Of a stretch of DNA of 64,000 nucleotides, positions 1-64,000 are shown piece after piece. Location: positions 136,501-200,500 of the forward strand of contig JAQISU010000171.1 of NCBI GenBank assembly GCA_029339505.1. Reading direction: 5' to 3'. The notes under the pieces are model-generated. The model saw only the letters and a program-made list of their open reading frames with translations. It ran no database searches and had not been told where the DNA came from. Origin of the DNA: Unio delphinus (Eukaryota > Mollusca > Bivalvia > Unionida > Unionidae). Position 1 is the stretch's first letter, and every line of letters starts with the position of its first letter. The translations under genes were made by a program, and so were the position numbers.

Positions 1-370
1 TTAAACAATGTACTAGTGTACTGTCAACATATTACTATTAAACAATGTACTAGTGTACTGTCAACATTTTACTATTAAACAATGTACTAGTGTACTGTCT
101 ACATCTTACTATTAAACAATGTACTAGTGTACTGTCAACATATTACTATTAAACAATGTACTAGTGTACTGTCAACATTTTACTATTAAACAATGTACTA
201 GTGTACTGTCTACATCTTACTATTAACCAATGTACTAGTGTACTGTCAACATTTTACTATTAAACAATGTACTAGTGTACTGTCTACATCTTACTATTAA
301 ACAATGTACTAGTGTACTGTCAACATTTTACTATTATGCAATATAATAGTGTACTATCTACGTCTTATAT
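1..370. repeat. 37-bp minisatellite, about 10 copies
   Basis: Copies begin at 1, 38, 75, 112 and so on, giving an exact 37-bp period. Each holds the core TGTACTAGTGTACTG. Three variants (CAACATATT, CAACATTTT, CTACATCTT) alternate in order over the first six copies, so there is also a 111-bp higher-order unit. The last copy, from 334, is degenerate. The array may continue left of the window. Confidence 0.95.
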
Positions 371-739
371 GTGATATACAAGGAATTCACTCAGAAATTA
401 CCTACTACACCAGATGTGTAAGGAATGCACTCTGGTTTTGCTTAAATGATTGTTTTAAATTTTGAGTTGGACAATTATGCTTAATATCTTACAAGTTCCT
501 TATAATCTTGTATGCCAATCCTACATGCCATCATTCTTTATAAAACAGGCCACTACAAGTGTAATTTTTACAGCTATAAAATGGTGCACAACACCAATAT
601 ATAAATTTGCATTTAATATAACAAAATTTGGACCATCACACGTTACATCTCTTCAAATATAAGCATAATGTTTAGAAGAGAATATAAGAAATTAATATGA
701 TAAAACAATCAAATAACTCCATGTACATTTTATATGTAA
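371..739. other. Unassigned AT-rich sequence beyond the ACADL exon
   Basis: This stretch lies downstream of the last visible ACADL exon on the minus strand. I see no exon, RNA gene or recognisable element in it. The short open frame at 462-662 has no family features. Confidence 0.6.
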
Positions 740-1330
740 ATCAGTAGGGAAAATAACATCAAATAATTACAATAATAACAACATCTTACATATATATGAC
801 CAAACCATCAATTAAGTCCAACCGCATCTTACATATAAATCAATACAACCACACCATCAATTAACTACAATGACCGCATCTACATATAAAGCAATATGAC
901 CAAACCATAAAAAAACTACAACCTAATCTTAAACTCTTCATGAATGTTCATGAACGTTTTTGAAATGTTTATGACCAAACCATCAATTAACTACAACTGC
1001 ATCTTACATATAAATAATTATGAGCAAACCATCAATTAACTACAATAACCACATCTTACATATAAATCACTACAACCAAACCATAAATTAACTACAATGA
1101 CCGCATCTTACATATAAATCGCTAATACAACCAAACCATAAATTAACTACAATGACCACATCTTACATATAAAATTCTACAACCAAACCACAAACTAACT
1201 ACAATGACCACATCTTATATATAAATCACTATGACCAAACCATCAATTAACTACAACGACATCTTATATATAAATTACTATGACCAAACCATCAACTTCC
1301 AATATTTATATAATTGCAATTTAGATGAAA
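740..1330. repeat. Degenerate 50-57 bp tandem repeat
   Basis: About ten diverged copies of a unit built around ACCAAACCATCAATTAACTA followed by a CATCTTACATATAAAT-like segment. Spacing drifts between about 48 and 57 bp, so this is an old, indel-rich array. It sits just downstream, in minus-strand terms, of the small ACADL exon. Confidence 0.8.
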
Positions 1331-1413
1331 ATCAATAGGGCACACCATCATATAACTATATTTATAATCATAATTTACAAGCAGATTAAAATTCATAATT
1401 TAAATATTCTTAC

Positions 1414-1444
1414 CTCCCTGCTGACCTGACCTTCCTTCTCCCAT
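1414..1444 (-). CDS. ACADL: Long-chain acyl-CoA dehydrogenase, 31-nt internal exon
   Basis: On the minus strand a TTTTCACAG acceptor and a GTAAG donor bound a 31-nt exon. Its first base completes the split codon left by the exon at 10233-10382. It then reads WEKEGQVSRE, which continues the peptide at exactly the point expected in ACADL. ACADL is the mitochondrial matrix flavoenzyme that performs the first dehydrogenation of long-chain acyl-CoA in beta-oxidation. This segment belongs to the N-terminal alpha-helical domain. The remaining exons, with the FAD-binding and catalytic parts, would lie to the left of the window. Exact splice phase and family match make this secure despite the small size. 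Confidence 0.85.
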
Positions 1445-1489
1445 CTGTGAAAACAAAACAAGTTCTTATGATAATCAGCAACAATGACC

Positions 1490-1805
1490 TTGATCATTGA
1501 CCAGACCTCAACTCTAAAGGTCTTCATGTCTTAATACCAACTTTGAGCAGACCTCAATTCTATAGGCCTCCATGTCAATTCCAACTTTGACCAGATCTCA
1601 ATTCTAAAAGCCTTCATATATAAATTCCAATTTTGACCAGACCTTAACTTTAAAAACCTACATATCTAAATTCCAACTTGACCAGACCTCAATTTTAAAG
1701 GCCTTTATATATAAATTCCAACTTTGACCAGTCCTTAATTTTAAAGGCCTACATGTCTTAATTGGAACTTTGACCAGACCTCAATTCTAAAGGCCTCCAT
1801 AGGAA
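1490..1805. repeat. Degenerate tandem repeat, about 50 bp
   Basis: Six or so diverged copies of a unit containing TTGACCAGACCTCAATTCTA and an AGGCCTCCATGTC-like segment. Lies within the ACADL intron. Confidence 0.8.
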
Positions 1806-2399
1806 TTTTAATGTAGCTTTAACAATTTTTCCGTCATATACCTATGATGTCTGCAGTGAGGCAGTTAATAGTGATGTCTAGCACTGAGCATCATGCATGT
1901 AAGATCTCAGAGTCAAAATTCTGGTCTACAAATCTGACTTAAAATGAATGTCAGTCCATTTTCTCATCCACTTTTCCTCCAAATATTCCCACCACATTTT
2001 TCCCATTCCAACATTTAGGTTTGGATGTGGAGTCAAACTGAGTATCCGAAATTGCCTAATGGAGTAATTGCCTATAAAAAAAAATTGGAATTTGCCACTG
2101 TGGTGCAGTAACTACATATGGTAGTAGTTTACCAACGTGTCTAGCAAATGTAAATTACGTTACATCAAGTCATACCTGCATGAAATCAATATTTTCAATG
2201 ATTTATTTATCAGAATGTCAAGTATTTATTGTCTTTTATCTGCTGGGAGTCAAGACAAAACAACAACATAGATGACACCTGACCTGGTATTCACCATTTA
2301 AATTATTAGTCACATGACTAATATATCGGAAATCCAAAAGTCATATCATATTACAGCAAATACCTAATGTTGATAAGCAATTCAAATATATTAAATACA

Positions 2400-2735
2400 A
2401 ATTGGATACTTTTTATAAATGAAAGTTGGATACCTTTTGTAAATGAAAGTTGGATATATTTTGCAAATGAAAGTTGGTTACCTATAAATGAAAGTTGGAT
2501 ACCTTCTGAAAATGAAAGTCAGATACCTTTTGTAAATAAAAGTTGGTTACCTTCTGTAAATGAAAGTTGGATATATTTTGCAAATGAAAGTTGGTTACCT
2601 ATAAATGAAAGTTGGATACCTTCTGAAAATGAAAGTCAGATACCTTTTGTAAATAAAAGTTGGTTACCTTCTGTAAATGAAAGTTGGATATATTTTGCAA
2701 ATAAAAGTTGGTTACCTTTTGTAAAATCCAGAAAG
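2400..2735. repeat. 21/24-bp minisatellite
   Basis: Tandem copies of AATGAAAGTTGGATACCTT with a short variable linker, mostly 24 bp with some 21-bp versions. A longer block of several units is itself duplicated (about 2445-2580 and 2570-2710). Because the period is divisible by three, a 127-codon open frame crosses it; I do not regard that as a gene. Confidence 0.85.
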
Positions 2736-5224
2736 AAAATAATTCTCTGAAACTTGTCACTATAGCAGCAATCTGTAAAAACATATTCATCAGGTCTGGA
2801 GCACATGCTAACCTGTAAGTCATGTGATACAACAAACCCAGTCTAGTAGTTTTTGGAATAAATATATAAAGAATTTTGTGTTCTTTTGTTTTTGTTCTTC
2901 ATTACTACAAACAGTATATGACATTCATCTAATATATTTTTTCAACTACATTTGAAACGGGTTATTATTGATATCAATTGACTCATGGATCTATGATTTC
3001 ATAAACAAGTGAGTTGCTAAATTTGTGTACATGTACTTATACGACAAGCAATGCAAATTACGAGTACAAGGTCAAATTTCATCAATGCAATAGTTTCATC
3101 TTGTCTTTCAACTGATTAAAGACATTATGTTATAAAATTCCTCAGAGAATAAATAATTTTCAAATCAATATCAAGCAGATGTGACAGGATGCAACAGCAT
3201 TTAAGTTTGCTAGGACAAAACAGCACTGATATGCAAATACCATGTTGGCTTCAAGTGATGATAGACTGGTTTTCAACTTTAAATATTAGAAAGGATGCCA
3301 ATATAGAGCTGTCCATGCAATAACCAGTCCATTAGCCGAATCTAATCCACTGAAATATTTGGATTGGCTCAACAAATATGTTTATGGCAAGTACCGAAAT
3401 GATCCATTCTGCAGCCTCTGAATATTTTGGTCAGAGCTCAGTAAATTTAACTTATGATCAGTTCAGTTATGACTAATTACGTAACTATTTATGGCATCAA
3501 GTCTTAGCAGAAAATTTCCAGGATTTTCCTGACTTTCATCATTATTTGTAAATTCAGAGTTTTCATGGTCAGGAAAAAATGTATCAATTCTCCGGACATT
3601 TTCCCTGATTTATTGGTCGTGGGAATCCTGTAAAATAGGTACAATCTTTTCTTTAAATTCAATACTCATATAATCTGCACACATGACCACACTACAACCA
3701 GTGACTTTTAACAAATATGTTCCTTAATATAGTCAGTAATTTCTTTTTCCTAGTTTCCCTTTCTGACTGCTTGAATGTGCAGTTTCTCTTTCTTGAGTGC
3801 ATTGGTTTGTGTAACAAAGTAGAGTTTTCTGGTAGCTACTGCTTTTTCATATAATTTGTCTAATGTTTTTTCAAGATGCTGGATGATGTCTTAAATCCTC
3901 CTGAATATTTGATGACCTGCTAAAGCCAGCTTTCTCTGCAACACACTTCACAAAAATATATCGGGACACCTTGCATATACCAATTTGCATAATTTATGCA
4001 TACCTGAATTGTCCATGGCAGACAAAAGTGATTTCTGGAATAACTTTGATGCATAATATGATAATTTCAAACTACAACTTAAAATCATCCGCTGCGAAAG
4101 TATACTGCGTGTCGCAGCATCTAATGTTTTATATCTGCTGTCATGTGATCACTCACTGAAATTGTAAAGGTACATTTTAATGTAGCTGTAAGTACTTTGT
4201 GTAAAAAGAATAAATTCTGTTAACAGACATACAGCCATAATTTATGCCCAAAGTTTGGTCACAACATCGAAAAGGTCAATAATAGACTTTCAGCAGACTT
4301 CAGAATTTTAGACTGAATGCCAAGAATCAGAAGCTTGGACATAATATAAAAACAAATTGAGATCATTTATATTTTTCATTTTCTTTTATTCAACAGTTGG
4401 AAGGGATGATTCACCATGATTTAAACACAAAGATGTACTAATGCTGCAGAAAATAAATTGACAAATAAAATGATTGATGTAAAAGATTCTAGCACATTTT
4501 AATGCTCTCTATAATTGATCCTTACATAATTATAAATATCTGATTGGTCATGCAATGTAAAGGCAAACAGTTCTATTCTGATTACATGATGTAATGGTAG
4601 GAAAAAAAACTTTCATACGGTTGTTTTTTGATTAATTCTATATATTTCAAGAACTGAGACTTATCTCCAAGGTAAAAAACAGATAAGTACTTATCAAGGA
4701 AGAATTAAAATTCAAGTACTTTTCAAGGCACTGTATGAATCCTGTTATGGTGAGAAATGGTTGTCCTCAACTAATTAATCCCTGCTACCTAGTTTGTACA
4801 TCAGGAAATAGTATCATAATTTCAAGTTTTCTGTGGTGGCATGGTCCAAAATGTGTGGTAAATACAGAAGGAAAAACAAATCTATTGAGTATTGATTCTT
4901 TTACACCAAAATATACCTTGTGTCGGAATCATATTTTGAGTTCAGATTTTAGACTTTTTGGGCTTCAGATGTAAAGCAGCCTGGTCTGAACTGACTTGAA
5001 AATGATGGGTCCAACTAGGCAAAAGGCTAAACAGAAATCTCCTGGATGTAGATTTATTTTTGAATGTATTCCAAAACAGTCTCCAAAATGTATTTCTTCA
5101 AACAGCAAGCAAAAATGATAAAAAAAATCTCCAGGGGTCAATGAATAAAATGTGTTTTCAATAAGACATGCAGATTCAGTAACTTTGGGTTGGGAAGAAA
5201 CACCTGTCATCATGCTTACTAATA

Positions 5225-5335
5225 TGTAGGTTCAGTAGCCCGGGGTCCCAATGTGCAGGGATCAGTAACTCGAGGTCCCAATGTGCAGGGATCAGTAACT
5301 CGGGGTCCCAATGTGCAGGGTTCAGTAACTCAGGG
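5225..5335. repeat. 30-bp tandem repeat, about 3.5 copies
   Basis: Unit containing GGGGTCCCAATGTGCAGGG and TCAGTAACTC, repeated at 30-bp intervals. A relatively GC-rich island in an AT-rich intron. Confidence 0.85.
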
Positions 5336-5454
5336 TTGGGAAGAAATACCTGCCATCATGGTTGCATAATTCAGAAAAGGGAATATCTCAATTCCCAGTC
5401 ATTCTCTTGTGGCATTGTGATGTGGCTGGTCTAAGATTTCCAATTTAAGTGGAG

Positions 5455-5712
5455 TAATCTATTCTAGTGATTTTCTTGCGATTGATGAAGTTACTAGAAT
5501 ATTTCCCATGAGTGTAGTAATCAAAACGTGAAGGCACACTGATTCCTTTTATTCTGAATAATGTTATAACCTGAGTGAAGTACCGTAATCAATTCTCATG
5601 ATTCTCTTGTGATTCATGAAGTTGCTACAATTTTTCCCATGAGTGTAGTAATCAGAATGAGAAGGCACACTGATTCTTTTTATTCTGTATAACGTTTTAA
5701 CCTGAGGTGTTG
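5455..5712. repeat. Two imperfect direct repeats of about 120 bp
   Basis: The segments at about 5465-5580 and 5590-5712 share TTTCCCATGAGTGTAGTAAT, GAAGGCACACTGATTC and an AACCTGAG end, with scattered substitutions. A local duplication with no visible coding content. Confidence 0.75.
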
Positions 5713-7904
5713 GTGAAGTGTATACATTTGACAATTCCACTCAACAGAAAGAGCATCAATTATCCAGGACACAAAGGCTGTGATTTAACATTCCATCTTG
5801 ATTAATCTTACGTCAAGCATCTATTGAGTGCAAACAGGGGTTTCTAGAGACCATTTTATTTGTATTAATTCCTTCTTACATGACCATGAGTGTGTTAATA
5901 CATTAGATAGATAAGATATACCATACATAAATGTTCATTTTTTTTTTTTACTGACACCACTTTAGAAAATGCCAAACAAAAATACAAAGGTCTCAGTACT
6001 ACCGGTAATGTTCTGCTTGAGACAAGTCACCAAAGTGAAGTTATCAGACAGTATGAGAACTTCATTCTCATATACGTGTACTTTCTCCAGTCACCAATGA
6101 AAATGTAATGTGAATAATGATCCTGAGGATGCCACATTTCTATGACATCGTCAAATGGTTGGAGACTTGCTCCCTTAATTTTCTGACTTCGCAATACATT
6201 GTAAACATGATTACAGGAGGCTGTACTTTTTGAGGCATCCCAAATACGAGTCCAAGGTGTGATTCCTTTAAGATGCAAACTCATGTGTAGATTGTAAAAG
6301 TTGTTAGGATTGACATAGGTTCTGCATCCATTTGGACCACATAATCATTGTTATGGAAACGCCTGCCCCCCCCCCCCCCCCCCCATAGGCAAAGGAATTC
6401 TCTAGCAGATGAATTGCTCCATATAGACAAGGAATCTACCATAATGAATTCAATTCTTGCTGCTAGGCTAAACATACTCTTTATAATTGATTCCAGACCG
6501 AGCCAGCAAAATCTTGAAAAGGTAAGAGGTTGGAGATGTCCTTGTTGACAAAAAGATTATTAAGAAGAGGGTAACATGTGAACCATGTCTTACTTAAACA
6601 TATAACTAAGCTGCTGTAACAGTTGTAGGTGAATCAAAGAACTTATGGACGATGCTTGAGAGGAATGAAGGGTTAGGGTTAGGGTTAGGAATGAAGTCCT
6701 GTCTCTTGCAAGATCACATAGATTGTATAGTCTTCTTAACAGACAACATTAAAACCTGTTGTTACATTCCATTGCAAACCTGGAACTTGTAATTTTACAA
6801 CATATGCAATCCCAAAATCTAAGTACCTTGTTAGATTGTGGAAAAAATTAAAAAGATTCTTCTGTAGGCAAGGATCACCTGATAGTAAAATTGTAGACCC
6901 GGCAGGTTATCTAGACAAAAAAGGGGGAACAGAACTGCAATGGGAATGGGTGGAAAACTTTTTCAGTCCAAGCTTACAAGGACTTTCACTATGTCTATAT
7001 GATAAGGGTATTGTATGGACATTTGTCTTTTTCTATGGGTTATGGTGATAAAGCCAATGTCTCCTGTGCTACCGCCGATTTAGTTGGAGGAGAATGTCAA
7101 GAATGGCAAATTTCTCGTCACCTACAACACATACAGGTGTCACTAAGCAGAGACTCTCTTGGGTGGCTGAGGCTTGAAGGCAAGTGAGAACAGACCTCAT
7201 GAAAAACAAGTTAACAAGATAGGCATTGTATGCCAGATGTATCTTAAGGTACTACGCAGGTAAGATTGATCCATCATGTGGGTGCCGATATAAACTGGAT
7301 GTCTTCCACAGGAATAGCCTGGCAGCACTAAGTGGATAAGACTTATCCATCTGAGTGCCCGTATAAACTTCGAATCATCCACAGGATCTTTTTGCAGCGA
7401 TATGGTTATTATGCTGTACAACTGATTTCATGAAGTTATTTTTTGTGTATTATGGCACTAAATTGGACACATTATGCAAAAAGTGCCATGCAGGAATGTC
7501 TGAGCTGTGGAACTGGTCAAGTTCATTTTCTGGTGACTGACACTGTGTGATCAATTGTGGTCATGGCCCACTGCGATCAGAGTTATATACCTGTGTCGAA
7601 TCATGAAGGAACAAGGCCATCATGGCCAGCATGATGTTGCCTAGTTCTTGAGGTTAACATGGGATACAGGATACTAATCTACATAGCCAGTCCATAATTC
7701 TGTTACACGAGACTTAACTGAGGCTGTTGATCTCACTAACCAGTTGACTCGATCCCACTCCCCAGTGACTGCTATGGTTTTGAACCCTTGCATGCAAGCT
7801 GATGTTTAAGTTCCACAAGCTATGCTTCTGTGACTTCTCCTTATTTCTCAAAAATTGCCAACCATTTACTTCCGTCCATAATATGCAAGTCCAACATATA
7901 TTAT

Positions 7905-8072
7905 ATAATGAAAACTACACCTGTTGAGTGGCAGTCAGATTATATTTTATAATGAAAACTACACCTGTTGAGTGGCAGTCAGATTATATTTTATAATGAA
8001 AACTACACCTGTTGAGTGGCAGTCAGATTATATTAAATAATGAAAACTACACCTGTTGAGTGGCAGTCAGAT
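7905..8072. repeat. 44-bp tandem repeat, 4 copies
   Basis: AATGAAAACTACACCTGTTG recurs at 7907, 7951, 7995 and 8039, a fixed 44-bp period. The unit ends in a GAGTGGCAGTCAGATT segment. Very low divergence suggests recent expansion. Confidence 0.9.
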
Positions 8073-8332
8073 TGGCTTTGCTGATAGACTAAATCTGAAA
8101 AACACAATTGAGCAGACCATATATAGATGTAAAACTGACATCTCAAATCTTCTCAGCATAGACACAGAGACAGTGGTAAATTAAGTTGTCCAAGTCAGAA
8201 CTGACATCTTAATCTTCTTCACATTTAGACTGCAACAACTAAAATATGATGACTTTATAATTATGACACAAATGGCACATACACACTCGCACACGTAATT
8301 CTCATTTGCATATCACCAGTTGTTGCTGGTTA

Positions 8333-8790
8333 TTAACCCTTTGAACCAGACAGGCCAGTTTACTGGCCGGTTGTAACGGTGTATATACCCGAAAGGCCGG
8401 TATACCGGCCTAGATATCTACAGTCATAACCCGACAGGCCGGTATACCGGCCTAGCTATCTACCGTCATAACCCGACAGGCTGGTATCTCAGCCTGTGTT
8501 ATGTTATTCGCTAGATGGTCAGTGAAATATAGATCTTGCATGAATGGTACAACATGAACAAAATTTCGAGACAGTTTGTTACATAGTCATAGTAATAAAA
8601 AGCATTTTATAAGCATGTTTGAAAAGAGACAATTTGATATTTGCTGTTATATCATAGTGGATTATCATTCTAAGGCATAATATTACTTTTATTTTGCAAA
8701 ATTTTACTTTTTATAAAATTGTCAAAAATTGCCGGGGAGGCTAGGGTTATTGTGCCGAAATATGGGGGAGATTAGGGTTCAAAGGGTTAA
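8333..8790. mobile_element. piggyBac-type MITE (450 bp, TTAA flanks)
   Basis: The ends are perfect 15-bp inverted copies: TTAACCCTTTGAACC on the left and GGTTCAAAGGGTTAA on the right. TTAA target duplications lie at 8333-8336 and 8787-8790. TTAA targets and CCCTTTG-type termini are hallmarks of piggyBac elements. It has no coding capacity, so it is non-autonomous. Internally, the left part carries three copies of a palindromic segment built on GGCCGGTATACCGGCC and separated by TATCTAC-CATAACCCGACA-type spacers. This palindromic array is unusual for such a small element. Confidence 0.85.
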
Positions 8791-9146
8791 AACTGGTTCT
8801 AGTTGATTACATAATGTGAAATTACTAGGAAAACAAAAAACCTAAACACAGAAATGTCCCTTTAAATATATCTGTTGGTCACTGGCCCCATATCCTAAAC
8901 TGAAGAATGAACCAAATGGAAGTAAAATGATCTCATATCAAACTTCAAAATCATTCTCCTGATTTTATCCATCTGGGAAGTCATGTAACCCAAGATAAAA
9001 TACAACAGTTACTATATGCTAACCTTCTCAACATTGTTAGGATCATAGGTCAAACATCTTAACCATGTACCTTCTCAACACTGTAAGGGCAAAAGGTCAA
9101 GCATCTTAACCTTGTACCTTCTCTCTTTCAGCATTGCCCAAATGGG

Positions 9147-9250
9147 CTAATTGTAGTGTATGCATTAGGTTAGGTTAGGGTTAGGGCTAATTGTAGTGTA
9201 TGCATTAGGTTAGGTTAGGGTTAGGGCTAATTGTAGTGTATGCATTAGTC
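9147..9250. repeat. 40-bp repeat with telomere-like core
   Basis: Copies of CTAATTGTAGTGTATGCATT start at 9147, 9187 and 9227. The first two are followed by AGGTTAGGTTAGGGTTAGGG, a telomere-like tract. It is an interstitial telomeric-type minisatellite, not a chromosome end. Confidence 0.85.
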
Positions 9251-9604
9251 TGAATAACATCAACGATCTAATTGTAGAGTATGTGCCTTAAGTAATTCAA
9301 ACAAAAGGGTATGAATCTAATTTATATGGCAGATCTTAATACAACTGTAGTACTGATATGAACATAGGAATATAAAACTATGTAACAACTGTTGGAATGA
9401 GTAATCTAATGGAAAACTGGATCTATCAGACTTATGGAACAGCCTTCTGGGAAATTGGTTCTTATTTCAGGAACACTTTCAAAACAATAACAATGTACAG
9501 TGTATAAGGAATTTTTTGATAAACTTCTGGAAAATCTCTAGTTTTTATCTGACAGATCTTTGGTCAAATGTGATGTCTATATAGACAATTTCCTTGATGA
9601 TCTG

Positions 9605-10190
9605 AAAGGTATTACATATAGTAAGAATATAAACATTAATACAGTCTCCTTGACAATGTGGGAGACATGGCATATAGTAAGCATGCCAACATTAATACAG
9701 TCTGCCTATCTGGGAGATATGACATATAGCAATCATGCCAACATTAATAGTCTCCCTGACTATCTGGGAGATATGACATATAGCAAGCATGCCAACATTA
9801 ATAGTCTCCCTGACTATCTGGGAGATATGACATATATCAAGCATGCCAACATTAAAAGTCTCCCTGACTATCTGGGAGACATGACATTTAGTAAGCCTGC
9901 CGACATTAATACAGTCTGCCTATCTGGGAGATATGACATATTGAAGGCGTGCCAACATTAATAGTCTCCCTGACTATTTGGGAGATATGACATATTGTAA
10001 TACCAACATTAATTCAGTCTCCCTGACTATTGGAGAGATATGATATAATGTAAACATGCCAAAACATTAATAAAATCTCTGTGACAATTGGAGAGATATG
10101 ACATAGTGTAGGTATGCAATCAATAATCAATAATACAATCTCTCTGACTACCTACCTGGGAGATATGACATACTAAAAGCATGCCAACAG
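9605..10190. repeat. 54-bp minisatellite, about 10 copies
   Basis: Unit with CCAACATTAATAGTCTCCCT, CTGGGAGATATGACATA and AGCATG at a 54-bp spacing. Copies become degenerate to the right, and the array stops about 45 bp before the ACADL exon. The 133-codon frame through it arises because 54 is divisible by three. Confidence 0.9.
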
Positions 10191-10232
10191 TAATACAGCC
10201 ACCATAACATGATGCAAATAATTTGAACTTAC

Positions 10233-10382
10233 TTGCTGTGATGAGGAAGCACTTCTTCCTGGAAGAAGCGTCGGACACTCTTTCGAAAGATGTCATGCTC
10301 TTCTGAGAAAATGCTTCTGGTCCCAATATCAGTCAGAGTTGAGGCTTCAGCAATCTCAGGCCTTCGAGCAGTGCTGGACAAC
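10233..10382 (-). CDS. ACADL: Long-chain acyl-CoA dehydrogenase, N-terminal exon
   Basis: A 150-nt minus-strand exon bounded by a TTTCAG acceptor and a GTAAGT donor. It encodes 49 whole codons, including TLTDIGTRSIFSEEHDIFRK and SVRRFFQEEVLPHHS. This is the start of the mature enzyme's N-terminal helical domain, and the LTDIG...SxEHDIFRKSVRxFFQEE pattern is specific to ACADL among the acyl-CoA dehydrogenases I know. The enzyme acts in the mitochondrial matrix, oxidises long-chain acyl-CoA with FAD and passes electrons to ETF. The exon leaves two bases that join the 31-nt exon at 1414-1444. The preceding exon with the mitochondrial targeting peptide should lie to the right of 10.4 kb; I could not identify it. 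Confidence 0.93.
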
Positions 10383-10880
10383 CTGAAACATTAATATATG
10401 CAGTGATAAAAGATAGTTTATTTCAGACACTGGTGCAAGGCTTAAAAACAAAAATTCCCATCATGGGACTGTTAGTCTAATGTCCTAAAGGAATTTCCAG
10501 GAATTCAAGATAAGAGCATTTCTTTCCTTTAACTGCTAAGTGTTGAAACCTTCTCTTACATTCCTGTGCTATAAGATTTTAAAGTTAGCAACTGTGGCAG
10601 CCATATTACTGGATAATAGGTCAGAACCATTGTCATCTAGGATGATACTGTCAGAAGACTTTTGGTTAAAACCTCTGCTTGATAGTAAAATTCATGATAA
10701 TTAGAGACAAGATTCTCAAAATGTTCATTGTGACACCAATATCTGAGGTCAGATCAGCTTCATGACCAAATAGATATAATTAGTCCTCTCATAAAAACAC
10801 CATATCTATTTGACTTTCCATTCTGGAGGAAAAACAATAACAAGATTCCAAGATGCCGCCAGATATTTTAAACACAAACT
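10383..10880. other. ACADL upstream intron, unassigned
   Basis: Sequence between the ACADL exon and the 36-bp satellite. No exon, repeat family or regulatory motif that I can support. Confidence 0.6.
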
Positions 10881-11682
10881 AGCCCCTTTAATAGCATGAC
10901 AATATTAATAGTATTTCAACATTAATACCAACTAGAACCTTTAATAGTAAAACAGCATTAATACCAACTAGCCCCTTTCGTAGTGTGACAACATTGATAC
11001 CAACTAGACCCTTTCATAGTGAGACAACATTAATACCAACAAGCCCTTATTATAGCATGACAACATTAATACCAGCTGGACCCTTTTATAGCATGACAAC
11101 ATTAATACCAACTAGCCCCTTTTATAGTGTAACAACATTAATACCAACTAGCCCCTTTTATAGTGTAACAACATTAATACCAACTAGCCCCTATTATAGC
11201 ATCACAACATTAATACACACTACACCCTTTCATAGTGTGACAGCATTAATACCAACAAGACCCTTTTATAGCGTGAAAACATTAATACCTACTAGCCCAT
11301 TTCATAGTGTGAAAACATTAATACCAACTTGCCCCTTGTATAGCATGACAACATTAATACCAACTTGCCCCTTGTATAGCATGACAACATCAATACCAAC
11401 TTGCCCCTTTCACAGCATGACAGCATTAATACCAACAAGACCCTTTTATAGTGTGACAACATTAATACCTACTAGCCCATTTCATAGTGTGAAAACAATA
11501 CCTGCTGGACCCTTTCATAGCATCACAACATTAATACCAACTACACTATTTTATAGTGTGACAACATTAAAACCAACTAGACCCTTTTATAGCATCACAA
11601 CATTAATACAAATTAGCCCCTTTCATAGCATGACAACATTAATACCAACTAGACCCTTTTGTAGCATGACAACTTTAATACT
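10881..11682. repeat. 36-bp minisatellite, left part (about 22 copies)
   Basis: Unit of 36 bp with the core ACAACATTAATACCAACTAG, followed by a CCCTTTTATAGCATG-like half. Because 36 is a multiple of three and the unit lacks stops in one frame, a 245-codon frame results, with a 12-residue period (TTLIPTxPFYSx). There is no start context, signal or homology to support a protein. The array is continuous in sequence with 12536-13815 but split by an inserted TIR element. Confidence 0.95.
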
Positions 11683-12535
11683 GTTATGTATATTTGATTT
11701 AAGTTATTTATTTTCGTTTTAATTGTTTGTTTGTCAGATTCAAATCTGACATTTTAAGTTTAAGATTCATTCATTGAGTGATATTTTTTTTAAAAATTGG
11801 GATGACCTGTACTCTACAAATAAACACCAGATGTTGACCTCATTTCTGACCTTGCTTCAGAGTTCTAAACAAGCTTTTAAAATGATTGGTTGATTCCAAG
11901 GATATTATGGAGCTTTGTTGTAAACATATTTCTATTTTTAGTTCTTGAGAGTAAAAATAACTGATTCTCATCTGGGTCATACGAAGTGCACAAGATTTTT
12001 TTTAAACGTAAATTTGTTCTAAAGATTCTAGAAGATCATGTGACCCCTTCCTTGTTTACGTAAAAACAGGTACATAAATTATGTTTTGGAGCGAACTATT
12101 TAGTAGAAGTTGGGCTGTTAGAATATTAAGTGTTGTTTTGAGTTATTTTAAATTACCTTGTACTGGAAATTATTTATATTCGTTTGGATCAAGAGGATCT
12201 ATTTTGTTATTTATCTGGAAAACATTTGTGCTCATTGAATTTCATAAGACCAGAACTGACTTCATCACATGACATCATCTTCCATCTTGGATGCTTCACT
12301 AAGATTCGAACTGGGAAATATTATGACATTTTATTACCTGGACTTTTGCAATTTCACCAGTGGATTATATTTTGAATTAATTTTGGATTAATTTTGGGAA
12401 TTGATTCTTAAAACCTTAAGTTTATTTTTCTTTTCTGGAAAATATTTGTGCTCAATAAATTGTTTATTAAGTTTTTACAAGCTTGTTATTTTCACTCTTT
12501 CTATGTTAGTGTTTATTCGAGCCTAAGCATGTAAC
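11683..12535 (+). mobile_element. 0.85-kb non-autonomous TIR element, copy A
   Basis: The element begins GTTATGTATATTTGATTTAA and ends in CCTAAGCATGTAAC, so the termini are short inverted repeats (GTTA...TAAC). It interrupts the 36-bp satellite, with AATACT before it (11677-11682) and AATACC after it (12536-12541), a 6-bp target duplication with one mismatch. Related copies lie at 40578-41340 and 48150-48949, both inverted, with a diverged relative at 26040-26740. A short frame beginning MFW and containing YFKLPC is shared by copies A and B, but no transposase is visible, so it is presumably mobilised in trans. The superfamily is not assigned. Confidence 0.85.
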
Positions 12536-13815
12536 AATACCAACTAGACCCTTGTACAGTGTGACAACATTAATACCAACTTGCCCCTTTCATAGCATGA
12601 CAACATTAATACCATCTAAACCCTTTTATAGCATGACAACATTAATACCCTTTTACAGTGTTACAACATTAATACCAACTTGCCCCTTGTAAAGCATGAC
12701 AACATTAATACCAACTTGCCCCTTTCATAGCATGACAACATTAATACCAACTTGCCCCTTGTATAGCATGACAACATTAATACCAACTTGCCCCTTTCAT
12801 AGCATGACAACATTAATACCAACTTGTCCCTTTCATAGCATGACAACATTAATACCAACTAGACCCTTTTATAGCATGACAACATTAATACCAACTAGAC
12901 CCTTTTATTGTGTAACAACATTAATACCAACTTGCCCCTTTTATAGCATGACAACAATAATACAAACTAGACCCATTTACAGTGTGACAACATTAATACC
13001 AACTTGCCTCTTTCATAGTGTGACAACATTAATACCAACTAGACCCTATTATAGCATGACAACATTAATACCAACTAGATCCTTTGACAGTGTGACAACA
13101 TTAATACCAACTTGCCCCTGTCATAGCATGACAACATTAATACCAACTAGACCCTTTTATAGCATGACAACATTAATACCATCTAGACCCTTTTACAGTG
13201 TGACAACATTAATACCAACTTGCCCCTTTCTTAGCGTGACAACATTAATACCATCTAGACCCTTTTACAGTGTGACAACATTAATACCAACTTGCCCCTT
13301 TCTTAGCATGACAACATTAATACCATCTAGAACCTTTTACAGTGTGACAACATTAATACCAACTTGCTCCTTTCTTAGCGTGTCAACATTAATACCATCT
13401 AGACCCTTTTACAGTGTGACAACATTAATACCAACTTGCCCCTTTCTTAGCATGATAACATTAATACCATCTAGACCCTTTTACAGTGTGACAACATTAA
13501 TACCAACTTGCCCCTTTCTTAGCGTGACAACATTAATACCATCTAGACCCTTTAACAGTGTGACAACATTAATACCAACTTGCCCTTTCTTAGCGTGACA
13601 ACATTAATACCATCTAGACCCTTTTACAGTGTGACAACATTAATACCAACTAGACCCTTTTACAGTGTGACAACATTAATACCAACTTGCCCCTTTCATA
13701 GCGTGACAACATTAATACCAACTAGACCCTTTTATAGCATGACAACATTAATACCTACTGGACCCTTTCTTAGCATGACAACATTAATACAAACTAGCCA
13801 CTTTATAGTGTGACA
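12536..13815. repeat. 36-bp minisatellite, right part (about 35 copies)
   Basis: The same 36-bp family as at 10881-11682. From about 13150 to 13680 two unit types alternate strictly: one with ATCTAGACCCTTTTACAGTG and one with AACTTGCCCCTTTCTTAGCG. This makes a 72-bp higher-order repeat of about seven copies. Open frames of 300 and 77 codons follow from the period and are not genes. Confidence 0.95.
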
Positions 13816-14150
13816 AGGAGAGCATTAAAATTAAATGTCCATAAAAGAGTTGAATAGTTTACTATTATTTGGCCAAAATTTAAAATTGCTATAATTTCAA
13901 TAACAAAAGAAAACAAATCTTTTAAATTTCACGAGTCTTGTCTTGCCTCTCACAATGAGTATTTCTGACAAGAACTGTGTGTGACTTATAATGCCCACAT
14001 ATTTGGATTTAACTAAGCATTAAAAGAAATGTTTCTCTGGGTCCTATGTAAACCTGTATTCAGTACCAAAATAGTTTGTTTATTTTTTATTCTGATCATA
14101 CAAATTTTGATTCTATTTCCCTCAATGTTTTCCTCTAGCTCCTTGATGTC
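13816..14150. other. Unassigned spacer between minisatellites
   Basis: AT-rich sequence with no exon or element that I can recognise. Confidence 0.6.
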
Positions 14151-15255
14151 AACTAATGTCCAGCTGATCTATCAGTGTTGTTCTTACTGATTGGTCCAGT
14201 AGCTATATCAATGTCCTCCTTACTGATTGGTCCCCAGTTGAAGTATCGATGTCCTCTTGACTGATTAGTACATTAGCTGTACCAATGTCCTCCTTGCTGA
14301 CTGGTACCCAGTTGCTGTATCGATAACAAGCCCTGACTGATTGGTCCAGTTGCTATATCAATGTAATAGGCCTGACTGATTGGTCCAGTTGCTATATCAA
14401 TGTATTAGGCCTGACTGATTGGTCCAATTGCTATATCAATGTATTAGGCCTAACTGATTGGTCCAGTTGCTATATCAATGTATTAGGCCTGACTGATTGG
14501 TCCAGTTGCTATATCAATGTATTAGGCCTGACTGATTGGTCCAGTTGCTATATCAATGTATTAGGCCTGACTGATTGGTCCATTATATCAATGTCCTAGG
14601 CCTGACTGATTGGTCCAGTTGCTATATCAATGTATTAGGCCTGACTGATTGGTCCAGTTGCTATATCAATGTATTAGGCCTGACTGATTGGTCCAGTTGC
14701 TATATCAATGTCCTAGGCCTGACTGTTTGGTCCAGTTGCTATATCAATGTATTAGGCCTGACTGATTGGTCCAGTTGCTATATCAATGTATTAGGCCTGA
14801 CTGATTGGTCCAGTTGCTATATCAATGTCCTAGGCCTGACTATTTGGTCCAGTTGCTATATCAATGTATTAGGCCTGACTGATTGGTCCAGTTGCTATAT
14901 CAATGTATTAGGCCTGACTGATTGGTCCGGTTGCTATATCAATGTATTAGGCCTGATTGACTGGTACAGTTGCTATATTAATGTCCTAGGCCTGACTGAT
15001 TGGTCCAGTTGCTATATCAATGTATTAGGCCTGACTGATTGGTCCAGTTGCTATATCAATGTATTAGGCCTGACTGATTGGTCCAGTTGCTATATCAATG
15101 TCTGAGGCCTGACTGATTGGTCCAGTTGCTATTTTATCAATGTCCTAGGCAAGACTGATTGGTCCATGCAGTTGCTATTATATCAATGTCTGAGGCCTGA
15201 CTGATTGGCCCAGTTGCTTTTATATCAATGTCCTAGGCCTGACTGATTGATCTAG
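14151..15255. repeat. 39-bp minisatellite, about 27 copies
   Basis: Unit of 39 bp with CTATATCAATGTATTAGGCC and TGACTGATTGGTCCAGTTG. Central copies are nearly identical; edge copies are degenerate with small indels. A 176-codon frame with a 13-residue period (YINVLGLTDWSSC) runs through it and is a by-product of the period. Confidence 0.95.
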
Positions 15256-15610
15256 CTGAGTTACCGTAATGCTCATAAACATCTGACAGGAGTCCTGCTT
15301 AAACATGCTTATCTTTATACTTTTGATATCATTTATGATTTTGAGCCCTCAGTCACATTCTGTCCTAAAGGGACCTACAACTTCACGATTTTGACATGTT
15401 CAGCAGCAGAATTCTTAAAAATTGTGGAATACACCTCCACTATTAGGATCGATCGATGTGTCGAGCTATTATTTCAAGCAGAGGCACTATGTACATTTAG
15501 TTTCAAGGGGAAAGTATTCCATGATTTGTTGTTCTTTCAGTTTCTGAAATCTTCACTGTGGGTCAGCTTACACAAAAGAATGCAGCTGGATGGCTTTGGA
15601 ACTTCTACAA
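15256..15610. other. Unassigned spacer
   Basis: Unique sequence between two minisatellites. A short open frame from 15391 runs into the repeat; nothing in it resembles a known family. Confidence 0.55.
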
Positions 15611-16745
15611 TCATCTATATATCAACCAAATGCATTAAGATACAATGTATACAAGGTAATCGTCTCTATCAACCAAATGTATTTAGATACAATGTATACA
15701 AGGTAATCATCTCTATCAACCAAATGCATTAAGATACAATATATACAATGTAATCGTCTATATCAACCAAATGCATTAAGATACAATGTATACAAGGTAA
15801 TCGTCTCTATCAACCAAATGCATTAAGATACAATGTATACAAGGTAATCGTCTATATCAACCAAATGCATTAAGATACAATGTATACAAGGTAATCGTCT
15901 ATATCAACCAAATGCATTAAGATACAATGTATACAATGTAATCGTCTATATCAACCAAATGCATTAAGATACAATGTATACAAGGTAATCGTCTCTATCA
16001 ACCAAATGCATTAAGATACAATGTATACAAGGTAATCGTCTATATCAACCAAATGCATTAAGATACAATGTATACAAGGTAATCATCTATATCAACCAAA
16101 TGCATTAAGATACAATGTATACAATGAAATCATCTCAATCAACCAAATGCATTAAGATACATTGTATACAAGGTAATTGTCTCTATCAACCAAATTCATT
16201 AAGATACAATGTATACAAAATAATCGTCAATATCAACCAAATGCATTAAGATACATTGCATACAAGGTAATCATCTATATCAACCAAATGCATTAAGATA
16301 CATTGTATACAAGGTAATTGTCTCTATCAACCAAATGCATTAAGATGCAATGTATACAAGGTAATCATCTATATCAACCAAATTCATTAAGATACAATGT
16401 ATACAAGGTAATCGTCTATATCAACCAAATGCATTAAGATACAATGTATACAAGGTAATCGTCTATATCAACCAAATGCATTAAGATACATTGTATACAA
16501 GGTAATTGTCTCTATCAACCAAATGCATTAAGATGCAATGTATACAATGAAATCATCTCAATCATCCAAATGCATTAAGATACATTGTATACAAGGTAAT
16601 CATCTATATCAACCAAATGCATTAAGATACGATGTATACAATGAAATCATCTCAATCAACCAAATGCATTAAGATACAATGTATGCAATGTAATCATCTC
16701 AATCAACCAAATGCATTAAGATGCAATGTATTTAATGAAATCATC
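15611..16745. repeat. 47-bp minisatellite, about 24 copies
   Basis: Unit of 47 bp containing ATCAACCAAATGCATTAAGA and TACAATGTATACAAGGTAAT followed by CGTCT or CATCT. Variants (ACATTG for ACAATG, AATGAAATC for AAGGTAATC) are interspersed. 47 is not divisible by three, so no long frame forms. Confidence 0.95.
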
Positions 16746-17229
16746 TCTGTTTACAGTGATGAACATCATCATGGATATTCTTATACAAGTACTCATACTA
16801 TTACTTTAAGACCGTTGATTCAAAACAGAAAATTGGGGGTTCATTGAAGATACATATTTCTCTAAGAACTGTTTTTAAAATCACCTTGATTTGGAATTTT
16901 TTAAATTGTGGGTATTATATCACATTTTAGACATCTTTATTCAAATCAGCAGACCTTTGCAATGTCATCTAAAGTGGCAAACTTTATTTGAAACCCTTCC
17001 CAGGAATGGCTATACTCCTTGACAAAAGTATGCATTGCTCCATCTTGCCAGAAAATAGGATCATATGATCTTTCAGATGTAAAAGCTTCTTTAACAATGC
17101 AAAATAAATATTTTGTCTATTATTTGGTGAAAAAAAATGTTTTGGAAAAAGGTCCTTTGAATTTGATTAGTTAGTCTCCATCTAGCTCTAACTTAAAAGT
17201 TCTGAAATTAAAATTAAAATACAAGAATA
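16746..17229. other. Unassigned spacer
   Basis: AT-rich sequence with no feature that I can support. Confidence 0.55.
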
Positions 17230-18480
17230 AAATAGAGTAAGAAAGCTTAAGCTTCAGAAACATGAAAGACAAATGCAGTTACAGCAAAAGGAGAAACAAA
17301 TACAGCTGTAGCTGTAGAAAGAAAAGAGTAAATAAAACTGTACAACTGTACAAAAAGAAAAGAATACATGTTACAGCTATAGAGAACAAAGAGAAATACA
17401 AGTACAACAGATGTAGAAAGAAGAAGAAAAATATCATTACAGCTGAAGAGACAAATACAATTACAGCTGTAGAAAGAAGATATATACAAACACAAATACA
17501 GCTGTAGAAAGGAAAGAGAAACATAATTTCAGCTGTGGAAAGATGAGAGACAAACAATTACAGCTATAAAAGGAAGAAAGATACAATTACAATTACAACT
17601 GTAGAAGAAAAAGAAAGACAAATACAAGTACAGCTGTAGAAAAAAGAAGAGGGAGAACAAGAAGGCAGGCTAGTGCAAATCCAGTGTGAAAAGAAAGAAA
17701 ACAAAATGCAGAAAGAAATCGAAGAAAGGGAATTTTAATTTAGACTAAAAGAATAAGAGCTGGCAAATGGAAAGCACATCCCACTTTGCACAAAAATTCA
17801 GGTTTTTATATTGATACAAATAATAGGTTAGCACCCCATTTTAAAGAGAAAGAGTAGGTAAATATTTTCCTCATTTTGGAAAAATTGCTGAAAATCAGAA
17901 ATGGCCAACATACTATTGGACTATTATTACAAAACATTTGTGATAACTTTAAAGATCTGATGAAGGAATTTATATTGAGCTAGTACCTAATGCTTATGAG
18001 CAAAAGATTAGAAAATATAAAAGAAACTGGGCAAACCATGTCAAATTTGCAAGTGATAAAAGACAATTACTTGATAGGTGGTACTCAGCCAAGAAAGTTG
18101 GTCAGGATTAAGAAAATCTCAAACAACTCATATTGGTTGAAGAGTTCAATAATTGCATCCATTGTGACATTACAACTCACCTTGCTGAGCAATAGGTCAA
18201 AACTTTCAAAAATGCTCAGCTGATGATTATTCTTAAGCTCATAACATTTCTATTGTCAGTAAGGCTTCACTCAGCAGTCTTCTCGTTAGAAAAAAACTAT
18301 TTCAGTCTAATATGAGCACTTCCAAACCGCAGACTGACATAACATTTAGAAATCAAGTTTCTGATAAGATTGATCAGAAGTTATTATCTCTAGCCATGTG
18401 TACCTCTTGCAAGAAGAAAGGACATGTTTTTTCTGATTGATAAAAACAACATAATCAAGACAGACCTATTCCAAAGGCTC
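17230..18480 (+). pseudogene. Decayed Gypsy-type gag (SCAN-like capsid, zinc knuckle)
   Basis: A frameshifted and interrupted gag. The first part (17240-17760) is a Lys/Gln-rich coiled-coil-like region that has partly expanded as a purine-rich tandem repeat. Next come pieces matching the retroviral-capsid/SCAN-like region common in animal Gypsy elements (17790-18240), including ELVPNAYEQKIRKYKRN across a frame change and FASDKRQLLDRWYSAKKVG. A zinc knuckle follows near 18400-18436 (CTSCKKKGHVFSD, final Cys lost). Gag forms the internal particle of LTR retrotransposons. No LTRs are recognised around it, and a minisatellite cuts it at about 18545. The call rests on remembered family patterns; stops and shifts show it is dead. 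Confidence 0.7.
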
Positions 18481-18544
18481 TTGTATTTAAGAGGTTATGG
18501 TCATGATCATGTATTAAAATCTACAACACATGTATTGATTGTGT

Positions 18545-18700
18545 CTGTACGTACTACAAGAAAGGTGTACATGCTTCACATATTTCACTCTACGTACTAC
18601 AAGGTAACAATGGAAGGTGCACATGCTTCACACATTTCACTCTACTTACTACAAGATAACTATGAAAGGTGTACATCCTTCACATCAGTATCAAGAACAA
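18545..18700. repeat. About 52-bp tandem repeat, forward orientation
   Basis: Two to three copies containing GGTGTACATGCTTCACATAT and TTCACTCTACTTACTACAAG. The same family recurs inverted at 19262-19560. Confidence 0.85.
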
Positions 18701-19261
18701 TATAGACCCAAACAGCTAATTGACAAATATATACATATTTTTAATTACTAAACATTAATATCTGAAAAAGTCACATTATAACCTTAAGAAATTTGACAGG
18801 GGTCAATTACAAAACTATCAATGCCACCTCATGCTGTCTTATAATTATCAACATGAGTTTAAATGTTTTATGCTCTTGCTGTAGGCAGTGATTTTGGTGC
18901 AGCCAGGTATTGGATTGAAAACAATGAAATGCTTTTTTATCTGTCTGTTTATAGACATATCTCTCCATCAGCACCTTCTTTCAAAGATAATACATGCAAA
19001 GTTGCATGTCAGAATGCTTGCTGTTTCTGACCAAATTATGTGTTAATTCAAACCAAATGCTGAGCAAAGTTTTACTATATGAAATGTTAAGAAAAGAAAC
19101 AAAAATTGAATGTTGTTCCTATTTTTAAAAATGTAGTAATACAATAGGCTGTGTGCCTTAAACTTTTAACAGATATAGGATTGGCAAATCACTAATGAGT
19201 GATATAGAACCATTCAACATGAATGTCCATAATAAAATCAGACTGAGGTTTGTTTGAGTAA
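18701..19261. other. Spacer between inverted minisatellites
   Basis: AT-rich sequence bracketed by inverted copies of the 52-bp family. No coding or RNA feature seen. Confidence 0.55.
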
Positions 19262-19560
19262 GAAGATTGAAATATGTGAAGCATGTGCACCTTCCATTAC
19301 CTTGTAGTAAGTAGAGTGAAATATGTGAAGGATGTACACCTTTCATAGTTATCTTGTAAGTAGAGTGAAATATGTGAAGGATGTACACCTTTCATAGTTA
19401 TCTTGTAAGTAGAGTGAAATATGTGAAGCATGTGCACCTTCCATTGTTACCATGTAGTAAGTAGAGTGAAATATGTGAAGCATGTGCACCTTCCATTGTT
19501 ACCATGTAGTAAGTAGAGTGAAATAAGTGAAGCATGTGCACCTTCCATTGTTAAAATTTT
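19262..19560. repeat. About 52-bp tandem repeat, inverted orientation
   Basis: About five to six copies containing AAGTAGAGTGAAATATGTGA and AGCATGTGCACCTTCCATTG, the reverse complement of the array at 18545-18700. Together they form large inverted arms around a loop of about 560 bp. Confidence 0.88.
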
Positions 19561-19610
19561 AGTAAATTGAGTTTAATACCATCAATCAGCAATGAGCTAG
19601 ACACCCATTG

Positions 19611-19672
19611 CAATAGACAATGACAAGTCAGAAGACAATGACAAGTCAGAAGACAATGACAAGTCAGAAGTA
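19611..19672. repeat. 18-bp tandem repeat, about 3.5 copies
   Basis: AGACAATGACAAGTCAGA repeats head to tail. Confidence 0.9.
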
Positions 19673-19849
19673 GAATATGTTAAATATGCATGAAAACTAG
19701 TTTAAATCAAGTGATTTAATACAGTTTTGTACAGAACTGTTACGTAGAAAAATGGCTTTTGAATGCACTGTGAGGATCTCTTGGTGTTAAAAATGATCTT
19801 TGGATGTAAAAAGTGCTGTTATATATTTGGGGTGAGTTACCACACCTGA

Positions 19850-20650
19850 TGGACTGCTTAGCTAAAGTATGTGGTTGAGTTTGGGCTGACCATGAGCCTA
19901 AAGAAAACAAACATGATTGCTCAGAATGCTAAACACCCCACCCACCCTCAAGCATCATCATCAACAACTATGAACTTGAGGTAGTCAGTCAGTTCAATGT
20001 ACCTCGACTCTACCATCACCAACAACCTTGTACCTCAATGCTGAGCTAAACAAGCAGATTGGAAAGGCATCAACAACACTCGCCAGGTTGTTGCAGAGAG
20101 TGTGGAACAACAGCATGCTGACCCTGAACACTATGATTTCCATGTACCATGCCTACATGCTAAGCACTCTAATGTATGCCAGTGAAACCTGGACTCTGTG
20201 CGCCTCACCAGAGAAAAGACTGAGCACCTTTAACATGTGATGTCTTTAACATATACTCAAGATCACTTGGAGTAATCAAGTATCAAACAACTAGGTGCCT
20301 GAATGTGCCAAGATTCCTAGCATGGTCACACTCCTCCGCCAACATCTCATATGATGGTTGGGCCATGTACAGATGGATGAGAGACGGATCCCCATAAACC
20401 TTCTTTATTAGGAACGTGCCTCTGACAAAAAGTCGATCAGAGGGCCACATCTTCACTTCAAGGATGTCTGCATGCATGACTTGAAAGCTCTTGACATCGA
20501 TGTCAATACCTGGGAAGAACTTACTCCATACAGGTCCAGCTGGCGACATGCTCTGATCTCTGTTTTGAAAGCCGGCGAGGACAAGCTACACTTGCTAGCT
20601 GATGTAAAGCAATCTCATTGGAAGAAGAAACATTTCCAACACACACCAGA
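19850..20650 (+). pseudogene. Decayed non-LTR retrotransposon reverse transcriptase, C-terminal part
   Basis: The pieces in order match the thumb and C-terminal region of the animal non-LTR reverse transcriptases usually annotated as craniofacial development protein 2-like. They include FGLTMSLKKTN near 19880, LNAELNKQIGKASTTLARL (20034-20090), MLSTLMYASETWTL (20156-20200), a WLGHVQMDE-like stretch near 20360 and MHDLKALDIDVNTWEEL (20472-20523). Several frame changes separate them, and the catalytic palm (YADD region) lies further upstream and is missing. This is a 5'-truncated, mutated copy, typical of incomplete reverse transcription. No poly-A tail or target duplication was identified. Confidence 0.8.
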
Positions 20651-21115
20651 CTCAACTTTCAAGTACAGTGAGGACTGCCACTCCCATTTTGGATTACATA
20701 GCCACAACAAATGAATGAAGACATCTCTCATGGGCATACTTTCATCGTTTCTTGAGACTAATGGATATATGTATATATCATATCTTTGATTGTGTACATA
20801 TAATTCATAACTTTGATAATTTAATATTAGTTTTATAATAGAGTAACATGTACTTTCAATACTGCAGACAGTTGCTGCAACAGTAATTTTACAGGCAAGA
20901 ATTGGAAAACAAATTTATAAACTGCTGTATGACAGAGCAGCAGATGGGGAGGAATCATACAAAGCATTATACGTCGACGAGGCTTCCTTCTCGTAAATAT
21001 TTAATAGAAAGGTCTAATTGACAAACCAAGGCTTCCTCGAAAATTGTAAAAAAAAAAAAAGCGTCGATTCGGTAAATTGAAGTTTCTTCAAAGACGCCTT
21101 TGTCGTTGTCCCCCC
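20651..21115. other. Unassigned spacer with homopolymers
   Basis: Contains an A13 run near 21049, a C-rich run ending at 21119, and two TTCCT-CTCG-type segments (about 20980 and 21033). No gene seen. Confidence 0.55.
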
Positions 21116-21505
21116 CCCCACTCTGCTGCTATGGGTTAACAATTCTTTACGATGAAAATCGCTACGATTTCACAAACAGACTAATTTGTAGGACCTCATC
21201 TTGTAGATCAATTAGATTATTTGACAGGTCAACAAGTTTGAAATTAATTCTCGTTAACGAATTATTATGACATCTCATATAAACTGGATTAGTTGGGTCC
21301 TCAATTATTAGAAATCTGGGTGGAGCTGTTGGTGCAAAAGAGTATAAAATATATCCCTGCTGAGCATGATTTGATCACTCGAGATTTATTTGATAGCTTC
21401 CTTCGATAACATCACATACTAAATTCAATGCTATCACCGAGGATATATTCACATTTTGAGGAGCGATATGCCTACCACCACCGTCTGGGTCATTATTATA
21501 TTACT
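21116..21505 (-). pseudogene. Capsid-like C-terminal fragment of a Polinton-like element
   Basis: Minus-strand sequence with one internal stop reads SSVIALNLVCDVIEGSYQIN, then YILYSFAPTAPPRFLIIEDP and RINFKLVDLSNNLIDLQDEV, and ends at a stop near 21160. The closing FKLVDxxxNLIDLxDEVLxI pattern is the typical end of jelly-roll-like proteins I associate with Polinton and virus-derived gene sets in invertebrates (inference from memory, no search). It lies directly downstream of the ATPase fragment on the same strand. It is flanked on both sides by CTCTGCTGCTA motifs (21121 and 21512), the same motif found after the complete ATPase gene at 51672. Confidence 0.5.
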
Positions 21506-21527
21506 CACCCCCTCTGCTGCTAACAGG

Positions 21528-21944
21528 TTAACCGAATATTTTATCAAGTCCGACACGATATCGTGTCCGAGGATCTGATAAATTTATTGTCACAAATCCA
21601 TGTGGGATTGACTGAGCATGACTAAAGAAATTTCTAAATCGATTATGATCCATATCACCGCTGCACCAAGTTTGCCAAATATTTCTAAGAGTATGTGTGT
21701 CAACTCCGTTAAACACACACAATAAATTGCAGTTATCTCTGATCACCTTCGGAATTTGTGTGTATCGTTGAGTGACATATATCACATCAGTGTTTTCATG
21801 TCTGCCTCTGGAAAATATCCTAGCAGGATTCTTTTGATTGTCTAACATCCCATCATCATATACGACTAAGTTGTTAATACTTCCATCGATAGAATCAATG
21901 CTCGGTGCTTCTTCGGTATCGGTTATAAATTCAATAATACCTTT
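21528..21944 (-). pseudogene. Truncated A32-like packaging ATPase
   Basis: The C-terminal two-thirds of the ATPase found complete at 51700-52365. The last 106 residues differ at only eight positions (my count). The Walker B segment survives as VVYDDGML instead of VVYDDIML. The DVIYVTQRYTQIPKVIRDN sensor region and the GLDKIFG end are intact, with no stop. Homology ends near 21944, so the N-terminal part with the Walker A P-loop is absent and the fragment cannot be a working ATPase. It is evidence for a second insertion of the same element family, truncated during or after integration. Confidence 0.9.
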
Positions 21945-21993
21945 TGAAGGTAAATAGTTTTATTATTAACAATGCATATATTAGTTTAATTTA

Positions 21994-22041
<48 letters not shown>

Positions 22042-24000
22042 TAATGCTTAAGCTTATAATAATAAACAGATATTAAAAATGATTTATTAAGTTATTTTTA
22101 ATATTATGATTAATAATAATGGATTTTATTTCTTTTTATTCTAGGCTCAGAGATGCATGACATCAATGCCAACCAGCAAATAAAACAGCTGTACATTGTA
22201 CATGTCACTACCAGGAATTAATTGGGAACAATCAATGTAATGGTCTAAATAAAAAGATACAGATGAGAAAGGCATTTATTTCATTGTTTGTGCATTATTC
22301 AAAGTAGTTACATTTCTCATATAGATTTTCTTGACTGGTGCATACTACAAATGTACTAGCTAATAGTAAATGTAAAACCCTTGGGTGGCTGATGTAAGAT
22401 GGCTATCATTTTGATTTACAAGGAAATTCATCCTCTTATACTGATTCATTAAAGAAAAATGCCCTCTAAACAAAGATTTAGTGAGTTTGGGCTTTTTTAC
22501 AAGTAGATTCATGAACTGATTTGTAAATACACATCAAAACTGAGGTAAATGTAATTTATGGGTAGCATGAAAAACAAAATGGGCACTCCATAATTATGAC
22601 CTATCTAATTAAGATGAGAAAAATATTTGGATATTTTTTATCATCACATTGTCAGAGGTCATGTGACCAAGCAAAGTGGGCAATCAAAATCAACTAAGAA
22701 ATGTAAATTTTGCCTTCTTCTATTTTGAAAGCAAAATAACACTATGCCGTGTGATTTAAAAGAATATTTAATGACCGTCCTATTGAGATCCTACCTCGAC
22801 TTGGCCCAGTTACTTCCAGTGCTATGTTGTTGCTCAAGGCGAAATGATGGTGTTGATATCAACTGCGCCAACAAACTCTTGCACATTCAAGGGTTGTTTT
22901 TGAGTGCTGAGTGACCTTGACCCTTTCCCTGATTAAGTTAGCAATTACTGCCCAATTACCGCAAATTATCATTTGATGAAAAAGGTAATTAAACTTGTGT
23001 TTCGAACTTAAACGTATGTAAATAGCAATGTTTTTTTTAAAGAAAAGAATCAGTAACGTATACATTATTTTCTTTTGATTTGAACTGCCATTTATGTCAC
23101 AGGTCATGTGAATAAATTATGCTTTGTTATAATTGTATATCCAAAATCATAAACCTTTTGACCAATCCTGTCTATTTTTTGTAATTATTCTTTTTATATA
23201 TTAATTATGCATTTGAGGTTAAATGTGTGCATGCATAAAAACTGACCCTTCTACCCTGGACTTTGAACTGTCATCAAAAGTTAGTTAAGGTACATACGGA
23301 TTAGATTTCCCATACAACAGACTCTTTAGGTTTATACTTCAAGTAATGTGTAACTACCTATTGCAAATTTTCCAAATGGTTTTCGATCCGTACACTTCAT
23401 TTCGAACAAAGTGGGAAACAGTCCGGGAGAACATTTTTTCTTATGTAGACCATTAGGTAGTGTTTGACATAATTATCCGAAGGTATCCGCATTTGCAGTA
23501 TTCTTTTAATCCAACGCCGAATCGAATGCTGAATCGGAGTTATCGGAGAAAACAATTTAATAATCCGGATAGTAAGCGTATGCCTGATATCTAAATAAAA
23601 TATCTTTATCTAATACATGACAAGTACTGAATACAAAATCATATATCATTTCAATCCAAAAGAACACACCTGGCTTCTCGTATTCTTAGATACAAATTAC
23701 ATTTTCAAATTGATTGTGTGGATTTGGGCACAGGGTTATGTAGTCAGTCCTACGATGTAAGACCACAGGAGTCTGACGTTTTATCAATAAAGTACGCCAA
23801 TCAGAAACTGTTAAGACCCCCAAAAACATACATATCAGGGTGAATGCCTTACATTGTAATGCTGTGGGTTATTTTATTTGGTGCATGATGACTGTCCAAG
23901 GAGATAAATTTTACTATTGGTAGTGTATTGAACTTTACAATAATTTCTTGTAAAAAATTTCATCTATTCAGTACTTGTGAGATCCAATTGATCTCTCGAG
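21945..24000. other. Unassigned AT-rich spacer with ATT microsatellite
   Basis: Includes an (ATT)n microsatellite at about 21995-22041. I see no exon, element end or RNA gene in the rest. The missing first exon of ACADL could lie here or nearby, but no candidate is convincing. Confidence 0.55.
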
Positions 24001-24004
24001 CAAT

Positions 24005-25125
24005 CAATGGAGGAGAGGAATGATCGTGCATTTCTTTATATCAAGACTGCTTCTTCTAATGAGACTCCTAGCTTTGTTAAGATTCTCGTCCACTATTTCT
24101 TCTTAACTCATCATCAGACATTTAACGTGTTGAATTTGACTGGGATGATTGATTTGACATCCATAACAATCTTTCTTGATCAATTCTGTAAATTTATCTG
24201 CCAAGTGTTTGGCACAACAGGAGACTAAATGTTGTTCTTGTTCTGGTCATCTGGATTTCATCACCACCTCCTCTAAAGCTTTGCCTTGACTGAGATCGAT
24301 ATTGTACACTTTATAGTGCTGAAACTGGAAAGGTATTTTGTGGTAATCTCCTTTGAACGCTGAATTTCACTTCCACGCGTTGCATAGGATACGTTGTCGT
24401 CGTTCTGCTCAAAGTGTGACTGATGTTTCCCACTTTAGGTAACACTTCCACACGTGGTACGTATAGTCGGGCTTCTTGAATGACACTTTTGTAAAGAATA
24501 GCATCTGCAGCCATCAAATGGAAAGCGGCACTACAGCGATTCAGTCTAAGGCGGACATCCTAACCGTTCAGCAAATAATTGTCTGGCAACCACATGAACA
24601 AATACAAACAATCCATCAGTTCTAAACTTCGACTTTCAGCAATTTTCTTTCGTTGTACGACAAATCCCGATAACTTGATATCATCCTCAGCAATCGTAAT
24701 GATGCTGAACTAGTTACTCTGTTGGGTTTCCATGGCAGCATCCAGATGAGTGTTCTTGTCTTCCTTTCTGTACTTCAAGAGATTTTCTAGGTACGCTCAT
24801 TAAGGGTAAGCATCCATGCTTTTCAAATACAAATCCACTTCGTTGAACAAGAAATAAATAAAATTGTTGACGGTTGCTACTGCATCATCGTCACATATGT
24901 TGGTGTTAGGTGGTGCGATCACTATCGTAACTGCTATTCAGATCAATGTAATCTTCTTGCTGTCCTTTGATTTCAAACTCGATAGGAGCTGAATCCGTCA
25001 AAGAGGAGACGGGATGATATTCGAACCCATTGGGATTCTTGCATGGTCATAATAGTGGGTGACATGACAAACAGATCCAGTTCCGACTTAGAACAAAGGC
25101 AAAACTCTCGATGCATCATTTTATT
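24005..25125 (-). pseudogene. Decayed Polinton capsid-type gene (F54H12.2-like) with a small Cys/His ORF downstream
   Basis: On the minus strand from about 25115 the pieces run SKSELDLFVMSPT, then (another frame) SSLTDSAPIEFEIKGQQEDY and IDLNSSY, VNNFIYFLFNEVDLYLKSMD, DIKLSGFVVQRKKIAESRS, and finally FHLMAADAILYKSVIQEARL and YPMQRVEVKFSV near 24330. Their order matches the invertebrate F54H12.2-like protein, which I know as a Polinton-encoded capsid-type protein. Numerous frameshifts and stops show decay. Beyond it, at 24230-24060, is a Cys/His-rich stretch (DCYGCQINHPSQIQHVKC). The family differs from the capsid gene at 62425-63840, so a distinct element inserted here. Confidence 0.75.
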
Positions 25126-26039
25126 TCTTTTTTTCTCTCTATGATATATTAATAATCAAAAACGTCTCGAACGGCTATTCTTTTCTTAGTTTGTCTAGCC
25201 CTAATTAATATCCTGGGGAGAATTATAATTGTATCGGTGGTATGTTTCATTTGTGAGCTATGTGCTTAACTCTTTTATTTTACATTTGCATCCATGTACT
25301 TTTACACTTGCTTGTCATGAACTTCGGTCATCAAAATTGATTGTTGTTATTCATAATTCTAGAGCTCAGAGGTTCGAGGGTTCATTGTAAGTCAGAGGAG
25401 TGTCTAAAAGAGGATTGTTATGGCGAAAATTGTTGGGAGTATGACTGACGTTGGGCGCAAGGATACCATTATTGTTCCCGTTCGAGGAGTATTTAAGGAT
25501 AGGATTGGGAAGAAAGGATTGGATCGTAGAAATGCTGGCTAAGACTTTCACATTTTTTAACAAGTCACCACTGTTTGCTGATGTTACTTTTGATGGGGCA
25601 AAATGGTGGTATGGAAACGGTTTTACGTGTCCGATGTGCCACAGAAGTAGACGTCGAAAAAAATCAAAGACAATTAAGCTTGAGTTAATTGTAACAGGAA
25701 TATAATCCTGATATCAACGGAAAAGATAAATTAATAGCAGATGCACTTTCCAGTGTGTAGAAATGTATTATTTCATATAGTAATTCATAAGAGTACTTCT
25801 TATGATTTTCGTAAACCTCGTGTATACATAATATATGGTGAAAATAAAGCTTTCTTTTTTGGGATTGGGGTGGGGGTGAGATTATTATGCATATCTGATT
25901 TGATATATATTTGTTTTCATTTAACATTGTTTACCAGTTTTAAAATTCTTTTTTAATTTTCCTTGTATGCTATTGTAACGAAAATGTTTTCACTAGAGAT
26001 TACATTTTATCTTCAGAAAATCTTTTGGCCTGAACTGTT
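25126..26039. other. Unassigned spacer
   Basis: Short frames occur on both strands at 25366-25705; one plus-strand frame has a single CPMC pair (TCPMCHRSRRRKKSK). No family could be assigned. The rest is AT-rich with no clear feature. Confidence 0.5.
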
Positions 26040-26740
26040 CTTTGGTAAACAAGTAATTCTTGACCTAGATCCTGACCTTGATTCAAGGTTAGTGGCAACC
26101 ACGTAAGCAGGATTTATTTTAATTTTAAAATTATTAGTTTTGGTCAAGGTCATCGTCGGTCTATTGAATTAAGAAGTTAACAACTTTGTTTTATTAAAGT
26201 AAGATTGATTGTTCTCATCAGGGTCATGTTCGGAATACGTGACATAAACGATCACAAGACTCCCCCACCTTCGTGATTTTGCAGTTTGGGGAGTATTTTG
26301 AATCTGCGTATTGAATACGATATAATCTTTGTTTTAATGAAATATTCTTAGTTTGGTGTTTTTTTTATACAAATGACGTAAAGTCATTTTCTTTTGTTGT
26401 AGCCAGTTTTTGAATCCATGTCAACTTTGTTCAGTTCACTTGGATTTTTAAGGATTAATTTGTATATCTGTAAATATTTGATGTGCTCATACAGTATTCT
26501 TGGACAAAGACAGTTTATTAAAAAAAAATATTCGGATTACCAACACCAGAGTCTTAAATATCGTGTTTCTACAAAAAAAACTGTAGATAAGCACAAACAG
26601 ACGATTTCGTCTTCCATATTGGATTTTCCAACAAGAATCGAACTTGAATCAATTATAAAATTTCATTACTAGGACTTTTGTAATTTAATTCGTGGATTAT
26701 TCTTAGATTATTTTTGGGTTTGATTCTTATATATATTCAT
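26040..26740 (+). mobile_element. Diverged relative of the 0.8-kb TIR element, copy D
   Basis: Blocks of similarity run in the same order as in copy A (11683-12535): a TGACCT...CTGACCTTG-TTCA start, a TTCTCATC-GGGTCAT segment, then CATATTGGAT, AAGAATCGAACT, GACTTTTG-AATTT and GTGGATTAT. Ends and target duplications are eroded. The degree of decay implies an older wave of the same family. Confidence 0.6.
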
Positions 26741-27487
26741 TAAATGAGATTAGGGCCTCCATGACTAATATATTGTTATTGTTTTAAACAATATATTATG
26801 TACCTAAATTTGTTTTCGTTCTATGTTTATCATTTTGTAAAGGTACCTCACGTGAGTATACCAATTAGTTTCACTTTTTTATTTTAGTCATTGTCTTAAT
26901 ATTATGAAAATTGTATTTATGTATTTTAGTTCAAAATCTTCTACATATTTCTTTTTATTTTATGTATTTATTGTTATTTATTTTTCTTGCATTATATTGT
27001 TTGAAGGAAAGCAAACCAAACAGCGTGACTTTTTGTGTAGCTTTAGGAAGATGGCCATCACTGTTAAAGAAATGCCCATCAGTTTAAATAATGTATTGCA
27101 TTGTTTGTGTTTAGTTTCTGTTAAGATGATGTTGCTGTTTTATTACTTTTATCTGTAGGGGTGTCTGTTGCTTTTTTTGGGGGGGGGGGGTCGCTTTCCC
27201 AGTCATGGAGCACGAAATAGCAAGACCGGGGTAGGCCAATCAGTTCTTCTTTCAGCACAGATAATAAAAATTAAAATGTGAATTGTATTCATATTACTTG
27301 TCGCTATTTAGTGAAATGTTTTTGTCTCATAAAGGAGACGTGAAACGGATAACTGTTATTGGATTGTTATTCCGCGTGCGGGTTCCGCTTCGGTCTAGAA
27401 AAAAATGAACTTAAACTTTACATAATTATCTCCCCTGATTTTACCCTTTCCCTAGTGGCAGAGGACGTTCGTTTTCATCAGACGAAG
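26741..27487. other. Region 5' of NDUFA8
   Basis: AT-rich sequence, then a G-run near 27178-27190, leading to the NDUFA8 start. The promoter and 5' UTR of NDUFA8 should lie here, but I see no clear TATA box or CpG-rich core. Confidence 0.45.
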
Positions 27488-27616
27488 ATGCCTTGGAAAG
27501 AAACTGATTATCTACCCAGCTACGAGGAACTAACTGTTCCTGAATTAACGCTGACCACACCGGTCATGCGAGCTGGGGCACTTCACTTCGGAAAATACTG
27601 TGACAATCAGTGCAAA
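27488..27616 (+). CDS. NDUFA8: NDUFA8, exon 1 (N-terminal 43 codons)
   Basis: The ATG at 27488 starts MPWKETDYLPSYEELTVPEL; 43 codons run to a GTATAT donor at 27617, phase 0. NDUFA8 is an accessory subunit of mitochondrial complex I on the intermembrane-space side, a CHCHD protein oxidised via the MIA40 pathway. The segment PSYEELTVPELTL...VMRAGALHFGKYCDNQCK aligns in layout with the N-terminus of NDUFA8 from other animals. An open frame extends upstream to 27359, but homology begins at this methionine, so it is the likely start. Joined to 33518-33693 and 42284-42506, the whole product is 175 residues, close to the usual length of about 172. Confidence 0.92.
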
Positions 27617-28287
27617 GTATATAACTACTAATTACGGGATGGCAGTACACAAGGGGGGGGGGGGATTAGTAAACTACTGTTTCAAGTTCACTGTTTTGTC
27701 GTTCAGTGTAAGACCTCCGTTTTTATTGTATGTTTTAGGCACTAAAACATAAATAATATGCTATACGTCTTACATATCAGGACTAGGTCAAGTAAACCAA
27801 CTAGTTCTCAGCCTGTTTTATTCTTCAGCCATGTAAATTGTAGCACATTTTTGTTTTAGTGCTTTGTCATGCTTCCCAACAAAACGGCCTTGTATAGCTT
27901 GTTTTGATTTTGGTTGACATCGGAATGAGTAGTCAAAGTTTCAATAATGTCTTACTTGCCAGCCTATATCTACACTCTTCCACTAATTTATGTGTAGTTA
28001 ATATACTTGTGTGTTGCCTTTATCCTGGTAGCATGAAAATATGACACTTGCAAAGGGATTCATTTTCATGTTCCATTGACAAACATTTGAATTTATTGCC
28101 ATGTGACTGTGATCAAGGCTTGCCAAAGTAAATTCATGTTGGTGATATCTTTAATGAACAAAAATATCAGATGATGTGTCTACATTGTAGGACTACTGGC
28201 AGAGAAAACCATATAGACTCCATCCTTGTTGGACTGTCTTTTTCCACTACAGATATGGATTATTGGGCTGATAAATATATAAAGGAT

Positions 28288-29525
28288 TACAGTAGTCCCC
28301 CTCTTATACGGCCACCCCTGTTGCACCGGGAAAGTGGCCTTATAAGGCGGGTGGCTGTTCCAGAGGGGGGCTAAATTTATTATGAGAAGTACATGTATAT
28401 GTAATGTACGTAGCAAGAAAGCTACATACTTCAAAACATTAAATATCTTCGTCTAAATGAAACATTAATCAATAAAAGGTGTTTTTTTTGGTCATAATAA
28501 CGAATTTATTTCAACTGAATATACGTTACTATTTTTGCTTTCTTGGCGTAAGTTTGATATGCGAGCGGGTATTGTTGTCGTGCACCTTGCAAATGGATTC
28601 AAAAACGTCATTTACATCTTGGTACATACATAATTATCTTTCCATTTGCTCCATTTTCCCACTGCTGCTGAATAACCTTCTTATCGGTTATTACTTTGTT
28701 TATTCAAATTATTTCAACATAAACTTGTTTTTACGAGTCTTTTGTACATACAATTGTTCGGCATCCCCCCCCCCCCCCCCCCGATGTCGTCGAGTAGAAT
28801 AACCGACTTTCTTCGAAAATAATGCATCCGTTAACGTGATGACATTTTAGTGTTTGGTAATGATTTATTCGGTTATTGCTGAGTGTATGCGATTTTATTA
28901 TGCAGACAAAACTTGTGTCGAGTCTTACGAAATGCAGCCTTCGTAAAGGAAGCCATATTGTTTGGTCACGTAATTTTTCCGGTCTTTGTCTGGTACCCTA
29001 TTGTCTTTTTTAAGGTTCTCTGTGTGTGCCAATGTACAAAATCTATTTTTAGCCTATGCTGACCCTTGTTATGATTATAACAATTACGTCTGGTTATAAT
29101 CATCAACGAGAAGAACTCAACATAGGTGTTAAACCCCAAACTCCATCAAAACATTATCGAGCCCATTTCCTGTAAACATCGACTTTCATAGATAACGATA
29201 TACTTTAAATCTTTAGTCGACACTTTTAACGGCGACTTGACATTCGAAGACGTGTATCTACGATAGAGATAATCAAAATTACTTACCTTACGTCAAGATT
29301 TGAATTAATTATTGGTTCTGGATACATTTAAAAATAAAATGAGGCCGCTCGTGAGGGGGAAAATTTTATATTATTGCACAAAAATGCTGGCCACTGGTCG
29401 CGTTAGCCGGGTGGCCTCTCGTGAGGGGTACTTTTGAACAGAAACTCGTCGGTGCCAACGAATTCTGGCCGTTTGGAGCGGGTGGCCGTTGGTCAGGGGG
29501 GCCGTACAAGAGGGGGACTACTGTA
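28288..29525. mobile_element. Tc1/mariner-type non-autonomous TIR element (1.24 kb)
   Basis: The ends are near-perfect inverted repeats: TACAGTAGTCCCCCTCTT at 28288 and AAGAGGGGGACTACTGTA ending at 29525, followed inward by a TACGGCC stretch. The outermost TA on each side fits a TA target duplication. Further GGTGGCC-TCAGGGG-like inverted segments lie inside each end. No transposase is recognisable, so the element is non-autonomous. The superfamily call rests on the TA target and the CAGTAGTCCCCC-type terminus. Confidence 0.75.
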
Positions 29526-29949
29526 AATATCTTTCAACTGACCTTTGTTTCCATATGGCAAGAGTAATCCTGCTCTTATTATTCTTGGCATTAAATCTTT
29601 GTAAACACTTTCTTTTTAGTATTAAGCTCTGTCAGAAGAGAACAGCTGTGTATTCAGTGCAAGAGTTTAACATCTTAGCTTCCTAGCTAAATGCTTGGCA
29701 ATAGTAGTTTCCCCACAGATTAACTTGTAATTGTTTTTCTTCTGACAATATTGGTGGTAAAGACCGGTGGTGCTTGGCACTATTTGTGCTGGAGTTTTCA
29801 TCCTTTGGCTTTTACAGACGATCTACTGCTCTCTAGCAATTATTACATTTATTTTGACTGACCTTTGTACATGGATGTAAAATCCCTCTTCATTTGATAT
29901 TTTTGTTTTTGTTTTTTATGGTTTCACTCCATTTTTCAGTACAATATAG

Positions 29950-30148
29950 GCTATACATGGCAGCCAGTATTAATGGTGGAGGAAGAACCCAGAAAACCCC
30001 TGGAAAGAACCACCGACCCATGAGAAGCGACTGGCAAGCTTTCTCACATAACTACATTAGCCGAATCTTAGACTTGAACCCACGCAGACAGAGGTGAGAT
30101 GGCAGTGATCCGTAACAGACAGCGCTTTAGACCACTCGCCCCCCCCCC
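29950..30148 (-). repeat. SINE-like repeat, minus orientation
   Basis: Matches, in reverse, the segment at 40385-40577. Shared blocks include the complement of CCTCCACCATTAATACTGGC and of CACCTCTGTCTG-GTGGGTTCAAG. The latter carries a tRNA-like B-box (GGTTCAAG). A C10-type run lies at its end near 30140. Too short and unspecific for a family name. Confidence 0.6.
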
Positions 30149-30444
30149 CCCTCATTTGAACAGTGGTATTAAATACTTCAGAACACTCACTTTTATTTTA
30201 GTAGTAATCCCTGTTTGAACAGAACACCAGTGTGTCCAACCGTTCTTAACCTGAAAAATGTTAAATTGATGATACATGTGTAGAAGTGGGCCGCCAGATA
30301 GCCCATAAGAGCCAAATGCTGAAAACCCCAGCACCGATAATGGTAAACACCGTTGGTCTCTGCCATTAGTAATGTCAGAAAAAATGGGCAGAGAACTACT
30401 TGTTTGTCCATCAGTTGCTAGTGATATCAGATACACTATAGAGC

Positions 30445-31643
30445 TACCTTATTTTGGTGTGTATAACGCGCACCGATGTATAACGCGCACCCCGATTTTC
30501 GACCCAAAATAAGTGGGAAAAACGTAGTTCTGCCATATAACGCGCATGTGATATAATGCATTTTAAAATTTTGACTACCGCTATTTCGCTTCGTTTTCAT
30601 AGTGCAACAACAGTTGGTCATATTAGATAGTGAATGAAAAAGTGGCAATATTGATATTGTATCTTTCCGATTTTATTGTTGGCCCTTTAAAGGGCCCTTT
30701 AAATGTTCGTCTAGTTGACGCAGTCTATTGCATCAAATCCCTCAAATTCCACTTTGTCGTCATTACTTTCGAAAAGTCGCTGTATGGCTGAATCAATTAA
30801 ATACTGCTCACCGAGGCAAAGCATTGTAACTATGTTGAGCGCATCAAAGCTTACCTGGCGCCGGTTACCATGAAAAGACCACACCAAGTCGATGAAGCAT
30901 TGAAGCCATTGATCACTGTATAATCGCAAAGATATCTCAAATACTATGATTTAAGATGAGAAATAAAACTAAGTAACAAGCTTATTTTCCAAAGAAGAAA
31001 AAAAAATGTTTCCCGACTTCATACATTGATTATTTTGTTCCACAACGTATCAGTGTTCCCGTAAGAAAGAACCCATAGTCGCAAAAATATATATGTCCAC
31101 AACAGGTGCTCTGATGAGAACATTAACACTAGTTGAATTCTACACATATTATGTTTCAATTCGACCAATAATAAATGAAGAAAAATTCGATTAGATCAAC
31201 AGTTATGGAATACGGTACTGAACATTTACGAAACAAGTACGGTAATCCACACAGTGGTATTTGTTCTGCTCCAATGCGGCACTTTGCACAGCTTTTGAAC
31301 AAAGGCAAGTCGTTATGTACATGTATTTCCGGCCGTGGCACAGAACAAAACTTGACACAGTGACGTGAAATGAAACCAGTTTATTAACATAAGCAATCAA
31401 AGAACAAGACTATTTGTAAGCATTATTTATTTCTTTAATACGGCTAGTACCGGTAAACATTTTAGTTACAATGCAATGTACAATGGATTTAATATTTCAC
31501 AAGTAGTGAGTGCCTTCATCCTCTTCAGATCGACCTGGAAAAAATCTTTTTTTTTTTAGTTCTTGTATACAACTCGCACCCCCGACTTAAGATAAGAAAA
31601 TTAGGTAAAAGAAAGTGCGCGTTATACACAACAAAATACGGTA
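30445..31643. mobile_element. Tc1/mariner- or pogo-type TIR element (1.2 kb), non-autonomous
   Basis: The left end reads TACCTTATTTTGGTGTGTAT followed by AACGCGCAC. The right end, read inward, is TACCGTATTTTGTTGTGTAT followed by AACGCGCAC. TA lies at each border (30445-30446 and 31642-31643). A second direct copy of the TATAACGCGCACC motif sits near 30477. A minus-strand frame at 30711-30929 ends in ESNDDKVEFEGFD, an acidic tail of the type found in pogo-like proteins, but no DDE domain is visible. Probably a deletion derivative. Confidence 0.75.
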
Positions 31644-33517
31644 ATAGGCATTGCCTTAGGAAGCTGCTTTACTTGCCTGCATCAGCAGCTCAGATCTGAG
31701 GTAGAAGGCAGCTGAATACAAGACTGTTCTGCTCTGACATAGATTGATACTAAAAAGTGAACCATTGTCTGTGCTTATAAAATCTGATGCCTGGGAGCCT
31801 CTTAAGTTCAGATTGGGCCCATCCTGTATTCTGAAAGAACTGCCTTAGACTTGTCATATAATTAAAACTTTAAGAGAAAACCTTGAACTCGCTTGTGAAA
31901 TGTGGAAATGTAATTTTTACATGTTCATATATCTGCCATAATGCATTGCAGTCCAGTTAAAATCAGATTGCCAATTCCCTATGCGAAGTGGAGATTGTAA
32001 CATGGCATGTCATGCCAAAACATTGTTCTCGCAAACCCCTCACGTCGTTAGGTTTCAAGGAAACAATTTTTAGTAATTTAGTTGTTAAAAAAAACCTTTT
32101 GGTATAAGCCTGTTACATGTAGCATATATAAATAGTAAACAGTCTTGATTGGAGCTGATGTAAAACTGTCCTTTAGACAGCTAAATAGCAGTAATTAAAA
32201 GGCAAAGAGTTTCAATATAAACCACTATTTACATATTACTTAACTGGCTAACAATAGCTATTGAGATGTGTTTGACGACTGCAGTATGTGAGGCCACAAT
32301 TTGCTCAAGTACGATCAGGATATGAAACAAGCTAATGAAAGTAAATCAAAGAGATGCTAAAAGCTTGTAGGGGAACAGAAGTTAATACATATCATTGTGC
32401 TAAATGAAAATGTTTAAGCCATGTGTAATTTGGGATTTTTGTCAAATTTGTGGACAGCAGCAAAGTTTCGCTTAAGCCCGATTTTACTGCAAAGCATGAT
32501 CATTTCAGTTGTGAAAATTTGTATTAAAATGCGATTCATATTTATATGCAATTTAGAAGCAATTGGCTATCAGTTATATCAGCAAAGATCAACAAAAATA
32601 AATAGCAGACCTGGTTACTTTGTGAAGCACCCTAGCAAAATAAAAATATGGTGACTGGATTATACAGACCGATTACATTTTTTTTTAATCCAAATTTTTA
32701 TTTATATTTCTTTGATTATTTACTGTTAGGGTGGGGGGACTGTGAACATAGAAATATTAGCTAGCACTGAGTAACAAATATTTGACTTTGGGCTTAACTT
32801 GAAGACTGCTAATTATTATGTTTATTTTGACTTGACCTTTGTGTCCAGGATGCAAGTAAAAATCCACACCATTTGTTCTATGGCATCATTTTTATTTCTT
32901 GAAGTCTAAAGACCCAAATAATTGCTGATCAAACTTGTCTTTAACATTTGGTCTGATATGTCCTTTGCGAAATTGGGGTTGGGTCAGATTTTCCCTCGAA
33001 ATGGGTTGATATGTTTAAGACTGTTGTCATTGATCCAAGATGAATGTGGAGCTATTGCCCCTTTCAATGAGCTCTCAAGCATCCTTATGAGTTCAACATG
33101 TCAAAGATCAAACTTTTGAGAATAAGCTTGGAATTTTTTTCTTCAGATAGCTAGCTACTTTTGTCTCGTGAAAAGTAAACTTACATACTTACATAAATTG
33201 CATGGAAGTCGATGTATTAGGATGTATTCAGAAACAGTCCCCAAAATGTGTTTCCTACTCGCATTTCATGTGAAAACAGCAAAAACCTCTAGGGGTTAAT
33301 GTGTATAATGGGGGCTATATCTTCTGTTTCCATTCTTGTATTGTTATCATATATACCACTTATTGGCAGAGCAATAGGGTGATTTAAAGATAAGCTGCCA
33401 GTTATAGTCCTGTTACAGTGATGTTTCAGGGTTTTTTCTTACAGAAGATGTATATGTATTAGACAGATTGATCTATTCACCAGCTGCTTATTTACCATTG
33501 TTTTATCTTCCTTTCAG

Positions 33518-33693
33518 GAGTTCATGCTTTGTTATCATGAAACTCTGGATCCCAGAAAATGTTTAAATGAGGGTAAGGAAGTAACTCGGTGTGGATTTGA
33601 ATTTTTTGGCAAAGTGAAGAAGCATTGTGCTGATGAATTCACAAAGTTCCATGAGTGCATCGACTTTTCCTCCAGAGATCTAATCTTTAAGCC
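33518..33693 (+). CDS. NDUFA8: NDUFA8, exon 2 (twin CX9C region)
   Basis: Bounded by a TTTCAG acceptor and a GTAAGT donor; 58 codons plus two bases. It starts EFMLCYHETLDPRKCLNEGK directly after the exon-1 lysine, as in other NDUFA8 proteins. It contains CX9C pairs C-YHETLDPRK-C and C-ADEFTKFHE-C, plus the Cys of RCGFEFFGKVKKHC. These cysteines form the disulfides of the double CHCH fold used for import and oxidation in the intermembrane space. The two leftover bases (CC) join exon 3 to make a Pro codon before the next Cys. The exon is followed by a 67-bp minisatellite within 50 bp. Confidence 0.95.
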
Positions 33694-33714
33694 GTAAGTC
33701 ACAGACTGTAGTGC

Positions 33715-34140
33715 TTATTAATAGTGTCCTTATTAATAGTGTCCGGTCATGTGAGTAGTCATTAAGTTATAGTTCTCAGTCTTGTTAAGGGATTGATTAA
33801 TAATAGTGTCCGGTCATGTCAGTAGTCATTAAGTTATAGTTCTCAGTCTTGTTTAGGGATTGCTTAATAATAGTGTCTGGTCATATCAGTAGTTATTAAG
33901 TTATAGTTCTCAGTCATGTTAAGGGATTGCTTAATAATAGTGTCTGGTCATGTCAGTAGTCATTAAGTTATAGTTCTCAGTCTTGTTAAGGGATTGCTTA
34001 ATAATAGTGTCTGGTCATGTCAGTAGTCATTAAGTTATAGTTCTCAGTCTTGTTAAGGGATTGCTTAATAATAGTGTCTGGTCATGTCAGTAGTCATTAA
34101 GTTATAATTCTCAGTCTTGTTAAGGGAATGTTTCTTAAGT
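33715..34140. repeat. 67-bp minisatellite, about 6 copies
   Basis: GGTCATGTCAGTAGTCATTA recurs every 67 bp (33745, 33812 and so on), followed by AGTTCTCAGTCTTGTTAAGG. It lies immediately after NDUFA8 exon 2; the first copies are the most diverged. Confidence 0.92.
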
Positions 34141-34594
34141 CAAAGTACTCAGTCATATCAAGCAGATGCTCATTTTATCACAGTGATATCTTGTTAGGTC
34201 TGTTAATGGTAAACTAAAATTAGAATAATACAATTTTCCTCAAATGACAGGATTGTTTCCTTTATTATCGAAACTAAAGCCCTGCAAGGAACTTAACATA
34301 ACTGGATTTAACTCGGTTTTGATAATGGTTAGTAATTTAACAAGAGTAGTTCTTTTTTTTAACAAATGGTTTGGAGTCCTTGTTTTGTGACAGCGAGGCA
34401 ATCATTATGATGAAACATTATTTTTAGGTTCAAGTACAGTCTGAGGCATAATGTTTATGTATTTTATGCTATTAGCCTAATTAATTCTTAATAGTGAGTT
34501 TCATGATTATGAGGGTTTACAGTATCTGAATGGATCTTCATTTATGTTAACTATACCAATTTTATATTCTCCTGAATGGTTTCAGAAGATAGAT

Positions 34595-35065
34595 TTTTCA
34601 TTTCTCAGAACATTGAATTCTATGTTATTGTGTGAAAATCAATTTTCTTTGTTCTCATGACATGAAATTCTATGTTATTATGTGAAAACAAATTATTTTT
34701 TTTTATTCTCATAACATGGAATCCTATGTTATTTTGTGAAAACCCTTTTTTTTTAAATTCTCATAACATGGCTTTTCGATAAATGTAATTTTATGTTATT
34801 GTGTGAAAACGAATCTTTTTTCTTTTCTTTTATTCTCATAACATGGAATCCTGTGTTATGTGAAACCATTTTTTTTTCATTCTCGTAACATTGACTGCTA
34901 TGTTATTGTGTGAAAACCATTTTTTTAATTCACAGAACATTGAATTCTATGTTATTGTGTGAAAACCATTTTTTATTTTTTCATTCTCATAACATTGACA
35001 TCTATGTTATTGTGTGGAAACAAAAACCTTTGTTATGGGTTCTCATAACATGGAAATCTATGTTT
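34595..35065. repeat. Degenerate 55-60 bp tandem repeat
   Basis: About eight copies of a unit with ATTCTCATAACATGGAATCC, TATGTTATTGTGTGAAAACC and a T-rich linker of variable length. The hAT element inserted at the right edge of this array. Confidence 0.85.
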
Positions 35066-35689
35066 TTGCAAATATTATAAATAGGGGTGAAACGATACAT
35101 CGATGCATCGATACTTTTGCCATTTCGATACACATATCGATACACAAGGTGAAGAATCGATACAAAACGATATCTACCTTATAATAGCTACATAAATCTT
35201 CAGCAGTTATGATAATTAAATTTTTAGTTCATTAGACCAACCTGTTGTGGTAGTTGTTTTGTATACACAGGAAGTATAGCGTGTGAGATTCGGTTAGTCA
35301 TCTCGGTTCCCGCACCCGGACCAATTCTATAGATAAGAGTTTCCTAGTACTAGGAAATTACATTAGTTTTTGTTTTTTAAATAATACCATAATTTAAAAA
35401 TATAATCAAAGACATTAATTAATAATAGTTTCTGTAGGAAAAAAAAAATTTCTTAAAATTATTATAATAGTGTAAGTGTCAATTCTTTTCTCTTTGCGTG
35501 GGACTAAACTATCGGTATGGGTGTGGAAACGGTGATAGAATTTATGATTATTTTTAATCACTAACACGTTTGGGATGCTTTCACGCAATGAACTACAAAC
35601 AGCGGGGTGACCAAGGTGATTCTAACATCCGGTCAAATGGAGCAGACGCAAAAGGCCGAAAGCATTGAACTCTAGTTACCTGCGATTAG

Positions 35690-38115
35690 AAGATCATCGG
35701 TCTGGAACTATTTTGGATATCTTGTGGAGTATGAGAATGGAGTAAGAAAAGTAGACAAGTCCAGGTGTGTTTGCAATCTGTTTTACAGCTCTTAGGAATA
35801 CTGGAAACACCACAAATATGTCTACACATTTAAAACGGCACCACCCAACCATTGCCATTGGAATTCCTTTTAAAGATGACAAGATTTCAGCTCCCAAGGT
35901 CAGTGTTTCTCCTACTCCTAAGCCATCACATCTAACAACCACTGGTCATCTCAGATTGTCTGAAGTTTTTCAGTCTCCGTTAATTCCATCATCGCAAAGA
36001 TCACAGACAATCACTAAGCATAAAGCGATGTTTATTGCACATGATATGTGCCCTTTCTCAGTGGTTGATTCGCTAGGTTTCAGAAATCTGATTCGTACCC
36101 TGGAACCTCGCTACATCATCCCATCAAGAACACACTTCGCAGAGAAAGTTATCCCAGACCTATACCTTCACACCAGACAAGAAGTGCAAAGCACCATATT
36201 CGAGGCAGAATCAGTGGCCATTACTACAGATGGTTGGACTTCAAGGGCTACTGAGAGTTACATAACAATCACAGCTCACTTGATTGATAAGGAATGGTGC
36301 ATGAAAAGCTTTGTTCTTCAGACGAGACCTTTACACGAGTCTCACACTGGTAAAAATATAGGAGCAGTACTAGTTGATGCCAGTAAGGAATGGCAACTGG
36401 AAAGGCCCCACAAGTTACTCCCCATAGTAACAGATAATGCTGCTAACATGGATGTTGCTATTCAAGAGGCAAAGTTGACACCACATATCAAGTACTTTGC
36501 ACATACTATAAATCTAGCAACCCAGAGAGGGTTGCAAGTTCATCAGATGTCACGCCTTCTTGGAAGGATCCGGCACATTGTCTCGTTTTTCCATCGCAGT
36601 GCAACTGCTACTACCCTGCTGAAATCCAAACAAGAGCTGTTGCAGCTTCCTAAACACAAACTTATCCAAGATGTCAAGACACGTTGGAATAGTTCTTATG
36701 ATATGATTGATCGATTTTTAGAGCAGCAGCCTGCCATTGTAGCTACTCTATTAAGTAAGGAAATCAGACAGAGGGAGACGGATTTAAACACTTTATCAGA
36801 GGATGATGTATCAAATGCAGAGGATATTCTCAAACTGCTCAAACCAATGAAAACCATTACAACGATATTGTGCGATGAAGCAGCACCTGCCATATCAATG
36901 ATTTTTCCTCTTAAACATCGTATTATTAGTGCATTGGAAGTGCCAGAAAGTGACTCTGCACTTGTGAAGGCAGTCAAGGTGGCAATCTCCCAAGACCTAG
37001 ACAAAAGATACAATGACAAGGATATGCAGCAGTTTCTGTTGCAGAGTTGTTCCCTAGATCCAAGATTTAGGGCTCTAACTGATGTAGACGATGCTACAAG
37101 GATCCAAATATATGCTTCCATTGTCATGCAAACAGTGAAGGTCAATGAGGTAAGTAAAAAATTTACATATGAGTATCGTTGTGTTATCTACGTGCAGCAG
37201 TTGAAGTATAACATAATATTATTGTCCCCATTCAAGATTTTAAGGATATATGAAATTTATTTTGGTAGTTAAAATTGGACACTTGTCCCCAAAGGTTACC
37301 CTAGATGCACCACTGATCTTGGTATGCCCCAGAGTCACCTTCAAAGTTCTTATGTCATCCGATTCTCTCCATCTCACTCTGAAACACTGACATACACACA
37401 CAGAGACACATAGAGCAAACACACAAACTATTATATAACTTCATTGTTTGAAGTTCATAACTTCATATGCACAAATATTTCTTAATATTCAATATTGATC
37501 TTATATTGATAAAATAATGTTTTTTTATATTAAATGCCAGTGAATTAATGCTAAAATGTTAATTAACATAAAGTTGCGAGATTCGTTTTAACTTAAGGAG
37601 TACATATTATATAATTTTTATTTTTATTACAGTGTGAAATAGTAGAGAAGACTGATGAACTCACTCATATACTACCATCTAGTCTTCCCCCACTACCACA
37701 GCTTCCTGTAGTACAAGTTACAGAACTAGAGAACAGACCAGCAGCAACAGCGAAGGTTGCAGTTGATGAGCTCCAGTGAAAAAGGGTGCACTTGAAGATC
37801 TTTTTGGAGATGTGTACGTGGTCAAGATGGAGCCATCAAAGTCCCTCTTTCAGAGGGCTGACACAGAGATAACATGTTATAGGAATGAGACATCTAGTAT
37901 ACATATTGGTGACAATCCACTGATGTGGCGGAAATTCAACAAAACATCATTCCCTTTGCTGGCCAAACTAGCCAAGATGTTGTTGACTATTCCAGCAACA
38001 TCAATGCCATCTGAAAGAGTCTTTTCAACTGCTGGAGATGTTGTATCAGCACAAAGAACCTCTCTGACTGGGGAGAATGTAGATATTTTGATTTTTTGAA
38101 GAAGAATATGAAACT
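35690..38115 (+). pseudogene. hAT transposase (ZBED1-like), broken
   Basis: A BED zinc finger is split over two frames: VWNYFGYLVEYENGVRKVDK with RCVC near 35700-35775, then TNMSTHLKRHH near 35815. The catalytic domain follows in a long open frame to 37149, with TTDGWTSR (first Asp), VTDNAANM (second Asp) and VKTRWNSSYDM. A consensus donor (GTAAGT at 37150) and acceptor (ATTACAG ending at 37632) suggest an intron of about 480 bp. The C-terminal hAT dimerisation segment is at 37776-38099, with FPLLAKLAKMLLTIPATS and SERVFSTAG. One-base shifts in the finger, near 37777 and in a T-run near 38095 mean this copy no longer encodes one continuous protein. The family acts by DDE-type cut-and-paste transposition. 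Confidence 0.9.
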
Positions 38116-38160
38116 TTGAAAGCTGTGATGAGTAGTCTGACAGTCTTGTGCATATGTTAT

Positions 38161-39292
38161 GCAGAATGATCTAATTCAGTTCATTTATACCTTTTACAGA
38201 GTCATCACAATTGCCAGATAGTTTTAGAAGAATGAGTTTGTGACTTAAGAAGACTCATTCATATTCTGGAAAATGCATTTATGTTGATGAGGATATCATT
38301 TTCAATCATCATGAACTTTTCTTTAATTCAGTTATTGAATTCAAATACACATGACAATTTATGTGAAATTACATTTAACACTGTTTGCAGTTAGGTGCTT
38401 GCGAGTTATAGACTGCAATAGCATATATCAGGTTCAACATTATTTGCAGTTAAGTGCTGTGTATTATAGATTCATATAACAGATCTCAGGCTCAACGTTG
38501 TTTGCAGTTGGGTGCTTGTGTGATAAAGATGGATGTAGCAGATCTCAGGTTCAACACTGCAGTTGGGTGCTTGCAAGTTGTAAATTGATATGGCAGATCT
38601 CAGGTTTGACACTGCAGTTGGGTGCGTGTATGTGTTATAGATATAACAGATCTCAGTTTTTACACTGCAGTTGGGTGTTTGTGTGATATAGGTTGATATA
38701 ACAGATTTCAGGTTTAAAACTGCATAATTATTATTTCTGAATCCCAATAATTTTAAATTTATTTTGTATTTTTGTGTTACATGTACTTTTTAGTGTGTTA
38801 TTGTGTTGCGGTATGTTATTACATGATGAATCAGACACAAAACTTGTAATAGTCCTGTTAGGCAGAATTATCTAATTCAGTTCATTTATGCCATTTACAG
38901 TCATCACAATTGTCAGCTAGTTTTAGAAAAACTCTGAGTTTGTGACTTAAGAAGATTTATTCATTTGCTGGAAGATGCATTTAAGTTGATGAGGATATCA
39001 TCTTAACTTTCTTTAATTCATCTATAGACTTCAATTACACACATGGTAAATTATGTGAAATTAATTAGTGTTTGCTGCAGTGAAGTTTATCATTTGTGTT
39101 TTCTAAGATGATCTTTCTTGAACTAAAGAAAGGAGGAAAGTATACGGCTTAGAAAAGGTTGCATAATTACGATTTCCTAATCCTAAGCATTTTAAATTTT
39201 TGTTGTATTTTTGTGTTACGTGTACATTTTAATATATTACTTTGTTCCTGTATGTTGTTGCATGATGAATCAGACACAAAACTTGTAACATT
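38161..39292. repeat. Direct duplication within the hAT 3' half
   Basis: 38161-38385 matches 38862-39063, and 38763-38850 matches 39203-39292, in the same order. Shared blocks include ATCTAATTCAGTTCATTTAT and GATGAATCAGACACAAAACT. The duplication explains why this element is longer than usual for a hAT of this type. Confidence 0.85.
38390..38730. repeat. About 55-bp tandem repeat inside the hAT element
   Basis: Five to six copies built on ATAACAGATCTCAGGTTCAA and TGCAGTTGGGTGCTTGTGTG. It sits between the two halves of the duplicated 3' block of the hAT element. Confidence 0.85.
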
Positions 39293-40384
39293 TCATTTTT
39301 ATTTAATGAAGGATAAAGAAACACATCAAAGATTTTGTTATATTTTATTTGGTTACACTGAACAACAATGTTAGTAGTCTTGACATTGTATCTTGATTCA
39401 ATTTTTTCTCTGTTATTATACATAACAGGTTAACAAGGTAACTTACTGCTGATACATTGCATATTTGACACTGTTTAAACTTTAAAATACCATTCAACAT
39501 GTACATTCACATGATTAATCAAATGTACTGTGATAATCCCATTTTAAGTTTGATATATGTATCGTATCGTAGGCTGTGTATCGTATCGATCCGTGGCACA
39601 GGCGTATCGTTTCACCCCTAATTATAAATGATATGTTTGATATAAAGTTAAAAGCATTGGTTCATACATTCGGATCAGTGAAAGGGCGTCAAACTCTGCT
39701 CTATGTATGCAGATAGATGGCCAGTACTGTTGAGATTGATTATGTTATTATGTGACTTAAGGGCCCTCAATTCTGTGTCTCTTGAGAACTGAATAGACTA
39801 TTTATTTTTCCATGATTCTATTCTCTTTCCGTGGGGAACTACGTTTGGGATAGACTATCATTCCATCAAAAAGTTACTCTCTATTATATGTGTATGGAGG
39901 AGCCATAGTGTGTTATTCACCTCCTTCCAGTCAAATCCGCAATAGCTCTTCTTTTGAAGAACTCAATTGAAACCAATTTTGATACATAATGAATTGCGTT
40001 TTAAGAAGACCTAATTAAGGTCTGATTGACACTAATTAATCTAATTAAGATTGACACTATTATTTTGTATGGTCTTTGTGGACCCAGTTTGAGTTTAAAA
40101 TGTGCTTGTTGTGTGCATTATATTCTAATGTTCATCCATCAATCAATGGTCATTTTTTGTTTCAGATACACAGCCCCACTAAAGTGTGATGACTCAATTT
40201 TTTTATCAAATGGGTCAAATAAGAGGGGGGGGGTATTTGTGTGAAATGTGAAATAGCCACATCAAATGAACAGCACATACCCTGCCAACTTTTTGTCCAA
40301 AATAACCTTTTTTTGCCACAAACTTTGCATCCAGTTATATTCTGCATCAGAAACTGTGAATATGACATTGCTTTTCTTTTCTGA

Positions 40385-40577
40385 TTATGGAGGCACCGAG
40401 TTTTCTAAAGCACTGTCCGTTATGGGTCAGTGCCATCACACCTCTGTCTGTGTGGGTTCAAGTATCAGATTCAGCCAATAGGGGTATGTGATAAAGCTTG
40501 CCAGTAGCTTCTCATAGGTCAGTGGTTCTTTCAGTGGGTTTTCCCGGTTTCTTCCTCCACCATTAATACTGGCCGCT
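40385..40577 (+). repeat. SINE-like repeat, plus orientation
   Basis: Partner of 29950-30148. Contains a B-box-like GGTTCAAG at 40455 and ends with CCTCCACCATTAATACTGGC. Copy B of the 0.8-kb TIR element follows immediately and may have inserted into it. Confidence 0.6.
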
Positions 40578-41340
40578 GTTACGTGTTTAGGCTGGAATAA
40601 ACAGTAACATAGAAAGAATGAAAATAACAAGCTTGTAAAAACTTAATAAACAATTAATTGAGCACAAATATTTTCCAGAAAAGAAAAAAAATAAACTTAC
40701 GGTTTTTAGAATCAATTCCAAAATTAATCCAAAAGTAATTCAAAATATTATCCAGTAGAGAAATTGCAAAAGTCCTGGTAATAAAATGTCCAAATAATTC
40801 CAAGTTCGAATCCCAGTGAAGTATCCAAGATAGAAGATGATGTCACGTGATGAAGTCAGTTCTTGGTAATAAAATTCTATGAGCACTATTCTTTTCCAGA
40901 TAAATAACAAAATAATTCCTCTTGATCCAAATGAATTGAAATAATTTCCAATACAAGGTAATTTAAAATAACTAAAAACGACACAACTTAATATTCTAAC
41001 AGCCCAAGTTCTACTAAAAGTTCGCTTCCAAAACATAATTTATATACCTGTTTTTACGTAAACAAGAAAGGGGTCACATGATCTTCTAGAATCTTTTAGA
41101 ACAAATTTACGTTCAGATAATCATGTACACACCGTATAGCCCAATCAACCAATCATTTTAAAAGCTTGTTTACAACTATGAAGCCAGGTCAGAAATGAGG
41201 TCAACACCTGGTGTTTATTTTTAAAGTACAGGTCTCTTCCCCCCCCCCCCAATGAACGAATCTTAAACTTAAAATGACAAATTTTAATCTGACAAACAAA
41301 CAAATTTAAAAATAAATGACTTTAATCAAATATACATTAC
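40578..41340 (-). mobile_element. 0.8-kb non-autonomous TIR element, copy B
   Basis: The left end GTTACGTGTTTAGGCTGGAA and right end AAATATACATTAC match the termini of copies A and C, in the opposite orientation to A. A 6-bp target duplication is not evident here. It carries a 98-codon minus-strand frame (40740-41036) similar to the shorter frame in copy A, but with no transposase motif. A C-run sits near 41237. Confidence 0.8.
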
Positions 41341-42283
41341 ATTGCCATGTGAAGCCTATCGTGTGCTGAAAAATAGCGTTAAATCCATCAATAACTTTTA
41401 TGATTATACAACCCATTCAGATATGAAACTCAAAGATATGTATGAAATCCCAAGAATGTTTGTACCAGTGCATCAATACTGTAAAAAAAAATCTGAATCT
41501 GTCTTATGTTTCTGTTGAAAATGCAATGGAAGGTGCTGATTTGCTTTCAATATGTATTAGTCACATTTTATGTAAATGCAATATATATTATTAGTATTTT
41601 GTGTACCGGTATTTACTACTAATTTGCACAGATAAAGACCTAATTGTTGACAATTTCGCTGTAAAATTTAACCCAAACTATTCACATCTCCCAATTTTTT
41701 TTTATTACTTCACACAAATAACAGTCACTACAAATGATTTTCAAGTCCTGCACAACCCGTAGATAAATTTCAAGATTGCACTACATTTCTGCACATTTAG
41801 GGCAAAAAAAAATTAAAGTTGTTATTAGGCTCTGCTTAATGCAAGGAAATAAAACAAGTCACTTTAGGCTCGTTCAATTTTTAGAGTGTCTTTGATGCTG
41901 CTGAGAGAGTTAGCAAAGAGCATTCAGATTGTTTTAGCCTTCTATATTTTTTGGCACAACAATCTGCTGAAATTAAATTTGTATTTGTGATTCACGCATA
42001 AATGTGTTTTGATTGGCAGTGTGATTGGCCAGAAGATAGTAGAGGCTATTGTTAGACTGTATTGGCCGAGCTGTGTTAAAATAAAAAATAAAATTTTCTG
42101 AACAGATTACTGTTATTAGAACTTACTGTGAACAAGATTTTTCACAAAAGCACAGTTGTAATTGAGTAAAGTTAAGTGCATAATTTTTCTCTAATAGTCA
42201 TGACATGTCATAAATCAAGTTTCTTCCATCATAATTTACACAAAGGTTTGTTTGCAATGAAACACCTGTATTTGTTTTTCCAG

Positions 42284-42506
42284 ATGCAAGAAACAGCAGA
42301 AAATATTTGATGACTGTATGCAGGAGAAAGTTGGAATAGAGAGGCCACCTATCGGATATTTTAGCTTGACACGTGTTCACCACACTGAACGGCCCAAACA
42401 TACACTGCCGGAGATACCACTTCCAGATCCTATCCCAGATCCACCAAGTGTAGAGGGTCGTATACCCAAGCATAAACACTGGCCCAAACATGGATTACTT
42501 TCATAG
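42284..42506 (+). CDS. NDUFA8: NDUFA8, exon 3 (C-terminus)
   Basis: The exon follows a TTTTTCCAG acceptor. Its first base completes the split Pro codon, then CKKQQKIFDDCMQEKVG gives the last CX9C pair. The Pro-rich tail (RPKHTLPEIPLPDPIPDPPS) and the end HWPKHGLLS with TAG at 42504 follow. The PLPxPxPDPPxxxEG pattern matches the C-terminal tail of NDUFA8. Poly-A signals AATAAA lie at 42639 and 42648, about 135-145 nt after the stop. The coding sequence over three exons is 528 nt, with phases that fit perfectly. Confidence 0.95.
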
Positions 42507-42660
42507 TTTTTATTTTGTTGTGTGACAGATAAAATGCTGTTACAATATTGGAAGGTTTTTATAATAGGTTAAGTAACAGTAATACAGACAATTTTTCTGA
42601 GTTGCATATGAATAGCATTAAGTAACTTATAAGATTTTAATAAAATTAATAAAGTCAAAG
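42507..42660 (+). other. NDUFA8: NDUFA8 3' UTR with polyadenylation signals
   Basis: Between the stop and the pair of AATAAA hexamers at 42639-42644 and 42648-42653. No microRNA-like or structured motif was noticed. Confidence 0.65.
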
Positions 42661-42859
42661 TTATTGTTTCTTCCTTAAAAGTTCCTCCAGCTTAAGGAAC
42701 TACATTTATTACCAGTCCAGTAGACTTATTTGAAGTAGCAGAATCCCAGTTTGTAAATAGTATACACCACTCCATCAATAACTCACAAACCTGTGTATGT
42801 GCCTTATCCATGACAAAGTTGGAAAACCAATACTACCGGTAGTTGACTGTGCGTCAACA

Positions 42860-44420
42860 AGGTTTAAGGAATTCCTTTCCGGAATATGAAGACTAGAACT
42901 AATGTGAATACCTTAATAAAGATCTTTACACTTTTTGGCATTCCCAAATCAATTCAATCTGATAAAGGTTCTAATTTGATGTCAGGGATCGTCTGTATTA
43001 GGTATGCATTTTACCCTGATCACCAGGAGTATTGGAAAGATTCCATTAGACTTGAAGGCATATGAAAGGGTTTAATACTAAAAAAGATTGGGACAAAGGT
43101 GTTCATTCACTGTTGTTTGTTAATAGGGAGCCAGTTATAAGTTCCAATGATTGGGCACTTTTAACTTATTTTCGGACACACTGTTTGTGGACCATTGCAT
43201 TTGTTGAAAAAGAAACTTCTTTTAACAGAAAAATCCTAAATTAATTTACTTGATTATGTTTCTGATTTAGAAACGAAGTGTCCAAAGCTTGTGAGAAAGC
43301 AAGAAATAATATTCAGTCTACTAACCATACCCAATGAAAGGTACGACAAAATTACAATGAAAAAAGCTTTCAGGCTGGTGATAAAGTTATGGCTCACTTG
43401 CCCATACCACAAATTCTTTAGTTTAGGTAATGTGGTCCATACACAGTTAAAAACAAAAGTGAACAGATATATCATACACATACTTGATAGGTATAAACAA
43501 ACAACTCTGCCATATTAATATGTTAAAGGTATATGAACTACAGATATATGAATAGTATCACCAAAACAGACTTATTGACAGTACCAAAAATTGATGACTC
43601 TCGATAGAAATAGAAATGCAAACTATGTCACTTAGTTTGACCTGTTAAAAGAATTGTCAGATTCTACTTACTGATAAATCAAACAAAATTTTGACTTTTG
43701 CAACTCGAGATGAATCAGTTACAAGGGTATTATTCTAACTCAACATTCCAGCGCTCAATGAACATGATAAAATCAGGTATTAATGTCTGAAATGTGTATA
43801 CTGAGGACATCATTAAATAGAGTGACACCTGGAAAGATCACCTGGATACTATCTAAAAATTCTTAATGTGAATGAGTGAGGCAAATCTTAAAATTTAAGA
43901 AAATATGAGTTGTACTGAGCTTGTGTCACGATTTTAAGACTTTTTGCGGGACATGTTCAAATCTAGTCTGTGGAAGGTAATTTCCTGTGCTTATCATTAA
44001 GAAGCAACTTAGCATTATCATGTGCTTATCACCTTGCCAATTTATTGAATACAAAGACCAAGTTGTAATGCTCTGATGATTGTCAGGAAGCATTAGAAAA
44101 GTTTATAGTCGTACATAAAAGTGCACCTTCAGCTCCAAATTTCAGTCAACCATTTAAATATACTGTTCATGCAAGTGATGCTGGAGTTGATGTTGTATAA
44201 ACATTCAGGAGACCTAAATCATCCAATTTGCTATCCTTTAAAACAATGAGCTCCAAATTATTACACTATCAAGAAGTGATTGGCTAAGGTGTGTGTATCC
44301 TCCTTCCATTATTGTACTCACTGATCACAACTTCTGACTTTCATCAACAAAATTAAAAATAAAAATTAGAGGTTTTTAAAAAGATGTTACAAGAACATCA
44401 ACATTAGGCGCATCAATGTA
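42860..44420 (+). pseudogene. Decayed, permuted Gypsy pol fragments
   Basis: First come integrase pieces: FGIPKSIQSDKGSN near 42945-42985, a YVSDLETKCPKL stretch near 43255, and SFQAGDKVMAHLPIPQIL near 43365-43420. Then come reverse transcriptase and RNase H pieces: SDTWKDHLDTI near 43822, DDCQEALEKFIVVHKSAPSA and PNFSQPFKYTVHASDAGVD near 44075-44195, and a LITTSDFHQQN stretch near 44325. In an intact Gypsy element RT and RNase H precede integrase, so the order is reversed here: two tandem copies with a deletion, or a rearrangement. Many stops and shifts. No LTRs seen. Confidence 0.7.
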
Positions 44421-45006
44421 AAAGCAAATTTAATCAGATATGCACTTTCACATACATAGGAGATATATATCGAATTATTTTTTATTCATTTATGTACATT
44501 CACTTTACCTCTCCTGTGTAATTTTATTAATATTAAAATTTATTTGATTAATATAGAAAAAGAAAGATTTATTGCATAAATCTTGATTTTCTTTATCAGG
44601 AAAGGTTTAATGTATATCCATGCTTTTTTGGAAGTACTGGCTCAAGATTTGATATGGCCTTTCCATTGGCCTAAAGGATCTGTCCGTCCTCCAGGGACGT
44701 CCCTGCTCGCGGATTCAAAACCTGGCTGAGTCATCAAAGTCATACAGGTACACAGATGGTACTGATAGCTGCATCACTCTGCACTGATAGACTATCAGTC
44801 ACTAGACTGATAGCTGCATCACTCTGCATTAAGATGTTAGTGTTGGGACTGGTCATCCTGGTTTCACAATAATTTGTGTGGGCAGGATATGAAGAAACAT
44901 GTCAGCATCATGATGCTCCAGTGCTAGACGTCACAGTAAATTGTCACAATGCAGACATTGTAACAATGTGACTGAACTTTGTTTTAGAGCTACGTTTAAA
45001 AAGATT

Positions 45007-45037
<31 letters not shown>

Positions 45038-46427
45038 TGCACACACGTAGTGATTATCTGGTTGGATTTGGCATGTGTGTATCGAGTCTATTAAAAGATA
45101 GTAAAGAACCTAAAAATGCACGGAATCTATAAATGTGCAATTTGTCAAGTAAGTAGTAATAATGATTATATACATGTTTAGCCTTCTAGCCTATATGTAA
45201 CTGCAGTTTTCTTATTCTTTCTTCTATTCTTGTACCATAAATTCTGCATATGTATTTTATGCAGTATTTGGATATTATTTAAGCAGAAAAAAATTTGTTC
45301 ATTGGAAATATAAAGTACGCATTGGTCCATACTATGATTAATTTATTAAAATGTGCCCTCGAAAATGCCATTTTGTCAACACCGCCATTCTTAGAGGAAA
45401 AGTATATTTCTGGTTCTGAAATTTATACTGAACTTTTCATTCTTTTGGATTGAAAAAGAACTTTTTCTCAGGATTATTTTAGATTCAGTTTGCAAAACTT
45501 AAAGGTCTTCTCAAGTTTCATTTATAACTTTGATAATGAAATTGTTAATTTTTATTTAGAAAAACACTAGTTGCTTCTGTTTCCTTCTGTTACTAAGCTT
45601 ATGATTATATAGTCGTAACAGTATCTGTGTGTGTGTTGTCTATTTATAGACAATTGTGAAAAATCAGGTATATATATATTCCAACGTAATGGTACATTCC
45701 ATTTAGGGATTGTCATGGGTAGGGGAAACATTATGGTCCAGTGAGCACTTTCTATTTCCACTGAACAAATATTTTCCGCTTAAATAGTATCTTCTGAATT
45801 TGCATGTGCTGTAAAAATAATGTGGCTTATATACGACAATTTTCAAGCCCATCAAGTTTTTCTCCCCCTGAAAAATAAAAATTGAAATAACGTTGCTTCT
45901 TCCATCACCTTGTCAGTACAGAGGGGCAATTTTGACCAAAGGTATAACATTTTTGTATTTATTTGGTCACTTGAGGCAAATATAATCCAAACATATTTTA
46001 CATTTTCTCCCAAGTTATTCTCGCCAGTTTGTCACCGTTTCTACTAGGTGCCTTGGAATATGGCAGTTAATCCCAGATGCAAGAGGTAATTCATTGTTTT
46101 CAATTGCAATAATTGTCTTTATTTTATTGGACATTTGTTAAACCATAACTTAACTAAATTGTATTATGACGATTTCTATTTGTTGCTCTTTCGGAGTATT
46201 AAACGTACTTTCTGAATTTTGTTATGTTTAACACGGATTGCTTTTTTGTTAACCCAATCATGAGGATGGATGGATGGATTTAACAATTCTGTCAGGTCTC
46301 CGTCTTGGGTCTCCAGTTATTTTATTTTCAAATCTGGTATGCAAAAGGAAAGAATTCATGTACTTTCAGTAATGTGTGTGAATTGTGGTACAAAACTATA
46401 AATTTTACTCCCTGACAAACCAGAAAG
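44421..46427. other. Unassigned spacer with (TC)n microsatellite
   Basis: Includes a (TC)n run at about 45011-45037 and a short direct repeat (ACTGATAGCTGCATCACTCT, twice, 44760-44825). A GGATTCAAAACC segment near 44714 resembles a tRNA B-box, but no complete tRNA or SINE was made out. No gene seen. Confidence 0.5.
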
Positions 46428-46760
46428 ATGGTGATATAGCTATATCATTCGGAAAATTATCAGAACTCCATGGGCTAAATACCCAATAGAAAAATACCTT
46501 CCTTGATTTAATTACTGTGGTTCTGGAACCAGACTTGCCAAACGAACGAGATCAAACAAAACCTGGAGAGTATCCAGTAAATGATATTGTCACGTTCATG
46601 ATGTATGAATTTTTTTAAAAAACATTTACAACATCGATATATTGCAGATGTAAATTTGATACACTTGTTAGATTTTTAAAAAAATCTTTCAGAATAGCAT
46701 TAGCTAATTGTTAGCTAGATCCGAAATTAAAGGTAAACTAGTGCTAGGGTATGGTAGATA
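46428..46760 (+). pseudogene. Relic of a parvovirus-type phospholipase A2 domain
   Basis: Three frames together follow the PLA2 gene at 52577-52933: GDIAISFGKLSE, then TPWAKYPIEKYLP, a stop, then FNYCGSGTRLAKR (the calcium-loop region YCGxGTR), and a disrupted HDV-type active-site region near 46600. LQHRYIADVNLIHLLDF follows at 46633-46685, where the better copy has LQHRHLADVKLIHALN. The stop and shifts make it non-functional. No integrase or ATPase is attached, so this is a separate, older relic of an element of the same kind. Confidence 0.8.
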
Positions 46761-46871
46761 ATCAAATAATGTCCAATTCGTTTTTGTCAGGAACGGGATT
46801 GTACTGATTAGGTGTCCCGCTTAATTTGGTGTTCCGCCCTCAAAGCTATTGCCCGGTTCGAAAAAATGTAA

Positions 46872-47324
46872 GTGGTGAAACTTCTAGGTGAAATATATAG
46901 AGATCTGAGCAGATATATAGAACAAACAAAACACGAGCCCCCATACAGGTACAAACAATTTTGTCAATTACATAAAACAACCATGCGAAGTCATTACATA
47001 GGAATATCTCTGCATTTAGAAAATAAAACTTTATCGAATTACAAAGGAACGCACAAATGGATTTAAATAGAATAGCTGATGTGTTTACTGATATATCTAG
47101 TTCATCATAGGATCGTGTGAACAATCGAAGTCAACGTCTTGTACGATTGCATAACCTGTTCTTCTGTATGCTCTACTTCCACTGTAGCTGTTCAGACCCC
47201 TGGATCTGAGGATGCTACTTTCGACAATCCGGATCAGTATTATCTCAGAATACCTCAGAATTCATACATCTCAGGATTACACATCCCAGATTACACATCT
47301 CTGGAGCTATTTTCTCCCTTTTAA
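46872..47324 (+). other. Two short open frames of unknown nature
   Basis: Frames of 64 codons (46872-47066) and 61 codons (47139-47324) lie just after the PLA2 relic on the same strand. The second ends DNPDQYYLRIPQNSYISGLH. I recognise no family in either. They could be further pieces of the element that supplied the PLA2 relic, but position is the only support. Confidence 0.3.
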
Positions 47325-48143
47325 ATAAATATAAATAAAGACAACCGAAATTTCCTGTTATTTATGAAACCGGTGATTTTGTGTTGACCTCTGCTCGTTA
47401 TCAGATCTTTCTATCGATGCTAAACAGATACTAAGGTTATCAGGTATAACGGTACCAATTGCGTAAGTCCAAGTGGGTGGAGCTTATAGTGTATGGAACA
47501 TTGAAATCAGAAATAAACAACAACACTAGCTATGATTGGTGGATTATGTAAAAGTTGTACATTCTGTTAGGCTTAAAAAATATTTTAGCCTCTTGGCAAC
47601 ATGTGAATTTATGCTAATTCCTAAATAGATCAAATTTTATATTTTTTTATGATTTTTTGAAAATGTTATGGACATGACTGAAAATATGTATGTTGTGACT
47701 AGATAACTCATACCCCTGTCTAGTTCCAGCAGAGTTATCTCTATTAAATGTAATGGAGTAACTGGCTTTGTCATCGTCAAATTGACGATCTAACATGGTT
47801 CTCTATAACAGCTAATAAATAAGATACATTACATCAGTTACTACGTCATTTCACACACACTCTTTAATCATACATGAAATGTTCTAAATTCGATGAAGAC
47901 ACATGGATTCTCGTAATCATATCAAGTGAGGTAATTTATTCAATTCAAATAACCTAATTTTTATGCACACAAGACAGCAAATTAAAACAATTCGTCAAAC
48001 TTATAAATATAAAAATTAGTGTATGACACCCTATTCATAAACTCAACACTATTATACTTCATAAAGCAAATTATTATACGGATGTATTAGAAAATATTCA
48101 TGCAGATACAAATAAATTCATCAAAGCATTATATCTGGCATCA
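47325..48143. other. Unassigned spacer
   Basis: AT-rich sequence with no exon, repeat family or element that I can support. Confidence 0.55.
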
Positions 48144-48149
48144 ACATAT

Positions 48150-48949
48150 GTTACGTGCTTAGGCTCGAATAAACAGTAACATAGAAAGAGTGAAAATAAC
48201 AAGCATGTAAAAACTTAATAAACAATTTATTGAGCACAAATAATTTCCAGAAAAGAAAAATAAACTTACGGTTTTAAGAATCAATTCCAAAAATAATTCA
48301 AAATATAATCCACTAGAGAAATTGCAAAAGTCTTGGTAATAAAATGTACAAATAATTCCCAGTTCGAATCTTAGTGAAGCATTCAAGATGGAAGACGATG
48401 TCACATGATGAAGTCAGTTCTGGTCAAAATTCAATGAGCACAATTATTTTCCAGATAAATAACAAAATAAATCCTCTTGATCCAAACGAATTTAAATAAT
48501 TTCCAATACAAGGTAATTTAAAATGACTCAAAACAATACGACTTAATATTCTAACAGCCCAACTTCTACTAAATATTTCGCTCCAAAACATAATTTATAT
48601 ACCTGTTTTTACGTAAACAAGGAAGGGGTCACATGATCTTCTATAATCTTTAGAACAAATTTACGTTTAAAAGATCTCGTGCACACCGTATGACCCAACT
48701 AAAAATAGAAAGATGTTTATAACAAAGCTCTATTATGTCCTTGGAATCAACCAGTCATTTTAAAAGCTTGTTTACAACTCTGAAGCCAGGTCAGAAATGA
48801 GGTCAAGATCTGGTGTTTATTTGTAAAGTACAAGTCATCCCACTTTTTAAAAAAAATATCTCCCAATGAATGAATCTTAAATTTAAAATATCAAATTTGA
48901 ATCTGACAAACAAGTAAAATAATAAATAAATGACTTAAATATGCGTAAC
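48150..48949 (-). mobile_element. 0.8-kb non-autonomous TIR element, copy C
   Basis: Starts GTTACGTGCTTAGGCTCGAA and ends TTAAATATGCGTAAC, giving GTTACG/CGTAAC termini. The 6-bp target duplication ACATAT is perfect (48144-48149 and 48950-48955). This is the best-defined copy and sets the family's length (800 bp) and target size. Same orientation as copy B, inverted relative to copy A. Confidence 0.9.
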
Positions 48950-48955
48950 ACATAT

Positions 48956-49840
48956 TGCAACGAATTGTCACGCTACCATTGCATTCAACGTCCATCCAAA
49001 TCAGTTTGTCGGTTTCCTTAGATAACAGTTTCTACGAGGGAATTTCTTGCAAATTCCATGGAACATACTCAGATTTCTCTTGCAGAAAAACTTAGACTGA
49101 TTCAAATGTTCGATGAGGCGTTATTAAAACCCTAGGAAATTTTGTGTGGGAACATTCCCCTAAATTAGCGTAAACAATCAGGCAAATCTCTCTGCCGCCT
49201 TTCTCATAGGCACTAAAATTGGGGTCAGCTTGACCTGGTAGTTTGATAGTTACCTAGTTTCTGCGATTTTGCAATTGTAATATTAGGAATTGATTTTTTA
49301 GTAAATTAATAAGATTACTGTTTTCTTTAAGTTGTATTAAAGTGATGTTTTGTTCATTTATATTGGGTGGGTTCTAAAGTGTGTTAAGACTAATTTCATT
49401 TATTTCCAAAGCACAACTATATATTAATTGAAGGAAAATAGTTGATGTGCAAAGCATAAGTTCGCAACGTAAATCACTAGCTATACGAATGTACATTATT
49501 GTGTGGAAATAGGTTATAAAGCAAAAATCTTACTGGGTCAGTCAGCCCCTAAGTCTTATAAGTAAAACATAGAACAAACTTCCGTGCTGACGTAAATACA
49601 GAATGGTTCTTATCTAATGATGGACAGTCGTTGCTACAAAATGGTTCTTATCTAATGATGGACAGGCATTGCTGCTGGCTTAGTATGTTAAACATGTTGC
49701 TGGTTTAGAATATTAAGGAATTATCATATTTGGACCTAACTAATGCCAAACGAATGTAGATAAACTACAAAATTAAGCCGGTTTTGACCGTGATAAACTG
49801 ATTCTTACCTGAAAGGAGAACGGCCATAAACCCGACACAA
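48956..49840. other. Unassigned spacer with a short duplication
   Basis: Contains a pair of AAATGGTTCTTATCTAATGA-type repeats at about 49600-49665. A short plus-strand frame near 49030-49135 (ANSMEHTQISLAEKLRLIQM) looks protein-like, but I cannot assign it. Nothing else seen. Confidence 0.45.
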
Positions 49841-49846
49841 GATGCG

Positions 49847-49921
49847 TATAAATAGACCGCGCATTAAAGGGTCAGGTCAGTTCCTATCGTCGAAGAAATA
49901 GATCTTCGCCTTATCATTTCA
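49847..49921 (+). promoter_or_regulatory. Predicted TATA/initiator core promoter with a downstream splice donor
   Basis: TATAAATAG at 49847-49855 is followed by an invertebrate-type initiator TCAGTT at 49877-49882, placing the likely start at A49879, about 32 bp from the TATA box. A CAG/GTAAAA donor-like sequence follows at about 49921. No coding sequence is recognised in the next 600 bp. It could be a host promoter, a retroelement LTR promoter, or the left-end promoter of the viral-type element whose genes begin at 50.6 kb. Confidence 0.5.
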
Positions 49922-50584
49922 GGTAAAACAATTGTATATGTCATAACTTCTTTAGGAATAAGTATTTTTAATGTTGAGATTTTAATAGTAACATTGTTAT
50001 GTTAGCAACATTGTTCACTTAATACTTTTATTTATAATATATTGTAACGGAATGTTTAAATGTCAATATATTTTAAATCTATATTCTATTTTAAAATAAG
50101 TAAAATGTTATTCTTTAAATTAATTGTTACATTAACTATAGTTATTACATCTTACACTTTTGGCTATCTTGAAATTGATCGAGAATTAACTATTTGTATA
50201 ATATTCTAAAATGCAGAAGTTATACGAATAAATGAAGTTGGAAAAGCTTGAAAAAGGAAAATATAATATGTATTTCATGAATTTTTATTATAAAGTTTTT
50301 AAATGTGTTTTTAGAATGTAGTCAATATATGTGTGTGTTGATTAATTAAATAAAGTCAGTTCTTCTTCATAACAGTAACAGCTTTACCATGAAAATAACA
50401 TTTACTGTGTCCCAAATAGTCTGTCCTGCTGCTGTCTGAACAAATGCTTAATTAAGAAAAGCATTCTCTCCTCGAAAGAATATTCTGAACATGGCGGTAT
50501 GGCGATCGATACCTGCCTGTTCTAATTAATGGTTCTCCTGTCTCAACTAATGTATTCTTGTTAGATCGACAGAAATTTGCCCCT
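49922..50584. other. AT-rich region left of the virus-like element
   Basis: No gene seen. The left boundary of the element should fall in or near here, but I could not find a terminal inverted repeat, partly because the right end is outside the window. Confidence 0.45.
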
Positions 50585-51000
50585 TCACAGTTTTCCTTCA
50601 ATCATAATTTCTAGTCGATCTATGTCAGAAAGAATATTATTAGGACAAGTAACAAGATCACTTCCTTGAGTAGAAATACTTCCGGTTGCTCCCTTTTCTT
50701 GTTTTTGATTTGTGGATACCCTAATCTTTCGATCAATTGATACTATTTTTTTCAAATTTAATAAAGTATGGATCATCATCGTTGGCATGTTCCTTACCTT
50801 TAAAACGAGATGCATGGCATTATTCCAATTTTCATGTTTTATGCTATTGAGAAACTCGTTTTTATGTACAGTTTTTTTTTATTATAGTTTGCAGCTATAT
50901 CGAATGCTTTTTCTAAAGAATTTAATTTGGAAATAACTCCAGGAATAAATATAGATTGAACAGAAGGTGGATATTTTTGTTGTGTGTTTTGATGATCGTG
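50585..51000 (-). pseudogene. Decayed paralogue of the 188-residue element protein
   Basis: The minus-strand frame at 50815-50585 ends in LVTCPNNILSDIDRLEIMIE. The intact gene at 61294-61860 has SATCPGNILSDISQLEVLIG at the same relative place. Upstream, in other frames, are QSIFIPGVISKLNSLEKAFD and NEFLNSIKHENWNNAMHLV, loosely matching the intact protein's N-terminal half. Several frame changes are needed. It shows either a gene duplication within the element or a second element fragment abutting it. Function unknown. Confidence 0.6.
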
Positions 51001-51666
51001 ATTGCTGTTGTGATGGATCTACCTGACTTATTGATTTTTTAAATAAACTTTCTCTTTACATTAATATAATTTGGATCATTAATATCGGCTAATTATTTTT
51101 TTAAATTATAAATAAACTTTCTTTTTACATTTAATATAATCTGGATGATTAATATCGGATTGTTTATTTTTATAAATACTATATGTATCATGAATTCCGG
51201 TATCAAAAGACGTTTCATCAACATATTTGGGATTTTAAAAGGAATATTACTTAATTCATATAGTGACGCCGTTTATCCTGGGTCCATTGTACAACCGAGA
51301 AGAAATTTAATAGAATCAGGTTTAAATTTAGTTTTAATCTTATAAAGTTGTTTCTTTGTGTGTGTTGAGTTTCAATTTCTGGAAGAGGCGGGGGAAGTGA
51401 AATACTTGAGAGGATGAAGGAGGCGATTTAGTAAGTGGAACTGTCGACATATCAATTTCCTCCTTCTTTGCTGTTAGTTTATCTACTTTGTCAGGAAACT
51501 TTAAAAAGTCTGGATCATCATTACTAATACCACTCCTTTTATGACGAATTCTAAAGATCATCTTAAGCAGCAGAGAGGGTGAATCGGACAACGTTTTTAG
51601 AAAAATTTTACTACTGCATTTCTTATGAGATCTTTCAAACAAAATGGATTGCAACGTCGTTGTCAC
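51001..51666 (-). CDS. Hypothetical element protein with DDPxF-type repeats, partly decayed
   Basis: The frame 51666-51340 (108 codons, ATG start) lies 33 nt beyond the ATPase stop on the same strand. It is basic, with ISNDDPDFLKFPDKVDKL near its middle. Further along the strand in other frames are SDINHPDYIKCKKKVYL and NDPNYINVKRK, so a short module (D/N-D/H-P-x-Y/F-I/L-K) seems to repeat. I do not recognise the family. Position after the ATPase suggests a structural or accessory virion protein, which is inference only. It may once have formed one longer gene with the decayed region to 50585. Confidence 0.45.
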
Positions 51667-51683
51667 TCACCCTCTCTGCTGCT
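51566..51683. repeat. 17-bp perfect inverted repeat near the ATPase 3' end
   Basis: AGCAGCAGAGAGGGTGA (51566-51582) and its exact complement TCACCCTCTCTGCTGCT (51667-51683), separated by 84 bp. Near-identical motifs flank the ATPase relic elsewhere (21121 and about 21505-21521). It could be a hairpin terminator or an element-specific motif. Confidence 0.7.
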
Positions 51684-51699
51684 ATGGGTTACGGTGATT

Positions 51700-52365
51700 T
51701 CAACCGAATATTTTATCAAGTCCGATACGATATCGTGTCCTAGGGTCTGCTAAATTTATTGTCACAAATCCGTGTGGTTTTGACTGAGCGTGACTAAAGA
51801 AATTTCTAAATTGATTATGATTCATATCACCGCTGCACCAGGTCTGATGAATATTTCGTAGCGTATGAGTATCAACGCCGTTAAATACACACAACACATT
51901 GCAGTTATCTCTGATCACTTTTGGTATCTGAGTGTATCGTTGAGTGACATATATCACATCAGTGTTTTTATGCCTGCCTCGGGAAAATATTCTAGCAGGA
52001 TTTTTTTGATTATCTAACATGATATCATCGTATACCACTAAATTGTTAATACTTCCATAAATAGCATCAATGCTCGGGGCTTCCTCTATATCGGTTATAA
52101 ACTCAATAAAATCTTCATCGATTTGAAATTCTTTTGCTTTCTCGTTAAAATCCTTTAGAACTTCATAGCATCGCTGATCGTCCACACTCGGGGCTATTAA
52201 ATACAATTTGTTCCATTTCATCCATCTCGTTATCAAATTAAGTAGCAGTTGTGTCTTTCCGCTTCCAGATGGTCCGATTATAATCATTCTAATTGAATTC
52301 GGCAACATTTCATGATGTTTAATAGGTTCCCGTCGTCGGGTAGCTGAATAATCAATTATATTCAT
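51700..52365 (-). CDS. A32-like (FtsK/HerA) genome-packaging ATPase
   Basis: A 221-residue P-loop ATPase. Walker A is GPSGSGKT at residues 31-38 and Walker B is LVVYDDIML around residues 109-117. A conserved DVIYVTQRYTQIPKVIRDN segment with the sensor Gln follows. Size and motif spacing match the A32-type packaging ATPases of Polintons, adintoviruses and large DNA viruses, which drive the genome into the capsid. The ATG at 52365 is 17 nt from the divergent start of the zinc-ribbon/PLA2 gene at 52383, and the gap is essentially a TATATATAAA stretch. The frame is fully intact. A truncated homologue at 21528-21944 is 92% identical over 106 residues, so the family spread fairly recently or is under constraint. 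Confidence 0.9.
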   Translation of the reverse strand: MNIIDYSATRRREPIKHHEMLPNSIRMIIIGPSGSGKTQLLLNLITRWMKWNKLYLIAPSVDDQRCYEVLKDFNEKAKEFQIDEDFIEFITDIEEAPSIDAIYGSINNLVVYDDIMLDNQKNPARIFSRGRHKNTDVIYVTQRYTQIPKVIRDNCNVLCVFNGVDTHTLRNIHQTWCSGDMNHNQFRNFFSHAQSKPHGFVTINLADPRTRYRIGLDKIFG

Positions 52366-52382
52366 GCCGTTATATATAAATT
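52366..52382. promoter_or_regulatory. 17-nt divergent intergenic gap with TATA-like sequence
   Basis: The gap between the ATPase (minus) and PLA2 (plus) start codons contains TTATATATAAATT, which can act as a TATA box in either direction. Upstream promoter elements would have to lie inside the opposing genes, as in compact viral genomes. Confidence 0.35.
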
Positions 52383-52933
52383 ATGGATCTATATTGTGTG
52401 AAGTGTAAAAAACGTACTGGCACAGATGACTTGACGAACAGATGACTTGACGACGACTACAACTAAAAATAACCGATCAGCGCTTTCTGGTAAATGCGTA
52501 CAATGTAGTACAAAGAAATTTAGATTTGTTTCCCTTGGTGAAACCAAGGAACCCAAGGAACCTTTAAAAAAAACGAGGAGGTGATATCGCAGCCAAGCTA
52601 ACTAAACTCCCTGGAACCCCATGGGCAAAATACCCTGGAGAAAAGCACCTTCCAGGATATAGCTACTGTGGACCGGGAACCAGACTTGATATCAGACTCA
52701 ATAATCAAAATCAGCCCCGACCCGGTGAAGAACCAATAAATGCCATTGATAAGGCCTGTCGCCTTCATGATGTCTCTTATAAAAGCAGTAATCTGCAGCA
52801 CAGGCATCTAGCAGATGTGAAATTAATTCATGCATTAAATGCTATTCCTGATAAATCTTTCAAAGAAAAATTGGCTTCATTTTTGATAAAATCGGCTATG
52901 AAAAGTAAATTGATGTTAGGTGCTGGTAATTAA
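52383..52933 (+). pseudogene. Zinc-ribbon plus parvovirus-type phospholipase A2 gene, broken
   Basis: The ATG at 52383 starts MDLYCVKCKKRTGTDD, half of a CxxC...CxxC zinc-ribbon-like head; the second pair (KCVQC) follows near 52496-52510. A PLA2 domain then covers 52577-52933: calcium loop YCGPGTRLDIR and catalytic helix ACRLHDVSY with the His-Asp pair, the signature of the PLA2 in parvovirus VP1 that opens endosomal membranes. A similar domain occurs in Polinton/adintovirus-like elements. The reading frame is broken twice: by a 16-bp tandem duplication (ACAGATGACTTGACGA, twice, 52427-52458) and by one base in an A8 run (52566-52573). The PLA2 segment itself is open and keeps its key residues. 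The stop at 52931 lies 7 nt before the integrase start, suggesting co-transcription. Likely a minor virion protein. Confidence 0.82.
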
Positions 52934-52940
52934 TAACAAC

Positions 52941-53888
52941 ATGGAATCTATTTACTATTCTCCAAAAGGATACTGGAGGGGTAAATCAGCAATCCATAAA
53001 CTCGCTAGCGCTGCAAAAGTGAAAAAAACCACTGCGGCTCATTGGTTATCTAAACAGGCACTATGGCAAATTTATCTACCACCGCCTAAACAAATTAATT
53101 TCTCGCATTTTGATGTGACCTTTCCTAATGAAGTTCATCAGGCTGATATATTATTTCTGCCACATGACCACGGTTACAAATACGCATTAACCGTAGTTGA
53201 TATTGCAAGTCGATACAAAGAAGCAGAACCGTTAAAAACAAAATCAGCCACTGAAGTGGCTTCTGCATTTGAAAGGATTTATCGACGAGGTCCTCTGCAC
53301 TGGCCAAATCTATTACAAATTGATCCTGGCAAGGAATTTCAGGGTGCAGTGTTATCAATAATGAAAAATCATAATGTCACTATCAGACGAGGACATACTG
53401 CGCTACATCGTGATCAGGCAATTGTTGAACGGTTTAATAAAACCCTTGCTGAGCGGTTATTTGGATATCAATACGCAAAAGAATTCATCCAAGAAAAAAG
53501 ATCCCGTGAATGGGTTAAAAGGTTACCAGCTGTGATTACTGCACTGAATAACGAGATTACTAGAACAATTAATTTGAAACCTATCAATGCGATTAAAAAG
53601 AAGTCAATACCTGAAATGGAAATTCAAAAAGATTTCAAAGAACCAATTCTTGGTAGTAATATCACTGTTAGGTATTTATACGAACCAGGAGAGCTTGAGG
53701 GTGGCAGAAAAAGGGCTACTGATCCTATTTGGAGTGTTACTGTACACAAGATATCTAGTATAACACGATCTACGGGTAGACCTCCAATCTATAAACTGGA
53801 TTCAACTGCCCCTCAACGAGGATTTACTAGACAACAATTACAAGTGATACCTGAGGATACTCAATTACCACCACGGGGTCTTAACTAG
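52941..53888 (+). CDS. Retroviral-type (rve) integrase of a Polinton/adintovirus-like element
   Basis: 315 residues from the ATG at 52941; an upstream GTG in the same frame overlaps the PLA2 gene and is unlikely. The DDE triad is visible: D69 in HQADILFL, D128 in LQIDPGKEFQ, E163 in DQAIVERFNKTLAERLF, with 34 residues between the last two. This is typical of the RNase H-fold integrases of Polintons, Ginger-type elements and retroviruses, which join element ends to host DNA. The C-terminal part (about residues 235-310) has the small beta-rich look of an SH3 or chromo-like DNA- or histone-binding tail. The frame is intact. It converges on the replication gene: its TAG at 53886-53888 overlaps the opposing stop by 8 nt. 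Confidence 0.93.
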   Translation: MESIYYSPKGYWRGKSAIHKLASAAKVKKTTAAHWLSKQALWQIYLPPPKQINFSHFDVTFPNEVHQADILFLPHDHGYKYALTVVDIASRYKEAEPLKTKSATEVASAFERIYRRGPLHWPNLLQIDPGKEFQGAVLSIMKNHNVTIRRGHTALHRDQAIVERFNKTLAERLFGYQYAKEFIQEKRSREWVKRLPAVITALNNEITRTINLKPINAIKKKSIPEMEIQKDFKEPILGSNITVRYLYEPGELEGGRKRATDPIWSVTVHKISSITRSTGRPPIYKLDSTAPQRGFTRQQLQVIPEDTQLPPRGLN

Positions 53889-56800
53889 CACCGTTGCGTC
53901 TATTGCACTCAAGACAAGTCAACATCACATTATTTCTGACATGACCGAGATTGTTATTTTTTCTGTCAACGGTGAATTGGCGAGGATCCTTATCCGAATA
54001 CTGCCAACGCATTATACAATTGCAACTTGCGCAGTGATTATTCTGTTGTTTCTTCAAAGTGATTATTAATTCAGCATCAATATCAAATTCTCGTTGTTTT
54101 TTTTGTCTTGTTGTTTGTAACCGGAGAGTTTTTTATCAATAATTTTAACATCAATATCATCCATTGTGGTGTCGTTATCATCGAAAACAATTCTTCGAAG
54201 TTGATTTATTTTTCGTACTCTGGATACTGCAAGATAAACTAAATTTGACCATTCGATGCGATTATCTACCATCCAAACAATTGTATCGGATATAGTCAAT
54301 CCTTGCGAAGAATGTATTGTTGCTGCGTATCCTAGCTTCCACGGGGATTTATTAGCACGCAATGCATCTTCAACGACATTGATATCGACCAGCACAATAT
54401 CATTTAATACTAAATTCTGCTTTTCACGTTGTCCAGGAATGTCAACGTCGATATTCTGCTTTCGTGTATCAGATGGTCTATAACACAACGGTACTGGAAG
54501 TGTTGCAAATTTTTGTTTATGCAATTCAAATAACTTCAATTGAAGTGTGTCTCTGACTATTTTTCTACTTGCTATTATCAAATCATTTGGTCTCCACAAC
54601 TCCCAAAAATCATTCATGGGAGTTTCTGAAATTATTTCACGCATTATTTCACATTGGATTCTATCCGGTTGTAATCTGATTAGTTGTTTAAACTCTCGTA
54701 ATATTTCATCTAATGATCTAATGTCATCATTCATCTCTTCGTAATAATCAACGTATGATTTTAACCATTCATGAGGAGGTTCACCGACAAATGGTGGTGG
54801 TTGGCCTTGATCGCCGCACATGATAATTTTTGTATTTTTCGTTGACAACCATTCAAGAAATGTTTTTAATACTTGTAACGGTACCGTGCATATTTCATCC
54901 CATAATATCACCGGTGGAATAAATTTCTGTCCCATTCTTTCAGGGGTCCATTTATCACCGCTCCATCGGAAGAAGCTGTGATAAGTACCAGAATTTTTTA
55001 CATCTCGTTGTTTTTTGTCTCTGGCAAGTTTGTGAGTTGGTGTTAACGCATTCATGTTGATTTTATCCTTGAATAAATTGATTACTCGTGTTGTCTTTCC
55101 TGACCCACCACAACCGTTTAAAGAAACTGTTTTATTCCGGCATATTGGATTAAAACACGGTGGTGCATTAGAAAATTCTGAACACTGATTGCTTTCTAAA
55201 TAATTATTTTCAATCGTAACATCTGCTGATGGAATATAATCATGAAGCATTTCTTTCTTAACTCTCCATGACCCCCAATTCTCGTTGCCAGTAGCCTTAA
55301 AATCAGCCATTTTGCTATTTATGTAAAATGAATCAGTGGCAACTCTAACTACGGTGTTAGGAAATTTATTGATCATCGAAAACAGATTAATAGAAGCATA
55401 ACCAAGCATAGAAGCTCTCAAATGTGTGTACTGCGGATTGTATCCATCATTGTAAGTAACAATTGTACCCAATTTGGTTCCATCGGACATAAATGCGTCC
55501 TTACGATTGACATACAGGCCTTTATTCGTTAAATCCGCGATTACAAAATCGTATTCAGCATTGTCTATAATTAACCGTGAAGAATATCTTGTATTATCGT
55601 ATTTACCACCCTGAGTGAATTTACCGATTATTCTTCGTCCAAGATCTTTTGCTTCATTGTTTCTGATTTCAAATAACTGTTTGGACCAATCCATGATTTG
55701 TTGTTCACTGAAATTTGGAAACAGTTTTCGCTGTTCGCTAATTATTTTTTCTAGATCAGGTTGTGGTAACCAGACTGATTTCTGTGCTCGATAGGATATA
55801 ATTGCTTCACTGACAATTAATGATTTTAACATCTTACAATCAAGCATATACCGTAATAACACTATTGGCATCCAGTGTTTTTCAGACATTTGTTTACCAA
55901 TCCAAAGATAACTACACGGATGAAGTCCTGTAGCCATTTCAAATGATACTACACAAGCGAATCCTGTTAAATCAAAATCAGGCAGTGGTCCATTAATCGC
56001 AACACGGGTCATTTCGTGTGTGGGGTGTCCAAATCGTTTGAAATATTTCTCGCATTCTCCATACCCGAGAAAACTTCCTGGATAACATGCAATCATATCA
56101 ACTGAAATAACGGTTTCAGCGGTGTATTTTGTATTCCATAACCCTCCATGGCTGTATTCAAGACAAGACAATTTGACATCTGATAAAAACTCACTTCGTG
56201 TTGGTTTCCACGCGTTTTTCTTTCTAGCAAAATGTGCTGCAATTGATGGTAGTGTAAAACAGTTTGCTAATAATTGATCGTTGTCTTCCCCCTCCCCAGA
56301 AAACTCACTAGCTAGTTGTTTCATTTGATTATGCAGCTCTTCAGTACGGTACAATTCTCCGTTGGGCCTTACAAACTGATCAAATCTACATTCCTCGTCT
56401 GAAGTACTATGAAATAGCCACATTGACACAGGATCGTTTTTACTCAAATGGTAAATAGCATCAAATAATTTCTGCTCTGAAAAAAACTCTTCTGTTCCAA
56501 ACAGATATTTTACGGTTCTATCCCGTGGAAATATTGTTACTGCAGATGACCACGCATGTTCGTTATGATCAATAATCTGTATTGGGGCTCCTTTTGATTT
56601 ATATTTCGATTCGTATAATACTTCACCGGTGATTGTCGTTACTGATATTGGAAATCTCAATGATGTTTCTAATTTAGCTATATCCTGAATTGTTGCCCCA
56701 TGCTGTTTCAATGTCAGTTCCCATTCGGTTATTTTTTTTCGTCTTAGATCAGTTAGTTTATTTCCCCGTGACGCATTTGTGAAGTGTTCCATTATTCGTT

Positions 56801-57321
56801 CTGCTACACAATTGAGCCCTGTCGAATATTTCATGGGTGCTAGTTTTGCAATATCAGGGTTGTCATTGAGCGGATATATCCCGTAAACAACTGCTGTGAC
56901 AGGATAAGATCTTTCGTAGTATGGTTTGTCAATTCCAGTCAAAATTCCTGGTTTTGAATCCTGAGTCACAGTGACAGTTTTTTTTGTCCTTGAGAATGGG
57001 TTCGTATTTGTCCCTAATGATCCATTTTCCATCATCACGGATAAGGAATTTGATTCGAAAAAAATTTCTTTCTTCCCCAAGATTTGAGATTATCACTGCT
57101 GCTTTTTCATCATTCATGGTAGCGTCAACAACACCATCAATTCGAAATGTTGACCAACAATGAGCTGCCCCATCACGCTTGAATTCATTAAAACAGTCTC
57201 TGATTTTACTAATCAAGGTTCTATCAAGAATTTTATTCTTTGGTGTATCAGAAACTCTATCAAGATTGAATTGAACACTTTTCCAAGGCTTAATTTTCGA
57301 TAATCTCTCAAACTCCTCCAT
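53881..57321 (-). pseudogene. Fused family-B DNA polymerase, SF1 helicase and HNH nuclease, broken in two places
   Basis: One gene read over three frames, about 1,145 codons. The N-terminal part starts at ATG 57321. Polymerase motifs follow: SVDMIACYPG (motif A, about 56080) and VRVATDSFYI (motif C, about 55325). Next is an SF1 helicase: Walker A NGCGGSGKTT (about 55100), ILWDEI (about 54895), GDQGQPPPF (about 54810), TIHSSQGLT (about 54300) and YLAVSRVR. The C-terminal HNH (53881-54100) has HCASCNC, QFTVDRKNNNLGHV and TCLECN. From memory, homologous proteins in the fungus Rhizophagus have the same domain order through the HNH, so the pieces belong together. Breaks lie in two A8 runs (T8 on the plus strand, 56978-56985 and 54097-54104). 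The TTG start of the longest frame (57080) is not a real start. The role is element DNA replication. Confidence 0.85.
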
Positions 57322-57345
57322 ACTATAATTAAAACAAGCATTTAA
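57322..57345. promoter_or_regulatory. 24-nt divergent gap between the replication and zinc-finger genes
   Basis: Contains TACTATAATTAAAA. It is the only non-coding DNA between two divergent start codons, so promoters for both genes must overlap it and the flanking coding sequence. Confidence 0.3.
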
Positions 57346-57687
57346 ATGAAAGATTTAAGTATAATGAATCATTGCAAATGGCTCATGATTGGATCAGTGA
57401 CACCGTGTAACAAATCATGCAGAAATGAATTCTGTGGGAACCATATGCAAAGCTTTCGTCGTGGAAGCCTTGGTCCGTTACCCTGTATTCGATGTGGGGT
57501 TGGGGTCAGGGGGAAATCGCAGTTATGTCTAAATTGTGGCGGCAAACGATACAGGGAACTAAAACGCTATTATGACAAACGAATAAAAAATACCGTCATT
57601 GATCCTACCGATGACAAAATCATAAAGACCCCTCAAGATTATATACAGAGACTTATAATTAAACCAAATAATGAATTAGAAAAATAG
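57346..57687 (+). CDS. Cys-rich zinc-finger protein of a virus-like element
   Basis: 113 codons from the ATG at 57346, or 107 from the ATG at 57364. Two metal-site clusters are visible: C10-x10-C21-x3-C25-x4-C30-x2-H33, then CIRC (47, 50) and CLNC (61, 64), the latter a treble-clef or zinc-ribbon pattern, followed by a basic KRYRELKRYYDKR stretch. I have seen this layout in small proteins of invertebrate and fungal virus-like elements, next to the same polymerase-helicase, but cannot give a family name. DNA binding or a transcription role is inferred. Frame intact; the stop is 13 nt before the HNH gene. Confidence 0.75.
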   Translation: MKDLSIMNHCKWLMIGSVTPCNKSCRNEFCGNHMQSFRRGSLGPLPCIRCGVGVRGKSQLCLNCGGKRYRELKRYYDKRIKNTVIDPTDDKIIKTPQDYIQRLIIKPNNELEK

Positions 57688-57700
57688 TATTATTATACAA

Positions 57701-58165
57701 ATGAACCAAGAATTCAGACCTCACCCCGTGCTTGTTAATTATGAAGCATCCCGTGATGGTATTATCAGACACCGCAGATTGAAGAATCCAGTTGGATTTG
57801 TGACTAATCGAGGGTATTTGAGGTTTTCTGTTGGGAAGAAAAATTATTACTGTCACAGATTCGTCTTCGAGGTGTTTAATGGAATAATCGGGGATGGTTT
57901 TGTTATCGATCATATTGACTCCGATTCTCAGAATAATTTTTTATCAAAACTACAGGCGATTTCACAAAGTGAGAATTTAAAACGAGGAAAAAATGGAAAA
58001 TACTCGAAAAAAGCGAGGCCTATAAAATCATTAAATACAGTTACTAACGAAGAAAAAATATTCCAATCTATGAATGAAGCCGGTAAATATTTCAATATTT
58101 GTATATCCTCAGTACAATTTGTTGCAACAGGAGTACAAAATTCGGCTTTTTCTAAAAAAATTTAA
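57701..58165 (+). CDS. HNH homing-type endonuclease with NUMOD modules
   Basis: 154 residues. The N-terminus VNYEASRDGIIRHRR resembles a NUMOD4 motif. The HNH core is CHRFVFEVFNG (H52), VIDHIDSDSQNN (H71) and SQSENLKR (N92), matching the HNH_3 type. The C-terminal half (RPIKSLNTVTNEEKIFQSM and FNICISSVQFVATG) resembles a NUMOD1 helix-turn-helix DNA-binding repeat. This architecture is typical of homing endonucleases in phages and large DNA viruses, which cut a specific site and spread themselves by repair. It is unlike the HNH tail of the replication protein (C-x2-C type). Frame intact. No intron or intein was seen around it, so it would be a free-standing nuclease gene. Confidence 0.88.
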   Translation: MNQEFRPHPVLVNYEASRDGIIRHRRLKNPVGFVTNRGYLRFSVGKKNYYCHRFVFEVFNGIIGDGFVIDHIDSDSQNNFLSKLQAISQSENLKRGKNGKYSKKARPIKSLNTVTNEEKIFQSMNEAGKYFNICISSVQFVATGVQNSAFSKKI

Positions 58166-58200
58166 CAAAAAAATTCGATTTTCGTATGTCAAATAACACC

Positions 58201-58255
58201 AAGGGAGATAACTCTTTCATAACCCTTAAATATAACCAAGGGAGTTATCTCCCTT
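58201..58255. repeat. 14-bp inverted repeat AAGGGAGATAACTC
   Basis: AAGGGAGATAACTC (58201-58214) and its perfect complement (58242-58255) with a 27-bp loop, 36 bp after the HNH stop. Could serve as a terminator hairpin. The motif is one I associate with abundant mollusc intergenic repeats. Confidence 0.75.
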
Positions 58256-58725
58256 AGATTGTGTCGGGTTATTGTGATTCAGCGGCGGGGTATTGTTTTG
58301 TAAGAAAAGAAATCAAATATAAAATGTTTTCAAACAATTATATTCTTTTTTTTAGTGTTTAAGTCAAATATTCGGTCTCATTTAAATACTGTGAAACAGC
58401 ATTAATAAGTAATTCAAGAAAATAAAATAACACACCCTGTGGATTGCTGTATTAAGTCACCTTACATACTCTCTCCCTTAGATTGTGTCAACTTGTTTTA
58501 TGGGTTATCTCCCCTTAAATTGTGATGCAGCGGCGGGCATTGTTTTGCAAGAAAAGAAATAAAATATAAAATGTTTTCAAACAATTATATTCTTTTTTTT
58601 AGTGTTTAATTCAAATATGCGGTCTCATTTAAATACTGTGAAACACCATTAACAAGTAATTCAAGAAAATAAAATAACACACCCTGTGGATTGACGCTGC
58701 TGTATTAGTCACCTTATATACTAAA
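58256..58725. repeat. Two direct repeats of about 215 bp
   Basis: 58256-58470 and 58488-58725 share TTAGATTGTGTC, CAGCGGCGGG, AATATAAAATGTTTTCAAAC, CGGTCTCATTTAAATACTGT and AATAACACACCCTGTGGATT with few differences, so the duplication is recent. Confidence 0.88.
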
Positions 58726-58759
58726 TGAAAAGTTTAAAGCTGGGCTTTCGAAAGCCAAT

Positions 58760-58862
58760 CCGACCAATCAAAAATAACCCACGCCATTTACACGTGTGCG
58801 TGGTTGACTTTTCTCAATCATGCAACCGGGTTTAATTTCATGGGTTGCTTTTGATTGGTCGG
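58760..58862. promoter_or_regulatory. Inverted repeat with paired CCAAT boxes
   Basis: CCGACCAATCAAAA (58760-58773) and its exact complement (58849-58862) are extended inward by AACCCA/TGGGTT (58776-58781 and 58841-58846). The arms face each other over about 60 bp containing ACACGTGT at the centre. CCAAT boxes in both orientations suggest a bidirectional promoter or a replication-related palindrome between the element's two gene blocks. Confidence 0.5.
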
Positions 58863-58949
58863 ATGGCCGTAGAAAATCCGCCCCCGTCGATTCATGTTTG
58901 TGCTGTCTTGTGCCGTCCCATCATCATTACATCACCATTGAATTATAAT

Positions 58950-59130
58950 CCATCCTTAATTAAGTTAATTAAGTATATGTATACCTACAATCTGCCACAA
59001 CACTCGAGTGGAGATATATACGGTATTGTACTGTCCTTAATTAAGTATATGTATACCTACAATCTGCCACAACACTCGAGTGGAGATATATACGGTATTT
59101 GTACTGTCCTTAATTAAGTTAATTAAGTAT
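58950..59130. repeat. Tandem repeat of about 75 bp, 2 copies plus ends
   Basis: Two copies of a segment with TATACCTACAATCTGCCACA, ACACTCGAGTGGAGATATAT and TTAATTAAG borders. CTCGAG and TTAATTAA palindromes recur at fixed positions. Confidence 0.85.
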
Positions 59131-59654
59131 ATGTTGTGACGTCACCCCCCAAGCATATCTTCTGGGCGGTCTAAGATGGCGTTTGCCACGTTAGGCATCC
59201 CTTCCGGAGATGTATGTTTCGTGGTTCCTTTGGGCTTACTTGGATGTGAAGGCAACCAAGGAGTTCCAAAGATGTGTTGTCGTATATATGTAACCTCTAG
59301 GTCATTTTCACGTAAACATACCCTCTTGTGATTCTAACCCGTTATTTGACGAGTTAGATTCACTCTTAGGGGAATATGTTTCCGGTGAATGTAAATATAA
59401 ATGACCTAAAAAAAATAACATCCATGGATGTAATTAGCTCTACGTCACATTTGGGTAGCCCCGTATGGTGTTCAAAAATGAATTACCGGCCAAAAGAAAC
59501 GGTCATAGGGTCAAATCGAGATTGAAGAAATCTCAGGAAAAAAAATGGAAATTTGAGAAAAAATACTCAAAGAAAGAACCCTATGAAAGACACAGTGGCC
59601 TATATCAAGGGGGGCCAAATGACTGACAACCGCTCATCATGGTTGTTATTTATT

Positions 59655-59880
59655 TTTGTCTGCATTTATTTTAAAAAATATATTTATATATACAGAATTA
59701 TTTTTAAAAAATATATTTATATATACAGAATTATTTTTGAAAAATACATTTATATATACAGAATTATTTTTAAAAAATATATTTATATTTATATACAGAC
59801 TGAATTCTGAAAAATATATTTATATTTATATACAGAATTAATTTTAAAAAATATATTTATATACAGACTGAATTTTGAAA
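59655..59880. repeat. AT-rich tandem repeat, about 33 bp, 6-7 copies
   Basis: Unit TTTTTAAAAAATATATTTAT plus ATATACAGAAT, with length variants. The short frames across it (KYIYIYRI repeats) are not genes. The strand-separating character would suit an origin, but that is speculation. Confidence 0.85.
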
Positions 59881-59935
59881 ATATTAACGGCTCATTTATT
59901 TTTGAAAAATGAATTAGAAATATGTATTATCATAT

Positions 59936-60262
59936 ATGAATTCTGAAAATATGAATAACATTATAGTTGAAATTGCAAAATTGAAAAGCCAGGATATTAG
60001 ATTGTCAGATGGGTTAAATCCTGATCAAATCAAGTCGGATTTTCAGGATATAGAATATGGTGTTAGCACTAACAAGTATATGCTACCTAAGAAATATGCA
60101 CTCATCAAAAAAATTCAGAATTCTATTTGGGACTCTCTTGCATTTTCCAGTGAAGTAGGTGTGTTTGTTCCGTTATATACTATCGTGGAGGGAATACGAA
60201 AAGAATTGGGTAACGAATATGAATTGAAAAAGGAAGTTAATTCTAAAATTAGAAACCTATGA
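59936..60262 (+). CDS. Hypothetical 108-residue element protein
   Basis: The ATG at 59936 starts MNSENMNNIIVEIAKLKSQD; the predicted protein is mostly helical and charged, with VGVFVPLYTIVEGIRKELG near its end. No known family is recognised. It is the first plausible gene after the repeat-rich gap, on the same strand as the structural genes, and its residue composition looks protein-like rather than random. It may be an element gene of unknown role or a chance frame. Confidence 0.4.
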   Translation: MNSENMNNIIVEIAKLKSQDIRLSDGLNPDQIKSDFQDIEYGVSTNKYMLPKKYALIKKIQNSIWDSLAFSSEVGVFVPLYTIVEGIRKELGNEYELKKEVNSKIRNL

Positions 60263-60891
60263 GCGTTAATTCAAGAAAATGAACGATTTTGATTGACCGA
60301 CCCTCAAAAGATTTTGTCATTTTTTCTACTTGACCGTAAAATCTCCTTGAGATTTTCATTTTTTTTTGCATTTTTTGATTGAATCAGTGAAAATATTTCA
60401 CACTGCGAAAATAAACTTTTAAGAACTTTTCCCTATGGAAAATCCAATGCAAAATCGACTACTTGACCCTACGAGGTTTTTTTTTTTACCAAAAATCGAT
60501 GAAAAATGACAAAAAATCACTGAAAACAGGCAAAAATTGATGAAAAATGGCTAAAATTCATCAAAAATGAGTTTTAACAGCTTTTCCCTATGGAAAATCC
60601 TATGTAAAATCGACTACTTGACTGTAAAATCTCTAAGGAAAACCACCAAAACTGTCAAAAAATCAATGAAAATCAATGAAAAACCACCAAAAATCAATGA
60701 AAAACCACCAAAAACAGTGAATAAAAAAAAAAAAAATTTCACAGCAATAAAAATAAAAATATTTCACAGCAATAAAAATAAAAATATTTCACAGCAATAA
60801 CAAATTGGACCGTTAAGGGAAGGTTCCAATTAGTTAATCATCGATGGGAAAAATTGTTTTGCAATTGAAAAATGGTTTCTGATTTCAAATA
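60263..60891. other. Non-coding, low-complexity spacer
   Basis: Dominated by diverged copies of AATCAATGAAAAACCACCAA-like sequence and a ctCACAGCAATAAAAATA-type 18-bp repeat at 60737-60800; two CCCTATGGAAAATCC segments (60430 and 60586) also repeat. No gene. Confidence 0.6.
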
Positions 60892-61272
60892 ATGGTCAAG
60901 GAAGCATTAACGACCCGATTGGCTCGTGAAGGATTAGATGCAATTTAGAAATTTATACCAATTCGCGACTCTGTCAGGAATAAACTGCAACAACGACAGA
61001 GTCTTCATACTGATTTTGCTGCGGGATCTGAAGAGTTGTTTAAACTAATAACTACAACAACGAAACAGATAGTGTCAACAATCTCTGAACAAGGAAAAAA
61101 ACAAGAAGAGACTTTTCTCCCTGTGTTAGAAAAAATAGCAAAAAGAACTAAACAAACAAAAAAGTCTTTAGAAACACTTCCAGTAGATATAGTAGCTACT
61201 TCACGGCAACAACAAAAAAAAGAGCGAGTACTAGAAGAACTAGGTGCTACTACAAGAAAACAAGCAGAGTAA
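60892..61272 (+). pseudogene. Coiled-coil element protein with an in-frame amber codon
   Basis: The ATG at 60892 opens MVKEALTTRLAREGLDAI, then TAG at 60946 (codon 19), then an open frame to 61272. With the stop ignored the product would be 126 residues. It is charged and helical, with heptad-like spacing in KLITTTTKQIVSTISEQGKK and LPVLEKIAKRTKQTK. The stop 21 nt before the next gene puts it in the structural cluster. Likely a scaffolding-like or minor virion protein, an inference from position and coiled-coil character only. The stop could be a simple C-to-T change; the A8 tract near 61215 keeps frame here. Confidence 0.55.
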
Positions 61273-61293
61273 GAAGACGTTACTATAGAAAAC

Positions 61294-61860
61294 ATGTATT
61301 CACCGCAAAGTATATTTTCATACTATGCATACAGCATAATTAAAAATTTTAAAGATGACAATGATTTAATTAACTTTATCGCGCGGAATTTTTCACTCGA
61401 TAAAAGAGAAATAGCTGTAAACAAAGGGTATAAAGAGTATATAAAAAACGACGAGAATTGGATAAAAAAAGTATACCTGGCAAACCGTGGTAGATTTAGA
61501 ATCACAGAAAGTAACCGCAATGATTTTGAGAGTTTTAAAGACAAAGTATTGAGTAAAGTAGAGTATCCAACTGGATTTTTTGGTAAAGAGGAGTCAACTG
61601 GAGATGGGTATTTAGGCAGCGGCATAGTTGAAAACACTAGCGCTACTTGTCCTGGTAACATTCTCAGTGATATATCACAGTTAGAAGTTCTCATAGGAGG
61701 GAAACGAGCCGGAAATAACTCTCCGGAAATAATTAATGAAGCAGCAGATATCTGTAGACGATTATTTGCCGGTGGTATCATGGACATTAATGTATATCGA
61801 AAACTCATTGCTGAATTAGTTGAAAATCACAAAGATGCCCATGGTTATTACAGCGATTGA
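61294..61860 (+). CDS. Hypothetical 188-residue element protein with TCPxNILSDI motif
   Basis: Intact frame from ATG 61294. The N-terminal half is mixed helix (SIFSYYAYSIIKNFKDDNDL); the C-terminal half has TSATCPGNILSDISQLEVLI and ADICRRLFAGGIMDINVYRK. A decayed paralogue with TCPNNILSDIDRLEIMI lies at 50585-51000 on the opposite strand, so this is a real, family-conserved gene. I do not recognise the family. Placement between the coiled-coil protein and the minor virion-type protein suggests a structural or assembly role (inference). Confidence 0.7.
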   Translation: MYSPQSIFSYYAYSIIKNFKDDNDLINFIARNFSLDKREIAVNKGYKEYIKNDENWIKKVYLANRGRFRITESNRNDFESFKDKVLSKVEYPTGFFGKEESTGDGYLGSGIVENTSATCPGNILSDISQLEVLIGGKRAGNNSPEIINEAADICRRLFAGGIMDINVYRKLIAELVENHKDAHGYYSD

Positions 61861-61920
61861 TCACTAATTAAAAAACTACTAGTTTTATAACAAGATGATT
61901 ATACACTACAATCATGATAA

Positions 61921-62340
61921 ACCAACCCCGTCTATGTAGTTAATTCACGGTTTCCAGTTTATAGAGCATACTACGGAGATGGTTTAGGTAATACCATTGC
62001 AGGGTTATTTGCAAGAATGGCCCCAAAAGTGATGCCGTTAGCTAAACAATTAGGAATGAAAGCCATTGATGTTATTCGTGATAAGGGTATTGGTGCTGTT
62101 GGAGATCTTGCGGGAAAAGCGTTTTCAACTGCGAAGAATAAAATAACATCATTAGTGAGACAAAAAAAGAAACAGGTACCATTGCCATCTACAGCGGAAA
62201 TGCCTGCAAGTGTTAGTAAAATTATAAATAACGCAGTAGAACAGAAACTATCATCGCTGGGGACTCCAAGTGACCAGGATAACATGATAGCAAACATGAC
62301 AGCAGGAAGTGGCTTTAAAAAACCACGACGAAAACGCTAG
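61921..62340 (+). CDS. Small basic minor virion/core-type protein
   Basis: The ATG at 62017 gives 107 residues, but the same frame is open back to 61921. The upstream part (FPVYRAYYGDGLGNTIAGLF) reads like the start of the Gly-rich, amphipathic minor virion proteins of Polinton- and adintovirus-like elements, so the true start may have been lost or shifted. In that family a GDGLG-AGLF-like N-terminus, a hydrophobic helix (MAPKVMPLAKQLGMKAIDVI) and a very basic tail (here KKPRRKR) are usual and recall adenovirus core proteins. The role is probably DNA condensation or membrane interaction inside the particle. Start uncertain; the rest of the frame is intact. Confidence 0.65.
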   Translation, partial: TNPVYVVNSRFPVYRAYYGDGLGNTIAGLFARMAPKVMPLAKQLGMKAIDVIRDKGIGAVGDLAGKAFSTAKNKITSLVRQKKKQVPLPSTAEMPASVSKIINNAVEQKLSSLGTPSDQDNMIANMTAGSGFKKPRRKR

Positions 62341-62424
62341 CGTTTTTCACGATGAAATCCTACAATTAGCAATGAAAATCTTTTACGATGAAAATCCGAT
62401 TTAGACTCTGATAAATAGAATAAA

Positions 62425-63840
62425 ATGTTTAAACGAACAGCTGATCCCGCGCTTGATATGGAAGCCAAAGTGGGCAAGGACGATTCAGTCCGCGATTTTC
62501 AATTTTATTCTTATCACGCAGCACAACCAGATCTCCGATCACGAATTGAACTTCAAGTTCATGATACCAGTAAATACTTTTTGCCTTGTGAAGCGTTTAT
62601 CGAAATCGAAGGTGAACTCGTAACCAATGTTGCAGCTGATACCCCCTACGACAATAACCCGACTATTAAAGTTGGTTTTGTTAATAATGGGATCATGGCG
62701 CTATTTGAAAGTGCAAGATATCTCATTGATGGAAAAGAAATTGAATCCATTGATCGTGATGTTGATGTGGCCACAACAATCATAGGGTTAGCGAGATATT
62801 CTGATGATTATACAAGATCAGCAGGTCCATCTATGATGTTTTCTAAGGATATTACTGATCACCCTGAACACGTCCAGTATTCTAGAGTCAAGGCAACACA
62901 TGCTTCTTCAGTTAATCCAGCACCAGCCGGATATACAAGACCAGCTGGTGATTTTGATGTCATAAATAATATTACTAACTACAACCTAGGGTTTGCAACA
63001 CGCGTATTAACGTTGCAAGGACAGCGTCGACAATTTTCATGTGCAATTCCACTGCATCATATATTCGGATTCTGTAGAAATGTTAGAAAAGTTATTTATG
63101 GAGCTAAACACACAGTAGCGCTTGTACGAAAGGGTACTGATAATGATGCAATATGGCGTGATGCTGGGGTTCCCGAGGGTAAAGTCATTTTAACAAAACT
63201 ATCATTATGGATGCCAGTGTTAACTCCATCAATCACAGCAGAAGAAAAATTGTTATCATTTATGGACCAGGGGGGAAAATCATTGTTGAGTTGGTTATCA
63301 GTGACTACGGATATCAAACAGGATAATGTTGATGGTACATTCACTTGGCACCTGGCATCAAAACAAGGGGTTTCAGCTCCATGTCGTATATTTATTGCAT
63401 TACAGAATAATGCACGAGTTGGTACTCAAGAACGAAGTCATATGATATTTGATCAGTTAGGTGTTAATGAAGTCTCACTGAGAATAAACGGCCAACAGGA
63501 ACCATCTGAAGATGTGCAACTTGATTACAATCACAACCATATTTCACGTGTCTATCATAACCTGTTGTCGTTTATGGCACGTGATCAAAATGTGGATACT
63601 GGTTTGCAAATATCACAATTGGATTTTAAAAGCCTCTATCCGATTTATTACTTTTCATTGGAACATCTTGATTTAACAAGACAATCTGTCGTTGATATAC
63701 ACTTTAGAGCCCGTGTAACCCGTCCTGGTGGTATTATTAATTATAGAGCAGTTGCTGTCATTCTCAGTGATAAATCAATGTTGTTAGAAGGAGTTGGCGG
63801 ACGAATGAGACTTATTGATGCACCAGTGGAAAATCTTTGA
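62425..63840 (+). CDS. Major capsid protein, double jelly-roll type (Polinton/adintovirus-like)
   Basis: 471 residues from ATG 62425, intact. The beta-rich sequence contains the segment PLHHIFGFCRNVRKVIYGAK followed by HTVALVRKGTDNDAIWR, then late segments KSLYPIYYFSLEHLDLTRQS and VVDIHFRARVT...AVAVILSDKSM. This set of motifs, in this order, is what I know from the hexon-like capsid proteins of Polinton/adintovirus-type elements in invertebrate genomes; length is in the usual range. It would form the icosahedral shell into which the ATPase packages DNA. It is the last gene before the window edge; protease and penton genes expected in such elements may lie beyond. The assignment is by remembered pattern, without a structure search. 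Confidence 0.78.
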   Translation: MFKRTADPALDMEAKVGKDDSVRDFQFYSYHAAQPDLRSRIELQVHDTSKYFLPCEAFIEIEGELVTNVAADTPYDNNPTIKVGFVNNGIMALFESARYLIDGKEIESIDRDVDVATTIIGLARYSDDYTRSAGPSMMFSKDITDHPEHVQYSRVKATHASSVNPAPAGYTRPAGDFDVINNITNYNLGFATRVLTLQGQRRQFSCAIPLHHIFGFCRNVRKVIYGAKHTVALVRKGTDNDAIWRDAGVPEGKVILTKLSLWMPVLTPSITAEEKLLSFMDQGGKSLLSWLSVTTDIKQDNVDGTFTWHLASKQGVSAPCRIFIALQNNARVGTQERSHMIFDQLGVNEVSLRINGQQEPSEDVQLDYNHNHISRVYHNLLSFMARDQNVDTGLQISQLDFKSLYPIYYFSLEHLDLTRQSVVDIHFRARVTRPGGIINYRAVAVILSDKSMLLEGVGGRMRLIDAPVENL

Positions 63841-64000
63841 TTGAAACTTTATAGCAATTAGATCAATCTGTATTTGTATAATGTCGTATAGTAATATCAA
63901 TGTGTCGTTGACACCTGGTAAGTGTAACAGAATTGTTACCGAGAGGAGGGTGGATTAAATGAACAATACAAACACAATTTGTGAAAGAAAATATAAATTT
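63841..64000. other. Downstream of the capsid gene, window edge
   Basis: No gene begins here. No terminal inverted repeat is seen, so the element presumably continues past the window. Confidence 0.5.

Follow-up and report, generated by a model that had tools for sequence, protein, structure and literature searches.

Genes, ends and state of the element

The window, by which we mean the whole analysed stretch of 64,000 nucleotides, contains the left part of an endogenous element in Unio delphinus that spans positions 51566 to 75972 in extended coordinates, where the window numbering is continued past position 64,000 (Table 1). The earlier note had recognized a Polinton-like set of capsid, ATPase and retroviral-type (rve) integrase genes in the window and proposed to extend the sequence to the right, and in the extended sequence the other end was indeed found, with a protease gene, a penton-position gene and the right inverted repeat.

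Table 1 Features of the element, in window and extended coordinates.
Feature	Position	Strand	Evidence or remark
Left terminal inverted repeat	51566..51743		outer end AGCAGCAG
A32-like genome-packaging ATPase	51700..52365	-	Pox_A32 E 1.3e-15
Parvovirus-type phospholipase A2 (PLA2)	52568..52930	+	PF08398 E 1.2e-12
Retroviral-type (rve) integrase	52920..53888	+	PF00665 E 5.8e-8, over cut-off
Replicase C-terminal HNH domain	53884..54132	-	PF01844 E 0.023, below cut-off; out of frame here
Replicase core: putative vOTU-like region, putative protein-primed-type PolB palm, Pif1-type SF1 helicase	54066..57080	-	see text
Replicase N-terminal part	56929..57321	-	out of frame here; continuous with core in homologues P0001 and P0003
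Small zinc-ribbon-like protein	57346..57687	+	CxxC motifs, direct reading
NUMOD/HNH_3 endonuclease, free-standing, homing-type	57701..58165	+	PF13392 E 4.4e-9; PHROG 59 E 1.6e-21
Conserved small ORF	59936..60262	+	in upstream pieces of other copies, 52-94% identity
Fast-diverging protein pX	60901..61860	+	two ORFs here, the first with an in-frame stop
Basic core-type small protein	62017..62340	+	65-93% identical in other copies
Double-jelly-roll (DJR) capsid protein	62425..63840	+	see text
Inserted LTR retrotransposon	63923..64000 in window, to 72101 extended	-	polyprotein on minus strand
Penton-position gene	74342-75718, extended		in 10/10 downstream pieces, shortened in L030
Right terminal inverted repeat	75795-75972, extended, beyond the window		partner of left repeat

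The left and right inverted repeats are 98.9% identical across 179 nt, with the final codons of the ATPase gene falling within the left repeat, and the element is flanked on either side by the 5-bp target-site duplication TCTTA. Both ends were seen in four copies, and the 5-bp duplication is perfect in three of these, the remaining copy keeping 4 of its 5 bases; the target duplication of canonical Polintons/Mavericks is 5-6 bp. The limits proposed earlier (50585 to 63840) had to be moved at both ends, the outermost left stretch (50588-50878) falling outside the element. Once the 8.2-kb LTR retrotransposon is subtracted, the element measures approximately 16.2 kb. The 1700-nt LTR pair of the retrotransposon is 99.1% identical, and the insertion is absent from the element copies on C101, C95 and C10. 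The window copy is dead: besides this insertion it has two frameshifts in the replicase, and in-frame stops interrupt both pX and the penton gene.

Two ideas about the structure of the locus were abandoned. A circular permutation, prompted by pX halves outside the element, was given up once the inverted repeats had been found; these halves look like the gene of another element, which the present one may have entered. A conserved read-through between the penton gene and its last 70 codons was rejected, the stop being present in the window copy alone (1 of 13 places); the idea had arisen from a fixed gap left by split penton queries.

The other gene products were assigned with varying strength. 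The best PDB match of the PLA2 was a parvovirus capsid protein (weak, E 0.049), in agreement with the parvovirus-type PLA2 of the earlier note, while the zinc-ribbon head assigned to it there was not seen. The PDB matches of the integrase were likewise weak (E 0.49). The zinc-ribbon-like protein, which also occurs in other element copies, matched PHROG 1143 (E 4e-4) over residues 70-93 only, and the NUMOD/HNH nuclease was borne out by its Pfam match. Neither the core-type protein nor the penton-position ORF matched any Pfam model. The protease matched S273R (E 5.5e-6) and, below the cut-off, Peptidase_C5 (E 0.007), and adenain itself at E 0.65 only. Among the fold matches of the capsid are giant viruses as well as virophages and an adintovirus, a mixture that does not place it, and its profile found nothing credible when run against PDB sequences. 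IMG/VR scans, with the replicase among the queries, yielded no confirmed relative.

The replicase chain

The replicase core matched AAA_19 (E 4.9e-8), and its profile matched Pif1 chains (E 6e-7), with Pif1/RecD2 among the matches. The N-terminal part is continuous with the core in the own-genome copy L012 as well, and the HNH domain follows the rest of the replicase without a break in P0001, P0003 and others. In an alignment of 17 rows (the window and 16 homologues) an HNH-type tail is present in 16, being missing from the frameshifted window row alone, and the HNH model matches weakly in 7 rows.

The palm motifs are kept in all 17 rows; in motif C the first Asp is replaced by Ala, followed by an Asp two columns later, and both residues are invariant. 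Foldseek matched phi29 polymerase to the predicted model of homologue P0001 (E 3.9e-6). The predicted model of the replicase is weak (pLDDT 64, pTM 0.35), and since its VIA list of 50 entries covers essentially the helicase part and does not show the palm, the palm assignment rests on Foldseek and the motifs. Together with the profile and fold matches of the helicase these place a palm and then an SF1 (Pif1-type) helicase in one chain, which is the Tlr1-like arrangement. Polymerase activity of the palm and its priming by a protein are putative. Ahead of the palm, the Cys of NCVA and the His of HNxxAW are invariant in 17 of 17 rows, and the conservation of these motifs suggests a vOTU-like protease, in a region where the predicted structure is weak and where no row matched the OTU model. 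No Pfam PolB model, PF03175 included, matched any of the 17 rows, so that this lineage escapes any search based on PolB models only: Pfam recognizes the helicase and not the polymerase.

Relatives of the replicase occur in other animals, namely sea slugs and a coral, and the few named matches carry no fungal name, which leaves the fungal-element module of the earlier note unsupported. Eight of 59 replicase homologues lie on a contig equal in size to that of an integrase homologue, against 0.28 expected, although equal contig size is no proof of linkage: the corresponding match between capsid P0082 and an integrase must be chance, since 1,818 bases are too short for both genes.

Copies in the genome and the choice between explanations

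The U. delphinus genome carries at least 90 scored capsid loci, 46 replicase loci and 124 integrase loci, together with at least 126 further non-overlapping PF21738 capsid loci, which may include other lineages. Could the window then hold two unrelated insertions side by side, a left block from the ATPase to the NUMOD nuclease and a right block with core and capsid, which the earlier note had named as a refuter? The AT-rich repeat stretch at 58.2-59.9 kb separates the blocks, and the outermost left 1 kb does lie outside the element, but gene order and strands upstream of the capsid gene, including the join, recur in 8 of the 10 pieces sampled from other copies (downstream in 10 of 10), and both blocks lie within the one pair of matching inverted repeats and its target duplication. 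As the order is conserved in independent copies, we regard this explanation as refuted, with next to no probability left to it, and the reading of a single integrated virus-like element holds. It is also very unlikely that the element is a canonical animal Polinton or adintovirus with an odd-looking polymerase. Such a reading draws on the Polinton set (rve integrase, A32 ATPase, DJR capsid, adenain/Ulp1-type protease, penton-position gene, inverted repeats and short duplication) and on the adintovirus capsid among the top viral fold matches, but it is opposed by the replicase, which lacks a PF03175 match and carries helicase and HNH in the same chain, as the earlier note had perceived. Canonical PF03175 pPolB was scored at 75 or more other loci, and among the loci listed none comes within 5 kb of the 46 replicases of the fused type or within 25 kb of the 216 capsids, a weak control given that only 3 of these 46 replicases lie within 15 kb of any listed capsid.

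A transposon without virions, spreading within the genome only and carrying capsid genes as passengers, is a more serious contender, if still an unlikely one. It would fit the high copy number, with 123 other scored integrase loci 93-99% identical to that of the window, and the nested or clustered copies in some pieces (L022, L028 and L030). Passengers should drift, however, and the capsid copies are under purifying selection (dN/dS 0.11-0.20 in 21 of 21 pairs from 7 copies), as are the integrase copies (0.11-0.28 in 6 of 6 pairs from 4 copies), with the reservation that the best-ranked copies were used, which favours intact ones; moreover, the core, protease and penton genes are retained in 10 of 10 downstream pieces. 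These data count against the passenger reading. An element with these genes in a single conserved order, with defined ends and target duplication, in many copies and with purifying selection on capsid and integrase, is in our view very probably an endogenous polinton-like virus of approximately 16 kb that resides in a freshwater mussel and has a replicase of the Tlr1 type. More tentatively, and with rather less conviction than doubt, we suggest a separate, still recently active animal virus family that combines the pPolB-S1H-HNH replicase with rve integrase and PLA2, is spread through molluscs and corals, and has a capsid still selected for virions; it would run parallel to canonical Polintons, given the 75 scored canonical pPolB loci in the same genome.

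Likely cycle and comparison with known systems

The cycle of such a polinton-like virus might begin with cell entry by an infectious virion whose double-jelly-roll shell carries a penton and encloses core proteins, and PLA2 would help it through the endosomal membrane. Linear DNA would then be inserted by the rve integrase, with AGCAGCAG inverted-repeat ends and a 5-bp target duplication, and the single-chain replicase (N-terminal domain, vOTU-like protease, protein-primed PolB palm, Pif1-type helicase and HNH) would copy the linear genome, to be packaged by the A32-type ATPase, while the adenain/S273R-type protease would mature the core.

The A32/FtsK-type packaging ATPase and the adenain/Ulp1-type cysteine protease are marks of the Polinton-like supergroup (Preplasmiviricota), and the rve integrase and the inverted repeats with short target duplication are those of canonical Polintons/Mavericks. 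With canonical Polintons, Mavericks and adintoviruses the element further shares the capsid set; it differs from them in the replicase, theirs being a protein-primed PF03175 PolB without fused helicase, a type found elsewhere in the mussel genome. Reports of Mavericks extend across the genomes of molluscs (PMC10294476), and a parvovirus-like PLA2 in some Polintons is already in print (PMC4642659). Adintoviruses, defined in PMC11071296 by an adenovirus-like replicase, an rve integrase and adenovirus-like virion genes, have the integrase and virion genes in common with the element, which its PolB type places outside that definition. Virophages (mavirus, Sputnik) differ in replicase architecture (PMC11071308), and nothing in the mussel element points to a giant-virus helper.

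Closer likenesses are found among polinton-like viruses. OmPLV of the dinoflagellate Oxyrrhis marina is endogenous and joins PolB and SF1 helicase in a single chain, but its helicase is N-terminal, its exonuclease is kept and it has a tyrosine recombinase, whereas in the mussel element the helicase follows the palm, HNH comes next and the integrase is of the rve type (PMC12721341). In cryptophyte polinton-like viruses the SF1 helicase is joined either to a GIY-YIG domain at the C-terminus or to an HNH domain, in some beside an rve integrase; their HNH is N-terminal and their hosts are algae (PMC12220804).

The closest system is that of Tlr1. Tlr1-like replicases, described from the ciliate element, polinton-like viruses and transpovirons, have a palm and then an SF1 helicase in a single chain (pPolB-S1H) with a C-terminal homing endonuclease (HNH or GIY-YIG), a changed first Asp in motif C and a vOTU Cys/His ahead of the palm (PMC11071308), and the Tlr1 element of Tetrahymena shares rve integrase, ATPase and capsid proteins (PMC4642659, PMC11071308). 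The polymerase-helicase-HNH fusion is accordingly not the novelty that the earlier note took it for, and its "distinct lineage" is fair for the host and the combination of modules: the mussel element, likened to Tlr1 by published description, lives in a mollusc, has replicase relatives in other animals, and encodes in addition a PLA2 of parvovirus type and a free-standing NUMOD-HNH protein. The best-ranked titles and abstract openings, in two long lists the top 20 of 1,516 and 25 of 3,019, describe no Tlr1-type replicase in molluscs, and a prior mention elsewhere is possible. Linkage of this replicase, at many bivalve loci, to a DJR capsid and an rve integrase, together with replicase relatives in sea slugs and a coral, would extend the Tlr1-like virus type to animals, and a single genome with both canonical pPolB and a Tlr1-type lineage allows two replication strategies to be compared in copy age, nesting and selection.

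Ends, gene order and surroundings of the element

The mixed viral modules that the earlier note had described at 50585-63840 belong to one element, for which extension to the right of the window yielded the other end, the inverted repeat, a protease and a penton-position gene (see the table). The two copies of the 179-bp inverted repeat are 98.9% identical, and after trimming to AGCAGCAG ends the element is flanked at either side by TCTTA. Both ends were also seen in three other copies, of which two have a perfect 5-bp duplication and the third matches at 4/5 bases; a fifth copy, on contig C58, was excluded from this comparison because its right end lies outside the fetched piece. The element measures 24.4 kb, or approximately 16.2 kb when an inserted LTR retrotransposon is subtracted. 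From its ORF the polyprotein of this retrotransposon appears to be Gypsy-type, and the insertion is absent from the element copies on contigs C101, C95 and C10.

Features of the element and its surroundings (coordinates beyond the window are extended from it).
Feature	Coordinates	Remarks
Element	51566-75972	trimmed
Inverted repeat copies	51565-51743, 75795-75973
LTR retrotransposon	63923-72101	1700-nt LTRs, 99.1% identical
Core-like ORF	72092-72457	right of retrotransposon
Protease	72417-72983	ASFV S273R E 5.5e-6; Peptidase_C5 E 0.007
Two ORFs	73047-74535	between protease and penton-position gene
Penton-position gene	74342-75718	placed by position; no match in family search
pX-like stretches	50588-50878 (-), 76282-76816 (-)	outside the inverted repeats; each similar to a different pX part
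Diverged second PLA2	46447-46755 (+)	left of element; 34% identity, E 1.9e-12
ATPase C-terminal part, penton end, repeat fragments	21102-21908	91% (ATPase) and 91-93% (penton) identity
505-aa ORF	35755-37269 (+)	by-eye resemblance to hAT/BED-type transposase
Long open frames	10895-13595, 14575-15102	short peptide repeats only, minisatellite-like arrays

The left and right blocks could have come from two separate insertions, but pieces fetched from other copies (ten of 10 kb upstream and ten of 8 kb downstream of the capsid gene) argue against this. Gene order and strands equal those of the window in 8/10 upstream pieces, and the core, protease, two ORFs and penton gene are retained in all ten downstream pieces; the two blocks are one element. 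Among these eight upstream pieces the zinc-ribbon ORF was undetected in L025 and L027 and the HNH end in L021, and L023 stops short of the ATPase; of the other two, L022 has a second block in inverted orientation and L028 continues into a more diverged element. The end motif follows after the penton gene in 9/10 downstream pieces (17-mer search, at most 4 mismatches), and in L030 the penton gene is truncated where a neighbouring copy in inverse orientation ends.

Identity to the window is uneven along L019-L027 (integrase 81-95%, PLA2 91-98%, the fast-diverging pX gene 41-82%, the free-standing NUMOD/HNH_3 endonuclease gene 62-69%), a possible sign of rapidly evolving genes or of modules exchanged between copies. 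The pX-like stretches look like two parts of a diverged relative's pX gene that was split by insertion of the element. The fragments at 21102-21908 are a relic of another copy of this element; the second PLA2 is probably from a different element lineage, and the repeat-made open frames are probably not genes.

Copy number, selection and state of the window copy

The genome searched (2,505,324,503 bases, 1246 contigs) holds at least 90 scored capsid loci (91-100% identity, window counted in), at least 46 replicase loci (88-100%) and at least 124 integrase loci (93-100%). PF21738 adds at least 126 capsid loci that do not overlap with the 90 and that may include other lineages. Nei-Gojobori dN/dS values were 0.11-0.20 in 21/21 capsid pairs (seven of eight fetched copies, L004 being omitted for length) and 0.11-0.28 in 6/6 integrase pairs (four copies), in a sample skewed to intact copies because the best-ranked copies were used. 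The window copy itself is broken: its replicase has two frame changes compared with homologues P0001 and P0003, and both pX and the penton gene carry an in-frame stop.

The replicase and its linkage

A search of 5.8 billion proteins gave 60 relatives of the replicase, with Elysia crispata, E. marginata, Sinanodonta woodiana, Desmophyllum pertusum and Thiodiazotropha MAGs as named sources and one further relative from EukProt; those in the Thiodiazotropha MAGs are probably host DNA. Sixteen of the 60 (1,064-1,275 aa) were aligned with the window sequence. An HNH-type tail is present in every one of the 16; P0028 has no N-terminal part. Invariant over the 17 rows are the NCVA Cys, the HNxxAW His, the palm motifs, the Walker A site and a motif C without its first Asp. 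A Pfam search matched PolB in 0/17 rows. A profile search matched Pif1 chains (E 6e-7). With a structure model of P0001 that is weak overall (pLDDT 64), Foldseek found RecD2 (E 4.1e-11), Pif1 (E 4.6e-10) and phi29 DNA polymerase (E 3.9e-6); the 50 entries of a second look (VIA) cover essentially the helicase part, the palm being barely tested there. In copies such as L013 and L014 a basic peptide unit is repeated in tandem within the N-terminal region of the replicase, which is not so in P0001.

Eight of 59 replicase homologues are on a contig of exactly the same size as that of an integrase homologue (120 listed integrases), against 0.28 expected from jittering, and capsid homologue P0079 and replicase P0016 are both on a contig of 37,906 bases. 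We take equal size to indicate the same contig, although for one capsid-integrase pair, with 1,818 bases, the agreement must be a coincidence. P0003 and P0092 (both 5,160) are 60% and 77% identical to the window, which makes the link between integrase and replicase look old.

In the likely cycle, the palm would be active and replication protein-primed, the vOTU-like region would serve processing, virions would be formed, PLA2 would act in entry and the HNH genes would be homing.

Canonical polymerases and known systems

The canonical pPolB family PF03175 has 75 scored loci in the same genome (C69:4172721 and 74 others, L046-L048), 56 of them within open frames of 1,356-1,368 aa. The same loci match a second stretch (profile positions about 8-11 to 213-218), presumably the exonuclease, and the open frames hint at recent activity of another Polinton-type family in this genome as well. 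Each of the 75 is more than 5 kb away from any of the 46 listed fused replicases and more than 25 kb from any of the 216 listed capsids. This control is weak, because the listed loci are minimum numbers and only 3/46 fused replicases are within 15 kb of a listed capsid, and it gives no proof that canonical elements lack this capsid.

Mavericks are reported across mollusc genomes (PMC10294476), a parvovirus-type PLA2 in some Polintons (PMC4642659) and an rve integrase also in Tlr1 (PMC11071308, PMC4642659). Protist elements have helicase domains fused to unknown domains (PMC10120064), and in the OmPLV fusion the helicase is N-terminal, in contrast to the Tlr1-like order (PMC12721341). We found no published description of a Tlr1-like replicase in molluscs, in a literature coverage that is incomplete and may have missed a prior mention. 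Tlr1-like helicases combine variable N-terminal domains, vOTU, a protein-primed palm with changed motif C and an SF1 helicase, and end in HNH or GIY-YIG (PMC11071308). The mussel replicase, with a putative vOTU-like region, corresponds to this plan, so that the polymerase-helicase-HNH fusion is not new, and neither are PLA2 in such elements nor Mavericks in molluscs (PMC11071308, PMC4642659, PMC10294476).
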